Shown here one piece after another: positions 1-64,000 of a DNA stretch of 64,000 nucleotides. Numbering within the stretch: the first letter of the stretch is position 1; every line of letters starts with the position of its first letter. Source of the stretch: Magnetococcales bacterium (GTDB lineage: Bacteria; Pseudomonadota; Magnetococcia; Magnetococcales; Magnetaquicoccaceae). Position numbers and translations under genes: made by a program. The notes beneath the pieces are model-generated. The model was not told the origin of the DNA, did not search any database, and worked only from the letters and a program-made list of their open reading frames with translations. The stretch lies in contig JADGAZ010000014.1 of assembly GCA_015231755.1 (NCBI GenBank), forward strand, positions 62,001 to 126,000. The letters run 5' to 3'.

Positions 1-1
1 G

Positions 2-3000
2 CAAAGCTGGTCGATCCCCAAGGAGGCCAAATCCGGCCATTACGTCGTCGAATTGATCTCCCCCACGATCCCGGAGGCCATGATCCCCATCTCCGGCTCG
101 TTCCGGGTGGACGCGTTCCGGGTTCCCACCATGAAGGCCACCATCGCACCCGCTCCCAACGATCCAACCGATTCGGGCCGGGTTTCGTTCGATCTTCAGG
201 CGCACCATCTTTCCGGCGGCGCAGCCCGGCAGTTGCCCGTGCAACTGCGGGGCATGCTGCAACCGAAAACCATCGCCTTCGACGACTACGAAGAATTCCA
301 GTTCGCCAATGGCCCGGTTCGGGAAGGTATCGAAAAACCCGAAGGAAACGCCGCAGCCGATGGCGAACCGGAAAAAGGGAAAAACAAAATCCTGCCGGTG
401 CAATCCCTGATCCTGGACAACGCCGGCAGTGCCCGTGCCAGTTTCTCCGGACTGGCCCCCACCACCACGCCTCAAACCCTGCTGGCGGAAATGGAGTTCC
501 AGGACGCCAACGGCGAACGGGTGACGGCGTCCACCCAAATGACCCGCCTGCCATCCGGAATCGTGCTGGGCATCAAGACCGACAACCTGCACGAAGGTGA
601 AAACCGTTTGAAAGTCCAGGTGGTGGCCCTGAATCCCCAGGGGAAACCCATGGCCAGGGTGCCGGTTTCGGTGGATCTTCTGCAACGCCTGAACTTCTCC
701 CATCGCAAACGGTTGCTCGGCGGCTATTATGATTATGTGCATCACCAGGAGGTCAAACGGGTTGCCGAATTCTGTTCCGGCATCACCAACGCCTTGGGGC
801 TGATCTTTTGTGAAGGACCGGTCCAGGTGGATGGCAATGTGATTCTGCAAGCCAAAGCCGTGGATGCGAAAAATCAACCCGGTTATGCCAATACATCCCT
901 GTGGGTCTACAAGAACGAACAGGTCTGGTTCGATGTGGATCACCACAACCGCATGGATGTGCTGCCGGAAAAATTGGAATACGATCCGGGAGAAGAGGCG
1001 GTACTGCAATTGCGCATGCCTTTCCGGGAGGCCACGGTGCTGATCACGGTGGAACGGGAAGGCATCCTGGAGAGTTTCACCCGTACCGTCACCGGGGAAA
1101 ATCCCACGGTGCGGGTGCCGATCCGGGGCCATTTCGCGCCCAATGTGTTCATTTCGGCGCTGGCGGTTCGGGGTCGGGTCACCGGGGTCGAACCGACTGC
1201 GGTGATTGATCTGGGAAAACCCGCCTTCCGGTTGGGTTATGCCAAACTCAAGGTGGGCTGGAAAGCCCATGAACTGACCGTCAAAGTGTCCACCGATCAG
1301 TCGGTGTGCAAAATCCGTGATACGGTCACCGCAACCATCCAGGTGACGCCTCCCGCCGACCGTCCGTTACCGGCGGATGCGGAGTTGGCGGTGGCGGTGG
1401 TGGATGAGGGCTTGCTGGAACTCAAACCCAACGATTCCTGGAACCTGCTGTCCGCCATGATGCAAAAACGACCGATCCAGGTGGAAACCAGCACCGCCTT
1501 GGAACACGTGATCGGACGACGCCACTTCGGACGCAAATCTTTCCGCCCCGGCGGCAGCGGCGGACGTCTCACGATGGAACGTCAACTGCTGGATACCCTG
1601 CTGCTCTGGAAAGGCCGGGTCAAACTCGATCCCCATGGTCGCGCCCAGGTCACCATCCCGGTCAACGATCAGCTCACCTCGTTCCGGGTGGTGGCCGTGG
1701 CCCATGCCGGCACCGATCTTTTCGGGACCGGTGCCACCTCGTTTCGCACCACGCAGGATCTGATCCTCCATTCCGCCCTGCCTCCGCTGGTGCGGGAACA
1801 GGATCGCTTCCAGGCCGGATTCACCGTGCGCAACAGCAGTGCGCGCCCCCTGACGATCCAGGTGCAAGCCACCTTGTCCTCTCCGCCGATTGCCGGTGTC
1901 GCCACTCCCCCGCAATTGCCCTCCCTGCCCGTCATTCCCATGACCCTGGAACCCGGAGCCAGCCAGATGGCCAGTTGGGAAGTGACGGTGCCTCTCGATA
2001 TACGGCAGCTCAACTGGCGTCTTGCCGCCAACGCCGAAGGGGCGGAAGATCATCTCAGCGTCTCCCAGGAGGTGATTCCGGTTCATCCGGTCAACGTGAT
2101 GCAGGCTGTCGTGCATTCGGCTGAAGCCAAACTGGAAATCCCCGTGCGTCCACCCGCCGACGCCCTGCCCAATCGGGGCGGGGTGCGACTTCAGGTGCAA
2201 GACCGTCTCACCCAGGATCTTTCCGGGGTGCGGGAATACATGGCGGCCTATCCCTACACCTGTCTGGAGCAACGGGTCTCCAAGGCGGTCTCCCTGCAAG
2301 ACACCAACCTCTGGCAACAATTGGCCTCCGCCCTGCCCACCTACCTGGATGCGGATGGACTGGCCAAATTCTTTCCCCGTCTCGAACACGGCAGCGACGC
2401 CCTGACCAGCTATCTGTTGGCCATCAGTCACGAAACCGGCTGGACCATTCCGGAAGAAACCCGCAAGAAAATGATCGAGGGGCTGCAAAAGTTCGTCCAG
2501 GGCAAAATTTCCCGTCGCTCCCCTTTGCCTGCGGCTGATCTCAATCTGCGCAAACTGGCTGCCCTGGAGGCCATTTCACGGTTCCAGACGGTCGCCAACG
2601 AAGCGTTAAGCTCTCTTTCCATCGAGCCGCGCCATTTGCCCACCTCCGGGGTGATCGACTGGCTGAATCTGCTCAACCGCACCCCCACGCTGCCCAACCG
2701 TACCCAACGACTCCAGGACGCCTCCCAGAACCTGCGCAACCGTCTCTTGTGGCAGGGCACAACGGTCAGTATGGCCAACGAACCCAACGACTCCCTGTGG
2801 TGGCTGCTGGTCTCCGCGGAAACCAATCTCAACCGCTTGCTGCTCGGTGTGCTCAACGACCCGGCCTGGAAGGAGGATCTGCCCAGACTGGTGCGGGGCA
2901 CCTTGACCCGACAGGTCAAAGGCCATTGGGCCTCCTCTCCCGCCAACGCCTGGGGCGTGGTGGCCATGCAACAGGTGGCCAAACGTCTGGAGTCCGACAC

Positions 3001-3628
3001 CATCACCGGCACCAGTCAGGCGGAACTGGCAGGTCATCGACTCGACTTCACATGGCAGACCAACCCCCATGGCACCACTCTGGACCTCCCCTGGCCCGCC
3101 CCCTCCGACCCTCAAACCCTGCTGTTCAGCCATCAGGGCACCGGCAAACCCTGGGTGACCCTCCAAAGCCGGGCCGCCATTCCGCTGCAAAAACCCATGG
3201 CCAACGGCTACACCATTCAGCGCACCATCACCCCGGTCGTCCGCAAAACCGAAGGGGTCTGGAGCCAGGGGGATGTGATGCGGGTACGGCTGGAGTGCGA
3301 AGCCCAGAACGATATGGGCTGGGTGGTGGTGAACGATCCGATTCCGGCGGGCAGCGCGATTCTGGGTTCGGGTCTGGGTCGGGATTCCGTCATTCTCGAT
3401 CAGGGCAAAAACGAATCGGAATCCAGACGCGCCACCTTTGAAGAACGCCGTTTCGATGGCTTCCTGGCCTATTATGAATGGATTCCCAAGGGTCGGTGGC
3501 GTGTGGAGTACACGGTGCGTCTGAACAATCCGGGCACCTTCAACCTGCCACCGGCCCGGGTGGAGGCGATGTATGCCCCGGAATGGTTCGGAGCCACCCC
3601 GCTGGAACCGGTCGTCGTCCAACCATGA
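2..3628 (+). CDS. Alpha-2-macroglobulin-like protein (5' truncated by the window edge)
   Basis: The reading frame is already open at base 2, with no stop before the first in-frame TTG at 53, so the gene begins outside the window. The visible part (about 1,200 residues) has the layout of bacterial alpha-2-macroglobulins: repeated beta-sandwich macroglobulin domains, then a helical thioester domain. The thioester motif YTCLEQ is intact (around base 2260). Family knowledge: these periplasmic, usually lipid-anchored proteins trap attacking proteases through the Cys-Gln thioester and are typically encoded next to PBP1C, as here. The stop overlaps the pbpC start (ATGA), implying translational coupling. 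The signal peptide or lipobox cannot be seen. Identity is secure; protease trapping is inferred from the family. Confidence 0.9.
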   Translation, partial: QSWSIPKEAKSGHYVVELISPTIPEAMIPISGSFRVDAFRVPTMKATIAPAPNDPTDSGRVSFDLQAHHLSGGAARQLPVQLRGMLQPKTIAFDDYEEFQFANGPVREGIEKPEGNAAADGEPEKGKNKILPVQSLILDNAGSARASFSGLAPTTTPQTLLAEMEFQDANGERVTASTQMTRLPSGIVLGIKTDNLHEGENRLKVQVVALNPQGKPMARVPVSVDLLQRLNFSHRKRLLGGYYDYVHHQEVKRVAEFCSGITNALGLIFCEGPVQVDGNVILQAKAVDAKNQPGYANTSLWVYKNEQVWFDVDHHNRMDVLPEKLEYDPGEEAVLQLRMPFREATVLITVEREGILESFTRTVTGENPTVRVPIRGHFAPNVFISALAVRGRVTGVEPTAVIDLGKPAFRLGYAKLKVGWKAHELTVKVSTDQSVCKIRDTVTATIQVTPPADRPLPADAELAVAVVDEGLLELKPNDSWNLLSAMMQKRPIQVETSTALEHVIGRRHFGRKSFRPGGSGGRLTMERQLLDTLLLWKGRVKLDPHGRAQVTIPVNDQLTSFRVVAVAHAGTDLFGTGATSFRTTQDLILHSALPPLVREQDRFQAGFTVRNSSARPLTIQVQATLSSPPIAGVATPPQLPSLPVIPMTLEPGASQMASWEVTVPLDIRQLNWRLAANAEGAEDHLSVSQEVIPVHPVNVMQAVVHSAEAKLEIPVRPPADALPNRGGVRLQVQDRLTQDLSGVREYMAAYPYTCLEQRVSKAVSLQDTNLWQQLASALPTYLDADGLAKFFPRLEHGSDALTSYLLAISHETGWTIPEETRKKMIEGLQKFVQGKISRRSPLPAADLNLRKLAALEAISRFQTVANEALSSLSIEPRHLPTSGVIDWLNLLNRTPTLPNRTQRLQDASQNLRNRLLWQGTTVSMANEPNDSLWWLLVSAETNLNRLLLGVLNDPAWKEDLPRLVRGTLTRQVKGHWASSPANAWGVVAMQQVAKRLESDTITGTSQAELAGHRLDFTWQTNPHGTTLDLPWPAPSDPQTLLFSHQGTGKPWVTLQSRAAIPLQKPMANGYTIQRTITPVVRKTEGVWSQGDVMRVRLECEAQNDMGWVVVNDPIPAGSAILGSGLGRDSVILDQGKNESESRRATFEERRFDGFLAYYEWIPKGRWRVEYTVRLNNPGTFNLPPARVEAMYAPEWFGATPLEPVVVQP

Positions 3629-5964
3629 CCTGGAAACACCGGCAGCGGATTGTCCGGGTCGTGATTCCGCTGGTACTCGTGACTCTGGTCTCGTTCGGGG
3701 TGATGGCCGGTGGTTATACCCGTTGGTGGCGGCCCGGACCCGCAGCAACCGACGCCGCCCCGTTGACCTTCACCCAGGTCCGGGAGCAGTTTGCCAGCAG
3801 CGACGCCTGGCTGTTGGATCGTCATGGCGCGCCTTTGCACCTGTTGCGGGTGAATGCCCAGGGTCGCCGGCTGGAGTGGGTTCCGTTGGAACAAATCTCT
3901 CCGGCCATGATCCGCATGGTGCTGTTGGCCGAGGATCGCCGTTTTTTTGACCACAACGGCGTGGCGTGGTCCGCTGTGCTGGGATCCCTGCGGGATCGTG
4001 TGCTGTCGGACATTCGCCGTGGAGCCAGCACCGTGACCATGCAACTGGCGGGATTGCTGAATCCTGTATTGCGTCCGCTCCGGGGACGCCGGGACTGGCC
4101 CCAGAAATGGTCACAGATGCAGGCCGCCTGGGGGCTGGAATCCGCCTGGAGCAAGAACCAGATCCTGGAAGCCTACCTGAATCTGGTCACCTTCCGGGGG
4201 GAGTTGCAGGGAATCGGGGCGGCCAGTCGCAGCCTGTTCGGCAAGCACCCGGGTGGATTGTCGACCTCCGAAGCCCTGCTGCTCACGGCCCTGATCCCGG
4301 CGCCCAACGGGTCCGCCCCCAGAATCGCCAAACGGGCCTGCACCCTCGCCCGCCATCACGATCCGGAGATCCCCTGCGCTACCCTGGACGAGATGGCGCA
4401 TCGTCTGCTGCGGGGTCGTCTGCCGGCGATCCGCCATCCGGACAACTGGGCCCCCCATGCCGCCCGACTGCTCCTGGAACCCCTGAAAGAGTCGGATATC
4501 ACCGCAATCGCGCCCATTCGTTCCACCCTGGACGCCCCCCTGCAACGGCTGGCCGGCGATCTGTTGAACGCTCAATTGCAGGATCTGGCCAATCATCAGG
4601 TCAAAAACGGCGCCGTGCTGGTGGCCGACAATGCCAGTGGAGAGATTCTGGCTTATGTGGGGGGCGGAGACAATCATCCCTCCACCCGTTATGTGGATGG
4701 GGTTCGGGCCGTGCGTCAGGCGGGATCGACCCTCAAGCCGTTTTTGTATCAACTGGCCATCGAGCAACGCCTGATCACCCCGGCCTCCCTGCTGGACGAC
4801 TCCCCGGTGGAACTGACCACGCCCACGGGCGTCTATGTGCCCAAAAACTATGACCACACCTTCAAGGGATGGGTCAGCGCCCGAACCGCGCTGGCCTCAT
4901 CCCTCAATGTGCCCGCCGTGCGCACGCTGCTGCTGACCGGTCTGCCCCCCTTCATCCAACGATTGCGACAACTGGGTTATGACCAGCTCCAGCGGGAAGG
5001 GGAATATTATGGTTACGCGCTGGCCCTGGGATCGGTGGAGGTCTCCCTGTGGCAACAGGTGGCGGCCTACCGCACCCTGGCCATGGGCGGGAAATACATC
5101 CCGTTGCGGTTGCGTGCGGATCAACCGATCCCGGCGGAAAAACCAGTCTCTTCGGCGGCCTCTGCCTTTTTAGTGGCGGACATGCTCGCCGATCCCGTGG
5201 CCCGCAGCATCACCTTCGGCCTCCACAACCCCCTGGGCACCCCGTTTTGGAGTTCGGTCAAAACCGGCACCAGCAAACAGATGCGGGACAACTGGTGCAT
5301 CGGTTTCAGCCACCGTTACACGGTCGGGGTCTGGATGGGCAATTTCGAGGGTCAACCCATGCGGGATGTCTCCGGAGTATCCGGATCCGCCCAGATATGG
5401 CAGGGATTGATGCTCCACCTGCACCCGCCAGACGACAACCAGAATCCACCCCTCCCCCTGACGCCACCGGCAGGGGTCACACAGGTGACGACCACCTTTC
5501 ATCCCCCGTTGGAGCCGCCCCGACAGGAGTGGTACCTGACCGGCACCGAGATGGGCGACATCCACCTCAATGACATCGCCTCCCGCCCTCCCCGCATCAC
5601 GGAACCCGCCGATGGGAGCATTCTGGCCCTGGACCCGGATATTCCTCCAGGCCATCAACGGCTTTTTCCGCGCATGGAACCGCTCCATCCGCGCCACCAC
5701 TGGCGCATGGATGGCCAACCCCTGGATGTCTCCCGGGAAGGATGGACGCTGACCTCCGGACCGCACCACCTGGAACTTCTGGATGAACACGACACAATCG
5801 TGAGCAGCAGCCGTTTTCAGGTCCGGGGACAAGAGACGACGCAACGGGGAAGGGCAAGGCCAAGGGGAGGGAGGATCCAAGCTTTTCCAACCCGACCGGC
5901 GGATGAGGGGGAGGCCAACCGCCCTATTTCTTCAGATCCTGTTTCCACCAATCCTGAGGAATGA
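3625..5964 (+). CDS. pbpC: Penicillin-binding protein 1C (bifunctional transglycosylase/transpeptidase)
   Basis: 779 residues, counting from the ATG that overlaps the upstream stop (ATGA). A longer frame back to 3478 exists but only reads antisense-like sequence inside the upstream gene. Order: short cytoplasmic tail, one TM helix (about 8-30), GT51 transglycosylase domain with EDRRFFDH and the RRGASTVTMQL block, transpeptidase domain with active-site SxxK in RQAGSTLKPF and the KTGTSK triad motif, then a C-terminal beta domain typical of PBP1C. It should polymerise and cross-link peptidoglycan in the periplasm. The pairing with alpha-2-macroglobulin is the usual one and suggests cell-wall repair after protease or predator attack (family inference). 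Its last 41 bp overlap the 3' end of the convergent receiver gene. Confidence 0.93.
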   Translation: MTWKHRQRIVRVVIPLVLVTLVSFGVMAGGYTRWWRPGPAATDAAPLTFTQVREQFASSDAWLLDRHGAPLHLLRVNAQGRRLEWVPLEQISPAMIRMVLLAEDRRFFDHNGVAWSAVLGSLRDRVLSDIRRGASTVTMQLAGLLNPVLRPLRGRRDWPQKWSQMQAAWGLESAWSKNQILEAYLNLVTFRGELQGIGAASRSLFGKHPGGLSTSEALLLTALIPAPNGSAPRIAKRACTLARHHDPEIPCATLDEMAHRLLRGRLPAIRHPDNWAPHAARLLLEPLKESDITAIAPIRSTLDAPLQRLAGDLLNAQLQDLANHQVKNGAVLVADNASGEILAYVGGGDNHPSTRYVDGVRAVRQAGSTLKPFLYQLAIEQRLITPASLLDDSPVELTTPTGVYVPKNYDHTFKGWVSARTALASSLNVPAVRTLLLTGLPPFIQRLRQLGYDQLQREGEYYGYALALGSVEVSLWQQVAAYRTLAMGGKYIPLRLRADQPIPAEKPVSSAASAFLVADMLADPVARSITFGLHNPLGTPFWSSVKTGTSKQMRDNWCIGFSHRYTVGVWMGNFEGQPMRDVSGVSGSAQIWQGLMLHLHPPDDNQNPPLPLTPPAGVTQVTTTFHPPLEPPRQEWYLTGTEMGDIHLNDIASRPPRITEPADGSILALDPDIPPGHQRLFPRMEPLHPRHHWRMDGQPLDVSREGWTLTSGPHHLELLDEHDTIVSSSRFQVRGQETTQRGRARPRGGRIQAFPTRPADEGEANRPISSDPVSTNPEE

Positions 5965-6352
5965 GCTTGAGTTCGCTCAGCTTCACCAGCAGTTTGGCGC
6001 GGCTGATGGGTTTGTTGAGATAATCCGTACAGTGACCTTGTTCCAACGCCTCGACGATCTCCGACTGGGCATCCACGGAGGTGGTCATGAGGATGACGGT
6101 TTCCGGATCATGAGGATTCCGGAACTCCTGTTCCATAGCCCGCATTTGCTTGAGGGCTGCCTGTCCATCCATGACCGGCATCACGATATCCAGCAAAACC
6201 AGATCGTAGGGCGATCCGTTGCGCAACGCCGTCTCGAAGAGATGGACCGCCTCCTGGCCATTTTTCGCCATGTCGCATTGGGCATAGGATGTGAGAAAAC
6301 GCGCCAGGATGATGCGGTTTTCTTCAATATCTTCAACGATCAATACGTTCAT
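5924..6352 (-). CDS. Stand-alone CheY-like response regulator
   Basis: A 142-residue single receiver domain beginning MNVLIVED. Acidic residues E7 and D8 and the phosphoacceptor D55 (in VLLDIVMP) are present, as are the conserved Thr (TT) and the Lys in LNKPIS. There is no output domain, so it should act by protein binding or in a phosphorelay. An upstream extension of 21 residues is open but not receiver-like. It lies 130 bp downstream of the GspE/PilB-type ATPase gene and on the same strand, at the end of the chemosensory run, so one of the hybrid kinases is a plausible phosphodonor (inference). Its 3' end overlaps pbpC tail to tail. Confidence 0.85.
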   Translation of the reverse strand: MNVLIVEDIEENRIILARFLTSYAQCDMAKNGQEAVHLFETALRNGSPYDLVLLDIVMPVMDGQAALKQMRAMEQEFRNPHDPETVILMTTSVDAQSEIVEALEQGHCTDYLNKPISRAKLLVKLSELKLIPQDWWKQDLKK

Positions 6353-6482
6353 TTTCAAGATGACCCGGTCGATCAGGAAGTGATGACAGATTGTCTGCCG
6401 TTGAAACGATGTCAATCAACAGACCTGTGGAATACAGCAAGAGTATAAGCTAGCGCATTTTCAGAAGATGTCAAATCTTTCC

Positions 6483-8759
6483 TTACTCTGTGGCCACGCG
6501 GAAGAGCTGGGAAAGATCGATCATGCCCTTCAAGACCTTGGCCACGCCATCCTGGATCAGGGTACGCATGCCCTCCTGAACCGCCAGCGCCCGCAACTCC
6601 TCCGCCTTGGCCCCATTGACGATCAAGGATTTCATGTTTTTGCTGGCCACCAGCAACTCGTGTACCCCCACCCGTCCCTTGTAACCGGTTTTGCCGCATT
6701 TGCCGCAGCCGCCGGGACGATACAGCACCGTTGTTTCACGGGTCAGGCCCATTTCCGGGAAATACGCCTCGCCGTACAGACGCATCAGGCGTTTCCACTC
6801 CTCTTCGTCCGGTTTGTACTGTTGTTTGCACTCCCCGCACAAGGTCCGCACCAGCCGTTGCGCCAGAATGCCCAACAAGGCGTCGGCGAAGTTGAGGGGA
6901 TCCAATCCCAAATCCAGCAAACGGATGATGGTCTCCGCCGCCGAATTCGTGTGCAGCGTGGAAAAAACCAGATGCCCGGTCAGGGAGGCCTCGATGCCGC
7001 TGTGAGCTGTCTCCTTGTCCCGCATTTCACCGATCAGGATCACATCCGGATCCGCGCGCAAAAAGGATCGCAAAGCCATGGCAAAGGTGAAACCGATCTT
7101 GTGATCGATTTGCACCTGTTGCAACCCCTGCTGGGTGATTTCCACCGGATCCTCGGCGGTCCAGATTTTCCGGTCCGGGGTGTTGATGCGACCGATCACC
7201 GCGTGCAAGGTGGTGGTTTTTCCCGATCCGGTGGGGCCCACCACCAGCAAAATTCCCTGGGGAATCGTGACCAGACGATCCAACTCCCGATGATTGCGCT
7301 CGGAAAGGCTCAATTTGTCGAACGGCAGTCCACCCCCTGTGGCCAGCACCCGCAGCACCGCCGCCTCACCGTAAACCGTGGGAATGGTGGCCACCCGCAA
7401 CTCCAGGGGTTGGCCCTTGACCTTGACCACGATTTTGCCATCCTGGGGTTTGCGCCGTTCCGAGATGTCCAGGCGGGCCATGATCTTGATGCGCGACATC
7501 ACGGCCCGCATGTGGGTGGCGGGAATCTCCAGAGCCGGACGACACAAACCGTCAATGCGCAACCGCACCATCGAGGCGTTCCGCCCGGCACCCGGTTCCA
7601 CGTGGATGTCGGACGCTCCCGCCCGATGGGCATCGATGATCAGACGGTTGACCAGTTGGATCACGGTATTTTCGTTTTCATTGATCTCCCCGGCCTCGGT
7701 TCCCTCGTCGATGCCGCCACCGTCCACGACATCCTCTTCCTCCAGTTTGCCCGCCAGACCGTGCAGATAGGACGAAACCCCGCCGCCGCCCAGATACTGC
7801 AACACATCCTCGGCGAAACCGACCCGAAAGATGTATTTTTTCGCCGGCAGCGCCCGTTGGATCTCCATCTGCCGACTCATATCCGTGGGATCGTCGATCA
7901 GAATCAGGATCTCTTCGTTGAGTTCACCGGCCAAAGGCACCCAAAGCTGTCGCCGTAAATAGGACATGTTGAGGGTTTTCAACAGCTTTTTGGGCGGGAT
8001 GATATTGGGGTCAAACCGCATGAAGGGCAAAAGATAATAGCTCTCCAGGGAGGCGGCCACCAGATCGGGGGAGATTTTCAGCTCGTTGACCAGCAGAAAG
8101 GGCATGGTCACCCCCTCTTTTTTGGTCCGTTTGCTCAACTCCTCCAATTTTTCTTGGGTCAACAGATTGAGCCGGATCAGGTATTCATAAGGCGCGGCAG
8201 TGCCCTCGAACTCCTGATGAAATTTTTTGCCCAGGATGGCCGCCAGATGACGGGCGAAGATCAGGTCGGAATCGGAAAAACTCCCCCCACCCACCTTGTT
8301 GATCACCTGCAACACCCCCAACAAAGGGGGACCGATCCGAATCGGAATGGCCATCACCGCCCGGGTGCGAAATCCGGAGCGTTGATCGAAGCGGGCGTCG
8401 AACCGCAAGGACTTGTGAATATTGATCAGAGACTGGGTGTCATAGACATCGGCAATGTTCACGGCATTGCCGCTCACCGCCACATAACCGGCCACGGAGT
8501 TGGCCGTCAGGGGCACCCGGATTTCGAGCAGTTCGGTGCCGCTTTTGAACTTCGCGATGATCTCCTGTCCATCCCGGGCGTTTTGATAGATGGTCAGCCG
8601 CTGGGCCTGGAGAAATTTGAGAATGTGCTCTTCGAGTTCCGGCAGCACCTCCGAAAAGGTATGGGCCGCTTCGATGCGTCCCTTGATCTCGTCGAACAGG
8701 GTCTGCTTGATGGCGGGCAGTTGGGGAAGTTCGTCGGTCGGGAACAGAAGTTCGGACAT
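6483..8759 (-). CDS. GAF domain-containing GspE/PilB-type secretion or pilus ATPase
   Basis: 758 residues. The N-terminal third is a GAF domain (about 15-190). It is followed by a GspE/PilB N-terminal-like region (about 205-320) and a C-terminal hexameric ATPase core. The Walker A GPTGSGKTTT, an Asp box and Walker B (VILIGEMRD) are all intact. Near the C-terminus are CGECKQQY and CGKCGKTGYKGR, the four-Cys zinc module typical of GspE/PilB. The family powers assembly of type II secretion pseudopili or type IV pili. No other pilus gene is in the window. A GAF domain on this ATPase is unusual and suggests direct control by a small ligand or by another signalling protein. It sits 24 bp after acpS in the chemosensory run. 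Confidence 0.88.
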   Translation of the reverse strand: MSELLFPTDELPQLPAIKQTLFDEIKGRIEAAHTFSEVLPELEEHILKFLQAQRLTIYQNARDGQEIIAKFKSGTELLEIRVPLTANSVAGYVAVSGNAVNIADVYDTQSLINIHKSLRFDARFDQRSGFRTRAVMAIPIRIGPPLLGVLQVINKVGGGSFSDSDLIFARHLAAILGKKFHQEFEGTAAPYEYLIRLNLLTQEKLEELSKRTKKEGVTMPFLLVNELKISPDLVAASLESYYLLPFMRFDPNIIPPKKLLKTLNMSYLRRQLWVPLAGELNEEILILIDDPTDMSRQMEIQRALPAKKYIFRVGFAEDVLQYLGGGGVSSYLHGLAGKLEEEDVVDGGGIDEGTEAGEINENENTVIQLVNRLIIDAHRAGASDIHVEPGAGRNASMVRLRIDGLCRPALEIPATHMRAVMSRIKIMARLDISERRKPQDGKIVVKVKGQPLELRVATIPTVYGEAAVLRVLATGGGLPFDKLSLSERNHRELDRLVTIPQGILLVVGPTGSGKTTTLHAVIGRINTPDRKIWTAEDPVEITQQGLQQVQIDHKIGFTFAMALRSFLRADPDVILIGEMRDKETAHSGIEASLTGHLVFSTLHTNSAAETIIRLLDLGLDPLNFADALLGILAQRLVRTLCGECKQQYKPDEEEWKRLMRLYGEAYFPEMGLTRETTVLYRPGGCGKCGKTGYKGRVGVHELLVASKNMKSLIVNGAKAEELRALAVQEGMRTLIQDGVAKVLKGMIDLSQLFRVATE

Positions 8760-8783
8760 GGATCAACCTGAAATAATAAGCGG

Positions 8784-9185
8784 TTAATGGCCTTCAAGAA
8801 TGACGTAGGCCAGGGCGAATCCGCTTTCATCGGCCAAGGAAAGATGAATCCGCGTCGTCCCGACCCCATGGGTGGAGCCGAGTGCCTGCAACCGCCTGGC
8901 CCCTTCCCCGGTCACGGTCATCACCGGTCTGCCCAAAGGATCGTTGAGGATTTCCACATCGGTAAACCAGATTCCGTCACGCATTCCGGTGCCCAGGGCC
9001 TTGACCAGGGCCTCCTTGGCCGCGAACCGCTTGGCCCAACAGGCGGAAGAGACCGCTTTGCGTGTACCGCAGAGTTGCTGTTCCGCCGGAGTGAAGACCC
9101 GCTGGATGAAACGATCGGCATGACGACTGAGGATGTGTTCGATCCGCTCGATGGAAACCAGATCCGTGCCAATACCCAGAATCAC
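8784..9185 (-). CDS. acpS: Holo-[acyl-carrier-protein] synthase
   Basis: 133 residues from a GTG start (reading [11 protein letters not shown]) that overlaps the pdxJ stop as GTGA. The family hallmarks are present: [13 protein letters not shown] at the N-terminus with the Mg-binding Asp, and [14 protein letters not shown] with the second metal-binding Glu. AcpS transfers 4'-phosphopantetheine from CoA to a serine of acyl carrier protein in the cytoplasm. The pdxJ-acpS pair is common in proteobacteria. Here it is embedded in a run of signalling genes, which makes those genes likely to be co-transcribed with housekeeping functions. Length is normal for the family. Confidence 0.94.
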
Positions 9186-9916
9186 GAATGCCCGCCCACG
9201 GCTGCGCGCATCAAGCGTTTCATTTCGCTCACGGCAGCGGCCATGCCGTCGAACAGGGCGCGGGCGATGATGGCGTGACCGATGTTGAGTTCCGTCAATC
9301 CGTCGATGGCGGCGATCTCCTGGACATTGTGGTAATGGAGACCATGACCCGCGTTGACCATCAATCCCAGGGAACGTGCCAGCTCCACTCCGTGACGAAT
9401 CCGGTCCAACTCGTGCTGCTGGCGGACCGGATTCACACATTCGGCGTAGGCTCCGGTATGCAATTCCACCACAGGCGCGCCCACGGCCACGGCGGCACGG
9501 ATCTGTTCGGGTTCCGGATCGATGAACAAAGAGACCCGTACCCCGGCGGCGGCAAGCCGTTGGGTCGCTGCGCCCACGGTTTCCAGATTGCCCAGGAGGT
9601 CCAATCCCCCTTCGGTGGTCAACTCCGCCCGCTTTTCCGGAACCAGACAACAATCGGTGGGACGCCAGCGGCAGGCCAGTTCGATCATGGAAGGGGTAAC
9701 GGCCATTTCCAGATTGACTTTGGTCTGGGTGGTCTCCAGCAACAAGACCACATCCCGTTCCTGGATGTGACGACGATCCTCCCGCAGATGGACCGTGATC
9801 CCGTCGGCCCCGGCCCGTTCGGCCACCAGCGCCGCCGCCACCGGATCCGGATAACGCCCCTGCCGCGCCTGCCGCACCGTGGCGATGTGATCCACATTGA
9901 CCCCGAGTTTCAACAT
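9182..9916 (-). CDS. pdxJ: Pyridoxine 5'-phosphate synthase
   Basis: 244 residues starting [18 protein letters not shown], the invariant PdxJ N-terminus, with a good GGGAG-type ribosome binding site. It is a TIM barrel; other signature blocks are [22 protein letters not shown] and [14 protein letters not shown]. PdxJ condenses 1-deoxyxylulose 5-phosphate with 3-amino-2-oxopropyl phosphate to make pyridoxine 5'-phosphate. PLP is the cofactor of the two cysteine desulfurases elsewhere in the window, though no link beyond general demand is implied. It is followed immediately by acpS and lies 14 bp after cheD. Confidence 0.96.
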
Positions 9917-9930
9917 CTTCCCTGCTCCCT

Positions 9931-10455
9931 TCACAGATTTTCCAGGCGTTCCAGCTCCTGGATCGACTTGCGGATGCGCTTGAGTTTGATCTCGCCGCTG
10001 TCGGTATAAAAGACGATCTGCCGCGCCCAGGGACCGCTCACATCCGACGCGGTCAGATGGAGCCGACTGACCCGGATGAACTCCATGGCCGTATCGACGT
10101 TGCGTTTTCCCATGCTCAACATGGGATTGTCCCGAGCCGCCGGGAGATTGGTGAACATCATGCCGCCACCGAACAGTTTCACCTCCAACTCTTGACGGGA
10201 AACCCCCTTGTGATCGAACCAGGCCAGCATGAACTCCAAGGAACACTGAACATGATCCCCCAGTTCCCGACAGATCTTCAATCCCGAATCGGAGCGCGGG
10301 CAATAATGGACCGGTTTGCGCGCATGGCAAATCGCGCCCTGCCGGAGACGGGAATGGTAAAACGTGATCGACACACAAGAACCGAGGACCGTATGCACCT
10401 CCGCCGGTGCGGTACCGATGAACAGTTCTCCTGGATCGAGCCGGATGATTTTCAT
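9931..10455 (-). CDS. cheD: Chemoreceptor glutamine deamidase CheD
   Basis: 174 residues. The catalytic Cys lies in LGSCVSI and the catalytic His in GAICHA, with a later KLFGGG block, all as in CheD. In the family CheD deamidates glutamines in chemoreceptors and can bind CheC to modulate adaptation. No chemoreceptor is encoded in this window, so its substrate must be elsewhere. It lies 13 bp downstream of the divergent CheC-like gene, and a partnership between the two is a reasonable inference. Confidence 0.92.
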
Positions 10456-10468
10456 AAGGTTTCCGGCC

Positions 10469-11122
10469 TCAGGCCATGTGCATGGCGATGAAGTGGTCGA
10501 TTTCCGTTTTCAGCAACGGCAGACCGTTTCCATCCATCCAGGTCAGCAGAGAACCGGTCACCTCCTTGCCGGTCAAAGCGAAATCCACACGCAGCATCAA
10601 CAGGGGCCGATCCTCCTCACCGTTGGCGTCCTCCAACGCCAGATAGGCGGGCAACGCCTCCGGATCCCCACGAAAAAAAATCGGTTTCTCCCCGACGATT
10701 TCCGATCCGAACAGCAGGCTCAAGGAACTGGCACAGGTATACAATAAAATTTCGCCGGTCAATTGCATGGATTCGGCTTCCACCAGCGCCGCCATGGATT
10801 CCGGGAGCGGTCCCCCGTGCAAGGCATCGAGAAAATGACCCAGATCCGCGGCCCGCACCAGCAACACGGCCATGCCCGGTATGGCGTGCCCCTCGGAAAA
10901 AACCAGTCGGTAACGCATGCCCACCAGCCCCACAGCCATGCCGTACATATGCCGGATATAATCCGAAATGGATTTTTCGGTCAGCATGGAAAAACAGGGC
11001 ACGGACAATTCGATTTCCGCATCCACCATTTCACTCAACGTGGCAGCGGTCATGCCAAAGCTGATGTTGAACAGCTCCTTGAAGGCGTCTTCTTCCACTT
11101 CGTCCAGGAGGAGAGGTGACAT
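10469..11122 (-). CDS. CheC-like protein with one degenerate phosphatase motif
   Basis: About 217 residues from the ATG at 11122 (MSPLLLDEVEEDAFKE). A GTG six codons upstream is also possible, but it has no better ribosome binding site. The first CheC motif, E-x3-E-x2-N, is present in EDAFKELFNISFG. In the second position (ESMQLTGEILLYT) the usual Asn is Glu. CheC proteins hydrolyse phospho-CheY using paired E/N motifs, so this copy probably keeps only one active half. It sits between the REC-MBL-cNMP gene and cheD. It may act as a CheD partner or scaffold rather than a full phosphatase (inference). Confidence 0.8.
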   Translation of the reverse strand: MSPLLLDEVEEDAFKELFNISFGMTAATLSEMVDAEIELSVPCFSMLTEKSISDYIRHMYGMAVGLVGMRYRLVFSEGHAIPGMAVLLVRAADLGHFLDALHGGPLPESMAALVEAESMQLTGEILLYTCASSLSLLFGSEIVGEKPIFFRGDPEALPAYLALEDANGEEDRPLLMLRVDFALTGKEVTGSLLTWMDGNGLPLLKTEIDHFIAMHMA

Positions 11123-11143
11123 GCCAGTTCCCGCTTGCACGTA

Positions 11144-13804
11144 TCAGGAGGAGTGGGAAAGCCGGGTCCGCTTTTGGAAAATTTCCAACATTTTCCAATG
11201 GATGATCGGAGATTCCAGCAGATCGGCCCAGCTCAGCCGCACCAGTTCTCCGGCCTCCTGCGCCCGAAACCGACTGGGGCAGGGCAAACGCTGCAAATAT
11301 CCCCATTCGCCAAAGAATCCACCCGGCTCGATCATCTCCAGATGCTCTCCCGAGACACTCTCCATGGCCACCCGTCCCTTGACCACCATCCAGAGTGTGG
11401 GGGTTTCCGCGGCCAGATCAATCTCTTCTCCTTCCTTCATGGGGAGGGTGACCAGGGATTGGGCGATGCGGGCCAGAAAAACAAACGAAGTCTGTTCCCC
11501 GAAAAGCCAAGTGTGGCGCAAAAATCTGACTTTTTCCAAGACTTTCATCAGTTTGCCATACAGGCCGCTGTTTTCCAGAAAAATCTGGAACTGCCGGACC
11601 GGAAAACGCAACGCCGCACTGTGGGAGAGGGCGCGGTAACTTCCTTCATCCTTCAAGGTTTCCGGAAAGATCAACTGCAACCCCATGAACGCCCCGAATC
11701 CCAAGTGATAGCGAATCCCGAAATCCGAATCCAGATAAACCACATCCCCGGAGACGGTCATTTCCACATATTCGTTCCGGTCCCCCTCCCAGCGAATGAA
11801 AGAGCCGGCGTTGTATTGCACGATGGGACCATTGATCAACATGCGGATGTCGTCGTCGGAGATTTCCGGGAACAGCTCCCGCAGATAATAAAAGCTCCGT
11901 TGCCGCCGGTAATCCTGTTCGCCGGGGATCAGGATATCCAACGATCCGAACATGGCCTCCGAACCGATTTCCATCTCTTCGGTGGTCAGATCCCGGGACA
12001 GATGGGCCAAAAGCAACCGTTTGGAGGGGTCGCCGCGGAAATCCTGCGCCATGCCATGAATCATGCCGCCACCGATGTCGAGTTTTTTCAGATCGGCTTT
12101 GAAATGGTAGTTGTTCTTGATGGTCTGGATCTGCTCGGGAGAGACCGCAAAAGGCCCCGGAACCGCCATCCGGTCCAAGACCGCAAAGGAGGTCAGGTCG
12201 GTCCAATGGGCATAGGTGCGATACCCGTCATCGGCCAAGGCGCGAAAAACCAGCAGCGAGGTTTCCACCGGATGGGGGGAGTAGATGGGTCGCACCTCCA
12301 ACCCACCCACCTGATTCCAGACATCGAACTCCAGGTCGTGAATCTCGAAGAATTGATGAAATTTATCCTCCTCGAAGGACATGAGGGCCGCGAACTTCTT
12401 GGCCACCGAGGAGCGCACCATGGGGGTGGCGTAGTATTTCAAGCGGCGGTCGGTCTGGATCAGGGCGGGCAGGCCGGCGAAGTGATCGTCGTGGGCATGG
12501 GTGTGGAAGATCCCTTCCACCTCGCTGATGTCGATACCCAAGGCGCTCAAAACATTCAGCACCCCGGGAATGGCGTCGATGAGATAAAACCGCCCCTGAA
12601 ACATCAACACACTGCTCATGCTGGGACGTTCCGAGTCCCATCCATCCCCTTCGCCGGTGTGCAACACCGCGAAATAGTGGCGATGAACCCGATGATATCC
12701 CAGGGGATACGGGGATTTGTAGACCGCATCCTTGGAAAGGTTCAAATCGATTTCCGCGCTTTGATGCCGGAACGTGAAACGAAAACGGTTGCAGCCGACC
12801 CGTTGGATTCCCACCCCGTTGCGGATTTCCTGGGGCTTGTCGCTGACCATCAGGGTATCGAGAAACTCCGAAGGCTCACGGATCTTGCCAAAGGCGAACT
12901 GCAATTTGATGCGCATCATCATGTCGGCGGTCTCGTCATCCAGACCCGCCTGGATCAACTCCTCCCGGGACAACCCGTAATTGCCCCGATGGATATAGGC
13001 CAGTTGCGCCTTGACCTGATCCTCCGCGCCGATGAGCATGGGTTTGATGCCGGTATTGTTGGGATGGCCGGGAATGATCATCCCCTGACGATACAGCATC
13101 TGGAGTACCGGGAACTCCGCCATGTTGGCAAAGCCGCCGTTTTGCACCAACAGATCAGAGAGCAGAATGACATTCGGCCCGGTTTCAAAGTTGACCCCGT
13201 TTTTGATGGCCGGCGCGTTCAACCCCTTGAGCATCAACAGCTTGACCACTTCGCTGGGACATCCGCACAGGATGTAGAGTCCGGCTTCCGGGATTTGCAA
13301 CCAGAAGACCCCCGGCCCCACCTGGATGGTCAGCAGATTGCCCATGCTGGCCCGCAGGGCCTCCTGGGCCTTTTCCAGTTCCAGGGTCCGTTCCTGGACC
13401 TGCTGCTCCAACAGACGACTTTGATCCGCCAAAGCCAGATGGGTCCGCAAGCGCACCCGCAGAATCGCCGGATTGATGGGCTTGAAAACATAATCCACCG
13501 CGCCCATGGAAAATCCCGCCGCCTCGTCGCCGATCTGATCGAGGGCGGTGACGAAAACTACAGGAATATGACGGGTGACGGGATTTTCCTTAAGGCGACG
13601 ACACACCTCGAAACCATCCATTCCCGGCATCATCACATCCAGCAGGATCAAGTCGGGCTGGGGATCGCTGCCGGCCCGTTGCAGCGCCTGTTCTCCATTC
13701 TTGGCCACCACGATTTTGTACTGATCCCGCAACAATCCGGTCATCACGTCCAGATTGGACTTTTCGTCGTCAACGATCAGAATCCTGACTTGTCTGTCTT
13801 GCAT
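11144..13804 (-). CDS. Response regulator with metallo-beta-lactamase fold and C-terminal cNMP-type domains
   Basis: 886 residues. Residues 5-120 are a receiver domain (DD at 12-13, phosphoacceptor D56 in LLDVMMP, K108 in VFKPI). A short coiled coil follows at about 125-155. Residues about 160-640 form a metallo-beta-lactamase fold with HxHxDH (H436, H438, D440, H441) and candidate further metal ligands H511, D536 and H583 or H601. The C-terminus (about 645-880) looks like two cyclic-nucleotide-binding beta-barrels; only the second keeps an FGE phosphate-binding-cassette motif. The predicted protein is a phosphorylation-gated metal-dependent hydrolase or metal/oxygen sensor. Spirochete chemotaxis operons contain a di-iron MBL oxygen sensor (ODP), so an MBL output here is plausible, but the zinc-type HxHxDH leaves substrate and metal open. 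It is co-transcribed with two hybrid kinases. Confidence 0.85.
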   Translation of the reverse strand: MQDRQVRILIVDDEKSNLDVMTGLLRDQYKIVVAKNGEQALQRAGSDPQPDLILLDVMMPGMDGFEVCRRLKENPVTRHIPVVFVTALDQIGDEAAGFSMGAVDYVFKPINPAILRVRLRTHLALADQSRLLEQQVQERTLELEKAQEALRASMGNLLTIQVGPGVFWLQIPEAGLYILCGCPSEVVKLLMLKGLNAPAIKNGVNFETGPNVILLSDLLVQNGGFANMAEFPVLQMLYRQGMIIPGHPNNTGIKPMLIGAEDQVKAQLAYIHRGNYGLSREELIQAGLDDETADMMMRIKLQFAFGKIREPSEFLDTLMVSDKPQEIRNGVGIQRVGCNRFRFTFRHQSAEIDLNLSKDAVYKSPYPLGYHRVHRHYFAVLHTGEGDGWDSERPSMSSVLMFQGRFYLIDAIPGVLNVLSALGIDISEVEGIFHTHAHDDHFAGLPALIQTDRRLKYYATPMVRSSVAKKFAALMSFEEDKFHQFFEIHDLEFDVWNQVGGLEVRPIYSPHPVETSLLVFRALADDGYRTYAHWTDLTSFAVLDRMAVPGPFAVSPEQIQTIKNNYHFKADLKKLDIGGGMIHGMAQDFRGDPSKRLLLAHLSRDLTTEEMEIGSEAMFGSLDILIPGEQDYRRQRSFYYLRELFPEISDDDIRMLINGPIVQYNAGSFIRWEGDRNEYVEMTVSGDVVYLDSDFGIRYHLGFGAFMGLQLIFPETLKDEGSYRALSHSAALRFPVRQFQIFLENSGLYGKLMKVLEKVRFLRHTWLFGEQTSFVFLARIAQSLVTLPMKEGEEIDLAAETPTLWMVVKGRVAMESVSGEHLEMIEPGGFFGEWGYLQRLPCPSRFRAQEAGELVRLSWADLLESPIIHWKMLEIFQKRTRLSHSS

Positions 13805-13822
13805 GGTCCAAACTCTCGTGGC

Positions 13823-15373
13823 CTAACTGCCGTTTTTTGCGAATCTGCTCTGATATTCCTTCCAGATTTCCAGCACTTTGCGGCGGATCTCGGGAAACGG
13901 GGTATCCTTGCGCAGGGTGTATCTGGCGCCCTTGGCCAGACAAAGTGTCCATTTTTCCTGATCCAGGCACGAGGTCAACATGATCACGCAGGCATTGGGA
14001 TCCTTGGCAAAAATGGCTTGCAAGGTTTCCATGCCATCCATCACCGGCATGGTGATGTCGCAGATCACCAGATCGGGTTTCAGGGATTGATACAGTTCCA
14101 CCCCTTCCCGTCCGTTTTCCGCCTCACCCACCCACTCGAATCCTTCTTCGGCAAAAGCCTTGCCATACATAAGCCGCAACGCATAATCATCGTCGATCAA
14201 CAGCAGCCGCAGAGGCTTTCTGATGAGGGGCGACGTGAACAGTTTGACTCCCGGGGTCTCCTGCCAGTCTCCGGGGAAAAAACAGGTAAAGATCGCGCCG
14301 CGATCCACATTGTTGGCGACCACGATTTCTCCATGATGGGCATCGACAATCCTTTTGACAATGGAAAGTCCCAGCCCGGTACTTTTTTCCCGGGCCGTTG
14401 GCCGGGTACTCAATTTCTGGAAGGCCTCGAAGAGGCGATGACGCTCCGTGTCGGGAATGCCCGGCCCCTGATCCACCACCTGAAAGTATACCTGATTGTT
14501 GCCGGTGCCGACCCGCACCTGCACCTCGGAGTCCGACGGGGTGAACTTGATGGCGTTGCTGAGCAGGTTGTCGATCACCTGGGCCAGACGATCCGGATCC
14601 AGAGGGGTTCCGGGGGTTTCTGTCAGTTCGGTCCGGATCGTCACCCCCTTTTGACGTGCGGCGAACTTCAGGATTTCGACGCGCTCGGCCACCAGACCCG
14701 ACAGATCGCACCGTTGTTTGTCCAGCACGAAATGGCCACTTTCGAGGGTGGTGACATCCAGCAGGTCATGGATCAGTTTCAGCATCTGACCCGACACATC
14801 GTGAATGGTCTGAATGAAGCTGCGTTCCTCGGTCTCATCCAGTTCCATGGTCAACAGGATCTCGCTCAACCCGCTGATGGAGTTGAGCGGATTGCGCAGA
14901 TCATGGGCCGCCATGCCCAGAAAACGATTCTTGATCTCGTTGAGTTCGATCAGATGCAACCGCTGACGCTGCAAGGCAAGCTGGGTCTGAATGCGGGCCA
15001 GGGCAACCGCCGGTCGGAACGGCTTACGGATGAAATCCACCGCCCCCACCGCCAGACCTTGGGTTTCATCCTCTTCCGACTCCTTGCCGGTGATGAAAAT
15101 GATCGGAATGCCGGAGGTCTCCGGGTCGGCCTTCAGGCGACGACACACCTCGAAACCATCGATATCCGGCATCACGATGTCCAGCAGGATCAAATCGGGT
15201 CGGGGGATGACCTTGGCCCGTTTGATCGCCTGTTCCCCGTTTTTGGCCACCACGGTCTTGCAGGCATGCTCCAACAGTCCCACGAGCACATCGATATTGG
15301 TGGTCTCGTCATCGACGATCAAGATTTTGGCTTGATCTTCACTCATGACCGCGCGCATGCCTGCATCCATCAT
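13823..15373 (-). CDS. Hybrid histidine kinase (REC-HisKA-HATPase-REC)
   Basis: Up to 516 residues; internal Met codons at 15358 and 15346 (MSEDQAKIL) are alternative starts. N-terminal receiver (LLDIVMPDIDG), short helical linker, HisKA with phosphorylatable His in MAAHDLRNPLNSI, HATPase with N box DNLLSNAIKF and G boxes DQGPGIP and GLGLSIV, then a C-terminal receiver (VICDITMPVMDG). There is no TM segment or PAS domain, so it is a cytoplasmic relay kinase whose input is probably phosphorylation of its own N-terminal receiver. Its receiver resembles that of the adjacent REC-MBL-cNMP protein, which suggests domain duplication. That protein is the obvious candidate partner. Confidence 0.9.
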   Translation of the reverse strand: MMDAGMRAVMSEDQAKILIVDDETTNIDVLVGLLEHACKTVVAKNGEQAIKRAKVIPRPDLILLDIVMPDIDGFEVCRRLKADPETSGIPIIFITGKESEEDETQGLAVGAVDFIRKPFRPAVALARIQTQLALQRQRLHLIELNEIKNRFLGMAAHDLRNPLNSISGLSEILLTMELDETEERSFIQTIHDVSGQMLKLIHDLLDVTTLESGHFVLDKQRCDLSGLVAERVEILKFAARQKGVTIRTELTETPGTPLDPDRLAQVIDNLLSNAIKFTPSDSEVQVRVGTGNNQVYFQVVDQGPGIPDTERHRLFEAFQKLSTRPTAREKSTGLGLSIVKRIVDAHHGEIVVANNVDRGAIFTCFFPGDWQETPGVKLFTSPLIRKPLRLLLIDDDYALRLMYGKAFAEEGFEWVGEAENGREGVELYQSLKPDLVICDITMPVMDGMETLQAIFAKDPNACVIMLTSCLDQEKWTLCLAKGARYTLRKDTPFPEIRRKVLEIWKEYQSRFAKNGS

Positions 15374-15393
15374 CTATTTAAGGTTCCCAGATT

Positions 15394-18144
<2,751 letters not shown>

Positions 18145-18160
18145 GCCGCGTGTGCCGGTC

Positions 18161-18823
18161 TCATAGCGTGGCGAGAATGACCTTCAACTCCCGTTTCAGG
18201 ATCTCCATCGAGTACTGGGAAAACAACAGCACGACAAATCCCCCCAGGGTGTGTTGGGTATCCTCTTCGTCATGGGTCTTGAAATCCATCATCAGCACGA
18301 AGGCCCGCTCGCTGTCCCCGGAAAGATTGGAGGTGAGGGCCTGTTTCTGCGCGGCCAGATGGGAAGAGATGTCCAACAGAAAATTGCTGCTTCCCTTCAG
18401 GAATTCGGCGGCCTCGAACTCGAATTGAATCGACATCATCTGGGTGAAACTCTCCAGAAAGGCGTTCAGCACCACATTGCCCACATCCTGAAGGGTCTCT
18501 TGTTCCAACTCCATCAGCACTTCCAGGGGCATCTGCTCGTTGAGCAGGGTCCGGACCAGTTCCAGACTCTCGGCCCCCGGAAAAATCAACAAGGCTGTGC
18601 CGGTCAGTTCTCCGGTGAAATTCTGTCGGATGGCGACCAGTTTTTCCTCTTCGTTGGCCACCAGCATTTTGGTGGCCTCTTCGTAGGGAACCACCTTGAG
18701 TTGTGGCAGGGAGAGCAATACCTCGTTGTTCACCATCTGGCTCAACGAAGCCGCAGCCATCCCCAGACCCATGTTGAAAAATTCCTTCAGGGCGTCCTCT
18801 TCCATCTCACTCAGGCAGAACAT
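18161..18823 (-). CDS. cheC: CheC-family CheY-phosphate phosphatase
   Basis: 220 residues from the ATG at 18823, chosen because GAGGAG lies 8 bp upstream; the longer frame to 18940 reads into the cheY intergenic region. Both CheC motifs are present: [12 protein letters not shown] near the N-terminus and [14 protein letters not shown] near the middle. Family knowledge: CheC or CheX removes phosphate from CheY in species without CheZ. It follows cheA and cheY directly, so the neighbouring CheY is its likely substrate. The second cheC-like gene of the run (10469-11122) lacks one motif. Confidence 0.85.
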
Positions 18824-18902
18824 CGCGTCGCTCCTCGGCCGGGATCCATCATGACCATCCTCACATGACACTGCGCTCTTCTTCCCCTCCGGGATCGACC
18901 AT

Positions 18903-19262
18903 TCAGGCGATCTGTTGCAGAATATCCGCGATTTTGCCATCGGCGATGGGCTTTTTGATGAATCCGATGCCCATGCTCTCCGCCCGCTGATGCATCCGGT
19001 CCTGAATGTTGGCCGTCACCAGATAGACCGCCATCCTGGGATGTTTCACCATCAATTTTTCCGCCAGCTCAATGCCGTTCATGCCGGGCATGTTGAAGTC
19101 AAGCAAGGCCAGATGCAACGGTGTATCGGACAGATTCAGCGCCTCCTCCCCATCCTTGGCTTCGATGAGATTCCACTCCGTAAATTTGGTGGCAAAAATT
19201 TTACGAACCATCATCCGTGCCAGACTGCTGTCGTCTACGATCAAGACCGTCTTTTTATCCAT
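18903..19262 (-). CDS. cheY: Chemotaxis response regulator CheY
   Basis: 119 residues beginning MDKKTVLIVDDSS, with AAGGA 5 bp upstream. D10 and D11, phosphoacceptor D55 (LLDFNMPGMNG), a Thr in VTAN and the Lys in IKKPIA complete the active site. A single receiver with no output domain, placed between cheA and cheC, so it is the natural target of CheA. Whether it binds a flagellar switch or another target cannot be told from the window. Confidence 0.9.
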   Translation of the reverse strand: MDKKTVLIVDDSSLARMMVRKIFATKFTEWNLIEAKDGEEALNLSDTPLHLALLDFNMPGMNGIELAEKLMVKHPRMAVYLVTANIQDRMHQRAESMGIGFIKKPIADGKIADILQQIA

Positions 19263-19297
19263 GAATCCTTGCTCCACAAAAAAATGATGAATGACCT

Positions 19298-20986
19298 CTA
19301 CAACCTGATCAATTCCGGCACGTTCAAAAGAAACGACACCGAACCATCCGGCATCACGGCGGTTCCGGCCAAAATAGGAATATCGGCGAAAATGCGGTTG
19401 ACCGGCTTGATCACCAGACTGGCCGGCTCCTTGATGCCATCCACATCCAGGGCGAAAGCCCGCTCTTCGGACTGCACCACCACCACATGCAGGGCGGATT
19501 CGGCCTGAATCCGCTCCACGCTGCGGGTCACGGCAGCCGCCTCTTCCGGCGCGGTGACCACCTGCCGCAATGCCACCAGGGGAAACAGCCGATCCCGCAC
19601 CCGCACCATGGGGGATTGCATTTTGCCTTCAACGTTCCGGGCCACTTCCGGGCCGTGATAAGAGACCAGCTCGACAATGCTCACTTGGGGGATGGCATAG
19701 GTTTCGCCGCAGGCCGTGACCAGCAGCACCGGAACGATGGCCATGGTCTGGGGAATGCGCAACCGGAAACTCGAACCGCCGCCGAATCGACTGGATATGG
19801 TCACCGAGCCTCCCAGCTTGTCGATGGCGGCCTGCACCACATCCATGCCGGTTCCCCGCCCGGAGATCTTGCTGACCTGCTCGACCGTGGAAAAACCCGG
19901 CGCCATGATGAGTTTCATCACATCGGCTTCCCGCATCTCCCCGGCCTGCTCCGGGGTGATCAACCCCCGGTCGATGGCCTTGGCCCGTACCCGGTCCACA
20001 TCGATGCCGCGTCCATCGTCGGCGATTTCCAGATAAATCTGACCCTGCTTCTGCTCGGCGGTCAAACGGACCCGACCCACCGGCGACTTGCCCCGGGCAA
20101 TCCGTTCTTCCGGAGACTCCAGGCCGTGGTCCACGGCGTTGCGAATCAGGTGTCCCAGCACCTCCTTGATGGAAATCAGCACATTCCGATCCACCTCGGT
20201 CTCTTCGCCCACCAGATCCAGCACCACCTTTTTTTGGGTCTCCACCGCCAGATCCCGCACCAGACGATGGTAGGTATCCAGAATGCGTCCGATGGGTTGC
20301 AGACGGTACTGCAACACCTCGCCTTGCAACTGTTGAATCTGTTGTCCCAGACTTTCCAGGGATTGATCCATCTGGGACGGATTGCGGCTGATGGCATATT
20401 TCAGTTGATTGAAAACCGCCCCCAACTCTCCGACCTGATTCATCAAGGCATCCAGACGCTCAATGGAAAGACGGATCGAGTCGATCCGCCCCGCTCCGCT
20501 CTCTCCGTCGCTTTTGAGGGAAGACCGCTCCGCCCCCGGATCGGCATGGGATTCACCATTCCCGGCGTTTGCCGAAGTCTTGTCCGCGCCGCTCTGCCCC
20601 TGAATCCGACCCAACTGAAAAATCAACGGGGAAAAATCCACCTCCCCTTCGGATCCGGTCTGCTCGATGGTCTGCAACGTGCGCCGCACCGTGTCCAGCA
20701 CACTCAACAACTGGTTGCCGATCAGGATATCGATCACCAGTTTGTCATCCCGCATCAAGTCCAACAGGGATTCGGCGGCATGGGTCAACTCCTCCAGCCG
20801 CTCGAATCCCATCATGCGGCAGTTGCCCTTGACCGTGTGCATGTCCCGAAAAATGGAATTGAGCAGCTCCCGGTTGTTCGGGGTGCTCTCCAGTTGCAAC
20901 AATCCGCGCTCGATCCGGTCCAATGCTTCCCGGTTCTCGGAGAAAAACTCCTGCATGAGGGCTTGCTGGCTGGCTTCGTCAAACAT
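19298..20986 (-). CDS. cheA: Chemotaxis histidine kinase CheA (no P2 domain)
   Basis: 562 residues from MFDEASQQ; an upstream in-frame start at 21037 adds 17 non-conserved residues. P1/Hpt with H50 in MHTVKGNCRMMGF; a Ser/Gly/Glu-rich linker (about 130-165); P3 dimerisation helices (RLDALMNQVGELG); P4 ATPase with LIRNAVDHGLE, DDGRGID and SGRGTGMDVV; and a P5 CheW-like domain at the C-terminus. The linker is too short for a normal P2 CheY-docking domain. CheA autophosphorylates on P1 and passes phosphate to CheY. It is the first gene of the run. No CheW or receptor gene accompanies it here. Confidence 0.94.
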   Translation of the reverse strand: MFDEASQQALMQEFFSENREALDRIERGLLQLESTPNNRELLNSIFRDMHTVKGNCRMMGFERLEELTHAAESLLDLMRDDKLVIDILIGNQLLSVLDTVRRTLQTIEQTGSEGEVDFSPLIFQLGRIQGQSGADKTSANAGNGESHADPGAERSSLKSDGESGAGRIDSIRLSIERLDALMNQVGELGAVFNQLKYAISRNPSQMDQSLESLGQQIQQLQGEVLQYRLQPIGRILDTYHRLVRDLAVETQKKVVLDLVGEETEVDRNVLISIKEVLGHLIRNAVDHGLESPEERIARGKSPVGRVRLTAEQKQGQIYLEIADDGRGIDVDRVRAKAIDRGLITPEQAGEMREADVMKLIMAPGFSTVEQVSKISGRGTGMDVVQAAIDKLGGSVTISSRFGGGSSFRLRIPQTMAIVPVLLVTACGETYAIPQVSIVELVSYHGPEVARNVEGKMQSPMVRVRDRLFPLVALRQVVTAPEEAAAVTRSVERIQAESALHVVVVQSEERAFALDVDGIKEPASLVIKPVNRIFADIPILAGTAVMPDGSVSFLLNVPELIRL

Positions 20987-21135
20987 GCGCTTTTGACCTT
21001 GATTCCGACGGCTCGCGATTTGGTCGCCAAATATCAAAAAATATCCAAAACAACTCGCTTACGCAATCCCGAATCCGTCTCCAAGCCCCCATTCAACGGA
21101 AAAACGGACAAAACAGGCGCAATTTTAATAAATGA

Positions 21136-24100
21136 TCATGGATTTTTGTTGATTGGATCCTCTTTGTCTCCGGATTCACTCTTTTCCGAGGTGCGACGCA
21201 ACCAGTCGAGGGGCACATGCAACAAATCCCGCAACAGACCCGGAGCCAGACTCGAAACCGGTCGCAGGGTCGCCTGCGGCGCATGGGTGGAACCGGTCAC
21301 ATCGAACAGGGTCTCCACCACGCTGCGGCGGTCGCCGGTGACCCATTTCCCCAGCAGGGGCACACCGTTCACCAGATCGTCCAGCGCCTGCAAGGGACGC
21401 ATTCCCACCAGCAGATCCACCCGATCCTGGGGAAAATCCACCTTGCCGGTCACCACCAGATTCATCGACGGACTGAGCAGTTTCATGCGATCGATGGTCC
21501 AAACGCTGTCGTGAATGGCGAACGCCCCCTGAAACGCCTTGTAATGCAATCCGGTGACATCCAGATCCGGTCGCGTCCCCACCACCAGATCCGGCAGATC
21601 CTTCAACGAAAACAACCCCAACAGCGTGGACAGAAATCCCAATCTCCGGATTTTTCCTTCCCGGAAATCAAAACGGGCCGTACCCGACAAGGTGTCGATC
21701 CAACGTTGATCCGGCGCCTGAAAGCCATCCAAAGAGACATCCATCTCTCCGGATCCCGCCTCCAACCCCTCGTGCAGATCCAGGGAACGCAACAGGCGTC
21801 CGAAATCCTGACTGGTCACCCGCAACCGTCCCCCGTAGCCCCCGGATCCGATGCGCCGCGACCACAAAAACGATCCATTGGCCTGGATTGCGCTGGATCC
21901 TTGTTTCATGCGCAAGGCGTCGATGCTCACGGAGCGCAGTTCCATTTCCAGGTTGGTGTCGAGTTCTTCCGCCTGCTCCCCCTGGGCCAGCATCAGCCGA
22001 TCGGCCCGCAGCCGCAAACCCACCCTGGGCCAACTGCGTTCCGGGGTGGAGGTGGCCACCTCCCCGGAGTCCGCCACCCGGGCCGGACCCGCCGGAACCG
22101 TGCGCCACAAGCCCCCCAGATCCAATCGTTTCCAGTCGGCGTCGATGGTCCAGGCCCCCACACCCTTGGCCTTACCCCGGGAGATGACCATTTTTCCCGT
22201 GCTGCGATCCAGCTTGAGGGTTTTCAGGGTGATACTGCCCTGATTCCGGACCAGATTCCAATCCCCCTGACCCGCCGCGCGCAGATTGCCCGCCTCCACC
22301 AGCAGCTCAGTCATCGACAGCCGACCATCCGGAGCCAGCCTGCCCGAGCCGACCATCTGCCCGGCCTCCTCCGAAGGTTTGTTCCAACCCATGCGCCCCC
22401 GGGCGGCCACCGCCTGCAATTCCCCTCGGCCCTTGACCCCGAATCCCTCTTCTCCCGGCTGACGGGAAAACTCCAGTCGCACCGGAGTCTGACCCTGGAT
22501 CCACCCCTCCTCCCCCAACAGAGGCGCGGCCCATTCGGCCAACTGGGCCGGTTCCACCCGGGTATCCATCCTGGCCTGAAATAACGCCTTGCCCGGGGTA
22601 CGGTACTGACGCGCCGTCACCTCCCCCACCACCGGCCATGAGCCCAACCGGCCCCGGTTCACCTGGATATCCAGCTTGTCCTGATCCAGATTCAACACCC
22701 CCCCGATTTCCTCCAGCGGATACTCCAGGAAATCCGGGTGGAAGCCGGCCTGTTTCATTTCCAGGCGTCCGGAATAGGTCAAGGTGGCCAGTTCCTTCAA
22801 GGGCAGATTGATCTTCAGACTGGCGATTCCCTGTCCTCGCACCTCGGCCCCGGCCATGCCGATCGCCTGGTCCCAACGCAAACGGGGATGGCTGACGATC
22901 TCCTTCCAGACCGAAGGCATGTCCACCTGGGGGGACTCCGCGCTGATCTCCACCACCGGATGATGCACCATGTCGGCGATCCGGGCGGTTCCCTTCACCT
23001 GGCGGGTGGCGCCATAAGTGCCCTCGGAGACCTGGGCGGTCATGGAATAGCGGTCGAACACCACATGGGTGGTCACGTTGGTGAGCGGCAGCAACGGGGG
23101 AAAATAGTGCAGCGACAACCCGACCACATCCCCTTCGATGTGGAAAACATCCTCCGCCGGACCGGCGGGACCCGCTGGCATGTCGGCAAAATGGCCCCGG
23201 ATGTGGACCGAGGCCTGCTTGACGTGACCATCCTTCAGGCCATTGTCCAGCCACTGCACCAAAGGGGGAAACATGATGCGGGTGGGATAGTAGAATTTGG
23301 CCTTGTCCGAGGGGGTGCCGGAGGCGGTGGCGGTCAGATCCATGAAAGGGGATCCGGGACCGGCCATGCCGGTGATCAACACCTTGCCCTGGGCCTGTCC
23401 ATGGGAGGAGTGCAGCTCGAACTGCCGCACATCCAAATCCCAGCCTTTGGCGCTACGCTCCAGCCGTCCTTCGGCTCCCAGACGGGAGATGGGCAACGGC
23501 CAGCGGAACAACGCGGGCCATCCCAGTTGACCCGCCCCCAATTGGAGCTTCCATTGCCCCTGAAGCTTCTCCAGACCGCTTCCGGTCAGCTCCGCGGACC
23601 AATCCACCGGCGTGGTCAGCCCGTCGAGGGGTTGGGCGTGGGCCAAATAAGGCAGAAACGGCGCGACCAGTCCTTGTTCCACATGCGTCTTCATGGACCA
23701 TTGCTGTTTGGCGTCCCGCGCTCCCGCGAGGGTGATGCGGGTCTGGGGGCCAGCCGTCGGCAACACCGCCTCGGCGGTGAAACGGGCCGCACCCGAATGT
23801 TCCAGAAAACCACTGGCCTGGATTCCGGTCACGACAATCCGGGTGGGCTGGCCGTGGTCGGTGATCTGCTCGTCCTCCCAGGTCAATTCCCCCCGGCTTA
23901 CGGTGAGGGCGTTGAGCAGTACCACCCCTCCCGGCCCGGAAACCCCGGCAGCAGCGGAGCCATCGATGCGCCGCCCCCCGAGATACATACCCCCCGCCGC
24001 ATCCCGACGCACCGTGGCCCGGGCCTGATCCAACGTGATGGACATGGGCAATCCGCCTCGCGCCAGCAACAGCGGCGACACCCGCAACAAGACGCGGGTA

Positions 24101-24453
24101 GCGGTCAGCAGAGGCTTTTCCGACTCCGGATCACCGATTTCCACTCCGGTGCCCACCACCGCCAGGGAGAGACCGGTTTCCAGTTCGATGCCCGCCAGTC
24201 GCACATTGAGACCGGTTCGCTCCGACAGAAAACGGGTCAATTCTCCCACATGGGGGGCCAGATCCGGCGGATACACAGTCACCACCACCCCCGCCCCGAC
24301 CAGGATCACCACCACCATCAGCAATACAAACACACATCCCTGCCACAGACGCCGCACCACACCCCCGACTCCCCACCTCCGGGACGGAGGCGGAACAGGT
24401 GGTGCGGCGGAATCATCCGAAGGGGAATCTGGAACCGTGGCAGACATGAGCAT
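21136..24453 (-). CDS. AsmA-like/YhdP-type large envelope protein
   Basis: About 1,105 residues; a second Met two codons in (24447) is equally possible and neither has a strong ribosome binding site. A Pro-rich cytoplasmic tail is followed by one TM helix (about 38-60), then a very long periplasmic part of repeated amphipathic beta segments. DUF3971/AsmA-like features include the early LTRFLSERTGLNVRLAGIE block and a C-terminal AsmA-like region. Family members (AsmA, YhdP, TamB) form beta-groove bridges that move phospholipid between the inner and outer membranes. It stands alone, separated from cheA by about 150 bp, and is divergent from the glycosyltransferase gene. Confidence 0.8.
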   Translation of the reverse strand: MLMSATVPDSPSDDSAAPPVPPPSRRWGVGGVVRRLWQGCVFVLLMVVVILVGAGVVVTVYPPDLAPHVGELTRFLSERTGLNVRLAGIELETGLSLAVVGTGVEIGDPESEKPLLTATRVLLRVSPLLLARGGLPMSITLDQARATVRRDAAGGMYLGGRRIDGSAAAGVSGPGGVVLLNALTVSRGELTWEDEQITDHGQPTRIVVTGIQASGFLEHSGAARFTAEAVLPTAGPQTRITLAGARDAKQQWSMKTHVEQGLVAPFLPYLAHAQPLDGLTTPVDWSAELTGSGLEKLQGQWKLQLGAGQLGWPALFRWPLPISRLGAEGRLERSAKGWDLDVRQFELHSSHGQAQGKVLITGMAGPGSPFMDLTATASGTPSDKAKFYYPTRIMFPPLVQWLDNGLKDGHVKQASVHIRGHFADMPAGPAGPAEDVFHIEGDVVGLSLHYFPPLLPLTNVTTHVVFDRYSMTAQVSEGTYGATRQVKGTARIADMVHHPVVEISAESPQVDMPSVWKEIVSHPRLRWDQAIGMAGAEVRGQGIASLKINLPLKELATLTYSGRLEMKQAGFHPDFLEYPLEEIGGVLNLDQDKLDIQVNRGRLGSWPVVGEVTARQYRTPGKALFQARMDTRVEPAQLAEWAAPLLGEEGWIQGQTPVRLEFSRQPGEEGFGVKGRGELQAVAARGRMGWNKPSEEAGQMVGSGRLAPDGRLSMTELLVEAGNLRAAGQGDWNLVRNQGSITLKTLKLDRSTGKMVISRGKAKGVGAWTIDADWKRLDLGGLWRTVPAGPARVADSGEVATSTPERSWPRVGLRLRADRLMLAQGEQAEELDTNLEMELRSVSIDALRMKQGSSAIQANGSFLWSRRIGSGGYGGRLRVTSQDFGRLLRSLDLHEGLEAGSGEMDVSLDGFQAPDQRWIDTLSGTARFDFREGKIRRLGFLSTLLGLFSLKDLPDLVVGTRPDLDVTGLHYKAFQGAFAIHDSVWTIDRMKLLSPSMNLVVTGKVDFPQDRVDLLVGMRPLQALDDLVNGVPLLGKWVTGDRRSVVETLFDVTGSTHAPQATLRPVSSLAPGLLRDLLHVPLDWLRRTSEKSESGDKEDPINKNP

Positions 24454-24794
24454 TCAAGAGAGGAGCCGAAAGGGTCGATTGTCCATCATACGCCCAAACG
24501 GGATGGGTAGCAAAGCGCCCCATGGCGAAGATCACGGATCGGATCTTCAGGAAACTTAAAAATACCCCCAGTTCGATAGCCGCGCCACGGGTATGCCTCT
24601 TTGTGCCCTCCGCGCGCTCTCCCGGGTTGATTTGAATCCCGGAAGATCCGTATGCTGGAAGCTCACGGTTCAATCACGGCATGCGAATGGCATGCGGATT
24701 GAATCCACGGACCGGTCAAGATTGTTCCAGACTCGACCATTATGCCCTGCAACCTTCTGTAAAATATTTTGTGTATGGTGCGCCCGTGATCCCG
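24454..24794. other. Divergent intergenic region, no gene recognised
   Basis: About 340 bp between the AsmA-like gene (-) and the GT39-like gene (+). The frame of the latter is open back to 24681, but the extra 38 residues are not membrane-like. No convincing -35/-10 pair or strong hairpin was found. There is an AT-rich stretch (around 24755-24780) just upstream of the chosen + start that could hold a promoter. Confidence 0.4.
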
Positions 24795-26495
24795 ATGCGA
24801 CGACTCCGGATGGTTGATCTGTTGCTGGCCTTGGGCGTGGCGGGTCTGGTGGCCCTGGTGTTTGACGCCCGCGCCCTGACCCCGTCCGAATGGCGGGAGT
24901 GGCTGACCCGTTGGAGCGGTGATTTTCTGGGGGTGAACGCCACCTTGATCCTGTTGACCGGTATCCTGGAATCCGAAACCATCCTGGGGCTGCTGCGCCG
25001 TCTGATGCCGGGTCGCCGCCTCTGGATTCTGCCGGCGCTGCTGATCGGCGGCACCCTCTTCACCGCCCTGCTCGCCCCGCAAACCCATCGCATCTTCTAC
25101 GACGAAACCATCTATCTGAGCATCGGACAGAATCTCGCCCATCTCAACCGCGCCCAGACCTGCCACTCCGGGGGGGAGTCCCATGGCCGGATGGTGTGCG
25201 ATCGGGGGGAGTACAACAAACAGCCCAATGGTTATCCCTTCCTGACCAGTTTGATATTCCGACTCTTCGGCACCTCGGAACAGGCGGCCTTTCATCTCAA
25301 CAATCTGCTGCTCGGTTGCGCGGCGGTGGTCGCTTTGCTGCTTGTGTTTCCCGTGGGGGGGGGATGGCAGGCCGGAGTGTTCGCCGCCTGGGTGGTGATC
25401 TTGAATCCACAAAATCTCCACTGGTTCAACACCACCGCCGCCGAACCCGCCGCCGCCCTGACTGTGGCCCTGGCGATGCTGGCGGCGTTTCACTTTCGCC
25501 GCACCCGGACCACTCCGGCCTTGACCCTGCTCACCGGCCTGACCGCCTTTGCTCTGCATTTCCGCCCCGAATCCCTGCTGCTCATACCCCTGGTGGCACT
25601 CATTGCCCTTCCCGCGGCCCTGACACACCCCAGACGACTGTTGGCCCATCTGGTGCTTTTCTTGTTTCTGACCCTGCCCCTGTGGCTGCACATGGCCCTG
25701 TTCCACAACCACCCCTGGGGCAGTTCCGGTCAGCCTTTCAGCCTGGAGTATCTCCCGGACAACCTCGCCGTCAACGGCTGGCACTATCTGAACAATCAGG
25801 CTTTTCCCCTGCTGTTCACCCTGCTGGCCGCAGTCGGACTCCTCCGGCCCGGCCCCCGACTCCGGGAACAGGGGATGATCGGGCTGTGGTTTCTGCTTTT
25901 TTGGGGTGTGTTTCTATTTTTCTACGCCGGCAGCTACCACTATGGAGCCGACATCCGCTACGCGCTGCTGTCGGCCATGCCCCTGTCCATCCTGGCGGGT
26001 TTGGGGGCGGAAACCCTCTGGAAGGGAGTACTCCGGCACGCGACCCCAAATCCCACCATCGCCACCGCTCTGGTGGTCGCACTGCTGTGGTGCGCCCATT
26101 GGCCTTTTTTACCCCTGGTGCGGGCCACCACCGACGAAGCCTGGGCCGCCCGCGCCGACCTCCACGACGCCCGCCTCATGGCCACCCGACTGCCCCCCGA
26201 CTCCCTGGTCCTGACCCACAATCCCAATCTGTTTCAATTGTGGGGACATCACGCGGCCCAGCTCTCCTTGGCCCAATCCGATCCCGATTACGTCAACCGG
26301 GTGCTGTTTCCCCGCTACCGGGGGGGGATCTTTCTGCACCACAATTTCTGGTGCAACGTGCCGGACAAGCTCCAGAACAGCTTTTGCGACCAAGCCCACC
26401 AGCAATTCCAAACGGAATTGATCGCCGAATACCTGGAAAAAGATTACCGTTTCGCCCTGTACCGCCTGCGACCCAAAACCACCCCCATCCCGTGA
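24795..26495 (+). CDS. GT39/ArnT-like integral membrane glycosyltransferase
   Basis: 566 residues from MRRLRMVDLLLALG. About 11-12 predicted TM helices, including N-terminal, 85-105 and several in 200-430. An acidic pair lies in the first periplasmic loop (FYDETIYLSIGQNLA), the arrangement of the catalytic loop in PMT/ArnT-type polyprenyl-phosphate-sugar transferases. The C-terminal 120 residues are soluble and hydrophilic. Such enzymes use undecaprenyl-phosphate-linked sugar on the periplasmic side; acceptor (lipid A, protein or glycan) cannot be assigned. The upstream start is uncertain because there is no clear ribosome binding site. It is followed by a radical SAM gene 119 bp downstream. 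Confidence 0.72.
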   Translation: MRRLRMVDLLLALGVAGLVALVFDARALTPSEWREWLTRWSGDFLGVNATLILLTGILESETILGLLRRLMPGRRLWILPALLIGGTLFTALLAPQTHRIFYDETIYLSIGQNLAHLNRAQTCHSGGESHGRMVCDRGEYNKQPNGYPFLTSLIFRLFGTSEQAAFHLNNLLLGCAAVVALLLVFPVGGGWQAGVFAAWVVILNPQNLHWFNTTAAEPAAALTVALAMLAAFHFRRTRTTPALTLLTGLTAFALHFRPESLLLIPLVALIALPAALTHPRRLLAHLVLFLFLTLPLWLHMALFHNHPWGSSGQPFSLEYLPDNLAVNGWHYLNNQAFPLLFTLLAAVGLLRPGPRLREQGMIGLWFLLFWGVFLFFYAGSYHYGADIRYALLSAMPLSILAGLGAETLWKGVLRHATPNPTIATALVVALLWCAHWPFLPLVRATTDEAWAARADLHDARLMATRLPPDSLVLTHNPNLFQLWGHHAAQLSLAQSDPDYVNRVLFPRYRGGIFLHHNFWCNVPDKLQNSFCDQAHQQFQTELIAEYLEKDYRFALYRLRPKTTPIP

Positions 26496-26614
26496 CCGGG
26501 ACGATTCCGGGTTGACTTCTGGTTCGGAAAAGACATGATATTTCCGATAAAATGGATTCACACCGGGACCATCCAGGCGACATTACAATCTTCACTTCCT
26601 CAAGGAAGATATTC

Positions 26615-27730
26615 ATGACCAAAAAACGCAGCAGTTTCTCAATGATGTGGAGTACCGCCAACAATTTTCTGCTTTCCGGATTGCGCAACAGCAAACCCAC
26701 CTTGATCTTCAGAATTCTTAAAGGATTTTTTGATGTGCGCGTGCGACATCAGCACAAAATTCAATACATCGAAATTATGAGCACCCATGCCTGCAACGCC
26801 AAATGTGATTTCTGTTCCAACGAATTCTATGATAGAAGGCCACGCAAACAGTTGTTGAGTCGCGCCCGCATCGAAGGGTTGATTCGGGAAGCGGCGGCCA
26901 TGGATATTCCGGCGGTCAGTTTTTTGGGGGGTGAACCGCTCCTGGATCCCAACCTGTTCCACTATTTGGACTACACCTATCAAAATGGCATGATGGGACG
27001 GGTCAATACCAATGGACAACTGTTGACCGACGAAAATCTCCGGAAATTAAAAAACAGCCATGTCAGCAAGATCATGGTTTCCATCTCTTCCACCGACAGC
27101 CAAATCAACGACACGATCACGCATGTCGATGGCTATCTGGAAAAAGCCCTGAGCGGCATCCGACGCGGCAAGGCCATGGGCATCAGCATGGGATTGAAGG
27201 TGGTGGTCAACCAGAAACATTTCGATTCCGGAGAGATCAAAAAATTCATCGATCTGGCCAATGAATTGAAGGTCAACATTTCGTTCAACCCGGTGGTTCC
27301 CACCGGAGCGGCCTTTGAAAACTATTTGGATCACACCCTGAATGCCGAATTCCAGGAGAAGCTGGACAAACTGGTGGAGGGCAATACCACCATCAGCACC
27401 CATTTGACCAATAATTATTTCGGTTACGGTTGTCCCGCCGGACGGGCTTATCTGGGCATCACCGCCTACGGGGATGTCATTCCCTGTTTCTTCATGCCGA
27501 TTTCTTATGGAAACGTCTGGGAGATGACGCTTGAGGAGATTCACAAACGGGTGTTGCGCACTCCGCTTTTCAACAAGGGGGCCGAAACCTGCGTGGCCGC
27601 TTATGACCAGAACTTCATCAACAAGATCATCATTCCGATCTTTACCGACACCCGTTTGAACAGTCACATCCCGGTTCCCATCGAAAAACACCCCATGTAC
27701 AACCCCCAGTCCCAGATATTGGACATCTGA
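26615..27730 (+). CDS. Radical SAM protein with SPASM-like C-terminus
   Basis: 371 residues from an ATG with AAGGAAG 5 bp upstream. The [4Fe-4S]/SAM motif CxxxCxxC is seen as CNAKCDFC, followed by a FLGGEPLLDP block. The C-terminal half has GCPAGRAYLGI and a Cys in VIPCFFMPIS, as in SPASM/twitch proteins that bind additional FeS clusters. Substrate is not recognisable; members modify peptides, cofactors or sugars. Base composition is lower in GC than most neighbours, which fits later acquisition. It does not look like the NirJ encoded elsewhere in the window. Confidence 0.8.
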   Translation: MTKKRSSFSMMWSTANNFLLSGLRNSKPTLIFRILKGFFDVRVRHQHKIQYIEIMSTHACNAKCDFCSNEFYDRRPRKQLLSRARIEGLIREAAAMDIPAVSFLGGEPLLDPNLFHYLDYTYQNGMMGRVNTNGQLLTDENLRKLKNSHVSKIMVSISSTDSQINDTITHVDGYLEKALSGIRRGKAMGISMGLKVVVNQKHFDSGEIKKFIDLANELKVNISFNPVVPTGAAFENYLDHTLNAEFQEKLDKLVEGNTTISTHLTNNYFGYGCPAGRAYLGITAYGDVIPCFFMPISYGNVWEMTLEEIHKRVLRTPLFNKGAETCVAAYDQNFINKIIIPIFTDTRLNSHIPVPIEKHPMYNPQSQILDI

Positions 27731-27796
27731 AACCCGGGTCAATCGACTGTATGACCGAACCTGGCACAAGAGATACGATCCACGGTATCCATCTGG

Positions 27797-27846
27797 AACC
27801 GGTTTTCTCCGGCAACGCACCCTTCGGTTGCCAGAGAAAACCGGTT
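27797..27846. repeat. Long near-perfect inverted repeat (about 20-bp stem)
   Basis: Left arm 27797-27817 and right arm 27825-27846 are inverted copies (AACCGGTTTTCTC, one C-A mismatch, then GGCAAC), with a loop of about 8 nt. There is no T-tract on either side, so a classical terminator is doubtful. It lies between the radical SAM gene and the rquA promoter. Confidence 0.75.
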
Positions 27847-27942
27847 GCGAAAGCGTAATGGTGCAGTGCGACAATATCCACCCCGGTTTTTATTGGTTTT
27901 TGTTAGTTGCAGCGCACAAAATAACGCTTCTGGAGCATTTCA

Positions 27943-27970
27943 TTGACAAAACTTTCGACTCCTGTATAAC
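27943..27970 (+). promoter_or_regulatory. Sigma70-type promoter for rquA
   Basis: TTGACA at 27943-27948 and TATAAC at 27965-27970, spacer 16 bp, 51 bp before the rquA start. This is the best -35/-10 pair seen in the window and lies in a locally AT-rich stretch. Predicted from sequence only. Confidence 0.65.
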
Positions 27971-28021
27971 TCACTGCGCACAGGCCTCTTCACAGCCATC
28001 CATTAACCAAACGGAACACCC

Positions 28022-28789
28022 ATGAAAAAATCCTCGGCCATGGCGGCATCATGCGCCCCCATCCCCCTGAGGGAGACCCCCACCCAATGCCAATCCACAC
28101 CGCTGAGGATCTCCCCTGATCTGGCACTCCCGGACTATCTTCAGCAGACCTACTGGTGGGCCTATATTCATCCTTTCGGCGTGCGTTTCTTTGAACGCCA
28201 ATGGCTGGTCAATGCCATTTTGTGGGGTAACTTTGCCCGACTGCGGGATGCGGCTCTGGCGGAAATGGGCATGCCCATCACCGGCCAGACCCTTCAGGTG
28301 GCCTGCGTTTACGGCAACCTCACCCCGAAGATCGCCGACCGGCTCGCTCCCGGCGCCAACCTCCATGTGGTGGACGTGGCCCCGGTGCAGTTGAACAATC
28401 TGCAACGCAAACTGGGCCGACGGGACAATGTGTGTCTCCATCACCAAGACTCCACCCGTCTGACCTTCCAGGATGGCGCTTTCGATCAGGTATTGGTCTT
28501 TTTCCTGCTTCATGAACAGCCCGCGGGCGTGCGGGAACAGACCATCGCCGAAGCGTTGCGGGTGCTTCGTCCCGGAGGTCGGTTGATCTTTGTCGATTAC
28601 CATCGCCCGTCGTGGACCAATCCCTTGCGCTATCTAATGATTCCGGTACTCGCGACCCTGGAGCCATTCGCCATGGATACCTGGAAAAAAGAGATTTCCG
28701 CCTGGCTGCCCGAAGGTTTCCAACCGGCCAAACTGCACAAGGAGACCTTTTTCGGCGGATTGTACCAAAAGGTCGTGATCACCCGATAA
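28022..28789 (+). CDS. rquA: Rhodoquinone biosynthesis methyltransferase-like protein RquA
   Basis: 255 residues with a class I SAM-methyltransferase fold. Motif I, normally GxGxG, reads VACVYGN, and the N-terminal block YWWAYIHPFGVRFFERQWLVNAILWGN is the RquA signature. Known for the family: RquA converts ubiquinone to rhodoquinone, a low-potential quinone used by fumarate reductase during hypoxia. Acidic and downstream motifs (VVDVAPVQ, RPGGRLIFVD) are intact, so the gene looks functional. It is separately promoted and not in an operon with quinone genes. The identification rests on motif recall rather than alignment, but the signature is distinctive. Confidence 0.85.
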   Translation: MKKSSAMAASCAPIPLRETPTQCQSTPLRISPDLALPDYLQQTYWWAYIHPFGVRFFERQWLVNAILWGNFARLRDAALAEMGMPITGQTLQVACVYGNLTPKIADRLAPGANLHVVDVAPVQLNNLQRKLGRRDNVCLHHQDSTRLTFQDGAFDQVLVFFLLHEQPAGVREQTIAEALRVLRPGGRLIFVDYHRPSWTNPLRYLMIPVLATLEPFAMDTWKKEISAWLPEGFQPAKLHKETFFGGLYQKVVITR

Positions 28790-28827
28790 GGACCCTTTCT
28801 CACCCCTCCATCTGAGGATTGTCCGTC

Positions 28828-29808
28828 ATGTCCGACATCGCCCCCCGGCAGATCGTCCGCGTCACCCTCGGTCCCGAGATCGCCCGTTACGGTTTTCCGG
28901 ACGAACACCCCTTCGGCCCCTACCGGATGCAGGCCTTCTGGGACGAAGCCCAGCTCCAGGGACTCTCCGAACAGGTGGAACAAGCCATGCCCAGTCAGGC
29001 CACGGTGGAAGAACTCACCCGCTTCCACACCCCGGAATATGTCCGACAGGTGCAGGAACAGTCCGTGACCGGAACCGGATATCTGGATTACGGCGACACT
29101 CCGGCTTTTCATGGGGTATACGAGGCCGCCTCCCATGTGGTCGGCTCGGCCCTCGACGCCATGCGTCAGATCATGGCCGGAGCCTGCGGACGGGCCTTTG
29201 TTCCCATTGCCGGACTCCATCACGCCCGTCCCGAAAGGGCGGGAGGTTTTTGTGTCTTCAACGACATCGGCGTGGTGATCCACTCCTTGCGGCAGGAGTT
29301 CGGCATCCGGCGCATCGCCTATGTGGACATCGACGCCCACCACGGGGACGGCGTTTTTTATGCGTTCGAGTCGGATCCGGAATTACGCTTTCTCGATTTT
29401 CATCAGGATGGACGTTATCTCTACCCCGGCACCGGGGATGCGACCGAAACCGGCACCGGAGAGGCAGAAAATACCAAACTCAACATCCCCATGCCCCCCG
29501 GAGCCGGAGATGTCCATTTCATGCAACGTTGGTCCCAGGGAGTCCGTTTTCTGGAAGAGAGCAGACCGGAGTTCGTGATTCTCCAATGCGGGGCCGACTC
29601 CATCGCCGGGGATCCCCTGGCGCAACTGCGTCTTTCGCCGATGCTCCACGGACAGGTGACCACCCGTCTGATCCGGCTGGCCGAGGATTTCGGTCATGGC
29701 CGTTTCCTCGCCCTGGGGGGAGGGGGCTACAACCCCACCAACATCGGCAAAGGATGGTGCGCCGTGGTGCGGGCCATGATCCATACCCCATATGGTCACA
29801 TCTGTTGA
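28828..29808 (+). CDS. Histone deacetylase-superfamily (AcuC-like) amidohydrolase
   Basis: 326 residues, ATG with GAGGA upstream (a TTG at 28819 is less likely). HDAC-fold landmarks: HHA in LHHARPERAGGFCVFND, the zinc ligands in YVDIDAHHGDGV, a later D in QCGADSIAGD, and LALGGGGYN. These zinc enzymes remove acetyl or acyl groups from lysines, polyamines or other amides; AcuC acts on acetyl-CoA synthetase in Bacillus. The real substrate is unknown. It is 38 bp after rquA and 17 bp before the next gene, so it is probably part of one transcript. Confidence 0.9.
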   Translation: MSDIAPRQIVRVTLGPEIARYGFPDEHPFGPYRMQAFWDEAQLQGLSEQVEQAMPSQATVEELTRFHTPEYVRQVQEQSVTGTGYLDYGDTPAFHGVYEAASHVVGSALDAMRQIMAGACGRAFVPIAGLHHARPERAGGFCVFNDIGVVIHSLRQEFGIRRIAYVDIDAHHGDGVFYAFESDPELRFLDFHQDGRYLYPGTGDATETGTGEAENTKLNIPMPPGAGDVHFMQRWSQGVRFLEESRPEFVILQCGADSIAGDPLAQLRLSPMLHGQVTTRLIRLAEDFGHGRFLALGGGGYNPTNIGKGWCAVVRAMIHTPYGHIC

Positions 29809-29825
29809 GGGACTGACGCCTCGCC

Positions 29826-30590
29826 ATGAAAATCACCATTCTGGGCAGTGGCACCGGTGTTCCCTCGCTTCGGAGGCACTCTCCGGGCTATTGCCTGGAA
29901 GTAGCGCAACGGCGCTATCTCATCGACTGCGGCAGCGGCACCTTGTTGCAACTGGAACGGGTAGGCTTGAGCTTTCAGGATCTAGACGGGGCCTTCATCA
30001 CCCATGTACATGCCGATCACATCGGCGACCTGACCCCGCTGGTCCACGCCTTGCGCCTGCCGGGCATAGACCGCACCCGGCCTTTCACCCTGTACGGTCC
30101 CCCGGGATTTCCCGCCTTTTTCGACCAGATCATCGCCCCGGTGGCCGCTCCTCCCACCACGTTCCGGTTTGAGGTGCGGGAAGCTCTGGGCGTCTGGGAG
30201 TTGGATGGCCTGACAATCCGCACCCATGCCACCCCCCACTCCAGCCGTTTCGCCAGCCGCGCCTATCGTTTCGAGCATCAGGGAGGAAGCGTGGTCTTTT
30301 CCGGGGATACGGATCATGATCCGGGACTGGTGGACTTCCTCGCCGACGCGGATCTGGCCATCCTGGAGTGTTCCACCCTGGACGAAGCCAAAGTGGAAGG
30401 GCATCTGTCCGCCGGACTGTGTGGTCAAATGGCGGCTCAGGCCCGGGTGCGGCGTTTGCTCCTGACCCATTTTTATCCCATCGATGGACCGGACTCCCAG
30501 TTTTTCGACCAGTGCCGCAGGCACTATTCCGGCCCTCTGGAACTCGCCGCCGACCGCATGACCCTTGAGATTCCAACGCCTCCCCCATGA
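29826..30590 (+). CDS. RNase Z-like metallo-beta-lactamase-fold hydrolase
   Basis: 254 residues. HVHADHIGDL supplies HxHxDH; downstream HATPHSSRFASRAYRFE, SGDTDHD and LLTHFYP give the remaining metal ligands. The layout is that of RNase Z/arylsulfatase-like MBLs, but the RNase Z exosite arm is not visible, so tRNA processing should not be assumed. Cytoplasmic (no signal peptide). Its stop overlaps the Sel1 gene start (ATGA). Confidence 0.85.
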   Translation: MKITILGSGTGVPSLRRHSPGYCLEVAQRRYLIDCGSGTLLQLERVGLSFQDLDGAFITHVHADHIGDLTPLVHALRLPGIDRTRPFTLYGPPGFPAFFDQIIAPVAAPPTTFRFEVREALGVWELDGLTIRTHATPHSSRFASRAYRFEHQGGSVVFSGDTDHDPGLVDFLADADLAILECSTLDEAKVEGHLSAGLCGQMAAQARVRRLLLTHFYPIDGPDSQFFDQCRRHYSGPLELAADRMTLEIPTPPP

Positions 30591-31489
30591 ACACACCCTT
30601 CATTCCGTTGCGACCCTGCATGCTCACCCTGGCGCTGGCCCTGCTCTCCCCGGCTTTGGCCGTCGCCGAGCCGGATTCCTACGCAACGTTGCGTCAGCAA
30701 TACCTGCAAGCCGCCGAACACGGGGATGCGGAAGCGCAAAACAATCTGGGATTGATGTATTACGAAGGCCAGGGGGTGACCCGCAATCTGTCCGAGGCGG
30801 AAAAATGGTTTCGCAAGGCCGCGGACCAGGGCAACCTCATCGCCCAGCAGAATCTGGGCCTGATGTATCAGCAAGCCGATGGCAGCCCCCAGGAGCTGCG
30901 TCGGGCCGAGCCGTGGCTGCGCAAGGCGGCGCAACAGGGACTGGTCAAATCACAACACGCCCTGGCGGTACTCTACAAAAAAGGCCAGGGGGTGCCCCAG
31001 GATTTCCAGGAGGCGGCCTACTGGTACCGCAAGGCTGCCGATCAGGGGGACGCCGAGGCCCAAAGCAATCTGGGTCTGATGTACGAACTGGGGCAAGGGG
31101 TGCCGCGATCGGTGGAAGAGGCGATGCGCTGGTATCTCAAGGCGGCGGAAGCCGGCAGTCCGGTGGCCAAAAACAATCTGGGACTGCTCTACAAAAAAGG
31201 CCAGGGGGTGCTTCAGGACTACAGGCAGGCGGAACACTGGTTCCGGGAGGCGGCGGACCAGGGATTCGCCCAGGCCCAATACAATCTGGGCATGCTCTTT
31301 CGCAATGGTCAGGGGGTGGGTCAGGAGAGCGTTCAGGCCCACATGTGGCTCAATCTGGCCGCCGCCCAGGGCGACGAAAACGCCCTCAGAGAGCGGGACC
31401 AGTTGGCCAATATCATGAAACCGGATGAAATCGCCCGCGCCCAGGAGATGGCCCGGGTCTGGAGACCAAAAAGCGCTTCGGAATTTTAA
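30587..31489 (+). CDS. Exported Sel1-repeat (TPR-like) protein
   Basis: 300 residues, ATGA overlap with the upstream gene. Signal peptide ends near LSPALAVAEP. About seven Sel1-like repeats follow (pattern A..G...AQ.NLG.MY..GQGV), each about 36 residues, with a short C-terminal tail. Sel1 repeats form helical solenoids for protein binding, often in envelope signalling. No catalytic domain. The partner is unknown. The repeats are similar to each other at DNA level, as usual for this family. Confidence 0.88.
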   Translation: MNTPFIPLRPCMLTLALALLSPALAVAEPDSYATLRQQYLQAAEHGDAEAQNNLGLMYYEGQGVTRNLSEAEKWFRKAADQGNLIAQQNLGLMYQQADGSPQELRRAEPWLRKAAQQGLVKSQHALAVLYKKGQGVPQDFQEAAYWYRKAADQGDAEAQSNLGLMYELGQGVPRSVEEAMRWYLKAAEAGSPVAKNNLGLLYKKGQGVLQDYRQAEHWFREAADQGFAQAQYNLGMLFRNGQGVGQESVQAHMWLNLAAAQGDENALRERDQLANIMKPDEIARAQEMARVWRPKSASEF

Positions 31490-31669
31490 AACGATCCAGG
31501 ATCAAAAAACCACCGCGCACACGGGATCGGACTGGCCCGGATTCCACCGGCACCCATGGCCGGCCACACCACTGGCGACCCTGATGCCGATGAAATCCCG
31601 GAACCCCTCTTGGCTCTTGTCGCCCCGCTCCCAGGCTTACCCCACCATCCAGAGCCATCCCCTGCTGTA

Positions 31670-32404
31670 TCACTGCCCCGATTTTTCTTGCGGAAGCGTG
31701 ACGGCGTAACTCAAAACATCCACGGCAATCTGCGCATCCAACGCCCGCAAGGCCGGCATCTTGGAACCCGGTTCTCCGTTGAGTATTTTGTGCAGGGTCT
31801 CCCAAGGATTATCCGCGGCCACTTTGCCCACCGGTGGCATTTTCTGCATGCTGCGACCATCCTTGCCGTGGCAATGGGCGCAAATGGTATTGAACACCGC
31901 TTCACCCCGCTGACGGTCCCCTTTAATCTCTTTGGTATTGCTGTCGATCCAGCGATCCATGTCCACCTGTCCCTGGGTGACAAAAAGGGCCAGATCATTC
32001 AGATCCTGTTCCGCCAGCTTGTCGCCATAACGGTGTTTGTCATCCTTGAGCATGGTGACAACCTTGGCGGCCTCCCCCTGTTTGAATCGGCCCATTCCCA
32101 CAATGCCGGTTGCGTGTTTGCCTTTGGCATAGGCTCCCTGTTTACCCAGATAATCCCATCCATGACACTCCTTGCATCGCCAGGTATCCTTGGCCTTGTC
32201 TGCATACCCCCCGCCTGGGGGATAGGAGGGATGAGTTGTCGCCGGTTCGGCGGAATCCGTCACCTCGAACCATTTGTCATAAAGCCTTCCGCCCCTGGCA
32301 ATCGATGAGACCTGTTCCGCGGCCTGACCGGAATCCGCCCCCACCATGCCACCCAGCACAACCCCCACAGCCATGGCCAGACTCCAAGATTTCCTGTGCG
32401 TCAT
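31670..32404 (-). CDS. Exported diheme cytochrome c
   Basis: 244 residues from the ATG at 32404 with GGAG upstream. Signal peptide (cleavage near SGQAAEQ), then two c-type heme sites, CKECH (about residue 80) and CAHCH (about residue 175). The N-terminal half has RGGRLYDKWFEV and WRCKECHGWDY; I know no assigned function for this family. A periplasmic electron carrier or dehydrogenase subunit is expected. It is adjacent to the CusF-like gene on the same strand (142 bp away). Confidence 0.85.
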   Translation of the reverse strand: MTHRKSWSLAMAVGVVLGGMVGADSGQAAEQVSSIARGGRLYDKWFEVTDSAEPATTHPSYPPGGGYADKAKDTWRCKECHGWDYLGKQGAYAKGKHATGIVGMGRFKQGEAAKVVTMLKDDKHRYGDKLAEQDLNDLALFVTQGQVDMDRWIDSNTKEIKGDRQRGEAVFNTICAHCHGKDGRSMQKMPPVGKVAADNPWETLHKILNGEPGSKMPALRALDAQIAVDVLSYAVTLPQEKSGQ

Positions 32405-32545
32405 TTTCCGCTCCCCATTTTTGAGTCGATGGAACAATCAAAAAAATAAACCGCTCCCCTCTCCATTCACGGCCCGTGAACGAGACTTCCACCCGGCTCC
32501 ATGGATCCCATGCGCGGTCCGGGCGGAAGGTCCGAAGGCTGCGCG

Positions 32546-32863
32546 CTAAGGAGTCGGGGTGATCCCGGTGATCTGATAGCCGGCCTGGACATCCTTCTTC
32601 AAAATGAAACGCACCTTTTTGCCGGACTTCAGGGTCTTGAGATCCACACCGGGGGCCACGGCAAAATCCATGGTCATGGCAGGCCACTTCAGGACCGCAA
32701 TGGGGCCATGCTGGATATTTACGATTCGTTTTCCCGGATCGATGCTGTTCAACGTTCCTTCACCGGTGATGTCAGGCTCGGGTGAACCCGCCCAGGCCAT
32801 ACCCGCTCCCGCGACCAGCATCCCGAACAAACCCGCCATCAGCCCGTTTTTCCATGTCTTCAT
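32546..32863 (-). CDS. CusF-like periplasmic copper-binding protein
   Basis: 105 residues: signal peptide (cleavage near AWAGSPEP), then a small beta-barrel. The HGPIAVLKWPAMTMDFAV segment matches the CusF copper site, in which His, Trp and two Met residues bind Cu(I) or Ag(I). Members deliver copper to efflux pumps, or occur alone as periplasmic metallochaperones. No CusCBA pump is in the window. Copper supply or detoxification beside a cytochrome fits a periplasmic redox role (inference). Confidence 0.82.
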   Translation of the reverse strand: MKTWKNGLMAGLFGMLVAGAGMAWAGSPEPDITGEGTLNSIDPGKRIVNIQHGPIAVLKWPAMTMDFAVAPGVDLKTLKSGKKVRFILKKDVQAGYQITGITPTP

Positions 32864-33090
32864 ACCGTTGTCTCCTGGTTTTTGGTAGGAAAATATTGAC
32901 CCGGTTCCATGATAACCATCCCCGGGCCATTCGGCAAATCCCTTGACAAAAATCGGCCAGGCATGCCATTACAATTCATGATCAACGGTTGCACACTTTG
33001 CAGCGTGAATCTTCAGGTTATTCCCAATCCGGGCCATCGGATCGGTCTGCAAGGCCGAGGCCCCTGAATCAACGAGGTCAAGTCGCCATC

Positions 33091-33576
33091 ATGTCTCGAT
33101 TCCCACTGCTCCCGCGCCTCCTCCTGGTCCTGTCGCTTCTGGCCTCGGGCCCACGACTGGGCTGGTCAGCAGTCGAACACCATGAAGCCAATGGCACCCC
33201 CCGCAGTGAATCCGGACTCACCCTGAACAACGGAAAACCCTGGCCCACCGACGCCCCATTGCGCAAAGCCATGGAATCCATCCAACGCGACATCAGAGAA
33301 GCGCTGCCCCGTATCCGCTCCGGCTCCCTCTCCACCCGCCAATACGGCGTTCTCGCCAAAAAAATGCATCAACACGTCCATTTCATCACCAAAAACTGCA
33401 AACTCGCTCCCGAAGCCGATACCCAGTTGCACAAGGTGCTCACCGAGGTGATCCAGGGCGCCGAGGCCATGGAAGCCCACAGGGGTCAGGCCTCCGGTGC
33501 CGCGATGATCGTCCACGCCCTGGATTTGTATGGCCGCCACTTCGACCATACGGGTTGGAAACCACTGGCTCACTGA
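33091..33576 (+). CDS. Exported helical protein, function unknown
   Basis: 161 residues from an ATG with GAGG upstream. An N-terminal signal peptide (cleavage near LGWSAVEHH) precedes a mostly helical mature protein. Conserved-looking features are LNNGKPWPTDAPLRKAM, His residues in MHQHVHFITKNC, one Cys, and a C-terminal YGRHFDHTGW. A four-helix bundle that binds metal or heme is possible, but I recognise no named family. A TTGACA lies at 32943, 148 bp upstream, but I see no convincing -10. Divergent from the CusF-like gene, with which it may be functionally linked. Confidence 0.65.
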   Translation: MSRFPLLPRLLLVLSLLASGPRLGWSAVEHHEANGTPRSESGLTLNNGKPWPTDAPLRKAMESIQRDIREALPRIRSGSLSTRQYGVLAKKMHQHVHFITKNCKLAPEADTQLHKVLTEVIQGAEAMEAHRGQASGAAMIVHALDLYGRHFDHTGWKPLAH

Positions 33577-33684
33577 TTCGGATCATTATTACCATACGGC
33601 ATTATTCTTGCTTTAACGGCTCCATTCACCTTGCCACGAACGCCTCGCTTGACGGTGTATCCTGGCCTTCATGAATGGAGTACG

Positions 33685-34515
33685 ATGAACATGCGCATCA
33701 ATCAGGCGTCCAGAACCCGCACAGCACCGCTGTTGACCCTGCTGACGCTCACTCTGGGCATCCAGGGGTGCATCACGGACCCGTTTGCCAAACCATCCAA
33801 CCCCCATTTGATCGATATGCAGGTACTCAACCGCACCAGTCTGCCCCTGGATGACGAGTCCGAGACCGTGACCGTCCGGAACCGGGAACACTCCCTGGCG
33901 AAAAGTCCCGGCGAAGTCAAACAGGTTGTTCAGTACTACGACAAACTGGTGCGCAACCGTCTGATGCGCGACTTCAAGCTGGCCGGAGTCCCCTACCCCT
34001 CGGCGCGACTGGCCCTGCTCGGCTTCAAACAGGAACGCCGCCTGGAACTGTGGGGTGGGGATGCGGATGGCCCGATGAAACTCATCAAAAGCTATCCCTT
34101 TACCGCCTTCAGCGGCGAACTCGGACCCAAACGCCGCCAGGGGGATCGACAGATTCCGGAAGGCCTGTATCGCATCACTTTCCTCAATCCCAACAGCTCC
34201 TACCATCTCTCCATGAAGCTGGATTACCCGAACGAATTCGACCGCGCCATGGCGGAACCGGAACGTCGGAATCGTCTGGGAGGCGATATCTTCATTCACG
34301 GCGATAACTACTCCATCGGTTGCATCGCTCTGGGTGATCAGGCCATCGAGGAGTTGTTCGTGCTGACGGCCTGGGCCGGATTGGACAATGTGCAGGTGAT
34401 CGTCTCTCCTTACGATCTGCGCCGCGACAAGGAGATCAGACCGTTGGCGGACATCCCCTGGACCCGGGAACTCTATGCCCGCATTCAAGACTCTTTGCTG
34501 GCCTTCCACCCCTGA
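33685..34515 (+). CDS. L,D-transpeptidase (YkuD) family protein
   Basis: 276 residues from the ATG at 33685 (GGAG 5 bp upstream); a second Met at 33691 is possible. Signal peptide with a lipobox-like IQGC, which may make it a lipoprotein, although Gln at -2 is atypical. The catalytic motif reads HGDNYSIGCIALGD (His and Cys present). YkuD enzymes form 3-3 cross-links in peptidoglycan or attach lipoproteins to it. The gene stands alone; a strong hairpin just downstream separates it from the convergent SDR gene. Confidence 0.85.
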   Translation: MNMRINQASRTRTAPLLTLLTLTLGIQGCITDPFAKPSNPHLIDMQVLNRTSLPLDDESETVTVRNREHSLAKSPGEVKQVVQYYDKLVRNRLMRDFKLAGVPYPSARLALLGFKQERRLELWGGDADGPMKLIKSYPFTAFSGELGPKRRQGDRQIPEGLYRITFLNPNSSYHLSMKLDYPNEFDRAMAEPERRNRLGGDIFIHGDNYSIGCIALGDQAIEELFVLTAWAGLDNVQVIVSPYDLRRDKEIRPLADIPWTRELYARIQDSLLAFHP

Positions 34516-34521
34516 TCCATC

Positions 34522-34557
34522 AAAAAGGGGTTCCTGTCCAAAAAACAGGAACCCCTT
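34522..34557 (-). terminator. Intrinsic terminator downstream of the SDR gene
   Basis: Perfect 13-bp stem (arms 34525-34537 and 34545-34557) with a 7-nt loop. On the minus strand the stem is followed by TTTTT. It terminates the SDR gene and could stop + transcripts from the L,D-transpeptidase as well. Confidence 0.8.
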
Positions 34558-34596
34558 CGATACCACACGCTCCACGTTTCTCCGCCTCCACGACGC

Positions 34597-35676
34597 TCAC
34601 ACCAACCGCCGCCCACCATCCACCCGCAGAATCTCCCCGGTGACATAAGGAGCGGTCAACAGATAACGCAAGGCCCCCGTGACCGCTTCGGGTCCGGCCT
34701 GAGCGGCCAAAGGGGTCCTGGTCAGCAGCCTTTGATAGGCTTCGGCCTCGGGGCCGGAAAGTGCTTCCGGAGGCAGAATCGCCCCTGGCGCGATGGCGTT
34801 CACCCGTACCCGCGGGGCCAGATCACGGGCCAAGACCTGAGTGGCCATGATCATGCCCGCCTTGGAAGCGCCATAGGCCGCATGCCCGGCCAAAGGACGC
34901 TCCCCCCAGATATCGCAGATATTGACAATCTGCCCTCCCCCGTGAGCGGCCATGCGCGCTCCCGCACGCAGCGCCAGCCACAGCGGACCCTGAAGATTCA
35001 CCCGGAACAGTTCATCCATCTCCTCCCACGAGCCCCCATCGATCCGGGTGGGATGAAACCGACCGGCGTTGTTTACCAGCAGACCCGGAACCCCGCCCAT
35101 GGCCTGACTCGCCTCATCCAGCAAAACATCCACGCTTCCCGGATCATTCAGGTTCAGAGGAAACGATCGGGCCACACCACCTTGCCCCAGGATCTCCTCC
35201 ACGATCTGTCGCGCCGCGTCCGGATCCCGATGATACACCACCCCGACCTTGAAACCGATCCGGGCCAGATCCCGACACAAGGCCGCTCCCAATCGCTTTC
35301 CCCCGCCGGTGACCAAGGCCACACCACCGGGGATCGGGTCGGTTGTGACGGGCCACGGGATGGCGTCGGCAGAGGATTTGACATCCGAAGCAAAAACCGG
35401 CCCGGAATGGCCGACAGACGCTGCGGGTTGAAACGTTTCATCCCGCGTTGCCAGCATCGATTCCATGCGGGACAACGGGTTGACCGATTCCACCTCGCCA
35501 GGAGAACGACTTCCGAAGGCATGACGCACCCCCGACCAGGGCGCGTGGGGAAGCGGATGGCCCAGACGCCGTTCATTCCAACTGTAAAGCAGCCACATCG
35601 GCAACAGCACGACAATAAACGGCCAACCCAGGATCAAGGCGAACGCCATCTTGAAACCATTCCAAACGTTTTTCAT
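34597..35676 (-). CDS. Short-chain dehydrogenase, pteridine reductase-like, with N-terminal membrane anchor
   Basis: 359 residues from the ATG at 35676. The C-terminal 245 residues are a classical SDR: TGGGKRLGAALCRDL (NADPH binding, pteridine-reductase-like), NNAG, catalytic YGASK and a typical NVDGG-like end (RVDGGRRLV). Ahead of it are about 115 residues with a hydrophobic helix (about 12-33) and a low-complexity linker, not seen in FolM-type reductases. A membrane-tethered NADPH reductase for pterins or 3-oxo compounds is likely; the substrate is not assignable. Confidence 0.8.
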   Translation of the reverse strand: MKNVWNGFKMAFALILGWPFIVVLLPMWLLYSWNERRLGHPLPHAPWSGVRHAFGSRSPGEVESVNPLSRMESMLATRDETFQPAASVGHSGPVFASDVKSSADAIPWPVTTDPIPGGVALVTGGGKRLGAALCRDLARIGFKVGVVYHRDPDAARQIVEEILGQGGVARSFPLNLNDPGSVDVLLDEASQAMGGVPGLLVNNAGRFHPTRIDGGSWEEMDELFRVNLQGPLWLALRAGARMAAHGGGQIVNICDIWGERPLAGHAAYGASKAGMIMATQVLARDLAPRVRVNAIAPGAILPPEALSGPEAEAYQRLLTRTPLAAQAGPEAVTGALRYLLTAPYVTGEILRVDGGRRLV

Positions 35677-35847
35677 GCCCCGACGACACACCCCGCTCTT
35701 TGCCGATGATTCGATCCCGATGTTCCAACCCCCGAGGGATTCATTCTTAACAAAATTTGACCGGTATTGAAAACATTATCCACCCGGACGAAATCCACCA
35801 CCCCAGCGTATCGACCGGACAGGCGCCCTGCCACCCGGATCACCACG

Positions 35848-35879
35848 CCAGGGGAAGAGGAGCGGACCTCCTCCCCTGG
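35848..35879. terminator. Hairpin just downstream of the collagen-like gene
   Basis: CCAGGGG/CCCCTGG and AGGAG/CTCCT pair around a 5-nt loop with a 3-nt bulge, 12 bp past the stop of the minus-strand collagen-like gene. No T-tract follows, so termination is plausible but unproven. Confidence 0.4.
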
Positions 35880-35890
35880 ACAAAAGCCTC

Positions 35891-37846
35891 TCAACCCATG
35901 CTTTCCAGGGCCGCCACCCGGGCCAGCAAGGCTGCGTGTCTGGCGTGCATCTCTTGCAATCCTTTGATCAACATGGGCACAAACGCCTCATAACTGACCG
36001 CCAACCGTTCTTCCCCCTCCTGGACCTGACGCAATGGGCGACTGGCTTCCACCCGATCCAAAATTTCCTGTTCGGTTTCCAGACGCTCGACACCTTCGCT
36101 TGCGATCATCCGGGCCGACCACAACGCCGCATCCGGAGTCCACTCCGGATCCTTGACCATCACACAGTGGGCCGGAGCGGCCCGCACGATCGATGGAAAG
36201 ATCTCCTGAACCTCCTGAGCGATCACCCCCAGGGATTTCTTGCCCTCGGGATCGGATGTCCAGTTGAAATTGACGACACGGACCTGCAGCAACGCATCAA
36301 GTTTCGGGGTGGCATCGGCAATATTGGTCTTCAATCGTCGGTCGGAAACCTCCACATAACTCCCATCCGCCTCGATATAGGCGACCGTGGTATTGGTACC
36401 CCCCACGTTGGAGACAAAACGGACCAGATGGTCCGTGGCCGTGGCCGTAGCCCGGTCCACACGGATTCCGAGTACGTCCCCGCCGGTATCCACATCCAGT
36501 TGGGCGGCGGGTGCCTGAACCCCCACACCTATCTTGCGCAAGGTGGTGCCAAGCAGTCCGGTGGCATACAGGGTATTGCCGATATTCAGTTCATTGCCGG
36601 CACTGGCGCTGGAGGGGTTGGCCCCATAACCGATCATGATGTCATAACTGGCGCCGGTCATCGTTTGACCGGCAGCCGTGCCGATGGCAATGTTGTGGCT
36701 CCCGGTCAATCCTCCGTAGTTGGCCCCCGAACCGATGGAGATATTCTCCGATCCGACCGACGCGCCTCGCAGCGCGTTGTATCCAATCCCGATGCTGTAA
36801 CTGTTGTGGGTGGTGACATATCCGGCCTGGGATCCAACAAAAACGCTCCCGGCTCCAATGGCCCCCCCATTGGCGGCGATATACCCGATCACCACACAGC
36901 GGCTGGCGGCATAGTCTCCGGCGAGACCACCCACCACAACCGTGCCGATGGCGTCGCCAGGGGTAAATCTGGCCGCATCCGGACCAATGGCGATCACGGC
37001 GGATCCGGTCGTGATGGTTTTGGCGGCGTTGTCACCGATGGCGATATTGTTGTATCCGTCCTGCACAGCGCTCAAGGAGGTGTGAATCAGGGAGACGTTA
37101 TTATACCCCGCCCTCAGCACCGGAAACGATCCTACGCCAATGCTGATGTTTTTGGTGGGCGTGCCAAGCAGGGCTCCCGGGGACGAACCCAGATAAACAC
37201 TGGTGGAAGAGACCATCGCATCGGTCAGGGCGTCCAGATTGGTGGCCCCCTGTGGCCCTTGGGGACCGGTAGCGCCCTGGGGACCGGTGGCGCCTTGAGG
37301 CCCCTGTGAACCCTGAACGCCTTGAATGCCCTGTTGACCTTGAGGTCCCTGTGGACCGGTATCACCGGTCACTCCCTGCACCCCTTGCGGACCGGCAGGG
37401 CCTTGGGGACCCTGAGGGCCGGGAACACCCTGCATCCCCGGTTCACCCTGCACCCCTTGCGGACCGGGATCCCCGGGGAGTCCCTGGGGACCCTGAGGTC
37501 CTTGGGATCCCGGCGCTCCTTGAATCCCCCTTTCCCCTTGCGCCCCGTTCGGACCGACGGCTCCCTGCGGTCCCGTTGCGCCGGTATCGCCCTGGGGGCC
37601 TTGCGGACCTGGAATGCCGGGTGGACCCTGAAGCTCCAACTCATCCCAGTGATCCGGACTGGTCAACGGATCATGACCACTGCCGGCCTGAAGAGATACA
37701 AACAACCTTCCTTGTTCCGATACCACCTGACCGACGGTATAAGTCGTCCCGGCATCATGGACCCCCTGAAAGGCGTTCCCCAAATCCAGGGCATCCTTGA
37801 CCAGATTGAGTTGTCCGGTAATGGGATTCAACGTGTATTGATACAT
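35891..37846 (-). CDS. Collagen-like fibre protein with C-terminal peptidase S74 chaperone
   Basis: 651 residues from an ATG behind GGGGAG. Residues 1-73 form a carbohydrate-binding-like or fibre-attachment module ([11 protein letters not shown] is typical of ChiC/tail-fibre modules). Residues 74-202 are 43 uninterrupted Gly-X-Y triplets. Residues about 210-500 are beta-helix-like repeats of the type IAIG/ISIG. The C-terminal 120 residues are an intramolecular chaperone with SDRRLKTNI; in the family, cleavage occurs at this Ser-Asp. It should trimerise and release its chaperone, as phage tail fibres do. No signal peptide, capsid or tail gene accompanies it except the small upstream gene, so it could be a stray fibre or an adhesin. 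Confidence 0.85.
37241..37627 (-). repeat. Collagen-like Gly-X-Y repeat tract
   Basis: 43 consecutive Gly-X-Y codon triplets inside the fibre gene, dominated by GPQ, GAT and GVQ, giving a degenerate 9-bp periodicity with G/C-rich third positions. Such tracts recombine and vary in length between strains. Confidence 0.9.
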
Positions 37847-37857
37847 CCCCGCTCCCC

Positions 37858-38130
37858 TTACGCGTAGGACAACGCGGCGCGATCGGTCCACGCCTGATTG
37901 AATTGCGCCTGCCCACCGGCAAACAGGGTCGCCGTGTCACCATTCGCATCAACCGCGATCCGTTTGACCATCCACACCGGATCGCTTTCTTCACTGCCGG
38001 GATAAGCCATACCCAAATAGATGTATTGGGTGGTTCCATCCGTGATACTGCTGGAACGACTGGTCAGCAAATCCTGACCGGTCATCGCGCTGGCAAATTT
38101 GCGGCTTTGCAAATCGTCTGGATTCAGCAT
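37858..38130 (-). CDS. Small phage-like protein upstream of the fibre gene
   Basis: 90 residues from the ATG at 38130 with AGGAG upstream; the longer frame to 38184 lacks support. The segment [26 protein letters not shown] is reminiscent of small structural proteins encoded beside phage or virion fibre genes, ending in an ALSYA tail. It ends 11 bp before the fibre gene start, so the two are co-transcribed and probably act together. Function unknown; it may be an adaptor or decorator of the fibre. Confidence 0.65.
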
Positions 38131-38390
38131 GGGGCACTCCTGTATGGATTTCAGTGGTTTGTTTTTGTTCCCATGCACAAGCATCCATTAATCGATTAAA
38201 AACAACAAGCAGCAACATTTCAGCAGGAATTTATTATCATGATAAACGGCAATTATGATCAAAAATATTCATCGCAGTCACTTTCTACCCTATAGCATCC
38301 GCATGAATCTTGCGGTATAATTATCAATACCCCTGATACCGGGTTGAGCCATACCCCCTTCATTCCCATCAACACAGAAGGATTGTGACC
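38131..38390. promoter_or_regulatory. AT-rich divergent control region before sodB, with two 12-bp palindromes
   Basis: About 260 bp between the fibre operon (-) and sodB (+). It holds TTAATCGATTAA at 38188-38199 and TTATCATGATAA at 38234-38245. The second resembles part of a Fur-type site, which would fit iron control of sodB, but the match is partial. No confident -35/-10 pair. Confidence 0.4.
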
Positions 38391-38972
38391 ATGAGTTTTC
38401 AACTGCCCCCCTTGCCCTATGCCCAAAACGCCCTGGAACCCCACATCTCCGCCGAGACTCTGGATTTCCACCATGGCAAGCATCACCAAACCTATGTGAC
38501 CAACTTGAACAAGCTGATCGAAGGCACGGATAATCAAAGCAAATCCCTGGAAGAGATCATCAAGGGGTCATCCGGCGGACTGTTCAACAACGCCGCCCAG
38601 GTCTGGAACCACACCTTTTACTGGAATTGCCTCTCGCCGAACGGCGGTGGCGCTCCGACCGGCGCCCTGGCCGATGCCATCAACGCCAAATTTGGCTCCT
38701 TCGAGGCTTTCAAGGAGAAGTTCACCGCCACGGCGATCGGCACCTTCGGTTCCGGATGGGCTTGGCTGGTCAAGAATGGAGACGGCTCCCTGGATCTGGT
38801 GAGCACCAGCAACGCCGGCACCCCCATGACCGAAGGCAAAACCGCTCTGCTGACCTGCGATGTGTGGGAACACGCCTATTATGTGGATTTCCGCAACGCC
38901 CGTCCCAAGTATGTCGAGGCGTTCTGGAATCTGGTCAACTGGGAATTCGTGGCCCAGAACTTCGCCGCATAA
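38391..38972 (+). CDS. sodB: Superoxide dismutase, Fe type
   Basis: 193 residues, ATG with AAGGA 9 bp upstream. Metal ligands in the conserved contexts: His in [12 protein letters not shown], His in [11 protein letters not shown], Asp and His in [21 protein letters not shown] and GSGWAWLV are characteristic of Fe-SODs. No signal peptide, so cytoplasmic. It dismutates superoxide to peroxide and oxygen. Likely to be its own transcription unit. Confidence 0.95.
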
Positions 38973-39016
38973 GCTCGGAAAGTCTCAGCCTTTAGAATTA
39001 AAGAAGAGTGGCAGGC

Positions 39017-39052
39017 GGGGCAGGAGGCGGGGAACAATCCTCCTCCTGCCCC
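39017..39052. terminator. GC-rich hairpin between convergent sodB and DUF420 genes
   Basis: Perfect 11-bp arms GGGGCAGGAGG (39017-39027) and CCTCCTGCCCC (39042-39052), loop 14 nt, in the short space between two converging genes. No T-tract on either strand, so a bidirectional terminator is only likely, not certain. Confidence 0.5.
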
Positions 39053-39062
39053 AAAGAAAGCG

Positions 39063-39506
39063 TTACGGCGTGGGCGGATAGAGATGAAACGCCAAGGCGT
39101 AGACCACCAGACCGGAGATGGAGACAAACATCCAGACCGGAAAAGTTTTGCGGGCGATCCGCCGATGGGGTTCGCAGGTGGTATCCAACAGTTGCCAGGG
39201 TGCCCGCCGCAGGGTAAAGAAAATCATCGGCAAGGAGACCGCCGCCAGGGCCACATGGGCAATCAGGATGGTGAAATAAACCGGACGGATCCAGCCCGAT
39301 CCAGCGAATTTCACGTTGCCCACCGCTCCATGATAGATCAGGTACGACACCAGAAAAACCGCCGAAACCGCCACGGCGGTGGCCATTCTTTTCCGATGGG
39401 TTTCCAGATCACGGCGACGGACCGCCTGCAAACCGGAAAACAGCAACAACGCGGAGGCGAGATTCAACGCCGCTTGCAGATGGGGTAAGACCGGGATCAG
39501 TTCCAT
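39063..39506 (-). CDS. DUF420 membrane protein (oxidase assembly-linked)
   Basis: 147 residues from MELIPVLPHLQAALNL; the start overlaps the end of ctaA by 10 bp and has GAGGG upstream. Four TM helices, with His residues in LPHLQA, IYHG, AHVAL and CEPHRRIARKTFPVWMFVS. DUF420 proteins (YozB in Bacillus) are typically linked to cytochrome c oxidase assembly genes, and here it follows heme A synthase. A role in oxidase biogenesis is inferred from this linkage. Confidence 0.85.
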   Translation of the reverse strand: MELIPVLPHLQAALNLASALLLFSGLQAVRRRDLETHRKRMATAVAVSAVFLVSYLIYHGAVGNVKFAGSGWIRPVYFTILIAHVALAAVSLPMIFFTLRRAPWQLLDTTCEPHRRIARKTFPVWMFVSISGLVVYALAFHLYPPTP

Positions 39507-40546
39507 GCCGCCCTCGATACGCCTGTTTGCATGTGAAAATGGATGAACATGGCCACCGTGAACAGGGCCATGGACCACACCTGATGGGCCCAGGCCAGAT
39601 TGATGGGGACATGCAACAACAAGGTCGCAATCCCCAACAATACCTGAATGCTTACAGCCAGCAACAAAAGATGCAATCCGACCCGTATCCGGGAGGGGGG
39701 AGTCATGCGCTGCCCCAAAAACCAGTAGGCGACAACCGAAAAAAAGCTGATGGTGGCCAACAGACGATGATTCCACTGGATAGTGGCCACGTTTTCAAAG
39801 AAATTGTGCCACGCCGGTTGCATCTCCCAATAGGCGTCCGGAATCCACTGGCCGTGCATGAGGGGGAAGGTGTTATAGCCGTATCCGGCCTTGGCTCCCG
39901 CCACGAAACCACCACTCACCACGGTTACGGAGACCAGGGTGACAATGCCCAGAGAAAAACGCTTGAGAACATCGGGAGGCGTTCCCCGGGGACGACCTTC
40001 CGCGCCGATGAACAGTTCCATGGCGGTCCACAACATCCAGCCGTAGACCAGAAATGCCAACGCCAGATGGGCGGTCAACCGGTAGGGGCTGACATGGGGA
40101 TCGGAAATCAAGCCGCTCTTGACCATCAGCCAGCCCATCACCCCCTGCATGCCACCCAACAAAAAGATCATTCCCAGCCGGATCGTCACCGGTCGGTCCA
40201 CCTTGCGTCGCCACAAAAACCACGCGAAGGGCACAAAAAAGACCACGCCGGTCAGGCGACCCAGCAGACGATGAAAATATTCCAGCCAGAAAATTCCCTT
40301 GAACCCTTCCAGATCCATATCGTAATTGACATGGCGGAACTCCGGGGTGCTCTGGTATTTGGCGAACAACTCCTGCCAAGCGGTCTGGTCCGAGGGGGGC
40401 AGCACACCGATCAACGGTTGCCACTCCACCATGGAAAGGCCGGAACCGGTCAGCCGGGTGATGCCCCCCAGCGCCAGCATGGCGTATACCAATGCGCAAC
40501 AGACAAAAAGCCACAGACCAACATGCCGCTGATCCTGACGAGTCAT
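39497..40546 (-). CDS. ctaA: Heme A synthase (CtaA/COX15)
   Basis: 349 residues from MTRQDQRHVGLW, ATG behind GGGAG; an upstream 64-residue extension is non-homologous. Eight predicted TM helices with the COX15 landmarks GGITRLTGSGLSMVEW, EYFHRLLGR, TAHLALA and QWNHRLLAT, and a late AHQVWSM, whose His residues bind heme. It oxidises the C8 methyl of heme O to the formyl group of heme A. This implies an aa3-type cytochrome oxidase, and so aerobic or microaerobic respiration as well as nitrite respiration. The oxidase genes are not in the window. Confidence 0.94.
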   Translation of the reverse strand: MTRQDQRHVGLWLFVCCALVYAMLALGGITRLTGSGLSMVEWQPLIGVLPPSDQTAWQELFAKYQSTPEFRHVNYDMDLEGFKGIFWLEYFHRLLGRLTGVVFFVPFAWFLWRRKVDRPVTIRLGMIFLLGGMQGVMGWLMVKSGLISDPHVSPYRLTAHLALAFLVYGWMLWTAMELFIGAEGRPRGTPPDVLKRFSLGIVTLVSVTVVSGGFVAGAKAGYGYNTFPLMHGQWIPDAYWEMQPAWHNFFENVATIQWNHRLLATISFFSVVAYWFLGQRMTPPSRIRVGLHLLLLAVSIQVLLGIATLLLHVPINLAWAHQVWSMALFTVAMFIHFHMQTGVSRAAWN

Positions 40547-40580
40547 CCCTTCATCTCCCGAGAAAATGCCATTCTTGACC

Positions 40581-41171
40581 CTATTGCCCCTGATCACAGC
40601 GTCCCACGGACCCCTCCCGGCATCGTCTGCCGGAGTACCAGTAGGCGCCGGATAATTGGGCCTGACTCCAATCGACCCCCTCCAGGCTGGCCCCGAACAA
40701 GACCGTATCCCGCAGGTCCGCCCCCGCCAGTTGGGCATTTTTCAGAAACGCCCCCTCCAGGGTGGCCTTGCGCAAATCCGCCCCCCGCAGGTCCGCCCCT
40801 TCCAGGTTGACCTGGACCAAATCTGCCCCCCGCAGATCCGCGCCTTTCAACAGAATACCCGATAAATCCCCCGCACGCACCTGGGCTTGTTGCAAATGGG
40901 CGCCCGTGGCATCGGCTTTGCGCATGCGGGCCTTGAAAAGTCGCGCCGCGCTCAGGTCGGCTCCACGCAGATTGGCGTTGTCCAGGGTGCTGCCCTGCAA
41001 CATGGCGGATTTCAAGGAGGCGCCATGCAAATCCGCCCCGGTCAGATCACATCGCACACAACGCCCACTCTTGAGTAGCCCCTCCACCACCTGGGCCGAA
41101 CCTTCCCCGGCCAAAGCGGAGAACGGCAACCCGTTGACCATCACCATACAAAACACCATCCAGAACCTCAT
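40581..41171 (-). CDS. Exported pentapeptide-repeat protein, paralogue 1
   Basis: 196 residues with a signal peptide (cleavage near SALAGEG). The mature part has CVRCDLTGADL near its start, about 20 A(D/N)LxG-type pentapeptides forming a right-handed beta-helix, and a C-terminal Cys pair (RRCREGSVGRC). Its start overlaps the stop of the second paralogue (ATGA), so the two are co-translated. Periplasmic pentapeptide proteins usually have no known activity; the matching Cys pairs at both ends may cap the helix by disulfides. It precedes ctaA by 34 bp on the same strand. Confidence 0.85.
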   Translation of the reverse strand: MRFWMVFCMVMVNGLPFSALAGEGSAQVVEGLLKSGRCVRCDLTGADLHGASLKSAMLQGSTLDNANLRGADLSAARLFKARMRKADATGAHLQQAQVRAGDLSGILLKGADLRGADLVQVNLEGADLRGADLRKATLEGAFLKNAQLAGADLRDTVLFGASLEGVDWSQAQLSGAYWYSGRRCREGSVGRCDQGQ

Positions 41172-41728
41172 TGACAGCTTCCCTTGGACCCGGCGGCACA
41201 GGTACGGCCATCGGTCCAGATGGCGCCACCCAGCAAGGCATGGGTCAAGACCGCCCGCTCCAGGTTGGCTCCCTTGAGATTGCTGTCACGCAAATCCGCC
41301 GCAGTCAGATTGACCCCCTTGAGAAACGCCTGGGAAAAGTCCGCCCCCACGGCTTTGCTGCCGGCCAGATTGGCCCCGTAGAGATAGGCTTGGCTCAAAT
41401 TGGCGTGGGACAGATCGGTCTGACGCATATCGGCCCCGGTCAAATCCGCCTTGCTCAAATCCGCCTCGGCCAACTCGGCCAATTCCAGATTGGACCACAC
41501 CAGTTTCCCCCCGGAAAGTTTCACCCCATTCATTTTGCACTTGTAAAAAAAGGCGCCACTCACCTCCGCCCCGGCCAGATCGGCCCCTTGCCAGTCGGTG
41601 TATTGCAGATCGCATTTGGGACATTTCTTGTCATTCTTCAAACGGGCCAACAACTCATCACTCGCACCAGACGCCACACCGGGCAGACAAGACAGCAGCA
41701 GGAACAGATAAAAATAACGGTTCGTCAT
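41168..41728 (-). CDS. Exported pentapeptide-repeat protein, paralogue 2
   Basis: 186 residues; ATG at 41728 chosen because AGGAG lies 9 bp upstream (a TTG two codons earlier is closer than usual to it). Signal peptide (cleavage near VASGASD), then CPKCDLQYTDWQGADL, a run of about 20 pentapeptides, and a final Cys pair (RTCAAGSKGSC). Same architecture as paralogue 1, so a tandem duplication. It is the first gene of a four-gene minus-strand run ending in ctaA and the DUF420 gene; the shared transcript hints at a role in oxidase or envelope biogenesis (inference). Confidence 0.85.
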   Translation of the reverse strand: MTNRYFYLFLLLSCLPGVASGASDELLARLKNDKKCPKCDLQYTDWQGADLAGAEVSGAFFYKCKMNGVKLSGGKLVWSNLELAELAEADLSKADLTGADMRQTDLSHANLSQAYLYGANLAGSKAVGADFSQAFLKGVNLTAADLRDSNLKGANLERAVLTHALLGGAIWTDGRTCAAGSKGSCQ

Positions 41729-42018
41729 GCCCAATCGCTCCTTTCAAGAAAAGCACTCTTTGCATAAGACATGGCCACACCCAAAAGCCATCAGGATATT
41801 TCAGCATGATGCCCCGCCGGCACCTGAGAACAACCCCCCGGCCCGCATTGATCGAACGCTATCGCAGTTTTGTGGAGGGTCGCACCGATGGGGCGGGGGA
41901 TCCGCGGGAGTTGCCTTTGTTTTGCCGGGATGCCGCTGCCGTGAAGCCGACGACACCCCGGAGAGTCCGCAAGACCAACAAAGCCGGCCCCCAAACCCCA
42001 CCTTCTTGAGCGCAACAA
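41729..42018. other. Intergenic region between nirE and the pentapeptide genes
   Basis: About 290 bp. It carries the AGGAG of the pentapeptide gene next to 41735. A 67-codon + frame at 41806-42009 has no ribosome binding site and no recognisable domain. Nothing else supported. Confidence 0.4.
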
Positions 42019-42891
42019 TCAGCGCGCGGAGTCCGGGACCAGCAACGTTTCGTCCGGGAACCATTGCAGGCTTTCCCGATAACGCACCACATCGCCGATC
42101 ACCACCACCGCCGGGGGTTGCAGGTCCAACGCGGCCACATCCGCCTCCAGGCGGCCCAAAGTGGAAACCAGGGTCTGTTGCGCGGGGGTGGTGGCCCAGC
42201 GGACCACGGCCACCGGGGTTTCCGGTGAGCGACCGGCGGCGATCAGGCGGCCCACCACCACGGGCAGATTCTGAATCGCCATGTACAGCACCAGCACCGG
42301 AAAAGCCTGGGCCACCGACTCCCAATGGATGCGGGACGAGGGGGAACCTTCCACAAACGACGGGTTTTCCGCCGACTCGTGACCGGTGAGAAACGCCACA
42401 TTGGCGTTCACATCCCGATGGGTGATGGGAATGCCCGCATAGGCCGGACCGGCGATGCCGGAGGTCAAACCCGGAACCACCCGGAAGGGAATGCCTTCCG
42501 CCACCAGACGTTCCGCCTCTTCGCCGCCGCGCCCGAACACAAACGGATCCCCCCCCTTCAGCCGTACCACCCGACGCCCGGCCTTGGCGAGGCGCACCAG
42601 GGTTTCGCTGATATCCTTCTGGCTGGACGAGGGACTGCCCCCGCGTTTGCCGGCGTGGACCCGTTCACAGGATTCCGGGATCAAGTCGAGAATTTCCGGA
42701 GAGACCAAAGCGTCGTGTACCACCACATCGGCGTTGCGGAGGGCTTTCAAGGCGGCGATGGTCAACAAATCCGGATCTCCCGGCCCCGCTCCCACCAGCA
42801 ACACCATGCCCGGCTGGGGATAGGGGCTGGTCAGATCCAGAGGAAGGTCAGTGGCTGGTTCCGGACGAACGATTGATTTTATTGGAGACAT
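42019..42891 (-). CDS. nirE: Uroporphyrinogen-III C-methyltransferase (SUMT)
   Basis: 290 residues. Conserved SUMT blocks: VGAGPGDPDLLTIAALKAL, VHDALVS, AGKRGG, RLKGGDPFVFGRGGEEAE, PGLTSGIAGPAYAGIPITHR. It adds two methyls from SAM to uroporphyrinogen III, giving precorrin-2, the entry to siroheme and heme d1. There is no CysG dehydrogenase/ferrochelatase part, so those steps must come from elsewhere. Its start lies inside the end of nirN (44-bp overlap). The position at the end of the nir block supports nirE rather than cobA. Confidence 0.93.
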   Translation of the reverse strand: MSPIKSIVRPEPATDLPLDLTSPYPQPGMVLLVGAGPGDPDLLTIAALKALRNADVVVHDALVSPEILDLIPESCERVHAGKRGGSPSSSQKDISETLVRLAKAGRRVVRLKGGDPFVFGRGGEEAERLVAEGIPFRVVPGLTSGIAGPAYAGIPITHRDVNANVAFLTGHESAENPSFVEGSPSSRIHWESVAQAFPVLVLYMAIQNLPVVVGRLIAAGRSPETPVAVVRWATTPAQQTLVSTLGRLEADVAALDLQPPAVVVIGDVVRYRESLQWFPDETLLVPDSAR

Positions 42892-44422
42892 TATATTTTC
42901 CCGAGGGTTTCTTCATGGGGAGGCGTTTGACCTCCTCCAGGCTCTTGGCATCGTAGACCACCAGGGCACCATCCATCTCCCAGATGCTCAACAACGCATA
43001 ACGACCATCCCTGGTGAACTCGACATGGGCCGAAGTCTTGCCGGGCGCGGGACGCAAGGTTTTGACGATTTCCAGAGTCTCCTTGTCGATCACATGCACC
43101 GCATCCTTGTTGGGACCGGTAAAGACATCCACCCAGGCATAGGGGGAGTTTTCGTGACTGCGCATGAAAAATCCCGGTCCCAGGGTGGGAATCCTTTTGA
43201 TGGTTTTCCAGGTTTTCAGGTCCACCACCGTGACCTCGCCCTCTTTGATGTTGGGCGTGGCCATCACCTGGGTCTCTTTATAGGGCCAGATGATCCCGGA
43301 TGCCAGATGGGGCATGCCCGCGATGTCGATTTCGGCGATTTTTCGTCCGACATTCAGATTGACCACCTGTCCGGAGGCTCCGGTTCGTGAGGCCCCGATC
43401 AGGTGATGATACTCCTGATCAAAGAAAAAGTCGTCGAGATTCGCCTCCAACTGAATACGCCGCACCGGAAACGGTCCCTTGGCCACCGGCAACGCCTCTC
43501 CGGATGAGGGCTGGAAATCGTGTACCGTCGCGGTATAGATCGGAAGGGCTTTGGCTTTGTCGTTGTACGGAATCTCCCACACCTCCGGCAGATCCTTGAG
43601 GGCGACGATGAACGAATCACGGGGAGCCGCGGTATAGACCGCGCTGGGACGGGCACTGACTCCCTTGTCGTTGACCACAGGAATCTCTTTGACGAAAGAC
43701 AAATCGGCGGCGTCGAGGATCACCAGATTCCGAGGCAGGGTATTGGCCGCCATGACGAAACGCCCGTCTCCGGAGATGGCGACATTGCGGGTATTGACCC
43801 CGACCCGGATTTCGGCGGTCATTTGCAAAGAAAACAGGTCAAAACGGCTGATCCAGCCATCCCGGGAGGCCATGTAGGCGAAACGGCCATCCGGGGAGTA
43901 CTTGATCCCCCCATGCAAGGCGAAACGGGAGGGAAAACGGTGAATCGGTTCCAGGCGGTCGCCGTCCAGCACGGTGACGTGATGATCCCCCAGCTCCACC
44001 ACCATGAACAGATTCATGATATCGGCATGGTGGACCGGCTTGGCTGGCAGGGTCTCATTGGCATGATGGATGACGCGACTCTCCCGGATGGCCGCCGCGT
44101 CCCACACGGGCAGGTTGGCATGGGGGGAGTAGACGAAATCCACCAGGGATTGAATCTCCTCCGGGGAGATTTTTTCGCCAAAGCCGGGCATCTGGGTGGC
44201 GGGGCGACCTTTGGCGATCACCTCGGCGGCCTCTTTTTTGGGAAAGCGTTCGAGATTTTCCGGCAACAGGGCCGGTCCCATGGCGCCAAGGCGGTCGGGA
44301 TGGTGGCACTGGGCACAAAAATGACGATACAGTTCAGGGGCGGGAACGGGGGAAGGATCGGCGGCGTCAGATGAGGCGGAGAGCAGCAGCAACAAAGTCA
44401 AAAACAAACCGGCGCGTTTCAT
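42848..44422 (-). CDS. nirN: Dihydro-heme d1 dehydrogenase NirN
   Basis: 524 residues: signal peptide, an N-terminal c-heme domain with CAQCH and PALLPENLERF, then a C-terminal eight-bladed d1-type beta-propeller similar to that of NirS. In the family, NirN oxidises dihydro-heme d1 by introducing the acrylate double bond, and passes heme d1 to NirS. The c-heme and propeller make it a NirS paralogue, but the N-terminal CAQCHHPDRLGAMGP pattern is NirN-like. Periplasmic. It overlaps nirE by 44 bp. Confidence 0.9.
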   Translation of the reverse strand: MKRAGLFLTLLLLLSASSDAADPSPVPAPELYRHFCAQCHHPDRLGAMGPALLPENLERFPKKEAAEVIAKGRPATQMPGFGEKISPEEIQSLVDFVYSPHANLPVWDAAAIRESRVIHHANETLPAKPVHHADIMNLFMVVELGDHHVTVLDGDRLEPIHRFPSRFALHGGIKYSPDGRFAYMASRDGWISRFDLFSLQMTAEIRVGVNTRNVAISGDGRFVMAANTLPRNLVILDAADLSFVKEIPVVNDKGVSARPSAVYTAAPRDSFIVALKDLPEVWEIPYNDKAKALPIYTATVHDFQPSSGEALPVAKGPFPVRRIQLEANLDDFFFDQEYHHLIGASRTGASGQVVNLNVGRKIAEIDIAGMPHLASGIIWPYKETQVMATPNIKEGEVTVVDLKTWKTIKRIPTLGPGFFMRSHENSPYAWVDVFTGPNKDAVHVIDKETLEIVKTLRPAPGKTSAHVEFTRDGRYALLSIWEMDGALVVYDAKSLEEVKRLPMKKPSGKYNVSNKINRSSGTSH

Positions 44423-44456
44423 GGATCCTCCCCGTGGACAAACACTGTTGAATGCG

Positions 44457-45617
44457 TCATGCCTGACTCTCCGGCGACCGGATCTCCGCGTCGGTCAGAT
44501 AACAGCCCGGATCCTCTTCCCAATGATCCCCGGTGGCCTGATAGGCCCGGACACGGGTATTGCCTCCGCAGATGGCCAGATGATCACACCGCCCGCATCG
44601 TCCCTTGAGGGGTCTGGGTCTGGAGCGCAATCCCGCCAAAACCGGATCCTCCCGGTTGCCCCAGATCTCCCCGAAAGAACGCTGCCCCACATTGCCCAGG
44701 CGATGATGACGCCAGAAAATATCCGGATGGACCTCTCCCAACTCATCGATGTTGGCAATGCCCACCCCGGAGGCGTTGCCACCCCAGCGGGTCAACATCG
44801 CTTCGGCCTGCTCCGCCAGATGGGGCCAGTGACGCCGTACCCAGAACAGAAAAAACACCCCGTCGGCATCGTTGTTGCCGGTGACGATCTCCCGGGAACT
44901 TCCCTGCTCCACATCCGCCCGACTCACCTCGAACAGCCACTCCACCAAACGACGGGTGGCCAGCAGATCGGCATTCTCCTCCCGGTTGACCTTGCCCCGA
45001 CCCGCATGGTTCCAATGAGAGAGATAAAACCGGTCCGTGCCCTCCCGACTCATCAGCTTGAACAGCTCCGGCAGATCCCCCACATTGTCGCGGGTGGGGG
45101 TAAAACGGATCCCCACCTTGACCCCCTGTTCCCGGCAATGGCCGATCCCGGCCACGGAACGCACAAACGCCCCGGACAGGCCCCGCATGCGGTCGTGGTT
45201 TGCTTCCAGACCATCCAGGCTCACCCCGACATAATCAAACCCCGCCGCCGCGATGCGCCCGGCCATGGCCCGATCCATCAACGTGCCGTTGCTGGACAAT
45301 CCCAGATAAAACCCCAGCTCACGGGCATGAGCGGCAATCTCGAACAGGTCCGGACGCAACAGCGGTTCCCCGCCCGACAGGATCAAGGCCGATACCCCAG
45401 AGCGTTTCAAATCCTCCAGAACCCGGCAACAGCTCTCCAGGGTCAACTCGCCGCGAAACGCCCGATCCGACGAGGCGGAATAACAATGGGCGCAGGAGAG
45501 ATTGCAGCGCCGGATCACGTTCCAGACCACCACGGGTCCGTTTTCGACCCGCATCTTCGGACGCTCCCCCGCTGTCGGGGCCAACAGGCGACGCATGAAA
45601 TGGGTCAAGCGGAACAT
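44457..45617 (-). CDS. nirJ: Heme d1 biosynthesis radical SAM protein NirJ
   Basis: 386 residues, ATG with AGGAG 8 bp upstream, 6 bp after the stop of the preceding gene. CxxxCxxC seen as CNLSCAHC, then LILSGGEPLLRPDLF, SSNGTL and VSLDG. C-terminal Cys cluster (CGRCDHLAICGGNTRVRA) is the auxiliary FeS-binding region. NirJ replaces two propionates of 12,18-didecarboxysiroheme by oxo groups. Cytoplasmic. Assignment is firm from motif and operon. Confidence 0.95.
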   Translation of the reverse strand: MFRLTHFMRRLLAPTAGERPKMRVENGPVVVWNVIRRCNLSCAHCYSASSDRAFRGELTLESCCRVLEDLKRSGVSALILSGGEPLLRPDLFEIAAHARELGFYLGLSSNGTLMDRAMAGRIAAAGFDYVGVSLDGLEANHDRMRGLSGAFVRSVAGIGHCREQGVKVGIRFTPTRDNVGDLPELFKLMSREGTDRFYLSHWNHAGRGKVNREENADLLATRRLVEWLFEVSRADVEQGSSREIVTGNNDADGVFFLFWVRRHWPHLAEQAEAMLTRWGGNASGVGIANIDELGEVHPDIFWRHHRLGNVGQRSFGEIWGNREDPVLAGLRSRPRPLKGRCGRCDHLAICGGNTRVRAYQATGDHWEEDPGCYLTDAEIRSPESQA

Positions 45618-45623
45618 CCGTCA

Positions 45624-46616
45624 TCACTCCTGGTTTTTGAGGCGCAAACCGGTTTTCTTGAGAATTCGGGTGCTGTGCAACACCAGATGGCCGTGATCGT
45701 CCTCCCCCAACACCTCCTGCAACAACCGGATCTTGCCTTCCACCGCCCCCCGATCCGCGCCATGCACCATGACGAACAGATTATAGGGCCACGCGGGCAG
45801 ATGACGGGGCCGACGATAACAGTGGGTGACACAATCCAGCACCGCCAGGCGACGCCCCAGCAACGAGACCCGTTCATCCGGCACGTTCCAAACCGACATG
45901 CCGTTGCCTTTGAGTCCCAGACGATAATGATGGGTGGCCACCCCGATCCGACGGATCCAACCCTGACGCAGCATGCGTTCCATCCGTTCCAGCAACACCC
46001 CGACCTCCACCCCCAGGCTCTCCGCCACCGCCGAATAGGGCTCGGGCACCAGGGGCAAACCTTCCTGGGTGGCGGCGATCACCGCCCGGTCCAGGCTGTC
46101 CGGGGAGGTCTCCGCCCAAACCGGATCGATCTTCCGGTCATGAATGGGCCGAGTATCGATGGAACCATCCTCTCCGAGCCGCACTTGAAATCCCAAACGG
46201 TACTCCTCAATCTTGGGCAGATCAAACACCTCCAGCCCGGTCAGGGTGGAAATTCGCGCCAGCACGGTTCCCACCTGCTCTTTTTGTTCCGTGGCCACCA
46301 CGAACCACATGTTCAACGCATGCTCGCGGGCATAATTATGGGCCACTTCGGGTTGGGCGTTCACCAGTTCGGTCACCCGGTCGTACTCTTCCGTCGGCAC
46401 CCGCATGGCCGCCAGGGTCAATCCGCCCCCCATGCGCTCGGCGTTGAAAAACGGTCCAAACCGGGTCAAATACCCGGCGCCCAGCAAGGCGTCGATCCCC
46501 TGGATCAACGCCCCCTCCTTCAGGCCAAGACGCGCCCCGGCCTGGGCAAAAGGACGATCAACCAAAGGAAAACCGGTCTGCAATCCATTGATGATCCGCA
46601 ACGCCTGGGGTTCCAT
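45624..46616 (-). CDS. Siroheme decarboxylase subunits fused (NirG-NirH type)
   Basis: 330 residues from MEPQALRIINGL (a GTG one codon earlier also possible). Two AsnC/Lrp-like halves: the first has EHALNMWFVVATE and LPKIEEYRLGF as in NirD/NirG, the second has LPAWPYNLFVMVHG as in NirL/NirH. These proteins decarboxylate two acetates of siroheme to 12,18-didecarboxysiroheme. With separate NirD-like and NirL-like genes just upstream in the order F-D-L, this fusion takes the NirG and NirH places. Published fusions of this kind are more often NirD-NirL, so the naming is positional. It is cytoplasmic despite the DNA-binding-like fold. Confidence 0.88.
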   Translation of the reverse strand: MEPQALRIINGLQTGFPLVDRPFAQAGARLGLKEGALIQGIDALLGAGYLTRFGPFFNAERMGGGLTLAAMRVPTEEYDRVTELVNAQPEVAHNYAREHALNMWFVVATEQKEQVGTVLARISTLTGLEVFDLPKIEEYRLGFQVRLGEDGSIDTRPIHDRKIDPVWAETSPDSLDRAVIAATQEGLPLVPEPYSAVAESLGVEVGVLLERMERMLRQGWIRRIGVATHHYRLGLKGNGMSVWNVPDERVSLLGRRLAVLDCVTHCYRRPRHLPAWPYNLFVMVHGADRGAVEGKIRLLQEVLGEDDHGHLVLHSTRILKKTGLRLKNQE

Positions 46617-46638
46617 CACCGTTTTCGACCCTTCTTCG

Positions 46639-47124
46639 TCAAGAGGCAACCTGGAAATAACGGGCACCGCATTGCTTGAATCGACGCCGACTGAACAACA
46701 CCTCCCGGGCATAGGGGGTGAGGCCACAGCTTGCGGTGAGTTGTTCGGCCCGTTGCAGGGTTTCTTCCCGCTCCCGTCCGTGAATCATGCAATACAGGTT
46801 GTACGGCCACTCCGGCAGACAGCGCCGCCGCAGATAACACAACGATACCAGATCACAGGCCCGAATCCGGGCGCCGATCTCGCACACCACCGCATCGGGC
46901 ACATCCCACACCACCATGGCGTTGGCGGCAAACCCCAACTCGTGATGATGCACCACCACCCCCACCCGCTTGATGATGCCCTGATTCTGCAAGTCCCGCA
47001 GGCCGTCGATCACCTGCGACTCCTCCAGGCCGATGGTCTCCCCCATGGTCTGAAACGGACGGGGTACCAGGGGAAACCCGTTTTGAAAAGCGGCGATCAG
47101 TTGTTGTTCCGATTCGTTCAACAT
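46639..47124 (-). CDS. nirL: Siroheme decarboxylase subunit, NirL-like
   Basis: 161 residues, AsnC/Lrp-like winged helix plus a RAM-like fold. ERPF-type N-terminus (GFPLVPRPFQTM), VGVVVHHHELGF, LPEWPYNLYCMIHG, and a C-terminal RRFKQCGARYF characteristic of NirL/NirH. It is separate from the NirD-like gene by 3 bp and is very likely its partner subunit. NirL and NirH are hard to tell apart; the operon order F-D-L decides the name. Confidence 0.85.
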   Translation of the reverse strand: MLNESEQQLIAAFQNGFPLVPRPFQTMGETIGLEESQVIDGLRDLQNQGIIKRVGVVVHHHELGFAANAMVVWDVPDAVVCEIGARIRACDLVSLCYLRRRCLPEWPYNLYCMIHGREREETLQRAEQLTASCGLTPYAREVLFSRRRFKQCGARYFQVAS

Positions 47125-47127
47125 GGT

Positions 47128-47586
47128 TCACCCGTGCATCCGAAAGCCCAGATCGATGTGAAATTCCTCTTCCATGGGCATGGCGCACACCGCAAGGCCG
47201 GTGCGCGTGCCGATCGCGTCGATCACCCCGGCCAGATGGGCCGCATCCCGCGCCGTGAGGACAAACCATAGATTAAAGGCGTGTTCCCGTTCGTAGTTGT
47301 GGTTGACCTCCTGGAAACCGTTCACCACCTCCGCCACCTCTTCCAGCCGTTCCGGCGGGACACGCATGGCCGCCAGGGTACTGACCCCCACCCGACGGGC
47401 GCGCAACACCACCCCCACCCGACTGATGGATCCCGACTCTTGCAAGCGGCGCAACCGTTCCAGCACCTCCTCTTCGGAAATGCCGAGGCGTTTGGCCATG
47501 GCGAGATAGGGCCGCTCTTCCAGCGGAAAATCCCGCTGAAACTCATCGAGCAACCGGTGATCCAGGGAGGTCGGGTCGTGTTCCAT
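47128..47586 (-). CDS. nirD: Siroheme decarboxylase subunit, NirD-like
   Basis: 152 residues from MEHDPTSLDHRLL, starting 8 bp after the nirF stop; the long frame reaching back to 48009 runs antisense-like through nirF in another frame and is not real. N-terminal winged helix (LLDEFQRDFPLEERPY), then VSTLAAMRVPPERL, NHNYEREHAFNLWFVLTA and a final HIDLGF, as in NirD/NirG. It acts with NirL in siroheme decarboxylation. The ribosome binding site is weak, suggesting coupling to nirF. Confidence 0.87.
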   Translation of the reverse strand: MEHDPTSLDHRLLDEFQRDFPLEERPYLAMAKRLGISEEEVLERLRRLQESGSISRVGVVLRARRVGVSTLAAMRVPPERLEEVAEVVNGFQEVNHNYEREHAFNLWFVLTARDAAHLAGVIDAIGTRTGLAVCAMPMEEEFHIDLGFRMHG

Positions 47587-47594
47587 GGCTGTGG

Positions 47595-48800
47595 TCACAG
47601 TCCGATCTTGTGGGCCCGGGAGGTGAAGAAAATCCCGCTGGGCTTGGTGGCGGGCAAAGTGGCGATGCGTTCGAACGAATGGGTATGGAACACATCCACC
47701 CGATCCGAGTCCCGTACCGACAACCAAATATGCTCGCCCCGGGGGGTGAACTCCATGTGCATGACCCCCGGTCCCGGGGTCAACGTCCGGACCACCTGAC
47801 GGGTAGGCACATCGATCACCTGCACCTTGCCATTCTCCGGATGAGCGAAATTGACCCAGATCTGTCGCCCGTCGGGCTTGGCCATCACGAATACCGGCTG
47901 ACCCGCCACCGGCACACGCCCCACCTCGCGCCACTCGGCCCGATCCACGATCAACACCTCGTGCCGCCCCATGGCCGGCAGAAACACCAGATCCTCGGTC
48001 ATGCCCCACCCTTCCAGATGGGGCATTTTATAGACAGCCGTGCGTTTTTCCCCGTGGCCGTAGTCTTTGAGAATGCGTTTGACCCCGGCTTCCGGATGCC
48101 ACAGATCCAGCAAGGCGAAACCGTCATCCCCGAACAGTCCGGCGATGTAGTGACGCCCATCCGGAGAGATCAAGGCGTCGTAGGGCTTGCTGCCGATGCC
48201 GGTGAATTTGGTGATTTTCGGCTTGGCCGGATCGTTCAAGTCCGCGATCCAGATTTCGTCGGAATCGAACAGGCTGAAGACAAATCGTTGCTCGGTGGAG
48301 TCTTCCAGCCCCACCACCTTGGAGGTGCGACCCTGGGCGTCCACAGCCGGGATATCCGCCACCTGGACCAGGGTTTCGGTATCGAACACCCGCACCCCAC
48401 CGGGTTGATAGTTGGCCACCGCCACCAGACGTCCATCCTGGGAGATGGCGCCGCCGATGCTGTTTCCGGCCTGCATCACCCGCCCGGCCAGTTGACCGGT
48501 GAGCAGATCCACCTTGCTCAATCCCCCGTCGCGGCCAAAGACAAAGGCAAAACGTCCATCCCGGGAGTAGACCACCGAAGCGTGGGAGAGATCCCCCAAC
48601 CCCTCCACCCGGGACAAAACCGTCTTGCCCGTGGTTTCCACCACCTCGACGCTGCCCGTGGCCCGTTCGATCACCACCCCCATGTCCCCCACGCCACGGG
48701 GAGCGGCGCACCCTTGCAGCAGCGGCCAGGACAGACAGGCCACCAGCAACCACGGATGACCCGAACGGGACGGACTCCGCCACCATGCCACGGATTTCAT
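47595..48800 (-). CDS. nirF: Heme d1 biosynthesis protein NirF
   Basis: 401 residues; ATG overlaps the nirC stop (ATGA). Signal peptide ends in a lipobox (LLQGC), so probably a periplasmic lipoprotein. The rest is an eight-bladed d1-type beta-propeller related to NirS but without the c-heme domain. NirF is needed for a late step of heme d1 formation before NirN. The C-terminal LPATKPSGIFFTSRAHKIGL is typical. Full length. Confidence 0.93.
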   Translation of the reverse strand: MKSVAWWRSPSRSGHPWLLVACLSWPLLQGCAAPRGVGDMGVVIERATGSVEVVETTGKTVLSRVEGLGDLSHASVVYSRDGRFAFVFGRDGGLSKVDLLTGQLAGRVMQAGNSIGGAISQDGRLVAVANYQPGGVRVFDTETLVQVADIPAVDAQGRTSKVVGLEDSTEQRFVFSLFDSDEIWIADLNDPAKPKITKFTGIGSKPYDALISPDGRHYIAGLFGDDGFALLDLWHPEAGVKRILKDYGHGEKRTAVYKMPHLEGWGMTEDLVFLPAMGRHEVLIVDRAEWREVGRVPVAGQPVFVMAKPDGRQIWVNFAHPENGKVQVIDVPTRQVVRTLTPGPGVMHMEFTPRGEHIWLSVRDSDRVDVFHTHSFERIATLPATKPSGIFFTSRAHKIGL

Positions 48801-49144
48801 GGGATATCTCCTTTCTGCAATCGCTCCACCAGCCAACGGATCTCCGCACGGGTCAACAACCCCTCCCAGGGGGGCATGGCCCGTTCCGGCAATCCAAAAT
48901 AGATCATATTTTCCAACACATCCGGGGATTTGTCGATCAGGTTTTCAGGCAGCAGGGGCGGTCCCAGTCCCCCTTTCAGGGTCATGCCGTGGCAGGAGCC
49001 ACAATCGTGGCGCAACAGATGGACCAGTTGACGTTGCCGTTCCGGCGTCACTTCCGCACAGACCGCTCCGGCACCGGACAGCAGCAATAAAATGGCTGAA
49101 AAATAAATAAAAACAATCTGAAAGGTGGAACCTTGAGCAGGCAT
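48797..49144 (-). CDS. nirC: Cytochrome c NirC
   Basis: 115 residues from the ATG at 49144 (a TTG just upstream is less likely; GGAG 9 bp ahead). Signal peptide, then CGSCH heme site followed by GGLGPPLLPENL and an axial Met in ERAMPPWEG. NirC is a small periplasmic monoheme cytochrome of nir operons that can donate electrons to NirS or to d1 maturation. It is first of the block nirC-F-D-L-GH-J-N-E, and is coupled to nirF. Confidence 0.9.
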   Translation of the reverse strand: MPAQGSTFQIVFIYFSAILLLLSGAGAVCAEVTPERQRQLVHLLRHDCGSCHGMTLKGGLGPPLLPENLIDKSPDVLENMIYFGLPERAMPPWEGLLTRAEIRWLVERLQKGDIP

Positions 49145-49251
49145 CAAACCGTCACTCCATTCCTTTGTTTCAACGATTGAGCGTTATTGAATGTCAATTC
49201 CCTCGTTTTTCCGTCTCTTTAAAGAGTGCGGCGTGATGACTAAGAAAATGA

Positions 49252-49279
49252 GGTGCCCCCCCAAAATCGGGAGGGCACC
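49252..49279 (-). terminator. Hairpin between nirS and nirC
   Basis: 11-bp arms at 49252-49262 and 49269-49279 (one C-A mismatch, 6-nt loop), 42 bp past the nirS stop. On the minus strand it is followed by a T-rich stretch (TCATTTTCTTA). It likely stops most nirS transcripts before nirC. A 12-bp palindrome CTCTTTAAAGAG at 49215-49226 lies nearby. Confidence 0.6.
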
Positions 49280-49320
49280 GGCGCTTGGATCCACTGCCAC
49301 AAGAAATGCGACAGGTCAGG

Positions 49321-51036
<1,716 letters not shown>

Positions 51037-51063
51037 TCATGACGGATCCAAACACGGTTCACC

Positions 51064-51077
51064 TTGACCCAAATCAA
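51064..51077. promoter_or_regulatory. FNR/DNR-type dyad, nirS-proximal
   Basis: TTGA-CCCAAA-TCAA, centre 51070.5. On the minus strand a CATGAT -10-like hexamer at 51036-51041 follows, giving a predicted nirS start near 51029 with the dyad centred about 41 bp upstream, the classic class II activator position. Confidence 0.7.
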
Positions 51078-51104
51078 ACAATGAACAGCATTTCCCCGAT
51101 TCAA

Positions 51105-51118
51105 TTGACTTGCGTCAA
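51105..51118. promoter_or_regulatory. FNR/DNR-type dyad, central
   Basis: TTGA-CTTGCG-TCAA, in full TTGAC-TTGC-GTCAA, with symmetric outer bases, centre 51111.5; 41 bp from the nirS-proximal dyad. Confidence 0.65.
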
Positions 51119-51144
51119 TATCCATATGGTATTTTGAAAGCGCC

Positions 51145-51158
51145 TTGATTTGGATCAA
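51145..51158. promoter_or_regulatory. FNR/DNR-type dyad, distal
   Basis: TTGAT-TTGG-ATCAA, the canonical FNR consensus, centre 51151.5, 40 bp from the central dyad and 120 bp before the + gene at 51278. It could serve nirS cooperatively or the divergent small gene. No convincing -10 lies 35 bp downstream on the + side. Confidence 0.7.
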
Positions 51159-51277
51159 TTCTCTTGTATGTTCCAGTTGTCTTGCGCGCATGACGGTTGA
51201 TCCGCGTCCACCAGGTGCGGTATCCTCGTCAAAATTCAAGAAGCGCTACCAAACAAATTCAGGAGGAGTTCAGAAAA

Positions 51278-51526
51278 ATGGAACTGGTCTATTTCACGAT
51301 CATCGGCGGAGCGCTCTATCTGCTGTCGGAGCGGATTCTGAATCGCATCGAGGAGAGACGGGGGGCGAGACTGCCTTATCGGTCCGTGATCTTTTTTGTG
51401 ATCATTTTCAGCTTGAGCATGTTCACGTTTTCGGTGATGCGCGCCGTGACCAACCCCCCGCAGGAACCCCCCGCGGCGAGCGGTCAGGACGCGACACCAA
51501 CCCAACCTTCCAAACCCGCTAATTGA
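51278..51526 (+). CDS. Small two-TM membrane protein divergent from nirS
   Basis: 82 residues from an ATG preceded by AGGAGG (about 10 bp spacing). Two hydrophobic helices (about 3-20 and 41-60) joined by a basic loop (RIEERRGARLPYR); the C-terminal tail is Pro/Ala-rich. No recognised family. Its placement downstream of the FNR-type dyads and convergent 8-bp overlap with the neighbouring membrane-protein gene suggest a role in nitrite respiration, but nothing in the sequence shows it. Confidence 0.7.
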   Translation: MELVYFTIIGGALYLLSERILNRIEERRGARLPYRSVIFFVIIFSLSMFTFSVMRAVTNPPQEPPAASGQDATPTQPSKPAN

Positions 51527-52025
51527 TGACAAAGTTGTCCTTGCTCTCATCGAAGCCGATCAGGATCCCCTGACCCGGGATCCAATCCCGCATCACCTCT
51601 TCGACATAATCGAATCCCTCGGCACGGACCCGATCCCGCATGCGCACCGTGAGTTTGTGTCGACCGGCGGGCAGAGAAAACTTGGCATAGATATGGGTGG
51701 CCATATCCTTACTCAAACCCGGCGGAATGAAGGTGCGGGTAGCCAGGAAATGATCGTCGAGCAACAATTCGATGTAGATCGACGCCCGTTTGCGGGGACA
51801 ATCCTGGGGCTTGCGCATGTTGGGCGGCAGTTTCAGCAACTCTTCATCGGTACGCTTGTGACACTCCTGCTCGCGCTGGGAGGTGTGCTTGAAGGCCAGT
51901 TTCACCTCCGCCTGATCCGGCTTGAGATAATGATAAGCCGGCGCGCTGGAAAGAAAAAAGATCACCACAAAAAACAAGGTATACGCGGCGAGTTGAATCC
52001 CGAACTCCTGGAATGATCTGGGCAT
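51519..52025 (-). CDS. Single-TM periplasmic-type protein, unknown
   Basis: 168 residues from the ATG at 52025 with AGGAG 7 bp upstream (a GTG at 52046 is the alternative). One N-terminal TM helix, then a soluble domain with two Cys (in QECHKR and QDCPRK) and a beta-rich end (AGRHKLTVRMRDRVRAEGFDY). Probably anchored in the inner membrane facing the periplasm, where the Cys pair could form a disulfide. Starts 17 bp after the cytochrome b fusion, so likely co-transcribed. Family unknown to me, though the segment looks conserved. Confidence 0.7.
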   Translation of the reverse strand: MPRSFQEFGIQLAAYTLFFVVIFFLSSAPAYHYLKPDQAEVKLAFKHTSQREQECHKRTDEELLKLPPNMRKPQDCPRKRASIYIELLLDDHFLATRTFIPPGLSKDMATHIYAKFSLPAGRHKLTVRMRDRVRAEGFDYVEEVMRDWIPGQGILIGFDESKDNFVIN

Positions 52026-52042
52026 CTGGACACTCCTTGTCT

Positions 52043-53566
52043 TCACGCTGAAGGGGATAACGAACGACGGAACGCTTCCAGGCGTTGTTGCAACGCCTTC
52101 CGCTCGCCGGAGGAGTCGGAAACCCGGAACTCCACCACCCGTGTGCGATCGACCCGTTTCAACAGTTGGGGTTCACGCGCCCCGGAGAGCCGTTGCTCGG
52201 TCCAGGTGTTGCCGAAACGATGGTAACAATCCCCATCCCGGCAACCGGTGACCAAAACCCCTTCCGCACCATTTTTTAGCACATAATCCAGCATCGAGGG
52301 GGGCAGCATGCCGCTACAGGGCAAGGAGACCACCGCCACCCCGGGATCCTTCAAAGTGGTCACATCCATGCCATGCTCACACCCGAACACCATCACCCGA
52401 CCCGCGCCGGACAACGCTCCCAGTTTGCTTTTGACCTCCTGACGCAGGGCGTCCACCGTGAACCAGGGCATTTCGATGCCGGTTTTCAAGGTGGCATTGG
52501 CCATGCGGAACGGACTGGACGAGACACAAGAACCGCTGCAAATGCCGCAGGCCGTACACAGGGTGGGATTGACCGTAGGCTCGAATTCGGACTTCTTGCC
52601 ATCGGTGCGCCGCCGCATGGAGATGGATCCATAGGGGCAATCCTGGGCGCACTGACCACAACCGTTGCAGTGTTCGAGATTGACCTCGGCGGCGGGTTGT
52701 TCTTTTTTGGAGGGCAACCAGGGCAACATCAGCAGCAGCGCCGTGACCCCGGTGGAGATCCCCCACGCCCAACCCGGCCCCATCCCATCCATCAAAGGGT
52801 AGATATTGAGATAAAACCAGTCCAGATTCAGCACCATCGGCGAATGGCCCGCTTGCACCGGGGCATGGCTGACCGCCGGCTTGAGCAGCGACAAAACCAG
52901 CAAGGTCAAGAAGGCTCCGGTGGCCAGAGGCCGGGGGGGATTGAAATCGATCTGACTGATACGGCTCACATGGGTCCACAACAAAAACACCAAGGCGACC
53001 GGCAATCCCAACAGATGCAAAAACGCCATCAGGGTGAAAAAGCGGTCGGTGATCTGATTGTCCAGGAAATTGAACACCATGGCACTGGGAATCATGGGGA
53101 TCCAGTCCACCATTTCCGCCGTGGCCAGGGCTACATACTGGGCCAACTGATCCCACACCAACCAATAACCCGTAATCCCCAGAATCACCACCAGCCACAG
53201 AGTCGGCACCCCGGTGATCCACGAAAACCACCGCACCCCCCGGTGATGATCCCGAAAAAACTCCCGAAACATGTGGAGAAAAATCGAAATCACCGCCGCA
53301 TCCGAGGCATAGCGGTGCAGACTACGCATGATGCCCGCCAACCACCACTGATCGTGGGTCATGTACTCCACTGACGGATAGGCGCCAGCCACGCTGGTTT
53401 CAAAAAAAATGAACACATAGATGCCGGAAACCAGGACAACCCAAAAGAAAAAGAATGTCAAAGAGCCAAGATGATAGAAGGGATTGAGACGATTCGGAAA
53501 CCCCTTGTTAAACAAAAGTTCAACAGATAGTATTATATTGTTACCAATTTTGCGCACGGCTTCCAT
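52043..53566 (-). CDS. Cytochrome b / 2[4Fe-4S] ferredoxin / MvhD-type fusion
   Basis: 507 residues from MEAVRKIGNNI, ATG with GGGAGG 8 bp upstream. About 1-290: cytochrome b/b6-like membrane domain with two bis-His heme pairs (SLHRYASDAAVISIFLHM, 13 residues between; HLLGLPVALVFLLWTH, 14 between). About 300-370: two ferredoxin sites (CNGCGQCAQDCP and CTACGICSGSC). About 390-507: MvhD/FlpD-like domain (VFGCEHG, CRDGDCYHRFG), normally the small subunit that links hydrogenase or formate dehydrogenase to heterodisulfide reductase. The architecture implies electron transfer between cytoplasmic low-potential carriers and the membrane quinone/heme chain. It would be a natural donor arm for periplasmic nitrite reduction, but its partner is unknown. 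Confidence 0.85.
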   Translation of the reverse strand: MEAVRKIGNNIILSVELLFNKGFPNRLNPFYHLGSLTFFFFWVVLVSGIYVFIFFETSVAGAYPSVEYMTHDQWWLAGIMRSLHRYASDAAVISIFLHMFREFFRDHHRGVRWFSWITGVPTLWLVVILGITGYWLVWDQLAQYVALATAEMVDWIPMIPSAMVFNFLDNQITDRFFTLMAFLHLLGLPVALVFLLWTHVSRISQIDFNPPRPLATGAFLTLLVLSLLKPAVSHAPVQAGHSPMVLNLDWFYLNIYPLMDGMGPGWAWGISTGVTALLLMLPWLPSKKEQPAAEVNLEHCNGCGQCAQDCPYGSISMRRRTDGKKSEFEPTVNPTLCTACGICSGSCVSSSPFRMANATLKTGIEMPWFTVDALRQEVKSKLGALSGAGRVMVFGCEHGMDVTTLKDPGVAVVSLPCSGMLPPSMLDYVLKNGAEGVLVTGCRDGDCYHRFGNTWTEQRLSGAREPQLLKRVDRTRVVEFRVSDSSGERKALQQRLEAFRRSLSPSA

Positions 53567-53739
53567 GCGGTTGGCCTCCCGGGCAAGCACCCAATGTTGA
53601 TGAATTGATTTAGTGGGTATGGGTTGAAGGGCACAAAGTCGAAGCTGTAACTCGTTCCTGAAAATATGGCTATCACATCCCCAACACCCTGTCCACCTTT
53701 TCGTCCGGCTTTTTTTTTGCGCCACAAGGGAACCAATAC

Positions 53740-53745
53740 TTGACA
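53740..53745 (+). promoter_or_regulatory. Possible -35 element upstream of the cysE-isc operon
   Basis: Perfect TTGACA 105 bp before the cysE start, but no good -10 at the right distance (GAGTAT at 53765-53770 is 19 bp away). IscR or another activator may compensate. Tentative. Confidence 0.3.
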
Positions 53746-53849
53746 AAAAGGATCGGAATTAACAGAGTATCCCCGCCATGGTGGACCCCGTGCCGCGCTC
53801 ACCGCATACCTGGGATCTTTACTTAGCCTCACTCTTTTCAGGATGTACC

Positions 53850-54542
53850 ATGTTTCAACGCATCAAACAGGACATCGAGGTCATCTTCCAGCGGGATCCC
53901 GCAGCCAATGGGGTGTTGGAGGTTCTGCTGTGTTATCCCGGTCTGCACGCCATTCTGGGGTATCGCCTGTTTCACTGGTTGTGGCTCAAGAATTTCCGTC
54001 TGCTGGCACGATTCCTTTCCAATCTGACCCGCTTTCTGACCGGCATCGAGATTCATCCGGCAGCCAAAATCGGCGCGCGTTTCTTCATCGACCACGGCAT
54101 GGGGGTGGTCATCGGCGAGACCACCGAAATCGGTGACGATGTCACCCTCTACCATGGGGTCACCCTGGGGGGAACCAGTTGGAAGGCAGGCAAGCGTCAC
54201 CCCACTCTGGACAATGGCGTGGTGGTGGGAGCCGGCGCGAAAATCCTCGGTCCGATCACCATCGGGGCCAATGCCCGGGTGGGATCCAACGCGGTGGTGG
54301 TGAGCGACGTGCCCGCCGATACCACGGTGGTGGGAATCCCAGGACGTCTGGTGATGCCCAAATTCAAATCCCCTCCCTCCACGGAAAAGACCTTCTCCTC
54401 CTACGGTCAGAATGGCGTCATGGTGGATCCGGTGGCCAAGGCGGTCTCCTGTCTGCTTGACCAGGTGCGCCACCTGGATGACCGGGTCAAAAAACTGGAA
54501 CACGAAGAGTCCACATCAGGCACACCCAAGGAGAGACCATGA
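53850..54542 (+). CDS. cysE: Serine O-acetyltransferase
   Basis: 230 residues from [17 protein letters not shown] upstream; the 24 extra residues of the longer frame are not conserved. N-terminal helical part, then a left-handed beta-helix with [41 protein letters not shown] containing the catalytic His. It makes O-acetyl-L-serine, the acceptor for cysteine synthesis. Positioned first in the isc operon, which ties cysteine supply to cluster assembly. Overlaps iscR by ATGA. Confidence 0.95.
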
Positions 54543-54991
54543 AACTCACCACCAAGGGACGCTACGCCGTGACGGCCATGCTGGATCTGTGTTGCCAGGA
54601 GACCGAAACCCCGGTCGCACTCATCGACATTTCCAAAAGACAGGAGATCTCCCTGTCCTATCTGGAACAACTCTTCGCCAAGCTCAGACGCCGGGGATTG
54701 GTGCGCAGCGTGCGGGGTCCGGGGGGTGGATATCTGCTGGTGGCCTCTCCCTCCACCATCAGCATCGCCGACATCATCCGCGCCGTGGATGAACCCATCC
54801 AGGCCACCTCCTGTGACGAAAGCGATCCGGAAGGGTGCCGTAAATCGACTCGTTGCATCACCCATCACCTTTGGGAACGGGTGGGGATCCATATCAACAG
54901 CTATCTGGAATCGATCCATCTGGGCAGCCTCATCGAGGAGATCCGCTCCGGCTCGTTGGCGACTCCCGGCGGTCACGGTTTCTCCCCATGA
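54539..54991 (+). CDS. iscR: Rrf2-family iron-sulfur regulator IscR
   Basis: 150 residues: N-terminal winged helix ([47 protein letters not shown]) and three Cys in [17 protein letters not shown], spaced as the [2Fe-2S] ligands of IscR. Holo-IscR represses isc genes in known systems; the operon here is probably autoregulated. ATGA junctions on both sides (cysE and the desulfurase) point to tight translational coupling. Confidence 0.94.
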
Positions 54992-56133
54992 TCTACCTGG
55001 ACCACAACGCTACCTCCCCCACCCGACCCGAAGTGGCGGAGGCCATGCTCGCCACCCTGACCCGACAAGAGGGCAATCCCTCCTCGGTGCATGGGCCGGG
55101 CCGGGCCGCCCGACAGACTCTCGACGAGGCCCGGCGGGCCGTGGCCAGACTGGTGAATGTTCACGACAGCCGGGTGATCTTCACCAGCGGCGGCACCGAG
55201 GCCAACCATCTGGCCATTCTGGGAATGGCGGAACAGGCGGAATTCCAGGGCACCCTAATCACCAGTGCGGTGGAACATCCTTCGGTGCTGATGCCCTGTG
55301 ACAAAGCCGGCCAGCGGGGCATGACGGTGATCCACCTGCCGGTGGACGCCTCCGGACGGATCCATCCGGACCGGCTCAAAACCGCCCTGACCCTGGATAC
55401 CCGACTGGTCTCCATCATGGCGGCCAACAACGAAACCGGAGTGCTGCAACCGGTGGCGGAGATCGGCGCCTTGTGCCGCGCCGCTGGAGTGCCCTTTCAT
55501 TGCGACGCCACCCAGTATGCCGGCAAACTGCCCCTTCAGGCTGACGGGATCCAGGCGGACCTGCTCACCTTGTCGGCCCACAAACTGGGCGGCCCGAAAG
55601 GGTGCGGCGCCCTGATCGTCGGTCCGGCGGTCCAACTCACGCCCCAACTGCTCGGCGGCGGACAGGAACGCAACCGTCGCTCGGGCACGGAAAATCTCCC
55701 CGGCATCGCCGGCTTCGGCGCGGTCGCCCAACTGGTCGCCCCCCGCATCGAAGCGGAATCCCTCGCCCTCACCGCCCTGCGGCAAAAACTGGAAGAGGGA
55801 CTATTGAAAAGTGTTCCCGATGCCGTCATCCTGGGCGCGCAGGCTCCCCGACTGCCCAACACCACCGCCCTGGCCCTGCCCGGCGTGGACGGGGAGACCC
55901 TGGTGATGACCCTGGATCTGGCCGGTTTCGCCATCAGCAGTGGCGCAGCCTGCTCGTCTGGAAAAAACACCCCGTCCCATGTTCCTCTGGCCATGGGGCT
56001 GGATCACGCATTGACCCGAAGCGTGACGCGGATCAGTCTGGGATGGGACTCGACCGAACACGCCGTGGATCGTTTCATCCATGCATTCCACCGGTCCGTG
56101 GACCGTTTGCGCAAAGGGAGCCATTTCGCATGA
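54988..56133 (+). CDS. Cysteine desulfurase, NifS-like (first of two)
   Basis: 381 residues from [18 protein letters not shown] with iscR. PLP lysine in [10 protein letters not shown] and catalytic Cys in [16 protein letters not shown]; the His of VEHPSV is present. A class I desulfurase, but less IscS-like than its neighbour (short N-terminus, no long C-terminal tail). It removes sulfur from cysteine as a persulfide. Two desulfurases in one isc operon is unusual; this one may serve another acceptor such as a thiolase, tRNA enzyme or metal cofactor. Confidence 0.92.
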
Positions 56134-57341
56134 ACAAACCCATTTACATGGATTATCAGGCCACAACACCGGTGGATCCCCGGGTGATGGAGGCCATGCT
56201 GCCCTGGTTCGTGGAACGATTCGGCAATCCCGCCTCCCGTTCCCACGCCTATGGCTGGGAGGCGGATGCCGCCATCACCACCGCCAGAAAACAGGTGGCC
56301 AGCGTGATCAAGGCCGATCCCCGGGAGATCGTCTTCACCTCCGGAGCCACGGAGTCGGACAATCTGGCCATCTGGGGCGTGGCGCAGTTCTACCGGGACA
56401 AGGGCAATCACATCATCACCCCCACCACCGAACACAAGGCGGTGCTGGATACCTGTCGTCATCTGGAATCCGAAGGGTTCGAGATCACCTATCTGCCGGT
56501 GCAAACCAACGGATTGGTGGATCTGGCCCAACTGGAAGCCGCCATTACCCCCAAGACCATCCTGGTATCGATCATGGCGGTCAACAATGAAGTCGGGGTG
56601 ATTCAGCCTCTGGAGGCGATCGGTCGGCTGTGTCGTCAGAAGAAGGTCTTCTTCCACTGCGACGCCGCCCAGGGAGTCGGCAAGATCCCCATCGACGTGA
56701 ACGCGATGAATATCGATCTGCTCTCCATCTCCGCCCACAAACTCTATGGACCCAAGGGAGTCGGCGCCCTGTATGTGCGTCGTCAACCCCGTGTGCGCCT
56801 CAAGGCGATCATGCACGGCGGCGGACACGAACGGGGCATGCGCTCCGGCACCCTGCCCACCCCTTTGCTGGTGGGACTGGGAGAGGCGTGCCGTATCGCC
56901 GAAGAGGAAATGACCGCCGAAAATTCCCGCCTGCTGCTGCTGCGGGAACGACTCAGAAACGGCATCATGAGCCAGTTGACCCATGTGGCTCTCAATGGCG
57001 ATGCCGAAGCCCGGGTGGCGGGCAATCTCAACATTTCTTTCAGCTACGTGGAAGGGGAATCCTTGATGATGGCCATCAAGGATGTGGCGGTCTCTTCGGG
57101 ATCGGCCTGCACCTCGGCCTCTCTGGAGCCTTCTTACGTGCTGCGGGCCATGGGAGTCAACGAAGAGATGGCCCACACCTCGATCCGGTTCGGCCTGGGT
57201 CGTTTCACCACCGCAGAAGAGGTGGATCACGTCATCCGCATCGTGGTGGGAGCCGTGAACAAATTGCGCGAAATGTCGCCGTTGTGGGAAATGGTACAAG
57301 AGGGCATCGATCCCCATACCCTGCAATGGGCAGCACATTAA
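56130..57341 (+). CDS. iscS: Cysteine desulfurase IscS
   Basis: 403 residues from [22 protein letters not shown] overlapping the previous stop (ATGA) with GGGAG upstream. Typical Isc[19 protein letters not shown] (PLP Lys), [19 protein letters not shown] (catalytic Cys), and an extended C-terminus ending near [10 protein letters not shown]. It supplies sulfur to IscU directly downstream. The long upstream frame beginning at 55602 lies inside the neighbouring gene in another frame and is not coding. Confidence 0.96.
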
Positions 57342-57381
57342 TCAAGATACCGTCCCTGGAACGAGGATTGGAGAAACCCAA

Positions 57382-57768
57382 ATGGCATACAATGAGAAAG
57401 TGCTCGATCACTACGAAAATCCCCGCAACGTGGGCAGTCTGGACAAACAAGACGCCCAGGTGGGAACCGGCATGGTGGGTGCCCCGGCCTGCGGCGACGT
57501 GATGAAACTGCAAATCCGCGTCAACGAAGACGGCGTCATCGACGACGCCAAATTCAAGACCTTCGGCTGCGGATCGGCCATCGCCGCCTCTTCCCTGGTG
57601 ACCGAATGGGTCAAGGGCAAGACCATCGACGAAGCCCTGGCCATCAAAAACCAGGAGATCGCCGATGAACTGGCTCTGCCCCCGGTCAAGATCCACTGTT
57701 CGGTGCTGGCCGAAGACGCGATCAAATCCGCCGTGGCCGACTATCGCAGCAAGCAAAAAGGAGCCTGA
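57382..57768 (+). CDS. iscU: Iron-sulfur cluster scaffold IscU
   Basis: 128 residues, MAYNEKVLDHYENPRNVGS start. The three cluster-binding Cys lie in GAPACGDV, TFGCGSA and IHCSVLAE; the HscA-binding LPPVK motif is present. Scaffold on which IscS-derived sulfur and iron form [2Fe-2S] clusters. Normal size and order after iscS. Confidence 0.97.
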   Translation: MAYNEKVLDHYENPRNVGSLDKQDAQVGTGMVGAPACGDVMKLQIRVNEDGVIDDAKFKTFGCGSAIAASSLVTEWVKGKTIDEALAIKNQEIADELALPPVKIHCSVLAEDAIKSAVADYRSKQKGA

Positions 57769-57773
57769 AAACC

Positions 57774-58115
57774 ATGACCACCGCAGCACAAGGCATCTCC
57801 CTGACCGAACGGGCCGCCCGTCAGGCCAAAAGCATGCTCGCCAAACGGGGTACGCCGGATGGAGCCATCCGCCTCGGCACCACCACGGCGGGCTGCTCGG
57901 GGTTTTCCTACAAGTTGGAATACGCCGATCAGGTGGAAGACGGAGATCAGGTGTATGAATCGTTCGGCGTCAGGGTGGTGCTCGACGGCAAGTCGGCGTT
58001 GCTCCTGGATGGCACCCTGGTGGATTTCGAGTCCTCGCCGTTCAAGTCCGGCTTCAAGTTCAGCAATCCCAAGGAGAAGGAACGCTGCGGTTGCGGCGAG
58101 TCCTTCAAGGTGTGA
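57774..58115 (+). CDS. iscA: A-type iron-sulfur carrier IscA
   Basis: 113 residues. Three conserved Cys in TTAGCSGFSY and CGCG near the C-terminus. Carries or repairs clusters for apoproteins. Begins 5 bp after iscU; its TGA overlaps the hscB start by one base (TGATG). Confidence 0.95.
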   Translation: MTTAAQGISLTERAARQAKSMLAKRGTPDGAIRLGTTTAGCSGFSYKLEYADQVEDGDQVYESFGVRVVLDGKSALLLDGTLVDFESSPFKSGFKFSNPKEKERCGCGESFKV

Positions 58116-58771
58116 TGAACCCGATACCACCTCATCTCCATTCCCAGGCGTGCTGGTCCTGCCGGGGTCCCACTCCGGCAGGACTCTTCTGCACCACCTG
58201 CAACGCCCTGCTCCCTCCGGACATAGGCGCGAACCGTTTTGCCCTGTTCGGCCTGGAACCATCCTACGAGCCGGATACCACCATCCTGGAAAAAAACCAT
58301 CGGGCCTTGCAAAAGCAGTTGCATCCGGATTTCTTCGCCCAACGCGGCCCCACGGAACGGCGTCTCTCCCTGGAATGGACCACCCGTCTCAACGAAGCTT
58401 GGCAGACCCTGACCGATCCCGTGGCCCGGGCCACCTATCTGCTGGAGATGCGGGGGTGGAAACCCACCGGGCGTCCCGCGTTGGATCCGGAGTTTCTGGA
58501 AGAGGTGATGACGCTTCGGGAAACTTTGGAAGAGGTGAATCCCCTGGCCCCGGACGCCCTGCCAAAACTGGCCGCTCTGAAAACCACCGCCCGTGGACGC
58601 CTGAAAGACGAAGAAAACCAGATCGCCCAATCATTCCGCGCCCATGGGCAACACCCGTCAGCCGACGCCCTGGGAGAGATCGCCCGTCTGGTGGACCGGA
58701 TGCGTTATCACCGGCGCTACCTGGAAGAACTGGATCGCCTGGAGGATCGGGCCTTTGATCAAGACGCATAG
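58115..58771 (+). CDS. hscB: J-protein co-chaperone HscB with N-terminal tetracysteine motif
   Basis: 218 residues from [16 protein letters not shown]. Cys at 13, 16, 26 and 29 (CxxC-9-CxxC) form a probable zinc knuckle, as in eukaryotic HSC20. Then a J domain with HPD in [10 protein letters not shown], and the C-terminal three-helix bundle that binds IscU. It stimulates HscA ATPase and recruits IscU. Most bacterial HscB proteins lack the Cys motif, so the N-terminus is the feature of interest. TGATG overlap with iscA. Confidence 0.92.
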
Positions 58772-58785
58772 GAGATGACATCCCC

Positions 58786-60669
58786 ATGGACGTATTGCTG
58801 GAGATCGCAGAGCCGGGTCAATCCCTCCTCCCCCACCAGACCGGACCCGGCAGCCGCAAACGGGTGGTCGGAATTGATTTAGGGACCACCTTTTCCCTGG
58901 TCGCCGCCATCGGTCTGGAGGGGAAGCCTCTGTGCATTCCCGATGACGACGGGGTGTGCGCGGTGCCCTCCGTGGTCCACTATGGGGCCAATCACACCAT
59001 TCGGGTGGGACAGGCGGCGCGGGAGATGGCCTTGAGTCATCCCGAATCCACCATCGCCTCGGTCAAGCGTTACATGGGACGGGGTGTGGAGGATATCCGC
59101 GCCCGCATGGCCACCATCCCCCACGGCCTGGAAGCCGGTGAAGGCGGCATGGTGCGGATTCTGGCCGGAGAAGCCAACGTCTCGCCGGTGGAAGTCTCGG
59201 CGGAAATCCTCAAACTCCTCAAGAAACGGGCCGAAGAGGCCCTCGGCGGCTCCCTGCAAGGAGCGGTGATCACGGTTCCCGCCTATTTCGACGACGCACA
59301 GCGTCAGGCCACCAAGGACGCGGCGCGGGTGGCCGGTCTGGAGGTATTGCGTCTGCTCAACGAACCCACAGCCGCCGCTTTGGCCTATGGCCTGGACAAG
59401 GGCAGCGAAGGGCTGTACGCGATTTATGATCTGGGAGGGGGCACGTTCGACATCTCGTTGCTGAAACTGGAAAAAGAGCTGTTCCAGGTGATGGCGACCG
59501 GTGGAGACTCGGCCCTGGGGGGTGATGATCTGGATCAGTGGATCGTGCAGCGCATCATGACCGAAACCGGCGTGAACGATCCGGATCCGGGCTGGATCCA
59601 GGCCTGCCGCAAGATCGCCAGAGAAGTGAAAGAAGAACTGTCGGACGCCAATGCGGTGACCTTTCCCCTGCCCGGCTCTGCAACCGGTCAGACGGGACAC
59701 ATCACCCGGGAGGCGTTCGATAGCGGCGTTCGCGATTTGATCTGGCGGACCATTCCGATCTGTCGCCGGGTGCTCAAGGATGCGGGGGTGGCCCCGGAGG
59801 CGCTGCAAGGGGTGGTGCTGGTGGGTGGTTCGACCCGGGTGCCGCTGGTCCGCCAGATGGTGGCGGAGTTTTTTGGTCGGGAACCGCTGGTGGATCTGGA
59901 TCCGGATCAGGTGGTGGCTCTGGGCGCGGCCCATCAGGCGGAAGCGTTGGCGGGCAATGCCCCGGCGGAGATGCTGCTGCTGGATGTCACGCCGTTGTCT
60001 TTGGGGATCGAGACCATGGGGGATCTGATGGAACGGATCGTCCCCCGCAACGCCCCCATCCCCACGGCCCGGGCCCAGGAGTTCACCACCTTCAAGGATG
60101 GTCAGACCGCCATGGCCATTCACGTGGTGCAGGGCGAACGGGAACTGGCCAGTCAATGCCGCTCGTTGGCCCGGTTCGAGTTGCGGGGCATTCCCCCCAT
60201 GACCGCGGGAGCGGCCCGGATTCGCGTCACCTATCAGGTGGACGCGGATGGATTGCTGACCGTCTCGGCCCGTGAGGAGACCACGGGGGTCGAACAATCG
60301 ATCACGGTCAAGCCCTCTTACGGATTGACGGACGACGAAATCGCCAACATGCTGCAAGAAGCCATGCAGCATGGAGAGGCGGACATGCTGGCCCGTCTGT
60401 TCAACGAGGCCAAGGTGGAGGCGGATCGGGTACTGGCCGCCGCCGGTTCGGCCTTGCGGGAAGACGGAGATCTGTTGAATGACGACGAATTGAAACAGGT
60501 CAAGGGGGCGATGCTGGCGCTCTGGGAGACGACTCAGGGGAAATCAGCCGACGCCATCAATGACCGGATCCAGAAAATGGATACCCAAACCCGCTTCTTC
60601 GCGCAGCGGCGCATGGACCGGAGCCTGAAACAGGCCATGACCGGTCGCAAGGTGGATGATTTCGAATGA
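58786..60669 (+). CDS. hscA: Hsp70-type chaperone HscA
   Basis: 627 residues: Hsp70 nucleotide-binding domain ([42 protein letters not shown]) and a substrate-binding domain with a helical lid. HscA binds the LPPVK motif of IscU and drives cluster release. The ORF ends at 60669, followed closely by fdx. Slightly long N-terminal extension (about 25 residues) before the first beta-strand. Confidence 0.96.
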
Positions 60670-60686
60670 TGGACAAAGGAGCGGAC

Positions 60687-61028
60687 ATGATCAAGGTGAC
60701 GTTTCTCCCGATGAATCAAACCGTGGAGGCCGAAGCGGGTTCCACGTTGCTGGAGGTGGCCCACGACCACGACATCTCTCTGGAGGGGGCATGTGAAGGC
60801 GCTTTGGCTTGTTCGACCTGTCACGTGATTGTGGATCCCCAATGGGTGGACCGACTGGATCCGGCGGACGAACGGGAAGAGGACATGCTGGACAAGGCAT
60901 TCGGTCTGACCGCCACGAGTCGGCTGGGGTGTCAGATCGTGCTGGACGATTCGCTGGACGGGTTGGTGGTGACCATTCCGCCCTATTCGATCAACATCAA
61001 CGTAGACAAAAAGAGAGGTCACTCATGA
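60687..61028 (+). CDS. fdx: [2Fe-2S] ferredoxin Fdx of the isc system
   Basis: 113 residues. ATG at 60687 preferred: AAAGGAG lies 5 bp upstream, while the frame starting at 60666 is only supported by overlap with hscA. Adrenodoxin-type with CEGALACSTC and a distal LGCQIVLDD; the four cluster Cys are present. It supplies electrons to cluster assembly on IscU. Overlaps iscX by 4 bp. Confidence 0.93.
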   Translation: MIKVTFLPMNQTVEAEAGSTLLEVAHDHDISLEGACEGALACSTCHVIVDPQWVDRLDPADEREEDMLDKAFGLTATSRLGCQIVLDDSLDGLVVTIPPYSININVDKKRGHS

Positions 61029-61216
61029 AGTGGACAGACACCCACGAAATCGCCATGGCCCTGGCGGATACCCTGCCGGATCAGGATCCCATGGCCGTGC
61101 GTTTCACGGAACTGATGGAGTGGGTTTTGCACCTGCCCGAGTTCAACGACACCCCGCAACGGTGCAACGAAAAGATCCTGGAAGCCATCCAAATGGCCTG
61201 GATGGACGAAATTTAA
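61025..61216 (+). CDS. iscX: Fe-S assembly regulator IscX
   Basis: 63 residues, MKWTDTHEIAMALADTLPDQDP and LPEFNDTPQRCNEKILEAIQMAW, the full IscX motif set. Small acidic protein binding IscS and iron; last gene of the operon, ATGA overlap with fdx. Confidence 0.95.
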   Translation: MKWTDTHEIAMALADTLPDQDPMAVRFTELMEWVLHLPEFNDTPQRCNEKILEAIQMAWMDEI

Positions 61217-61328
61217 AAAAAATGCACCCAATCTCACAAATGGGGTTCTCCTGGCGCCAATCCTTTGCTATAGTCCCCCTCCGTTGGTCACGTCGAAACA
61301 AACTTAAGACTGACCACACTTCAGGTGA

Positions 61329-61404
61329 GGGCCGTTAGCTCAGTTGGTAGAGCAGCAGACTTTTAATCTGCGGGTCGTGGGTTCGACTCCCGCACGGCTC
61401 ACCA
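61329..61404 (+). tRNA. tRNA-Lys (anticodon UUU)
   Basis: 76 nt with encoded CCA. Acceptor GGGCCGT pairs with ACGGCTC (one G-T). D arm TAGCTCAGTTGGTAGAGCA, anticodon TTT at 61362-61364, T arm GGGTTCGACTCCC. Folds as a complete cloverleaf. Confidence 0.97.
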
Positions 61405-61436
61405 TTTTAGTTTCGCCAGTGTTTTCTCCGCGCAAA

Positions 61437-61462
61437 GCCGCCTCTTATGGGCGGCTTTTTTT
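61437..61462 (+). terminator. Intrinsic terminator after tRNA-Lys
   Basis: 6-bp stem GCCGCC/GGCGGC (arms 61437-61442 and 61450-61455) followed by seven T residues, 33 bp past the tRNA. Confidence 0.9.
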
Positions 61463-61543
61463 GTTGGAAAAATACCTGTCCCTATCAAAAACCCCATCCG
61501 ACCCATTTTGATCCCCATTGCCAAGCTGCCTGGCGATGGGGCC

Positions 61544-62692
61544 TCAGGATTTTTCTGGACACTGAGACTGATTTCCACGAAAATCAGAGACAAAATTGAG
61601 GTTCCATCGGACCGCCACGGCCCAAATTTTCCTGAAGCGGACAAGAGGAATCGGAACTTCACCCTTTGAATGCGCTCTTTGACAAGTCGAAACCGGAGTT
61701 GGATCAAGCAGCTTTCCGCACGTATGATGGTGAAGCCCACCGAGATGCGGAATGGCGATGACATCACCTATCTCCATTGGCTGTACCGTCCTTGACTCAG
61801 GACAGTCTTTGGCCAATCCAAGATGGGTGCGCGTTCCGTGATAGTAAGTCAGGTATGAGGTCAGGGTCCGTCGCAGGTGTTCCTCGTTCATCACGATGAC
61901 GTGATCCAGACACTCTCTGCGAATCGACCCGATCACTCGTTCGCAATAGGCGTTTTGCCAAGGCGATGCTGGCGCAATTTTTACCTCTTTGATGCCCATG
62001 GCCTTCAGGATTTCTTGGCACCTGCCATGAAAAACCGGATCTCGATCATGGATCAAATAGCGAGGAGCAGAATCCCAGGGGAAAGCATTCCTGATTTGTT
62101 GAGCGACCCATGCGGTGGTCGGGTTGGTGGTAATGTTGAAGTGGATGATGCGGCGGCGTTCATGGTCAAGCAGAATCAGGACGTGGAATACCTTGAAGAA
62201 GAGTGTTGGCACGGTGAAAAAGTCCATGGCAACGAGGCAATTGGCGTGGTTCTCCAGGAAGGTCTTCCAGGTCTGAGAAGGCGGTTTGGCTGGTTTGATC
62301 ATGTATTTTGTGACTGATGTCTCTGCCACTTGGTAGCCGAGCTTCAGCAATTCGCCATGGATACGGGGTGCGCCCCAGAGTGGATTCTCAAGGCTCATTG
62401 TGCGAATCAGTTCCTTGATTTCCTTCGTGACCGTAGGACGACCGAGGCGTTTGTGGCAGGATTTCAATTTCCAGAATAGCCGAAATCCTTCACGATGCCA
62501 ACGGATCACCGTTGCTGGCTTGACGATGACCAAGGCTTCACGCCAACCTTGCCAAATGCGTGATAGTAAGATCCAAAGCAGGCGGTCCAATGGATGGATC
62601 TGCAACCGACGAGGTTGATTCCTTTGAAGGACCGCCAGTTAGTGCCTCAAAGCCAGAATTTCCATCTGCAAGGCGGTTCGGCTGAGGAACAT
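61544..62692 (-). pseudogene. DDE/rve-type transposase, interrupted by an in-frame stop
   Basis: Reads as an rve-fold transposase (HTH segment with RLGRPTVTKEIKELIR, catalytic core with VAMDFFTVPT, LIHDRDPVFHG and QNAYCERVIG, matching D-D-E). The intact frame starts only at 62605, but upstream in the same frame lie MFLSRTALQMEILALRH (62692-62642) and, after a TAA at 62639-62641, LAVLQRNQPRRLQ. Related transposases have Gln there, so CAA became TAA. The C-terminal about 50 residues past GGLHHH look unlike the family end, suggesting the IS boundary or a late frameshift. It may be dead, or use an alternative downstream start. Terminal inverted repeats were not found by eye. Confidence 0.8.
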
Positions 62693-62780
62693 CTTTATGT
62701 GATTGAAATTATTCACCCATATGATCGTTTCTTGAAGGCTTTGACTCCAATTCAAAGACAGAGCATTCGAGGATGTTGAC

Positions 62781-63770
62781 ATGACCGATCACGACAATCA
62801 AAGTCAACCGACCGAGTACGACTCGCCATGGAAAGAGATCCTGAAGGCGTATTTGAAGGACTTTCTGGAATTTTTCCTGCCAGATGCACATGATGGCATC
62901 GACTGGCAGCGCGCCCCGGAATTCCTGGACAAGGAGTTGGACCGGATCACGCGGGAGGCGGAATCCGGCAATCGTCGTGTTGATCTGCTGGTCCGGGTCT
63001 GGCTGCTCGACGGTGACGAACTCTGGGTGCTGATCCATGTCGAAATCCAGGGGAACCGTGACCCGAATTTCGAAGAGCGGATGTTCACCTGTCAGTATCG
63101 GGCCTTCGACCTCTACAAGAGACCAGTGGTCAGCTTGGCCATCCTCGCTGACGAAGAAGGTGCTTGGCGGCCGTCGGCGTTTGGTTACCAGAAGTGGGGA
63201 TCGAAGGTCAGTTTCCAGTTCAATGCTATAAAATTGCTGGATTACCTGTCTCGACTGGATCTTTTGGAGTCATCCACCAACCCGTTTGCCATCGTCACTA
63301 TGGCGCACCTGACCGGCAAACAGACCAAAAACCAACCAGAAGAACGCTTCCAGCAGAAAATGCGCATCACGCGTATGCTGTACGAACGAGGCTTCAGCCG
63401 CCAACAGATCGTTGACCTCTTTCGATTCATCGACTGGGTGCTGAGCCTGCCAGAAGAGTTGGACAACCAATTCTGGACAAATCTATCCAACTTCGAGGAG
63501 AACAAGAAAATGCCTTATATCACAAGTGTGGAGCGGATTGGTGAGGAACGTGGACGGTTGATGGGGATTCAGATCGGTCGCCAGGAAGGTCGCCAGGAAG
63601 GTCGCCAGGAAGAAGCCGCTTCCATGCTTTTGAAACTGATGCGCCGTAAGTTTGGCCAGACACCGGACTGGATGACCGAGAAGGTCAATGCGGCGAATCT
63701 GGAACAGATCGAGGTATGGAGCGACAACTTTGTCTTCGCCAATTCTGTGGACGATGTGTTTGCCTCGTGA
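62781..63770 (+). CDS. Rpn-family PD-(D/E)XK nuclease/putative transposase
   Basis: 329 residues, ATG with AGGAT-type ribosome binding site. Residues about 1-130 contain the nuclease core: VDLLVRVWLLDGDELWVLIHVEIQG (D and E of PD-(D/E)XK followed by a Q rather than K). The C-terminal half is helical, ending in a DUF4351-like segment after an (EGRQ)-rich repeat. Rpn proteins are recombination-promoting nucleases common in mobile DNA; the neighbouring transposase gene is the usual company. Start is 88 bp from the transposase 5' end, divergent. Confidence 0.85.
   Translation: MTDHDNQSQPTEYDSPWKEILKAYLKDFLEFFLPDAHDGIDWQRAPEFLDKELDRITREAESGNRRVDLLVRVWLLDGDELWVLIHVEIQGNRDPNFEERMFTCQYRAFDLYKRPVVSLAILADEEGAWRPSAFGYQKWGSKVSFQFNAIKLLDYLSRLDLLESSTNPFAIVTMAHLTGKQTKNQPEERFQQKMRITRMLYERGFSRQQIVDLFRFIDWVLSLPEELDNQFWTNLSNFEENKKMPYITSVERIGEERGRLMGIQIGRQEGRQEGRQEEAASMLLKLMRRKFGQTPDWMTEKVNAANLEQIEVWSDNFVFANSVDDVFAS
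63576..63611 (+). repeat. 12-bp tandem repeat, three copies
   Basis: GGTCGCCAGGAA repeated exactly three times within the Rpn gene, encoding GRQE. Such a repeat could change copy number by slippage without shifting the frame. Confidence 0.9.
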
Positions 63771-63875
63771 TCCAGGCTTGTGGTCTTGGAAAAAATGGGT
63801 GAAAAAGCCATTGCCTACCAATCGGGAGTTGAAAGATGGTCCACAGGTGTCATGTGGCGCGGAGGAGAAATTCTG

Positions 63876-64000
63876 ATGCGCTATGGATCACGCCTTGAAG
63901 ATCAATCAGGTTATCCATCCCTGGATCAATTGGCCACCAAGATATTTTTAAACTTTTCTCCATGTTGCACCGCAACAAGAGATGGGGAATTTGGTTTAGA
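63876..64000 (+). CDS. Possible gene start, cut by the window edge
   Basis: ATG with GGAGGAG 8 bp upstream opens a frame (MRYGSRLEDQSGYPSLDQL) that stays open for 41 codons to the window end. No domain is recognisable. It begins 105 bp after the Rpn gene. Too short to exclude chance; the ribosome binding site is the main support. Confidence 0.35.
   Translation, partial: MRYGSRLEDQSGYPSLDQLATKIFLNFSPCCTATRDGEFGL

Follow-up and report, generated by a model that had tools for sequence, protein, structure and literature searches.

The gene at 11144-13804 on the minus strand of the window, by which we mean the whole stretch of 64,000 nucleotides of Magnetococcales DNA that was analysed, may encode a response regulator with a metal-dependent metallo-beta-lactamase (MBL) phosphodiesterase as its output, the most likely substrate being a cyclic mononucleotide, either cAMP or cGMP. 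We give this reading a probability of about 0.45. The protein has 886 aa from an ATG start and consists, by Pfam and AlphaFold, of a receiver, a signalling helix, an N-terminal core domain (N-domain), the MBL domain and two barrels like cyclic-nucleotide-binding domains (cNBDs). Its domains and their folds, the intact metal site, the conservation, the swappable inputs, the conserved operon and the co-occurrence with class III cyclases come directly from computation; we infer the catalysis, the substrate, which way the switch works and what the barrels do.

Pfam calls on the protein were all above curated cut-offs: Response_reg at residues 8-119 (5e-26), Lactamase_B_2 at residues 407-540 (2e-10) and cNMP_binding, which matched twice (8e-12). 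The AlphaFold model of the full-length protein has a pLDDT of 90.7 and a pTM of 0.81, and AlphaFold and Foldseek agree on the fold of every predicted domain. An earlier sequence-only reading of this DNA had described a complete receiver with D56, an HxHxDH motif at 436-441 and two cNMP-type barrels with an FGE motif in the second. These all hold: D56 is at its place in a complete Pfam receiver, the metal motif is HAHDDH at exactly those residues, the FGE is residues 831-833, and structure prediction recovered the receiver, the MBL and both barrels with the expected folds. We also looked for two outcomes that speak against that reading, a fold other than cNBD at 645-880 and loss of metal ligands in homologues; both barrels have the cNBD fold, and the ligands are invariant (86/86). 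It had made no mention of residues 158-360, which form an additional strongly conserved domain.

The MBL domain (residues about 375-630, 11915-12682, like all parts of the gene on the minus strand) carries the full hydrolase signature of its superfamily, HxHxDH plus His, Asp and His. Four of the ligands are in the HAHDDH motif (H436, H438, D440 and H441; 12482-12499). The others are the predicted metal ligand H511 (12272-12274), which aligns in profile comparison with an Apyc1 His, the predicted bridging ligand D536 (12197-12199) and the predicted ligand H601 (12002-12004), and all seven are invariant in 86/86 sequences. In the same 86 sequences, which come from many phyla, H533, K573, K574, D576, H583, D588 and D592 are invariant too. 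The N-domain (residues 158-360, 12725-13333), recognised by conservation and Foldseek, has its own invariant residues: C180, K188, Q221, N227, E230, H247 and N250. Because conservation is even across phyla and the invariant residues are concentrated in the N-domain and the MBL, the core points to an enzyme; the pattern is as would be expected of an enzyme and not of a scaffold.

We modelled residues 155-640 separately (pLDDT 92.5, pTM 0.91). For the MBL, the nearest solved structures found by Foldseek with this model were RNase Z (the top match), a PhnP-family diphosphatase, ELAC, Apyc1 and YhfI, while profile matches in the PDB include Apyc1 (8.5e-6, 4.5e-5 and 1.3e-4), ELAC1 (7e-5) and an MBL named as an arylsulfatase (8gyg). 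Its neighbours by fold and profile are mostly phosphodiesterases, and the domain resembles that branch of the superfamily (RNase Z, PhnP, YhfI and Apyc1). For YhfI and Apyc1, cNMP phosphodiesterase activity has been measured, and Apyc1, as other class II enzymes, hydrolyses by means of HxHxDH and two zinc ions (PMC9117128). They share with our protein the MBL fold, HxHxDH and an equivalent third His, and are its closest branch by structure and profile; unlike it, they are single-domain homodimers without regulatory domains (PMC9117128). Long-form RNase Z, ELAC2 (8rr1), matches over the whole length of N-domain and MBL jointly, with a TMq of 0.54 versus about 0.38 for single-domain matches, and since it takes in both together, the N-domain is possibly a second MBL that has degenerated. 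An hhalign comparison of N-domain with MBL for an internal repeat was negative by sequence, so the pseudo-MBL idea stands on structure.

Cyclases that would make a substrate are regularly found with the core. Class III cyclases were present in 55/55 core-positive genomes of a phylum sample, in 30/30 further core-positive genomes, located by way of named loci that lie beyond the genome set of the window, and in 157 of 244 core-negative genomes. A core-bearing genome lacking a cyclase, which would tell against a cNMP substrate, was sought, and there was none among those examined. Ancestry and a signalling-rich genome type are confounders here, and we therefore count this co-occurrence as a refutation test passed, not as proof. 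In 21 genomes of the order no class I (PF00233) or PF02112 class II phosphodiesterase scored above cut-off, and CpdA-like proteins were found in four of the 21, none of them in the genus of the window. The target itself does not match Pfam PDEase_II (PF02112) and has no class I domain (PF00233) in Pfam. The argument from missing phosphodiesterases is weakened by stand-alone YhfI/RNase Z-like MBLs, which are present in most order-mates, and the substrate of the core therefore remains something that we infer.

A stand-alone MBL is also encoded in the window at 29826-30590 on the plus strand, 16 kb from the target. It resembles YhfI and ELAC (1zkp, 2e-21; 6kns, 9e-17), has a below-cut-off match to a 'cyclic nucleotide-degrading phosphodiesterase' model, and is possibly a second cNMP phosphodiesterase.

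The core, about 730 aa with the receiver excluded, was found in 41/41 genomes of the order searched, with 1-7 copies in each, and at no fewer than 519 loci in a scan of a genome collection. We retained 80 of these at least 519 loci, and they have at least 46% identity across nearly the whole core. They come from Magnetococcales, Desulfobacterota, Nitrospirae, Nitrospinota, Planctomycetota, SAR324, Campylobacterota and Cytophagales, and also beta-, gamma- and alphaproteobacterial metagenome-assembled genomes (MAGs); relatives of the core are mostly from MAGs. Architecture labels were receiver (34), hemerythrin (17), SBP (12), CHASE2 (2), receiver with hemerythrin (1, L037), Zn_protease (1, L117) and none or undetected (21). 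N-terminal to the core there is a receiver, or SBP_bac_3 followed by a transmembrane (TM) part, or CHASE2 with TM segments, and hemerythrin is C-terminal to the core, in another clade. A quick tree of the core, which has several open forks, requires no fewer than 16 changes of label. Since inputs are exchanged around a constant core and extracytoplasmic sensors stand upstream of it, we identify the core as a modular signalling output and not an ODP-type di-iron sensor.

Some individual loci have further arrangements. In a SAR324 genome (L117:5977-8661) a Zn_protease domain (PF05618) is fused C-terminally to the core. In Rhodoferax the gene immediately after a sensorless core gene encodes a GGDEF-hemerythrin protein (L120:8212-9804), which suggests that O2 sensing and c-di-GMP engage in cross-talk with the core. 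A 445-aa cold-shock-domain protein (L070:3988-5322 and L069:643-1977, with a similar one in L067) is encoded about 200 bases upstream of the REC-MBL-cNBD gene; its N-terminus looked cyclase-like by eye, and it was rejected as a cyclase after Pfam found the cold-shock domain only. Plasmids had no match to the core alone, their tblastn matches to the full-length protein being dominated by receivers, and no viral protein with the architecture of the target was among the matches listed from a BFVD structure search. PADLOC and PHROGs returned generic receiver, MBL or cNBD matches and nothing specific, and an anti-phage reading was dropped on this account.

The target lies in a minus-strand operon with the order CheA, CheY, CheX/CheC-like, PAS-HK-REC-REC-Hpt, REC-HK-REC, target, CheC-like, CheD. 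CheA (19298-21037) has Hpt, H-kinase_dim, HATPase and CheW domains and is followed by a CheY-type single receiver (18903-19277, Pfam) and a CheX/CheC-like phosphatase gene (18161-18940; CheX 4e-4, CheC 2e-3). Then come two hybrid kinases recognised by Pfam, both candidate phosphodonors: PAS-HisKA-HATPase-REC-REC-Hpt (15394-18144), which would donate through its Hpt, and REC-HisKA-HATPase-REC (13823-15373), 18 bases upstream of the target. Directly downstream, after a 3-base gap, is a CheC-like gene (10469-11140; Pfam 0.017, in a conserved position) and then CheD (9931-10455; 1.5e-17). Co-directional cheA, cheY, cheC, cheD and two hybrid kinases had been read from the letters, and we agree, with the reservation that both CheC/CheX assignments are weak, being below Pfam cut-off. 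Among the adjacent genes scanned around this cluster (9931-21037, minus strand) there is no MCP, CheW, CheR or CheB.

Across ten genomes of the genus the core keeps 76-95% identity, and those contigs from the genus that reach far enough all have the order kinase, target, CheC, CheD, which excludes a chance arrangement of gene and operon. Magnetaquicoccus-type genomes have che genes adjoining the locus in divergent orientation. In WMHbin3 (L074:4589-9918) a similarly built che operon contains a REC-MBL-cNBD paralogue, with an extra single receiver after it. Gene calls around the loci of relatives were crude; among the neighbours scanned there was no constant partner gene outside the genus, and no cyclase as an adjacent gene.

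The receiver (residues 8-119, 13448-13783) has the response-regulator signature of an acidic pair (D12, D13), phospho-acceptor Asp (D56), Thr/Ser (T86) and Lys (K108). In the receiver-bearing rows of the alignment, D56 and K108 are each kept in 26/26 and T86 in 23/26. A 42-residue linker helix of the signalling-helix type (QVQERTLELEKAQEAL, residues 112-153, 13346-13471, from DSSP of the AlphaFold model) joins receiver to core, and relatives L109 and L124 have a comparable one. We propose that the hybrid kinases of the operon or CheA would phosphorylate D56, that a receiver dimer would then alter the coiled helix 112-153, and that this change would raise or lower the activity of the N-domain/MBL catalytic core. 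The barrels, similar to PKA regulatory subunits, would give the protein an allosteric or dimerisation module of its own, working otherwise than through the ordinary cyclic-phosphate cassette. A phosphorylation-switchable MBL effector within a chemosensory operon had been suggested before, and as a prediction it is supported by the invariance of D56 and K108 and of the metal ligands (86/86).

The core might instead be a signal-controlled MBL hydrolase of some other substrate than cNMP, such as RNA ends (the RNase Z case), a nucleotide adduct on a protein or another small messenger. That RNase Z is the top Foldseek match and that long-form ELAC2 covers N-domain and MBL would fit, and the many invariant residues away from the metal site are not explained by any known cNMP enzyme. 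However, RNase Z models all stay far under their cut-off on the target (39.4 bits versus 292.95 for TIGR02651), and one to several paralogues per genome, with varied sensors, are more what one expects of a second-messenger enzyme than of tRNA processing. We consider a substrate of this kind unlikely, while keeping it in serious view.

ODP/flavodiiron MBL sensors are marked by an HxExDH di-iron site. The sequence-only reading had brought up such sensors in support of a sensor or effector role. On a rival explanation of this kind, the core would be a non-catalytic di-metal oxygen or metal sensor reporting to the Che proteins. An MBL fold inside a chemotaxis operon is indeed common to both, and another clade has the core fused to hemerythrin, which binds O2 at a di-iron site. 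The target differs in its metal motif, which is HxHxDH (H438 in 86/86), in its family, there being no ODP/flavodiiron match in Pfam, and in its position, the core being at the output where it has sensors of its own (SBP_bac_3, CHASE2, receiver). With structural neighbours that are mostly phosphodiesterases besides, this role is not supported, and we regard it as very improbable.

Barrel 1 (residues about 645-765, 11510-11872; AlphaFold, Foldseek, HMMER) and barrel 2 (residues about 766-886, 11147-11509; Pfam, AlphaFold, HMMER) match PKA regulatory subunits in tandem (Foldseek, E about 1e-13). Positions of the phosphate-binding cassette were set by HMMER alignment with Plasmodium PKG. Barrel 1 of the target is without the cassette Glu (L709) and Arg, and barrel 2 keeps its FGE (E833) and has C842 at the Arg position. 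Among the 86 sequences, barrel 2 has the cassette Glu in 82 and an Arg at the Arg position in 8; barrel 1 has the Glu in 39 and has lost the Arg; and the canonical cassette occurs in 1/86 sequences for each barrel. The usual cAMP/cGMP contact is missing, and ordinary cNMP binding by the barrels is therefore unlikely. A cyclic nucleotide as their ordinary ligand, proposed earlier, thus finds no support, the Arg being absent from both barrels here and in almost all relatives. A changed ligand and a purely structural role are equally possible. Trypanosome PKA-R has lost the same Arg and binds purine nucleosides in place of cAMP (PMC10959531). If the target barrels similarly bound an altered ligand, a nucleoside or a reaction product, this would be compatible with the phosphodiesterase reading; nucleoside-bound trypanosome PKA-R is among the Foldseek matches, and barrel 2 retains its Glu (82/86) though the Arg is lost. 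Yet the second trypanosome Glu, two residues past the conserved one, is absent (G835 in the target) and barrel 1 of the target lacks even the cassette Glu. We hold binding of such an altered ligand to be rather unlikely.

The sequence-only reading could not name this domain combination, but its two halves are known from Dictyostelium: MBL-cNBD-cNBD is the order of GbpA/GbpB, and a receiver with a cAMP phosphodiesterase is that of RegA (PMC11988041). In GbpA/GbpB an MBL phosphodiesterase domain precedes two cNBDs, and these enzymes are cNMP phosphodiesterases activated through the barrels; in RegA, driven by a phosphorelay that includes hybrid kinases and the phosphotransfer protein RdeA, a receiver precedes the cAMP phosphodiesterase (PMC11988041). 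By analogy, the target is a combination of the two plans. Compared by domain order, it shares with GbpA/GbpB (class IIb) two tandem cNBDs placed after an MBL catalytic domain, in intracellular signalling; it differs in being bacterial, in its extra N-domain and receiver or other sensor, and in its barrels, which are without the phosphate-binding Arg and outside the canonical cassette definition. Because functional cNMP-binding cassettes are absent, we do not claim membership of class IIb, the likeness to Gbp being one of architecture, and because the Arg is missing, activation of the core by cNMP in the GbpA/B style is doubtful. The target resembles RegA in that a receiver stands upstream of what may be a cNMP phosphodiesterase, and in that hybrid kinases and an Hpt domain are close by; the RegA catalytic domain, however, is of class I, unrelated to MBL, and the target has no class I domain.

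If the core is a cNMP phosphodiesterase, sensor-wired cNMP removal would be present in every examined genome of the order and at hundreds of other loci, a che operon would be linked directly to cyclic nucleotides, and the family would be a bacterial counterpart of the slime-mould GbpA/GbpB architecture. To our knowledge, bacteria have many sensor-fused cyclases and few known couplings of cAMP/cGMP removal to two-component or chemosensory signals. At somewhat under even odds, we would describe the family as a widespread bacterial output module made up of N-domain, MBL and two degenerate PKA-R-like barrels. Directly controlled by receivers, periplasmic sensors or hemerythrin, it would degrade a nucleotide second messenger and so match, on the removal side, the class III cyclases that are fused to sensors; its barrels would sense some ligand that is not cNMP. 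An MBL with two cNBDs is already known, in Dictyostelium. In the open-access literature we found no description of the core as a bacterial family; against that literature, what is new is the family itself with its size and the modularity of its sensors, the form that carries a receiver inside a che operon, the presence of the N-domain, and the lost cyclic-phosphate cassettes.

Other genes of the window are listed here for completeness. At 53-3628 and 3478-5964 (both plus strand) there is an Alpha-2-macroglobulin and PBP1C-type pair, ordinary in bacteria. A 604-aa ORF without a Pfam match (24681-26495, plus strand) adjoins a radical SAM/SPASM protein (26552-27730, plus strand). Two cytochrome-d1-heme-domain proteins, NirF/NirN-like, are encoded on the minus strand at 42848-44422 and 47595-48836, near a CtaA-like protein. 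A 666-aa ORF at 35891-37891 (minus strand) has collagen triple-helix repeats and a Peptidase_S74 endosialidase-chaperone domain and is phage-tail-fibre-like.

Follow-up and report, generated by a model that had tools for sequence, protein, structure and literature searches.

A cytochrome b fused to a ferredoxin and an FlpD domain, encoded at positions 52043–53566 of the window (the whole 64,000-nucleotide stretch of contig JADGAZ010000014.1 that was analysed), very probably belongs to the proteobacterial operon of eNOR, which, judging from its active-site and copper-binding motifs, is a two-subunit heme-copper nitric oxide (NO) reductase. We lean towards the fuller reading that the fusion, conserved as part of this operon, acts in the membrane as an accessory oxidoreductase that supplies electrons. 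The operon would run in the order subunit II, subunit I, heme O synthase, SCO1, cytochrome b/ferredoxin/FlpD fusion and a small gene that we term orf175, often with the addition of a CuB-less oxidase homologue. Judging by gene order, the cytochrome b/orf175 pair is split from the eNOR core in the genus of the window and placed beside nirS.

The fusion gene is a single unbroken minus-strand frame of 507 aa, read from 53566 to 52043, with GGGAGG preceding its ATG. Its product comprises a cytochrome b (residues 20–290), a 2[4Fe-4S] ferredoxin (293–350) and an FlpD/MvhD domain (395–500), as recognised by Pfam (Cytochrome_B, 2.6e-18; FlpD, 9.1e-14; Fer4, 4.6e-9; Fer4_7, 1e-7), the FlpD part scoring 52 bits for PF02662 against a gathering score of 22.3. 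No model of the CcoG membrane polyferredoxin family matched it in Pfam or among the NCBIfam matches listed (25 of 29). Conservation was assessed in an alignment (A2) of 49 rows, made up of the window protein and 48 sequences selected from 82 cytochrome b matches. All sixteen predicted cofactor ligands were invariant among the 49 aligned relatives: the heme-ligating histidines H84/H98 and H184/H199 (separated by 13 and 14 residues, respectively), which form the two pairs of heme b ligands that characterise bc1/b6f cytochromes b (49/49), the ferredoxin cysteines 300, 303, 306, 310, 337, 340, 343 and 347 (49/49), and the FlpD cysteines 396, 417, 442 and 447 (49/49). The three-domain architecture described in the earlier note, with all histidine and cysteine ligands in one 507-residue chain, was thus upheld, and the concern that the frame might be a mis-assembly of two genes was put to rest by the same fused frame in 27 further genomes of the class and by 80 named loci from other assemblies, which matched mostly over their full length.

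The AlphaFold model of the fusion (mean pLDDT 89) superimposed on bc1 cytochrome b over residues 24–289 (VIA Z 24.4, rmsd 3.0, 261 aligned). Residues 151–294, searched alone against solved structures, returned no match, and the quinol-site motif was therefore placed by hhalign against the bc1 cytochrome b of the same genome, the PEWY of which aligned with L-D-W-F-Y of the fusion. Where bc1 and b6f cytochromes b carry PEWY for quinol oxidation, the fusion carries a conserved DW(F/Y)Y, of which D249 and W250 were invariant (49/49 rows of A2) and around which the model was weakest (block means of 60–80). The four heme histidines and the bc1-like core are shared with bc1/b6f cytochrome b, as is a WD motif that sits where PWGQ/PWDQ aligns; the DW(F/Y)Y motif and the fused ferredoxin and FlpD set the fusion apart, and neither a Rieske protein nor a cytochrome c1/f was present among its recurrent neighbours, whether Pfam-annotated or mapped. 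Sequence and model together give the membrane domain the appearance of a complete bc-type core, more than a b6-like half, in which the motif for quinol oxidation is altered.

The FlpD domain shares PF02662 with the MvhD/FlpD of Mvh–Hdr complexes, and the solved chains that it matched are of the MvhD/VhuD type; unlike the MvhD of those complexes, it is membrane-bound through its fusion to cytochrome b. No hydrogenase, formate dehydrogenase or HdrA/Hdr genes were found among the recurrent neighbours of the fusion, these neighbours being eNOR genes. The usual role ascribed to MvhD in the earlier note, as a link from soluble hydrogenase or formate dehydrogenase to heterodisulfide reductase, proved an incomplete account, as the window's own genome encodes, on another contig (locus L180, G000:C9, 5589–9076, minus strand), an HdrA-like flavoprotein with a C-terminal FlpD-like domain beside a second flavoprotein, a pair that we take to be QmoAB-like. 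QmoABC combines an FlpD-like domain and a membrane cytochrome b in one quinone-linked system with separate flavoproteins. The fusion likewise joins an FlpD-like domain with a membrane cytochrome b, and differs in that the HdrA-like candidate is coded separately in the same genome.

Within the window, the fusion gene overlaps by 4 bp with orf175 (51519–52046, minus strand), the product of which is predicted to have one N-terminal transmembrane helix and an Ig-like beta sandwich (AF2 pLDDT 95) with a C62/C83 pair and a conserved H54. This gene was directly downstream of the fusion in 28/28 loci of the class (L001, L004–L030) and present in 63 of the 64 non-Magnetococcales loci with at least 700 bp of downstream sequence. 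Both cysteines were present in 128 of 131 rows and both were changed in the other three, which are of the Mariprofundaceae type, two of them being one record seen twice. No Pfam family matched orf175, Cox11 included; its best structural match was HGSNAT (VIA Z 9.1, rmsd 2.6, 95 aligned), and no Cox11 chain was among the 50 matches listed, which does not count against such a fold. A second small membrane ORF, orf101 (about 51221–51526, plus strand), had no Pfam match and had homologues in 33/68 non-Magnetococcales loci. Beyond it lie nirS, coding for cytochrome cd1 nitrite reductase (49321–51018, minus strand; PF02239, 1.5e-151), and the rest of the nir cluster (42848–49147, minus strand), comprising nirC, nirF, siroheme decarboxylase genes, a nirJ-like radical SAM gene and a gene for a nirN-like d1 protein. 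The placing of nirS and two small ORFs next to the fusion, as first noted, was confirmed. Between nirS and orf101, an FNR/Crp-type box, TTGATTTGGATCAA, matched exactly at 51145–51158 (plus strand), accompanied by near matches at 51064–51077 (one mismatch), 51105–51118 (two) and 51197–51210 (two); since the pattern was over-represented across the whole window (59 matches against 24.7 expected), only the exact box of this gap was counted. A CtaA/COX15 heme A synthase gene is present at 39497–40738 (minus strand; PF02628, 2.5e-106), homologues of which are often immediately upstream of the eNOR genes in relatives. Two further features of the surroundings were observed. A tetrapyrrole methylase gene (42019–42891, minus strand) adjoins the nir cluster and is a candidate nirE, a gene reported missing in Ca. 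Magnetaquicoccus inordinatus UR-1 in the available part of its description (PMC6783814). Directly upstream of the fusion, at 53850–60669, are cysE, iscR, two iscS-like genes, iscU and further isc/hsc-type genes (the names other than cysE being those that we presume), an arrangement conserved in the genus, in which the fusion–orf175 pair adjoins cysE–isc and, in members such as G000 (the window's own), G030, G033 and G036, also nirS.

The gene order of relatives associates the fusion with eNOR. A search of 48 genomes of the class recovered the fused protein in 28, and in several of these a two-subunit heme-copper enzyme, a UbiA-type heme O synthase and SCO1 precede it. Named loci were taken as the best 80 of 564 confirmed matches (12 from Magnetococcales and 68 from others); they were picked by similarity to the fusion. 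Their non-Magnetococcales hosts include Thioalkalivibrio denitrificans, Parabeggiatoa, Thiogranum, Woeseiaceae, Rhodospirillales, Mariprofundaceae, Polaromonas and Gallionellaceae. The eNOR subunit I was upstream of the fusion in 46 of the 49 non-Magnetococcales loci with at least 3 kb of upstream sequence, SCO1 was present in 59/62 with at least 1 kb, and the three loci without subunit I (L138, L146 and L169) had it elsewhere in the genome (G417, G424 and G443). Where at least 8 kb was available on both sides (n = 26), subunit I was nearby in 24 loci and nirS in 12. On a complete Defluviimonas plasmid, subunit II, subunit I, cyoE, SCO, the fusion and orf175 are followed by a hemerythrin gene in a compact run in which several adjacent genes overlap, and nirS was not found within 12 kb on either side. 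Across the 48 genomes of the class, the fusion and subunit I occurred together in 25, the fusion alone in three, subunit I alone in one and neither in 19; in the sole genome with subunit I alone (G015), the contig ends right after SCO1. Sixteen genomes were re-searched for subunit I, and six gave none: in G403, G407, G421 and G009 the contig is cut within the operon upstream of the fusion, and for G035 (77% complete) and G026 (96%, about 730 contigs) missing sequence is the only explanation, if any. As a separate observation, Thioalkalivibrio denitrificans and Mariprofundaceae-type genomes (L141, L063, L064) contain the fusion twice, in tandem or close together, and the orf175 cysteine pair is absent from the Mariprofundaceae-type ones.

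Given that the named loci had been selected on the fusion, the reverse test was anchored on subunit I, which was found in 23 of 300 genomes of the order to which G365 belongs; 20 loci were uncut downstream, and L213, L216 and L217 were left out on account of contig ends. A cytochrome b of the fusion's family, orf175 and the CuB-less homologue were each present in 20/20. Thirteen of these loci held two types of this cytochrome b, five the ferredoxin–FlpD type only, and two only a paralogue in which, by Pfam, Fer2, FAD-binding and NAD-binding domains stand in place of the ferredoxin–FlpD part. Such plant-type 2Fe-2S/FAD/NAD fusions to cytochrome b were seen in eNOR operons at L067:10639-12618, L167, L169, L174 and L178. 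The exchange suggests that the ferredoxin–FlpD and NAD(P) reductase parts are interchangeable cytosolic electron ports. The CuB-less homologue, a COX1-superfamily protein of about 455 aa, is encoded at L184 (G000:C16:860-2194), L067:7126-8556 and L064:11490-12866, among others; it keeps H65, H342 and H344 (heme), H212 (helix-VI-type) and H389 in 27/27 rows and has no conserved HH pair for CuB in those rows. We rejected it as a strict partner of eNOR, because it was matched (1e-20) in 40 of the 48 genomes of the class, including 13 without the fusion, and is thus not eNOR-specific in the class.

The identity of the heme-copper enzyme was examined in 60 subunit I frames, 14 of which are fragments or have wrong starts and do not cover the active site; the motif GH[SA]SQQ[IV]N was present in 46/46 of the frames that do. 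Among solved structures, subunit I was nearest to B-type ba3 oxidases, and its Gln aligned with the cross-linking Tyr of the ba3 oxidase. In the available portion of PMC8756737, an active-site Gln marks eNOR and an Asn marks sNOR. The cupredoxin subunit by which eNOR is recognised is likewise present, subunit II carrying the CuA motif C-x-E-x-C-x3-H-x2-M in 47/48. Our first guess from the SenC-containing gene order, an sNOR (an enzyme whose role towards NO is debated, according to an excerpt of PMC6967387), was rejected because Gln, and not the Asn expected of sNOR, occupies the Tyr position. Homologues of subunit I on Thermus and Thermomicrobium plasmids (42–44% identity) carry GHGAQQVN and so share the active-site Gln, whereas their loci have only subunit II and subunit I side by side, with heme O synthase also in Thermomicrobium, and neither the fusion, orf175 nor SCO1 adjoined them; in Proteobacteria the operon has, in addition, SCO1, the cytochrome b fusion, orf175 and often the CuB-less homologue. 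On Thermus thermophilus pTF24b (L222), nirS and the eNOR-like subunits, which are annotated as a ba3-type oxidase, were observed within about 7 kb of each other.

The fusion likely serves as an electron link between a carrier in the cytosol and the membrane's periplasmic half. Electrons from a low-potential cytosolic carrier would enter at FlpD/ferredoxin or, in the paralogue, by way of NAD(P)H, FAD and 2Fe-2S; hemes bH and bL would then relay them across the membrane to the periplasmic side, where they would exit either at the modified quinone pocket or to orf175 and keep eNOR supplied or reduced, such that NO from NirS or NirK could be removed even if the usual supply through cytochrome c becomes limiting. 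That the cytosolic end is an entry port is argued from the substitution of an NAD(P)H-reductase module for ferredoxin–FlpD in the same operon, and the conserved quinol-site-like motif would speak for turnover or a quinone role. Several points count against electron supply. Subunit II has CuA and should take electrons from cytochrome c, so a second input has no obvious need; neither a Rieske protein nor a c-type cytochrome is a recurrent member of the operon; the export of electrons from cytosol to periplasm would be paid for in membrane potential, something unusual in a respiratory step; and the thermophile plasmid loci have no such module next to them, which is thus not needed for eNOR catalysis everywhere.

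A role in maturation is a possible, though to us doubtful, alternative: the fusion and orf175 may reduce copper, or the thiols of SCO1/CuA, on the periplasmic side during eNOR assembly, a task that falls to the cupric reductase CcoG and the chaperone Cox11 in the case of other heme-copper oxidases. Apart from the eNOR subunits and the CuB-less homologue, the recurrent neighbours all serve assembly (heme O synthase, SCO1, CtaA); in thermophiles, the eNOR loci without SCO1 are also without the fusion; and the single transmembrane helix, Ig-like sandwich and cysteine pair of orf175 constitute the layout described for Cox11 in the available text of PMC7558416. Membrane reductases in support of heme-copper oxidases have precedents in CcoG and CrpH, the copper-reductase role of the latter being a proposed one in the part of PMC13038864 at hand. 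With CcoG/Cox11 the operon shares an Fe-S membrane reductase and a one-helix Ig-fold protein encoded with a heme-copper enzyme, but no sequence relation was found, orf175 having no Pfam match to Cox11, and the fusion has a cytochrome b core, a feature unmentioned for CcoG in the excerpt of PMC7558416. The joint change of both orf175 cysteines in Mariprofundaceae is as expected of a disulphide and argues against a copper site, and the quinol-site-like motif and full bc1-type core of the fusion exceed what a copper reductase needs.

An improbable alternative is a Rieske-less bc-type complex that oxidises quinol at the DW(F/Y)Y pocket and splits the electrons, one passing to the eNOR side and the other, by way of the b hemes, to ferredoxin or NAD(P)+. 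The retained quinol-site motif and the exchangeable ferredoxin–FlpD and NAD(P) ports are in its favour, as is the proposal, in the accessible text of PMC12954380, that Rieske/cytochrome b complexes make NAD(P)H in Kuenenia. These complexes share with the operon a cytochrome b and a cytosolic NAD(P) module (here in the paralogue), but they have a Rieske protein and multiheme cytochromes c, none of which recurs in the eNOR operon; no Rieske or other high-potential partner does, and PEWY is altered. It is improbable that the cytochrome b of this operon is a quinone-based bifurcator in which the fall of one electron to NO lifts the other to ferredoxin or NAD(P)+; were it one, NO respiration would directly yield low-potential electrons, for example for CO2 fixation.

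The second option of the earlier note, that the fusion carries electrons from a cytosolic reductant directly to NirS, is highly improbable, since although the fusion adjoins nirS in this genus and several other Magnetococcia and co-occurs with it at the genome level, nirS is next to the fusion/orf175 in a minority of loci and eNOR in nearly all, and the module is also present in nirK genomes and in one genome (G008) without nirS or nirK. The proposed link to denitrification held in that genomes with the fusion nearly always have nirS; the direct tie to NirS did not, as eNOR adjoins the fusion more often, and a NirS partnership as the main link was rejected on gene order and co-occurrence, gene order largely refuting it. 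In the class, the fusion and nirS occurred together in 24 genomes, the fusion alone in four, nirS alone in two and neither in 18. Of the named genomes whose fetched locus had no nirS, 38/50 (50 of 52 eligible) had it elsewhere, and nirK scored above its curated cut-off in three of the 12 named fusion genomes without nirS at 1e-60. Among the loci anchored on eNOR, 3/20 had nirS nearby, and 22/23 of the genomes (18/18 of those of good quality) had it somewhere. Fusion homologues in genomes lacking nirS and denitrification, which had been named as evidence that would count against the tie, were partly found: besides the three nirK genomes just mentioned, G008 (99% complete) encodes the fusion together with eNOR and has no match to nirS or nirK. 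The genome-level association between the fusion and nirS is strong, yet it fits an NO producer accompanied by its NO reductase.

The eNOR core of the window's own genome is on another contig (C9:97-102 kb). A search with PF00115 recovered eNOR, one A-type enzyme (SHPAVY), one cbb3-like enzyme (GHNAVG) and one CuB-less homologue, and found no cNOR or qNOR, so that, within this superfamily, eNOR alone is a candidate NO reductase to accompany nirS. In the available part of its description, UR-1 has nirS and nosZ and no norBC, with NO reduction left open, and WMHbinv6 also has no norBC (PMC6783814). Both genomes (G020 and G022) encode an eNOR subunit I with GHSSQQIN and also the fusion, and the nirS contig of UR-1, RXIU01000046 (L109), carries the fusion and orf175. 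On these motifs, eNOR is a candidate for the missing NO-reduction step in UR-1 and WMHbinv6.

We found no description in the literature of the fusion within an eNOR operon, a prior account in the 2024 PNAS paper on NO-reductase diversity being possible; an appendix table in the accessible portion of PMC8756737 lists, uncommented, a protein with cytochrome b6, DMSOR-beta-like and FlpD domains. The little-studied proteobacterial eNOR thus appears to have a transmembrane electron module of its own, by which eNOR operons may be recognised. Its presence suggests how some denitrifying magnetotactic bacteria cope without a standard NO reductase, and surveys limited to norBC or qNOR would overlook eNOR as a candidate NO sink.
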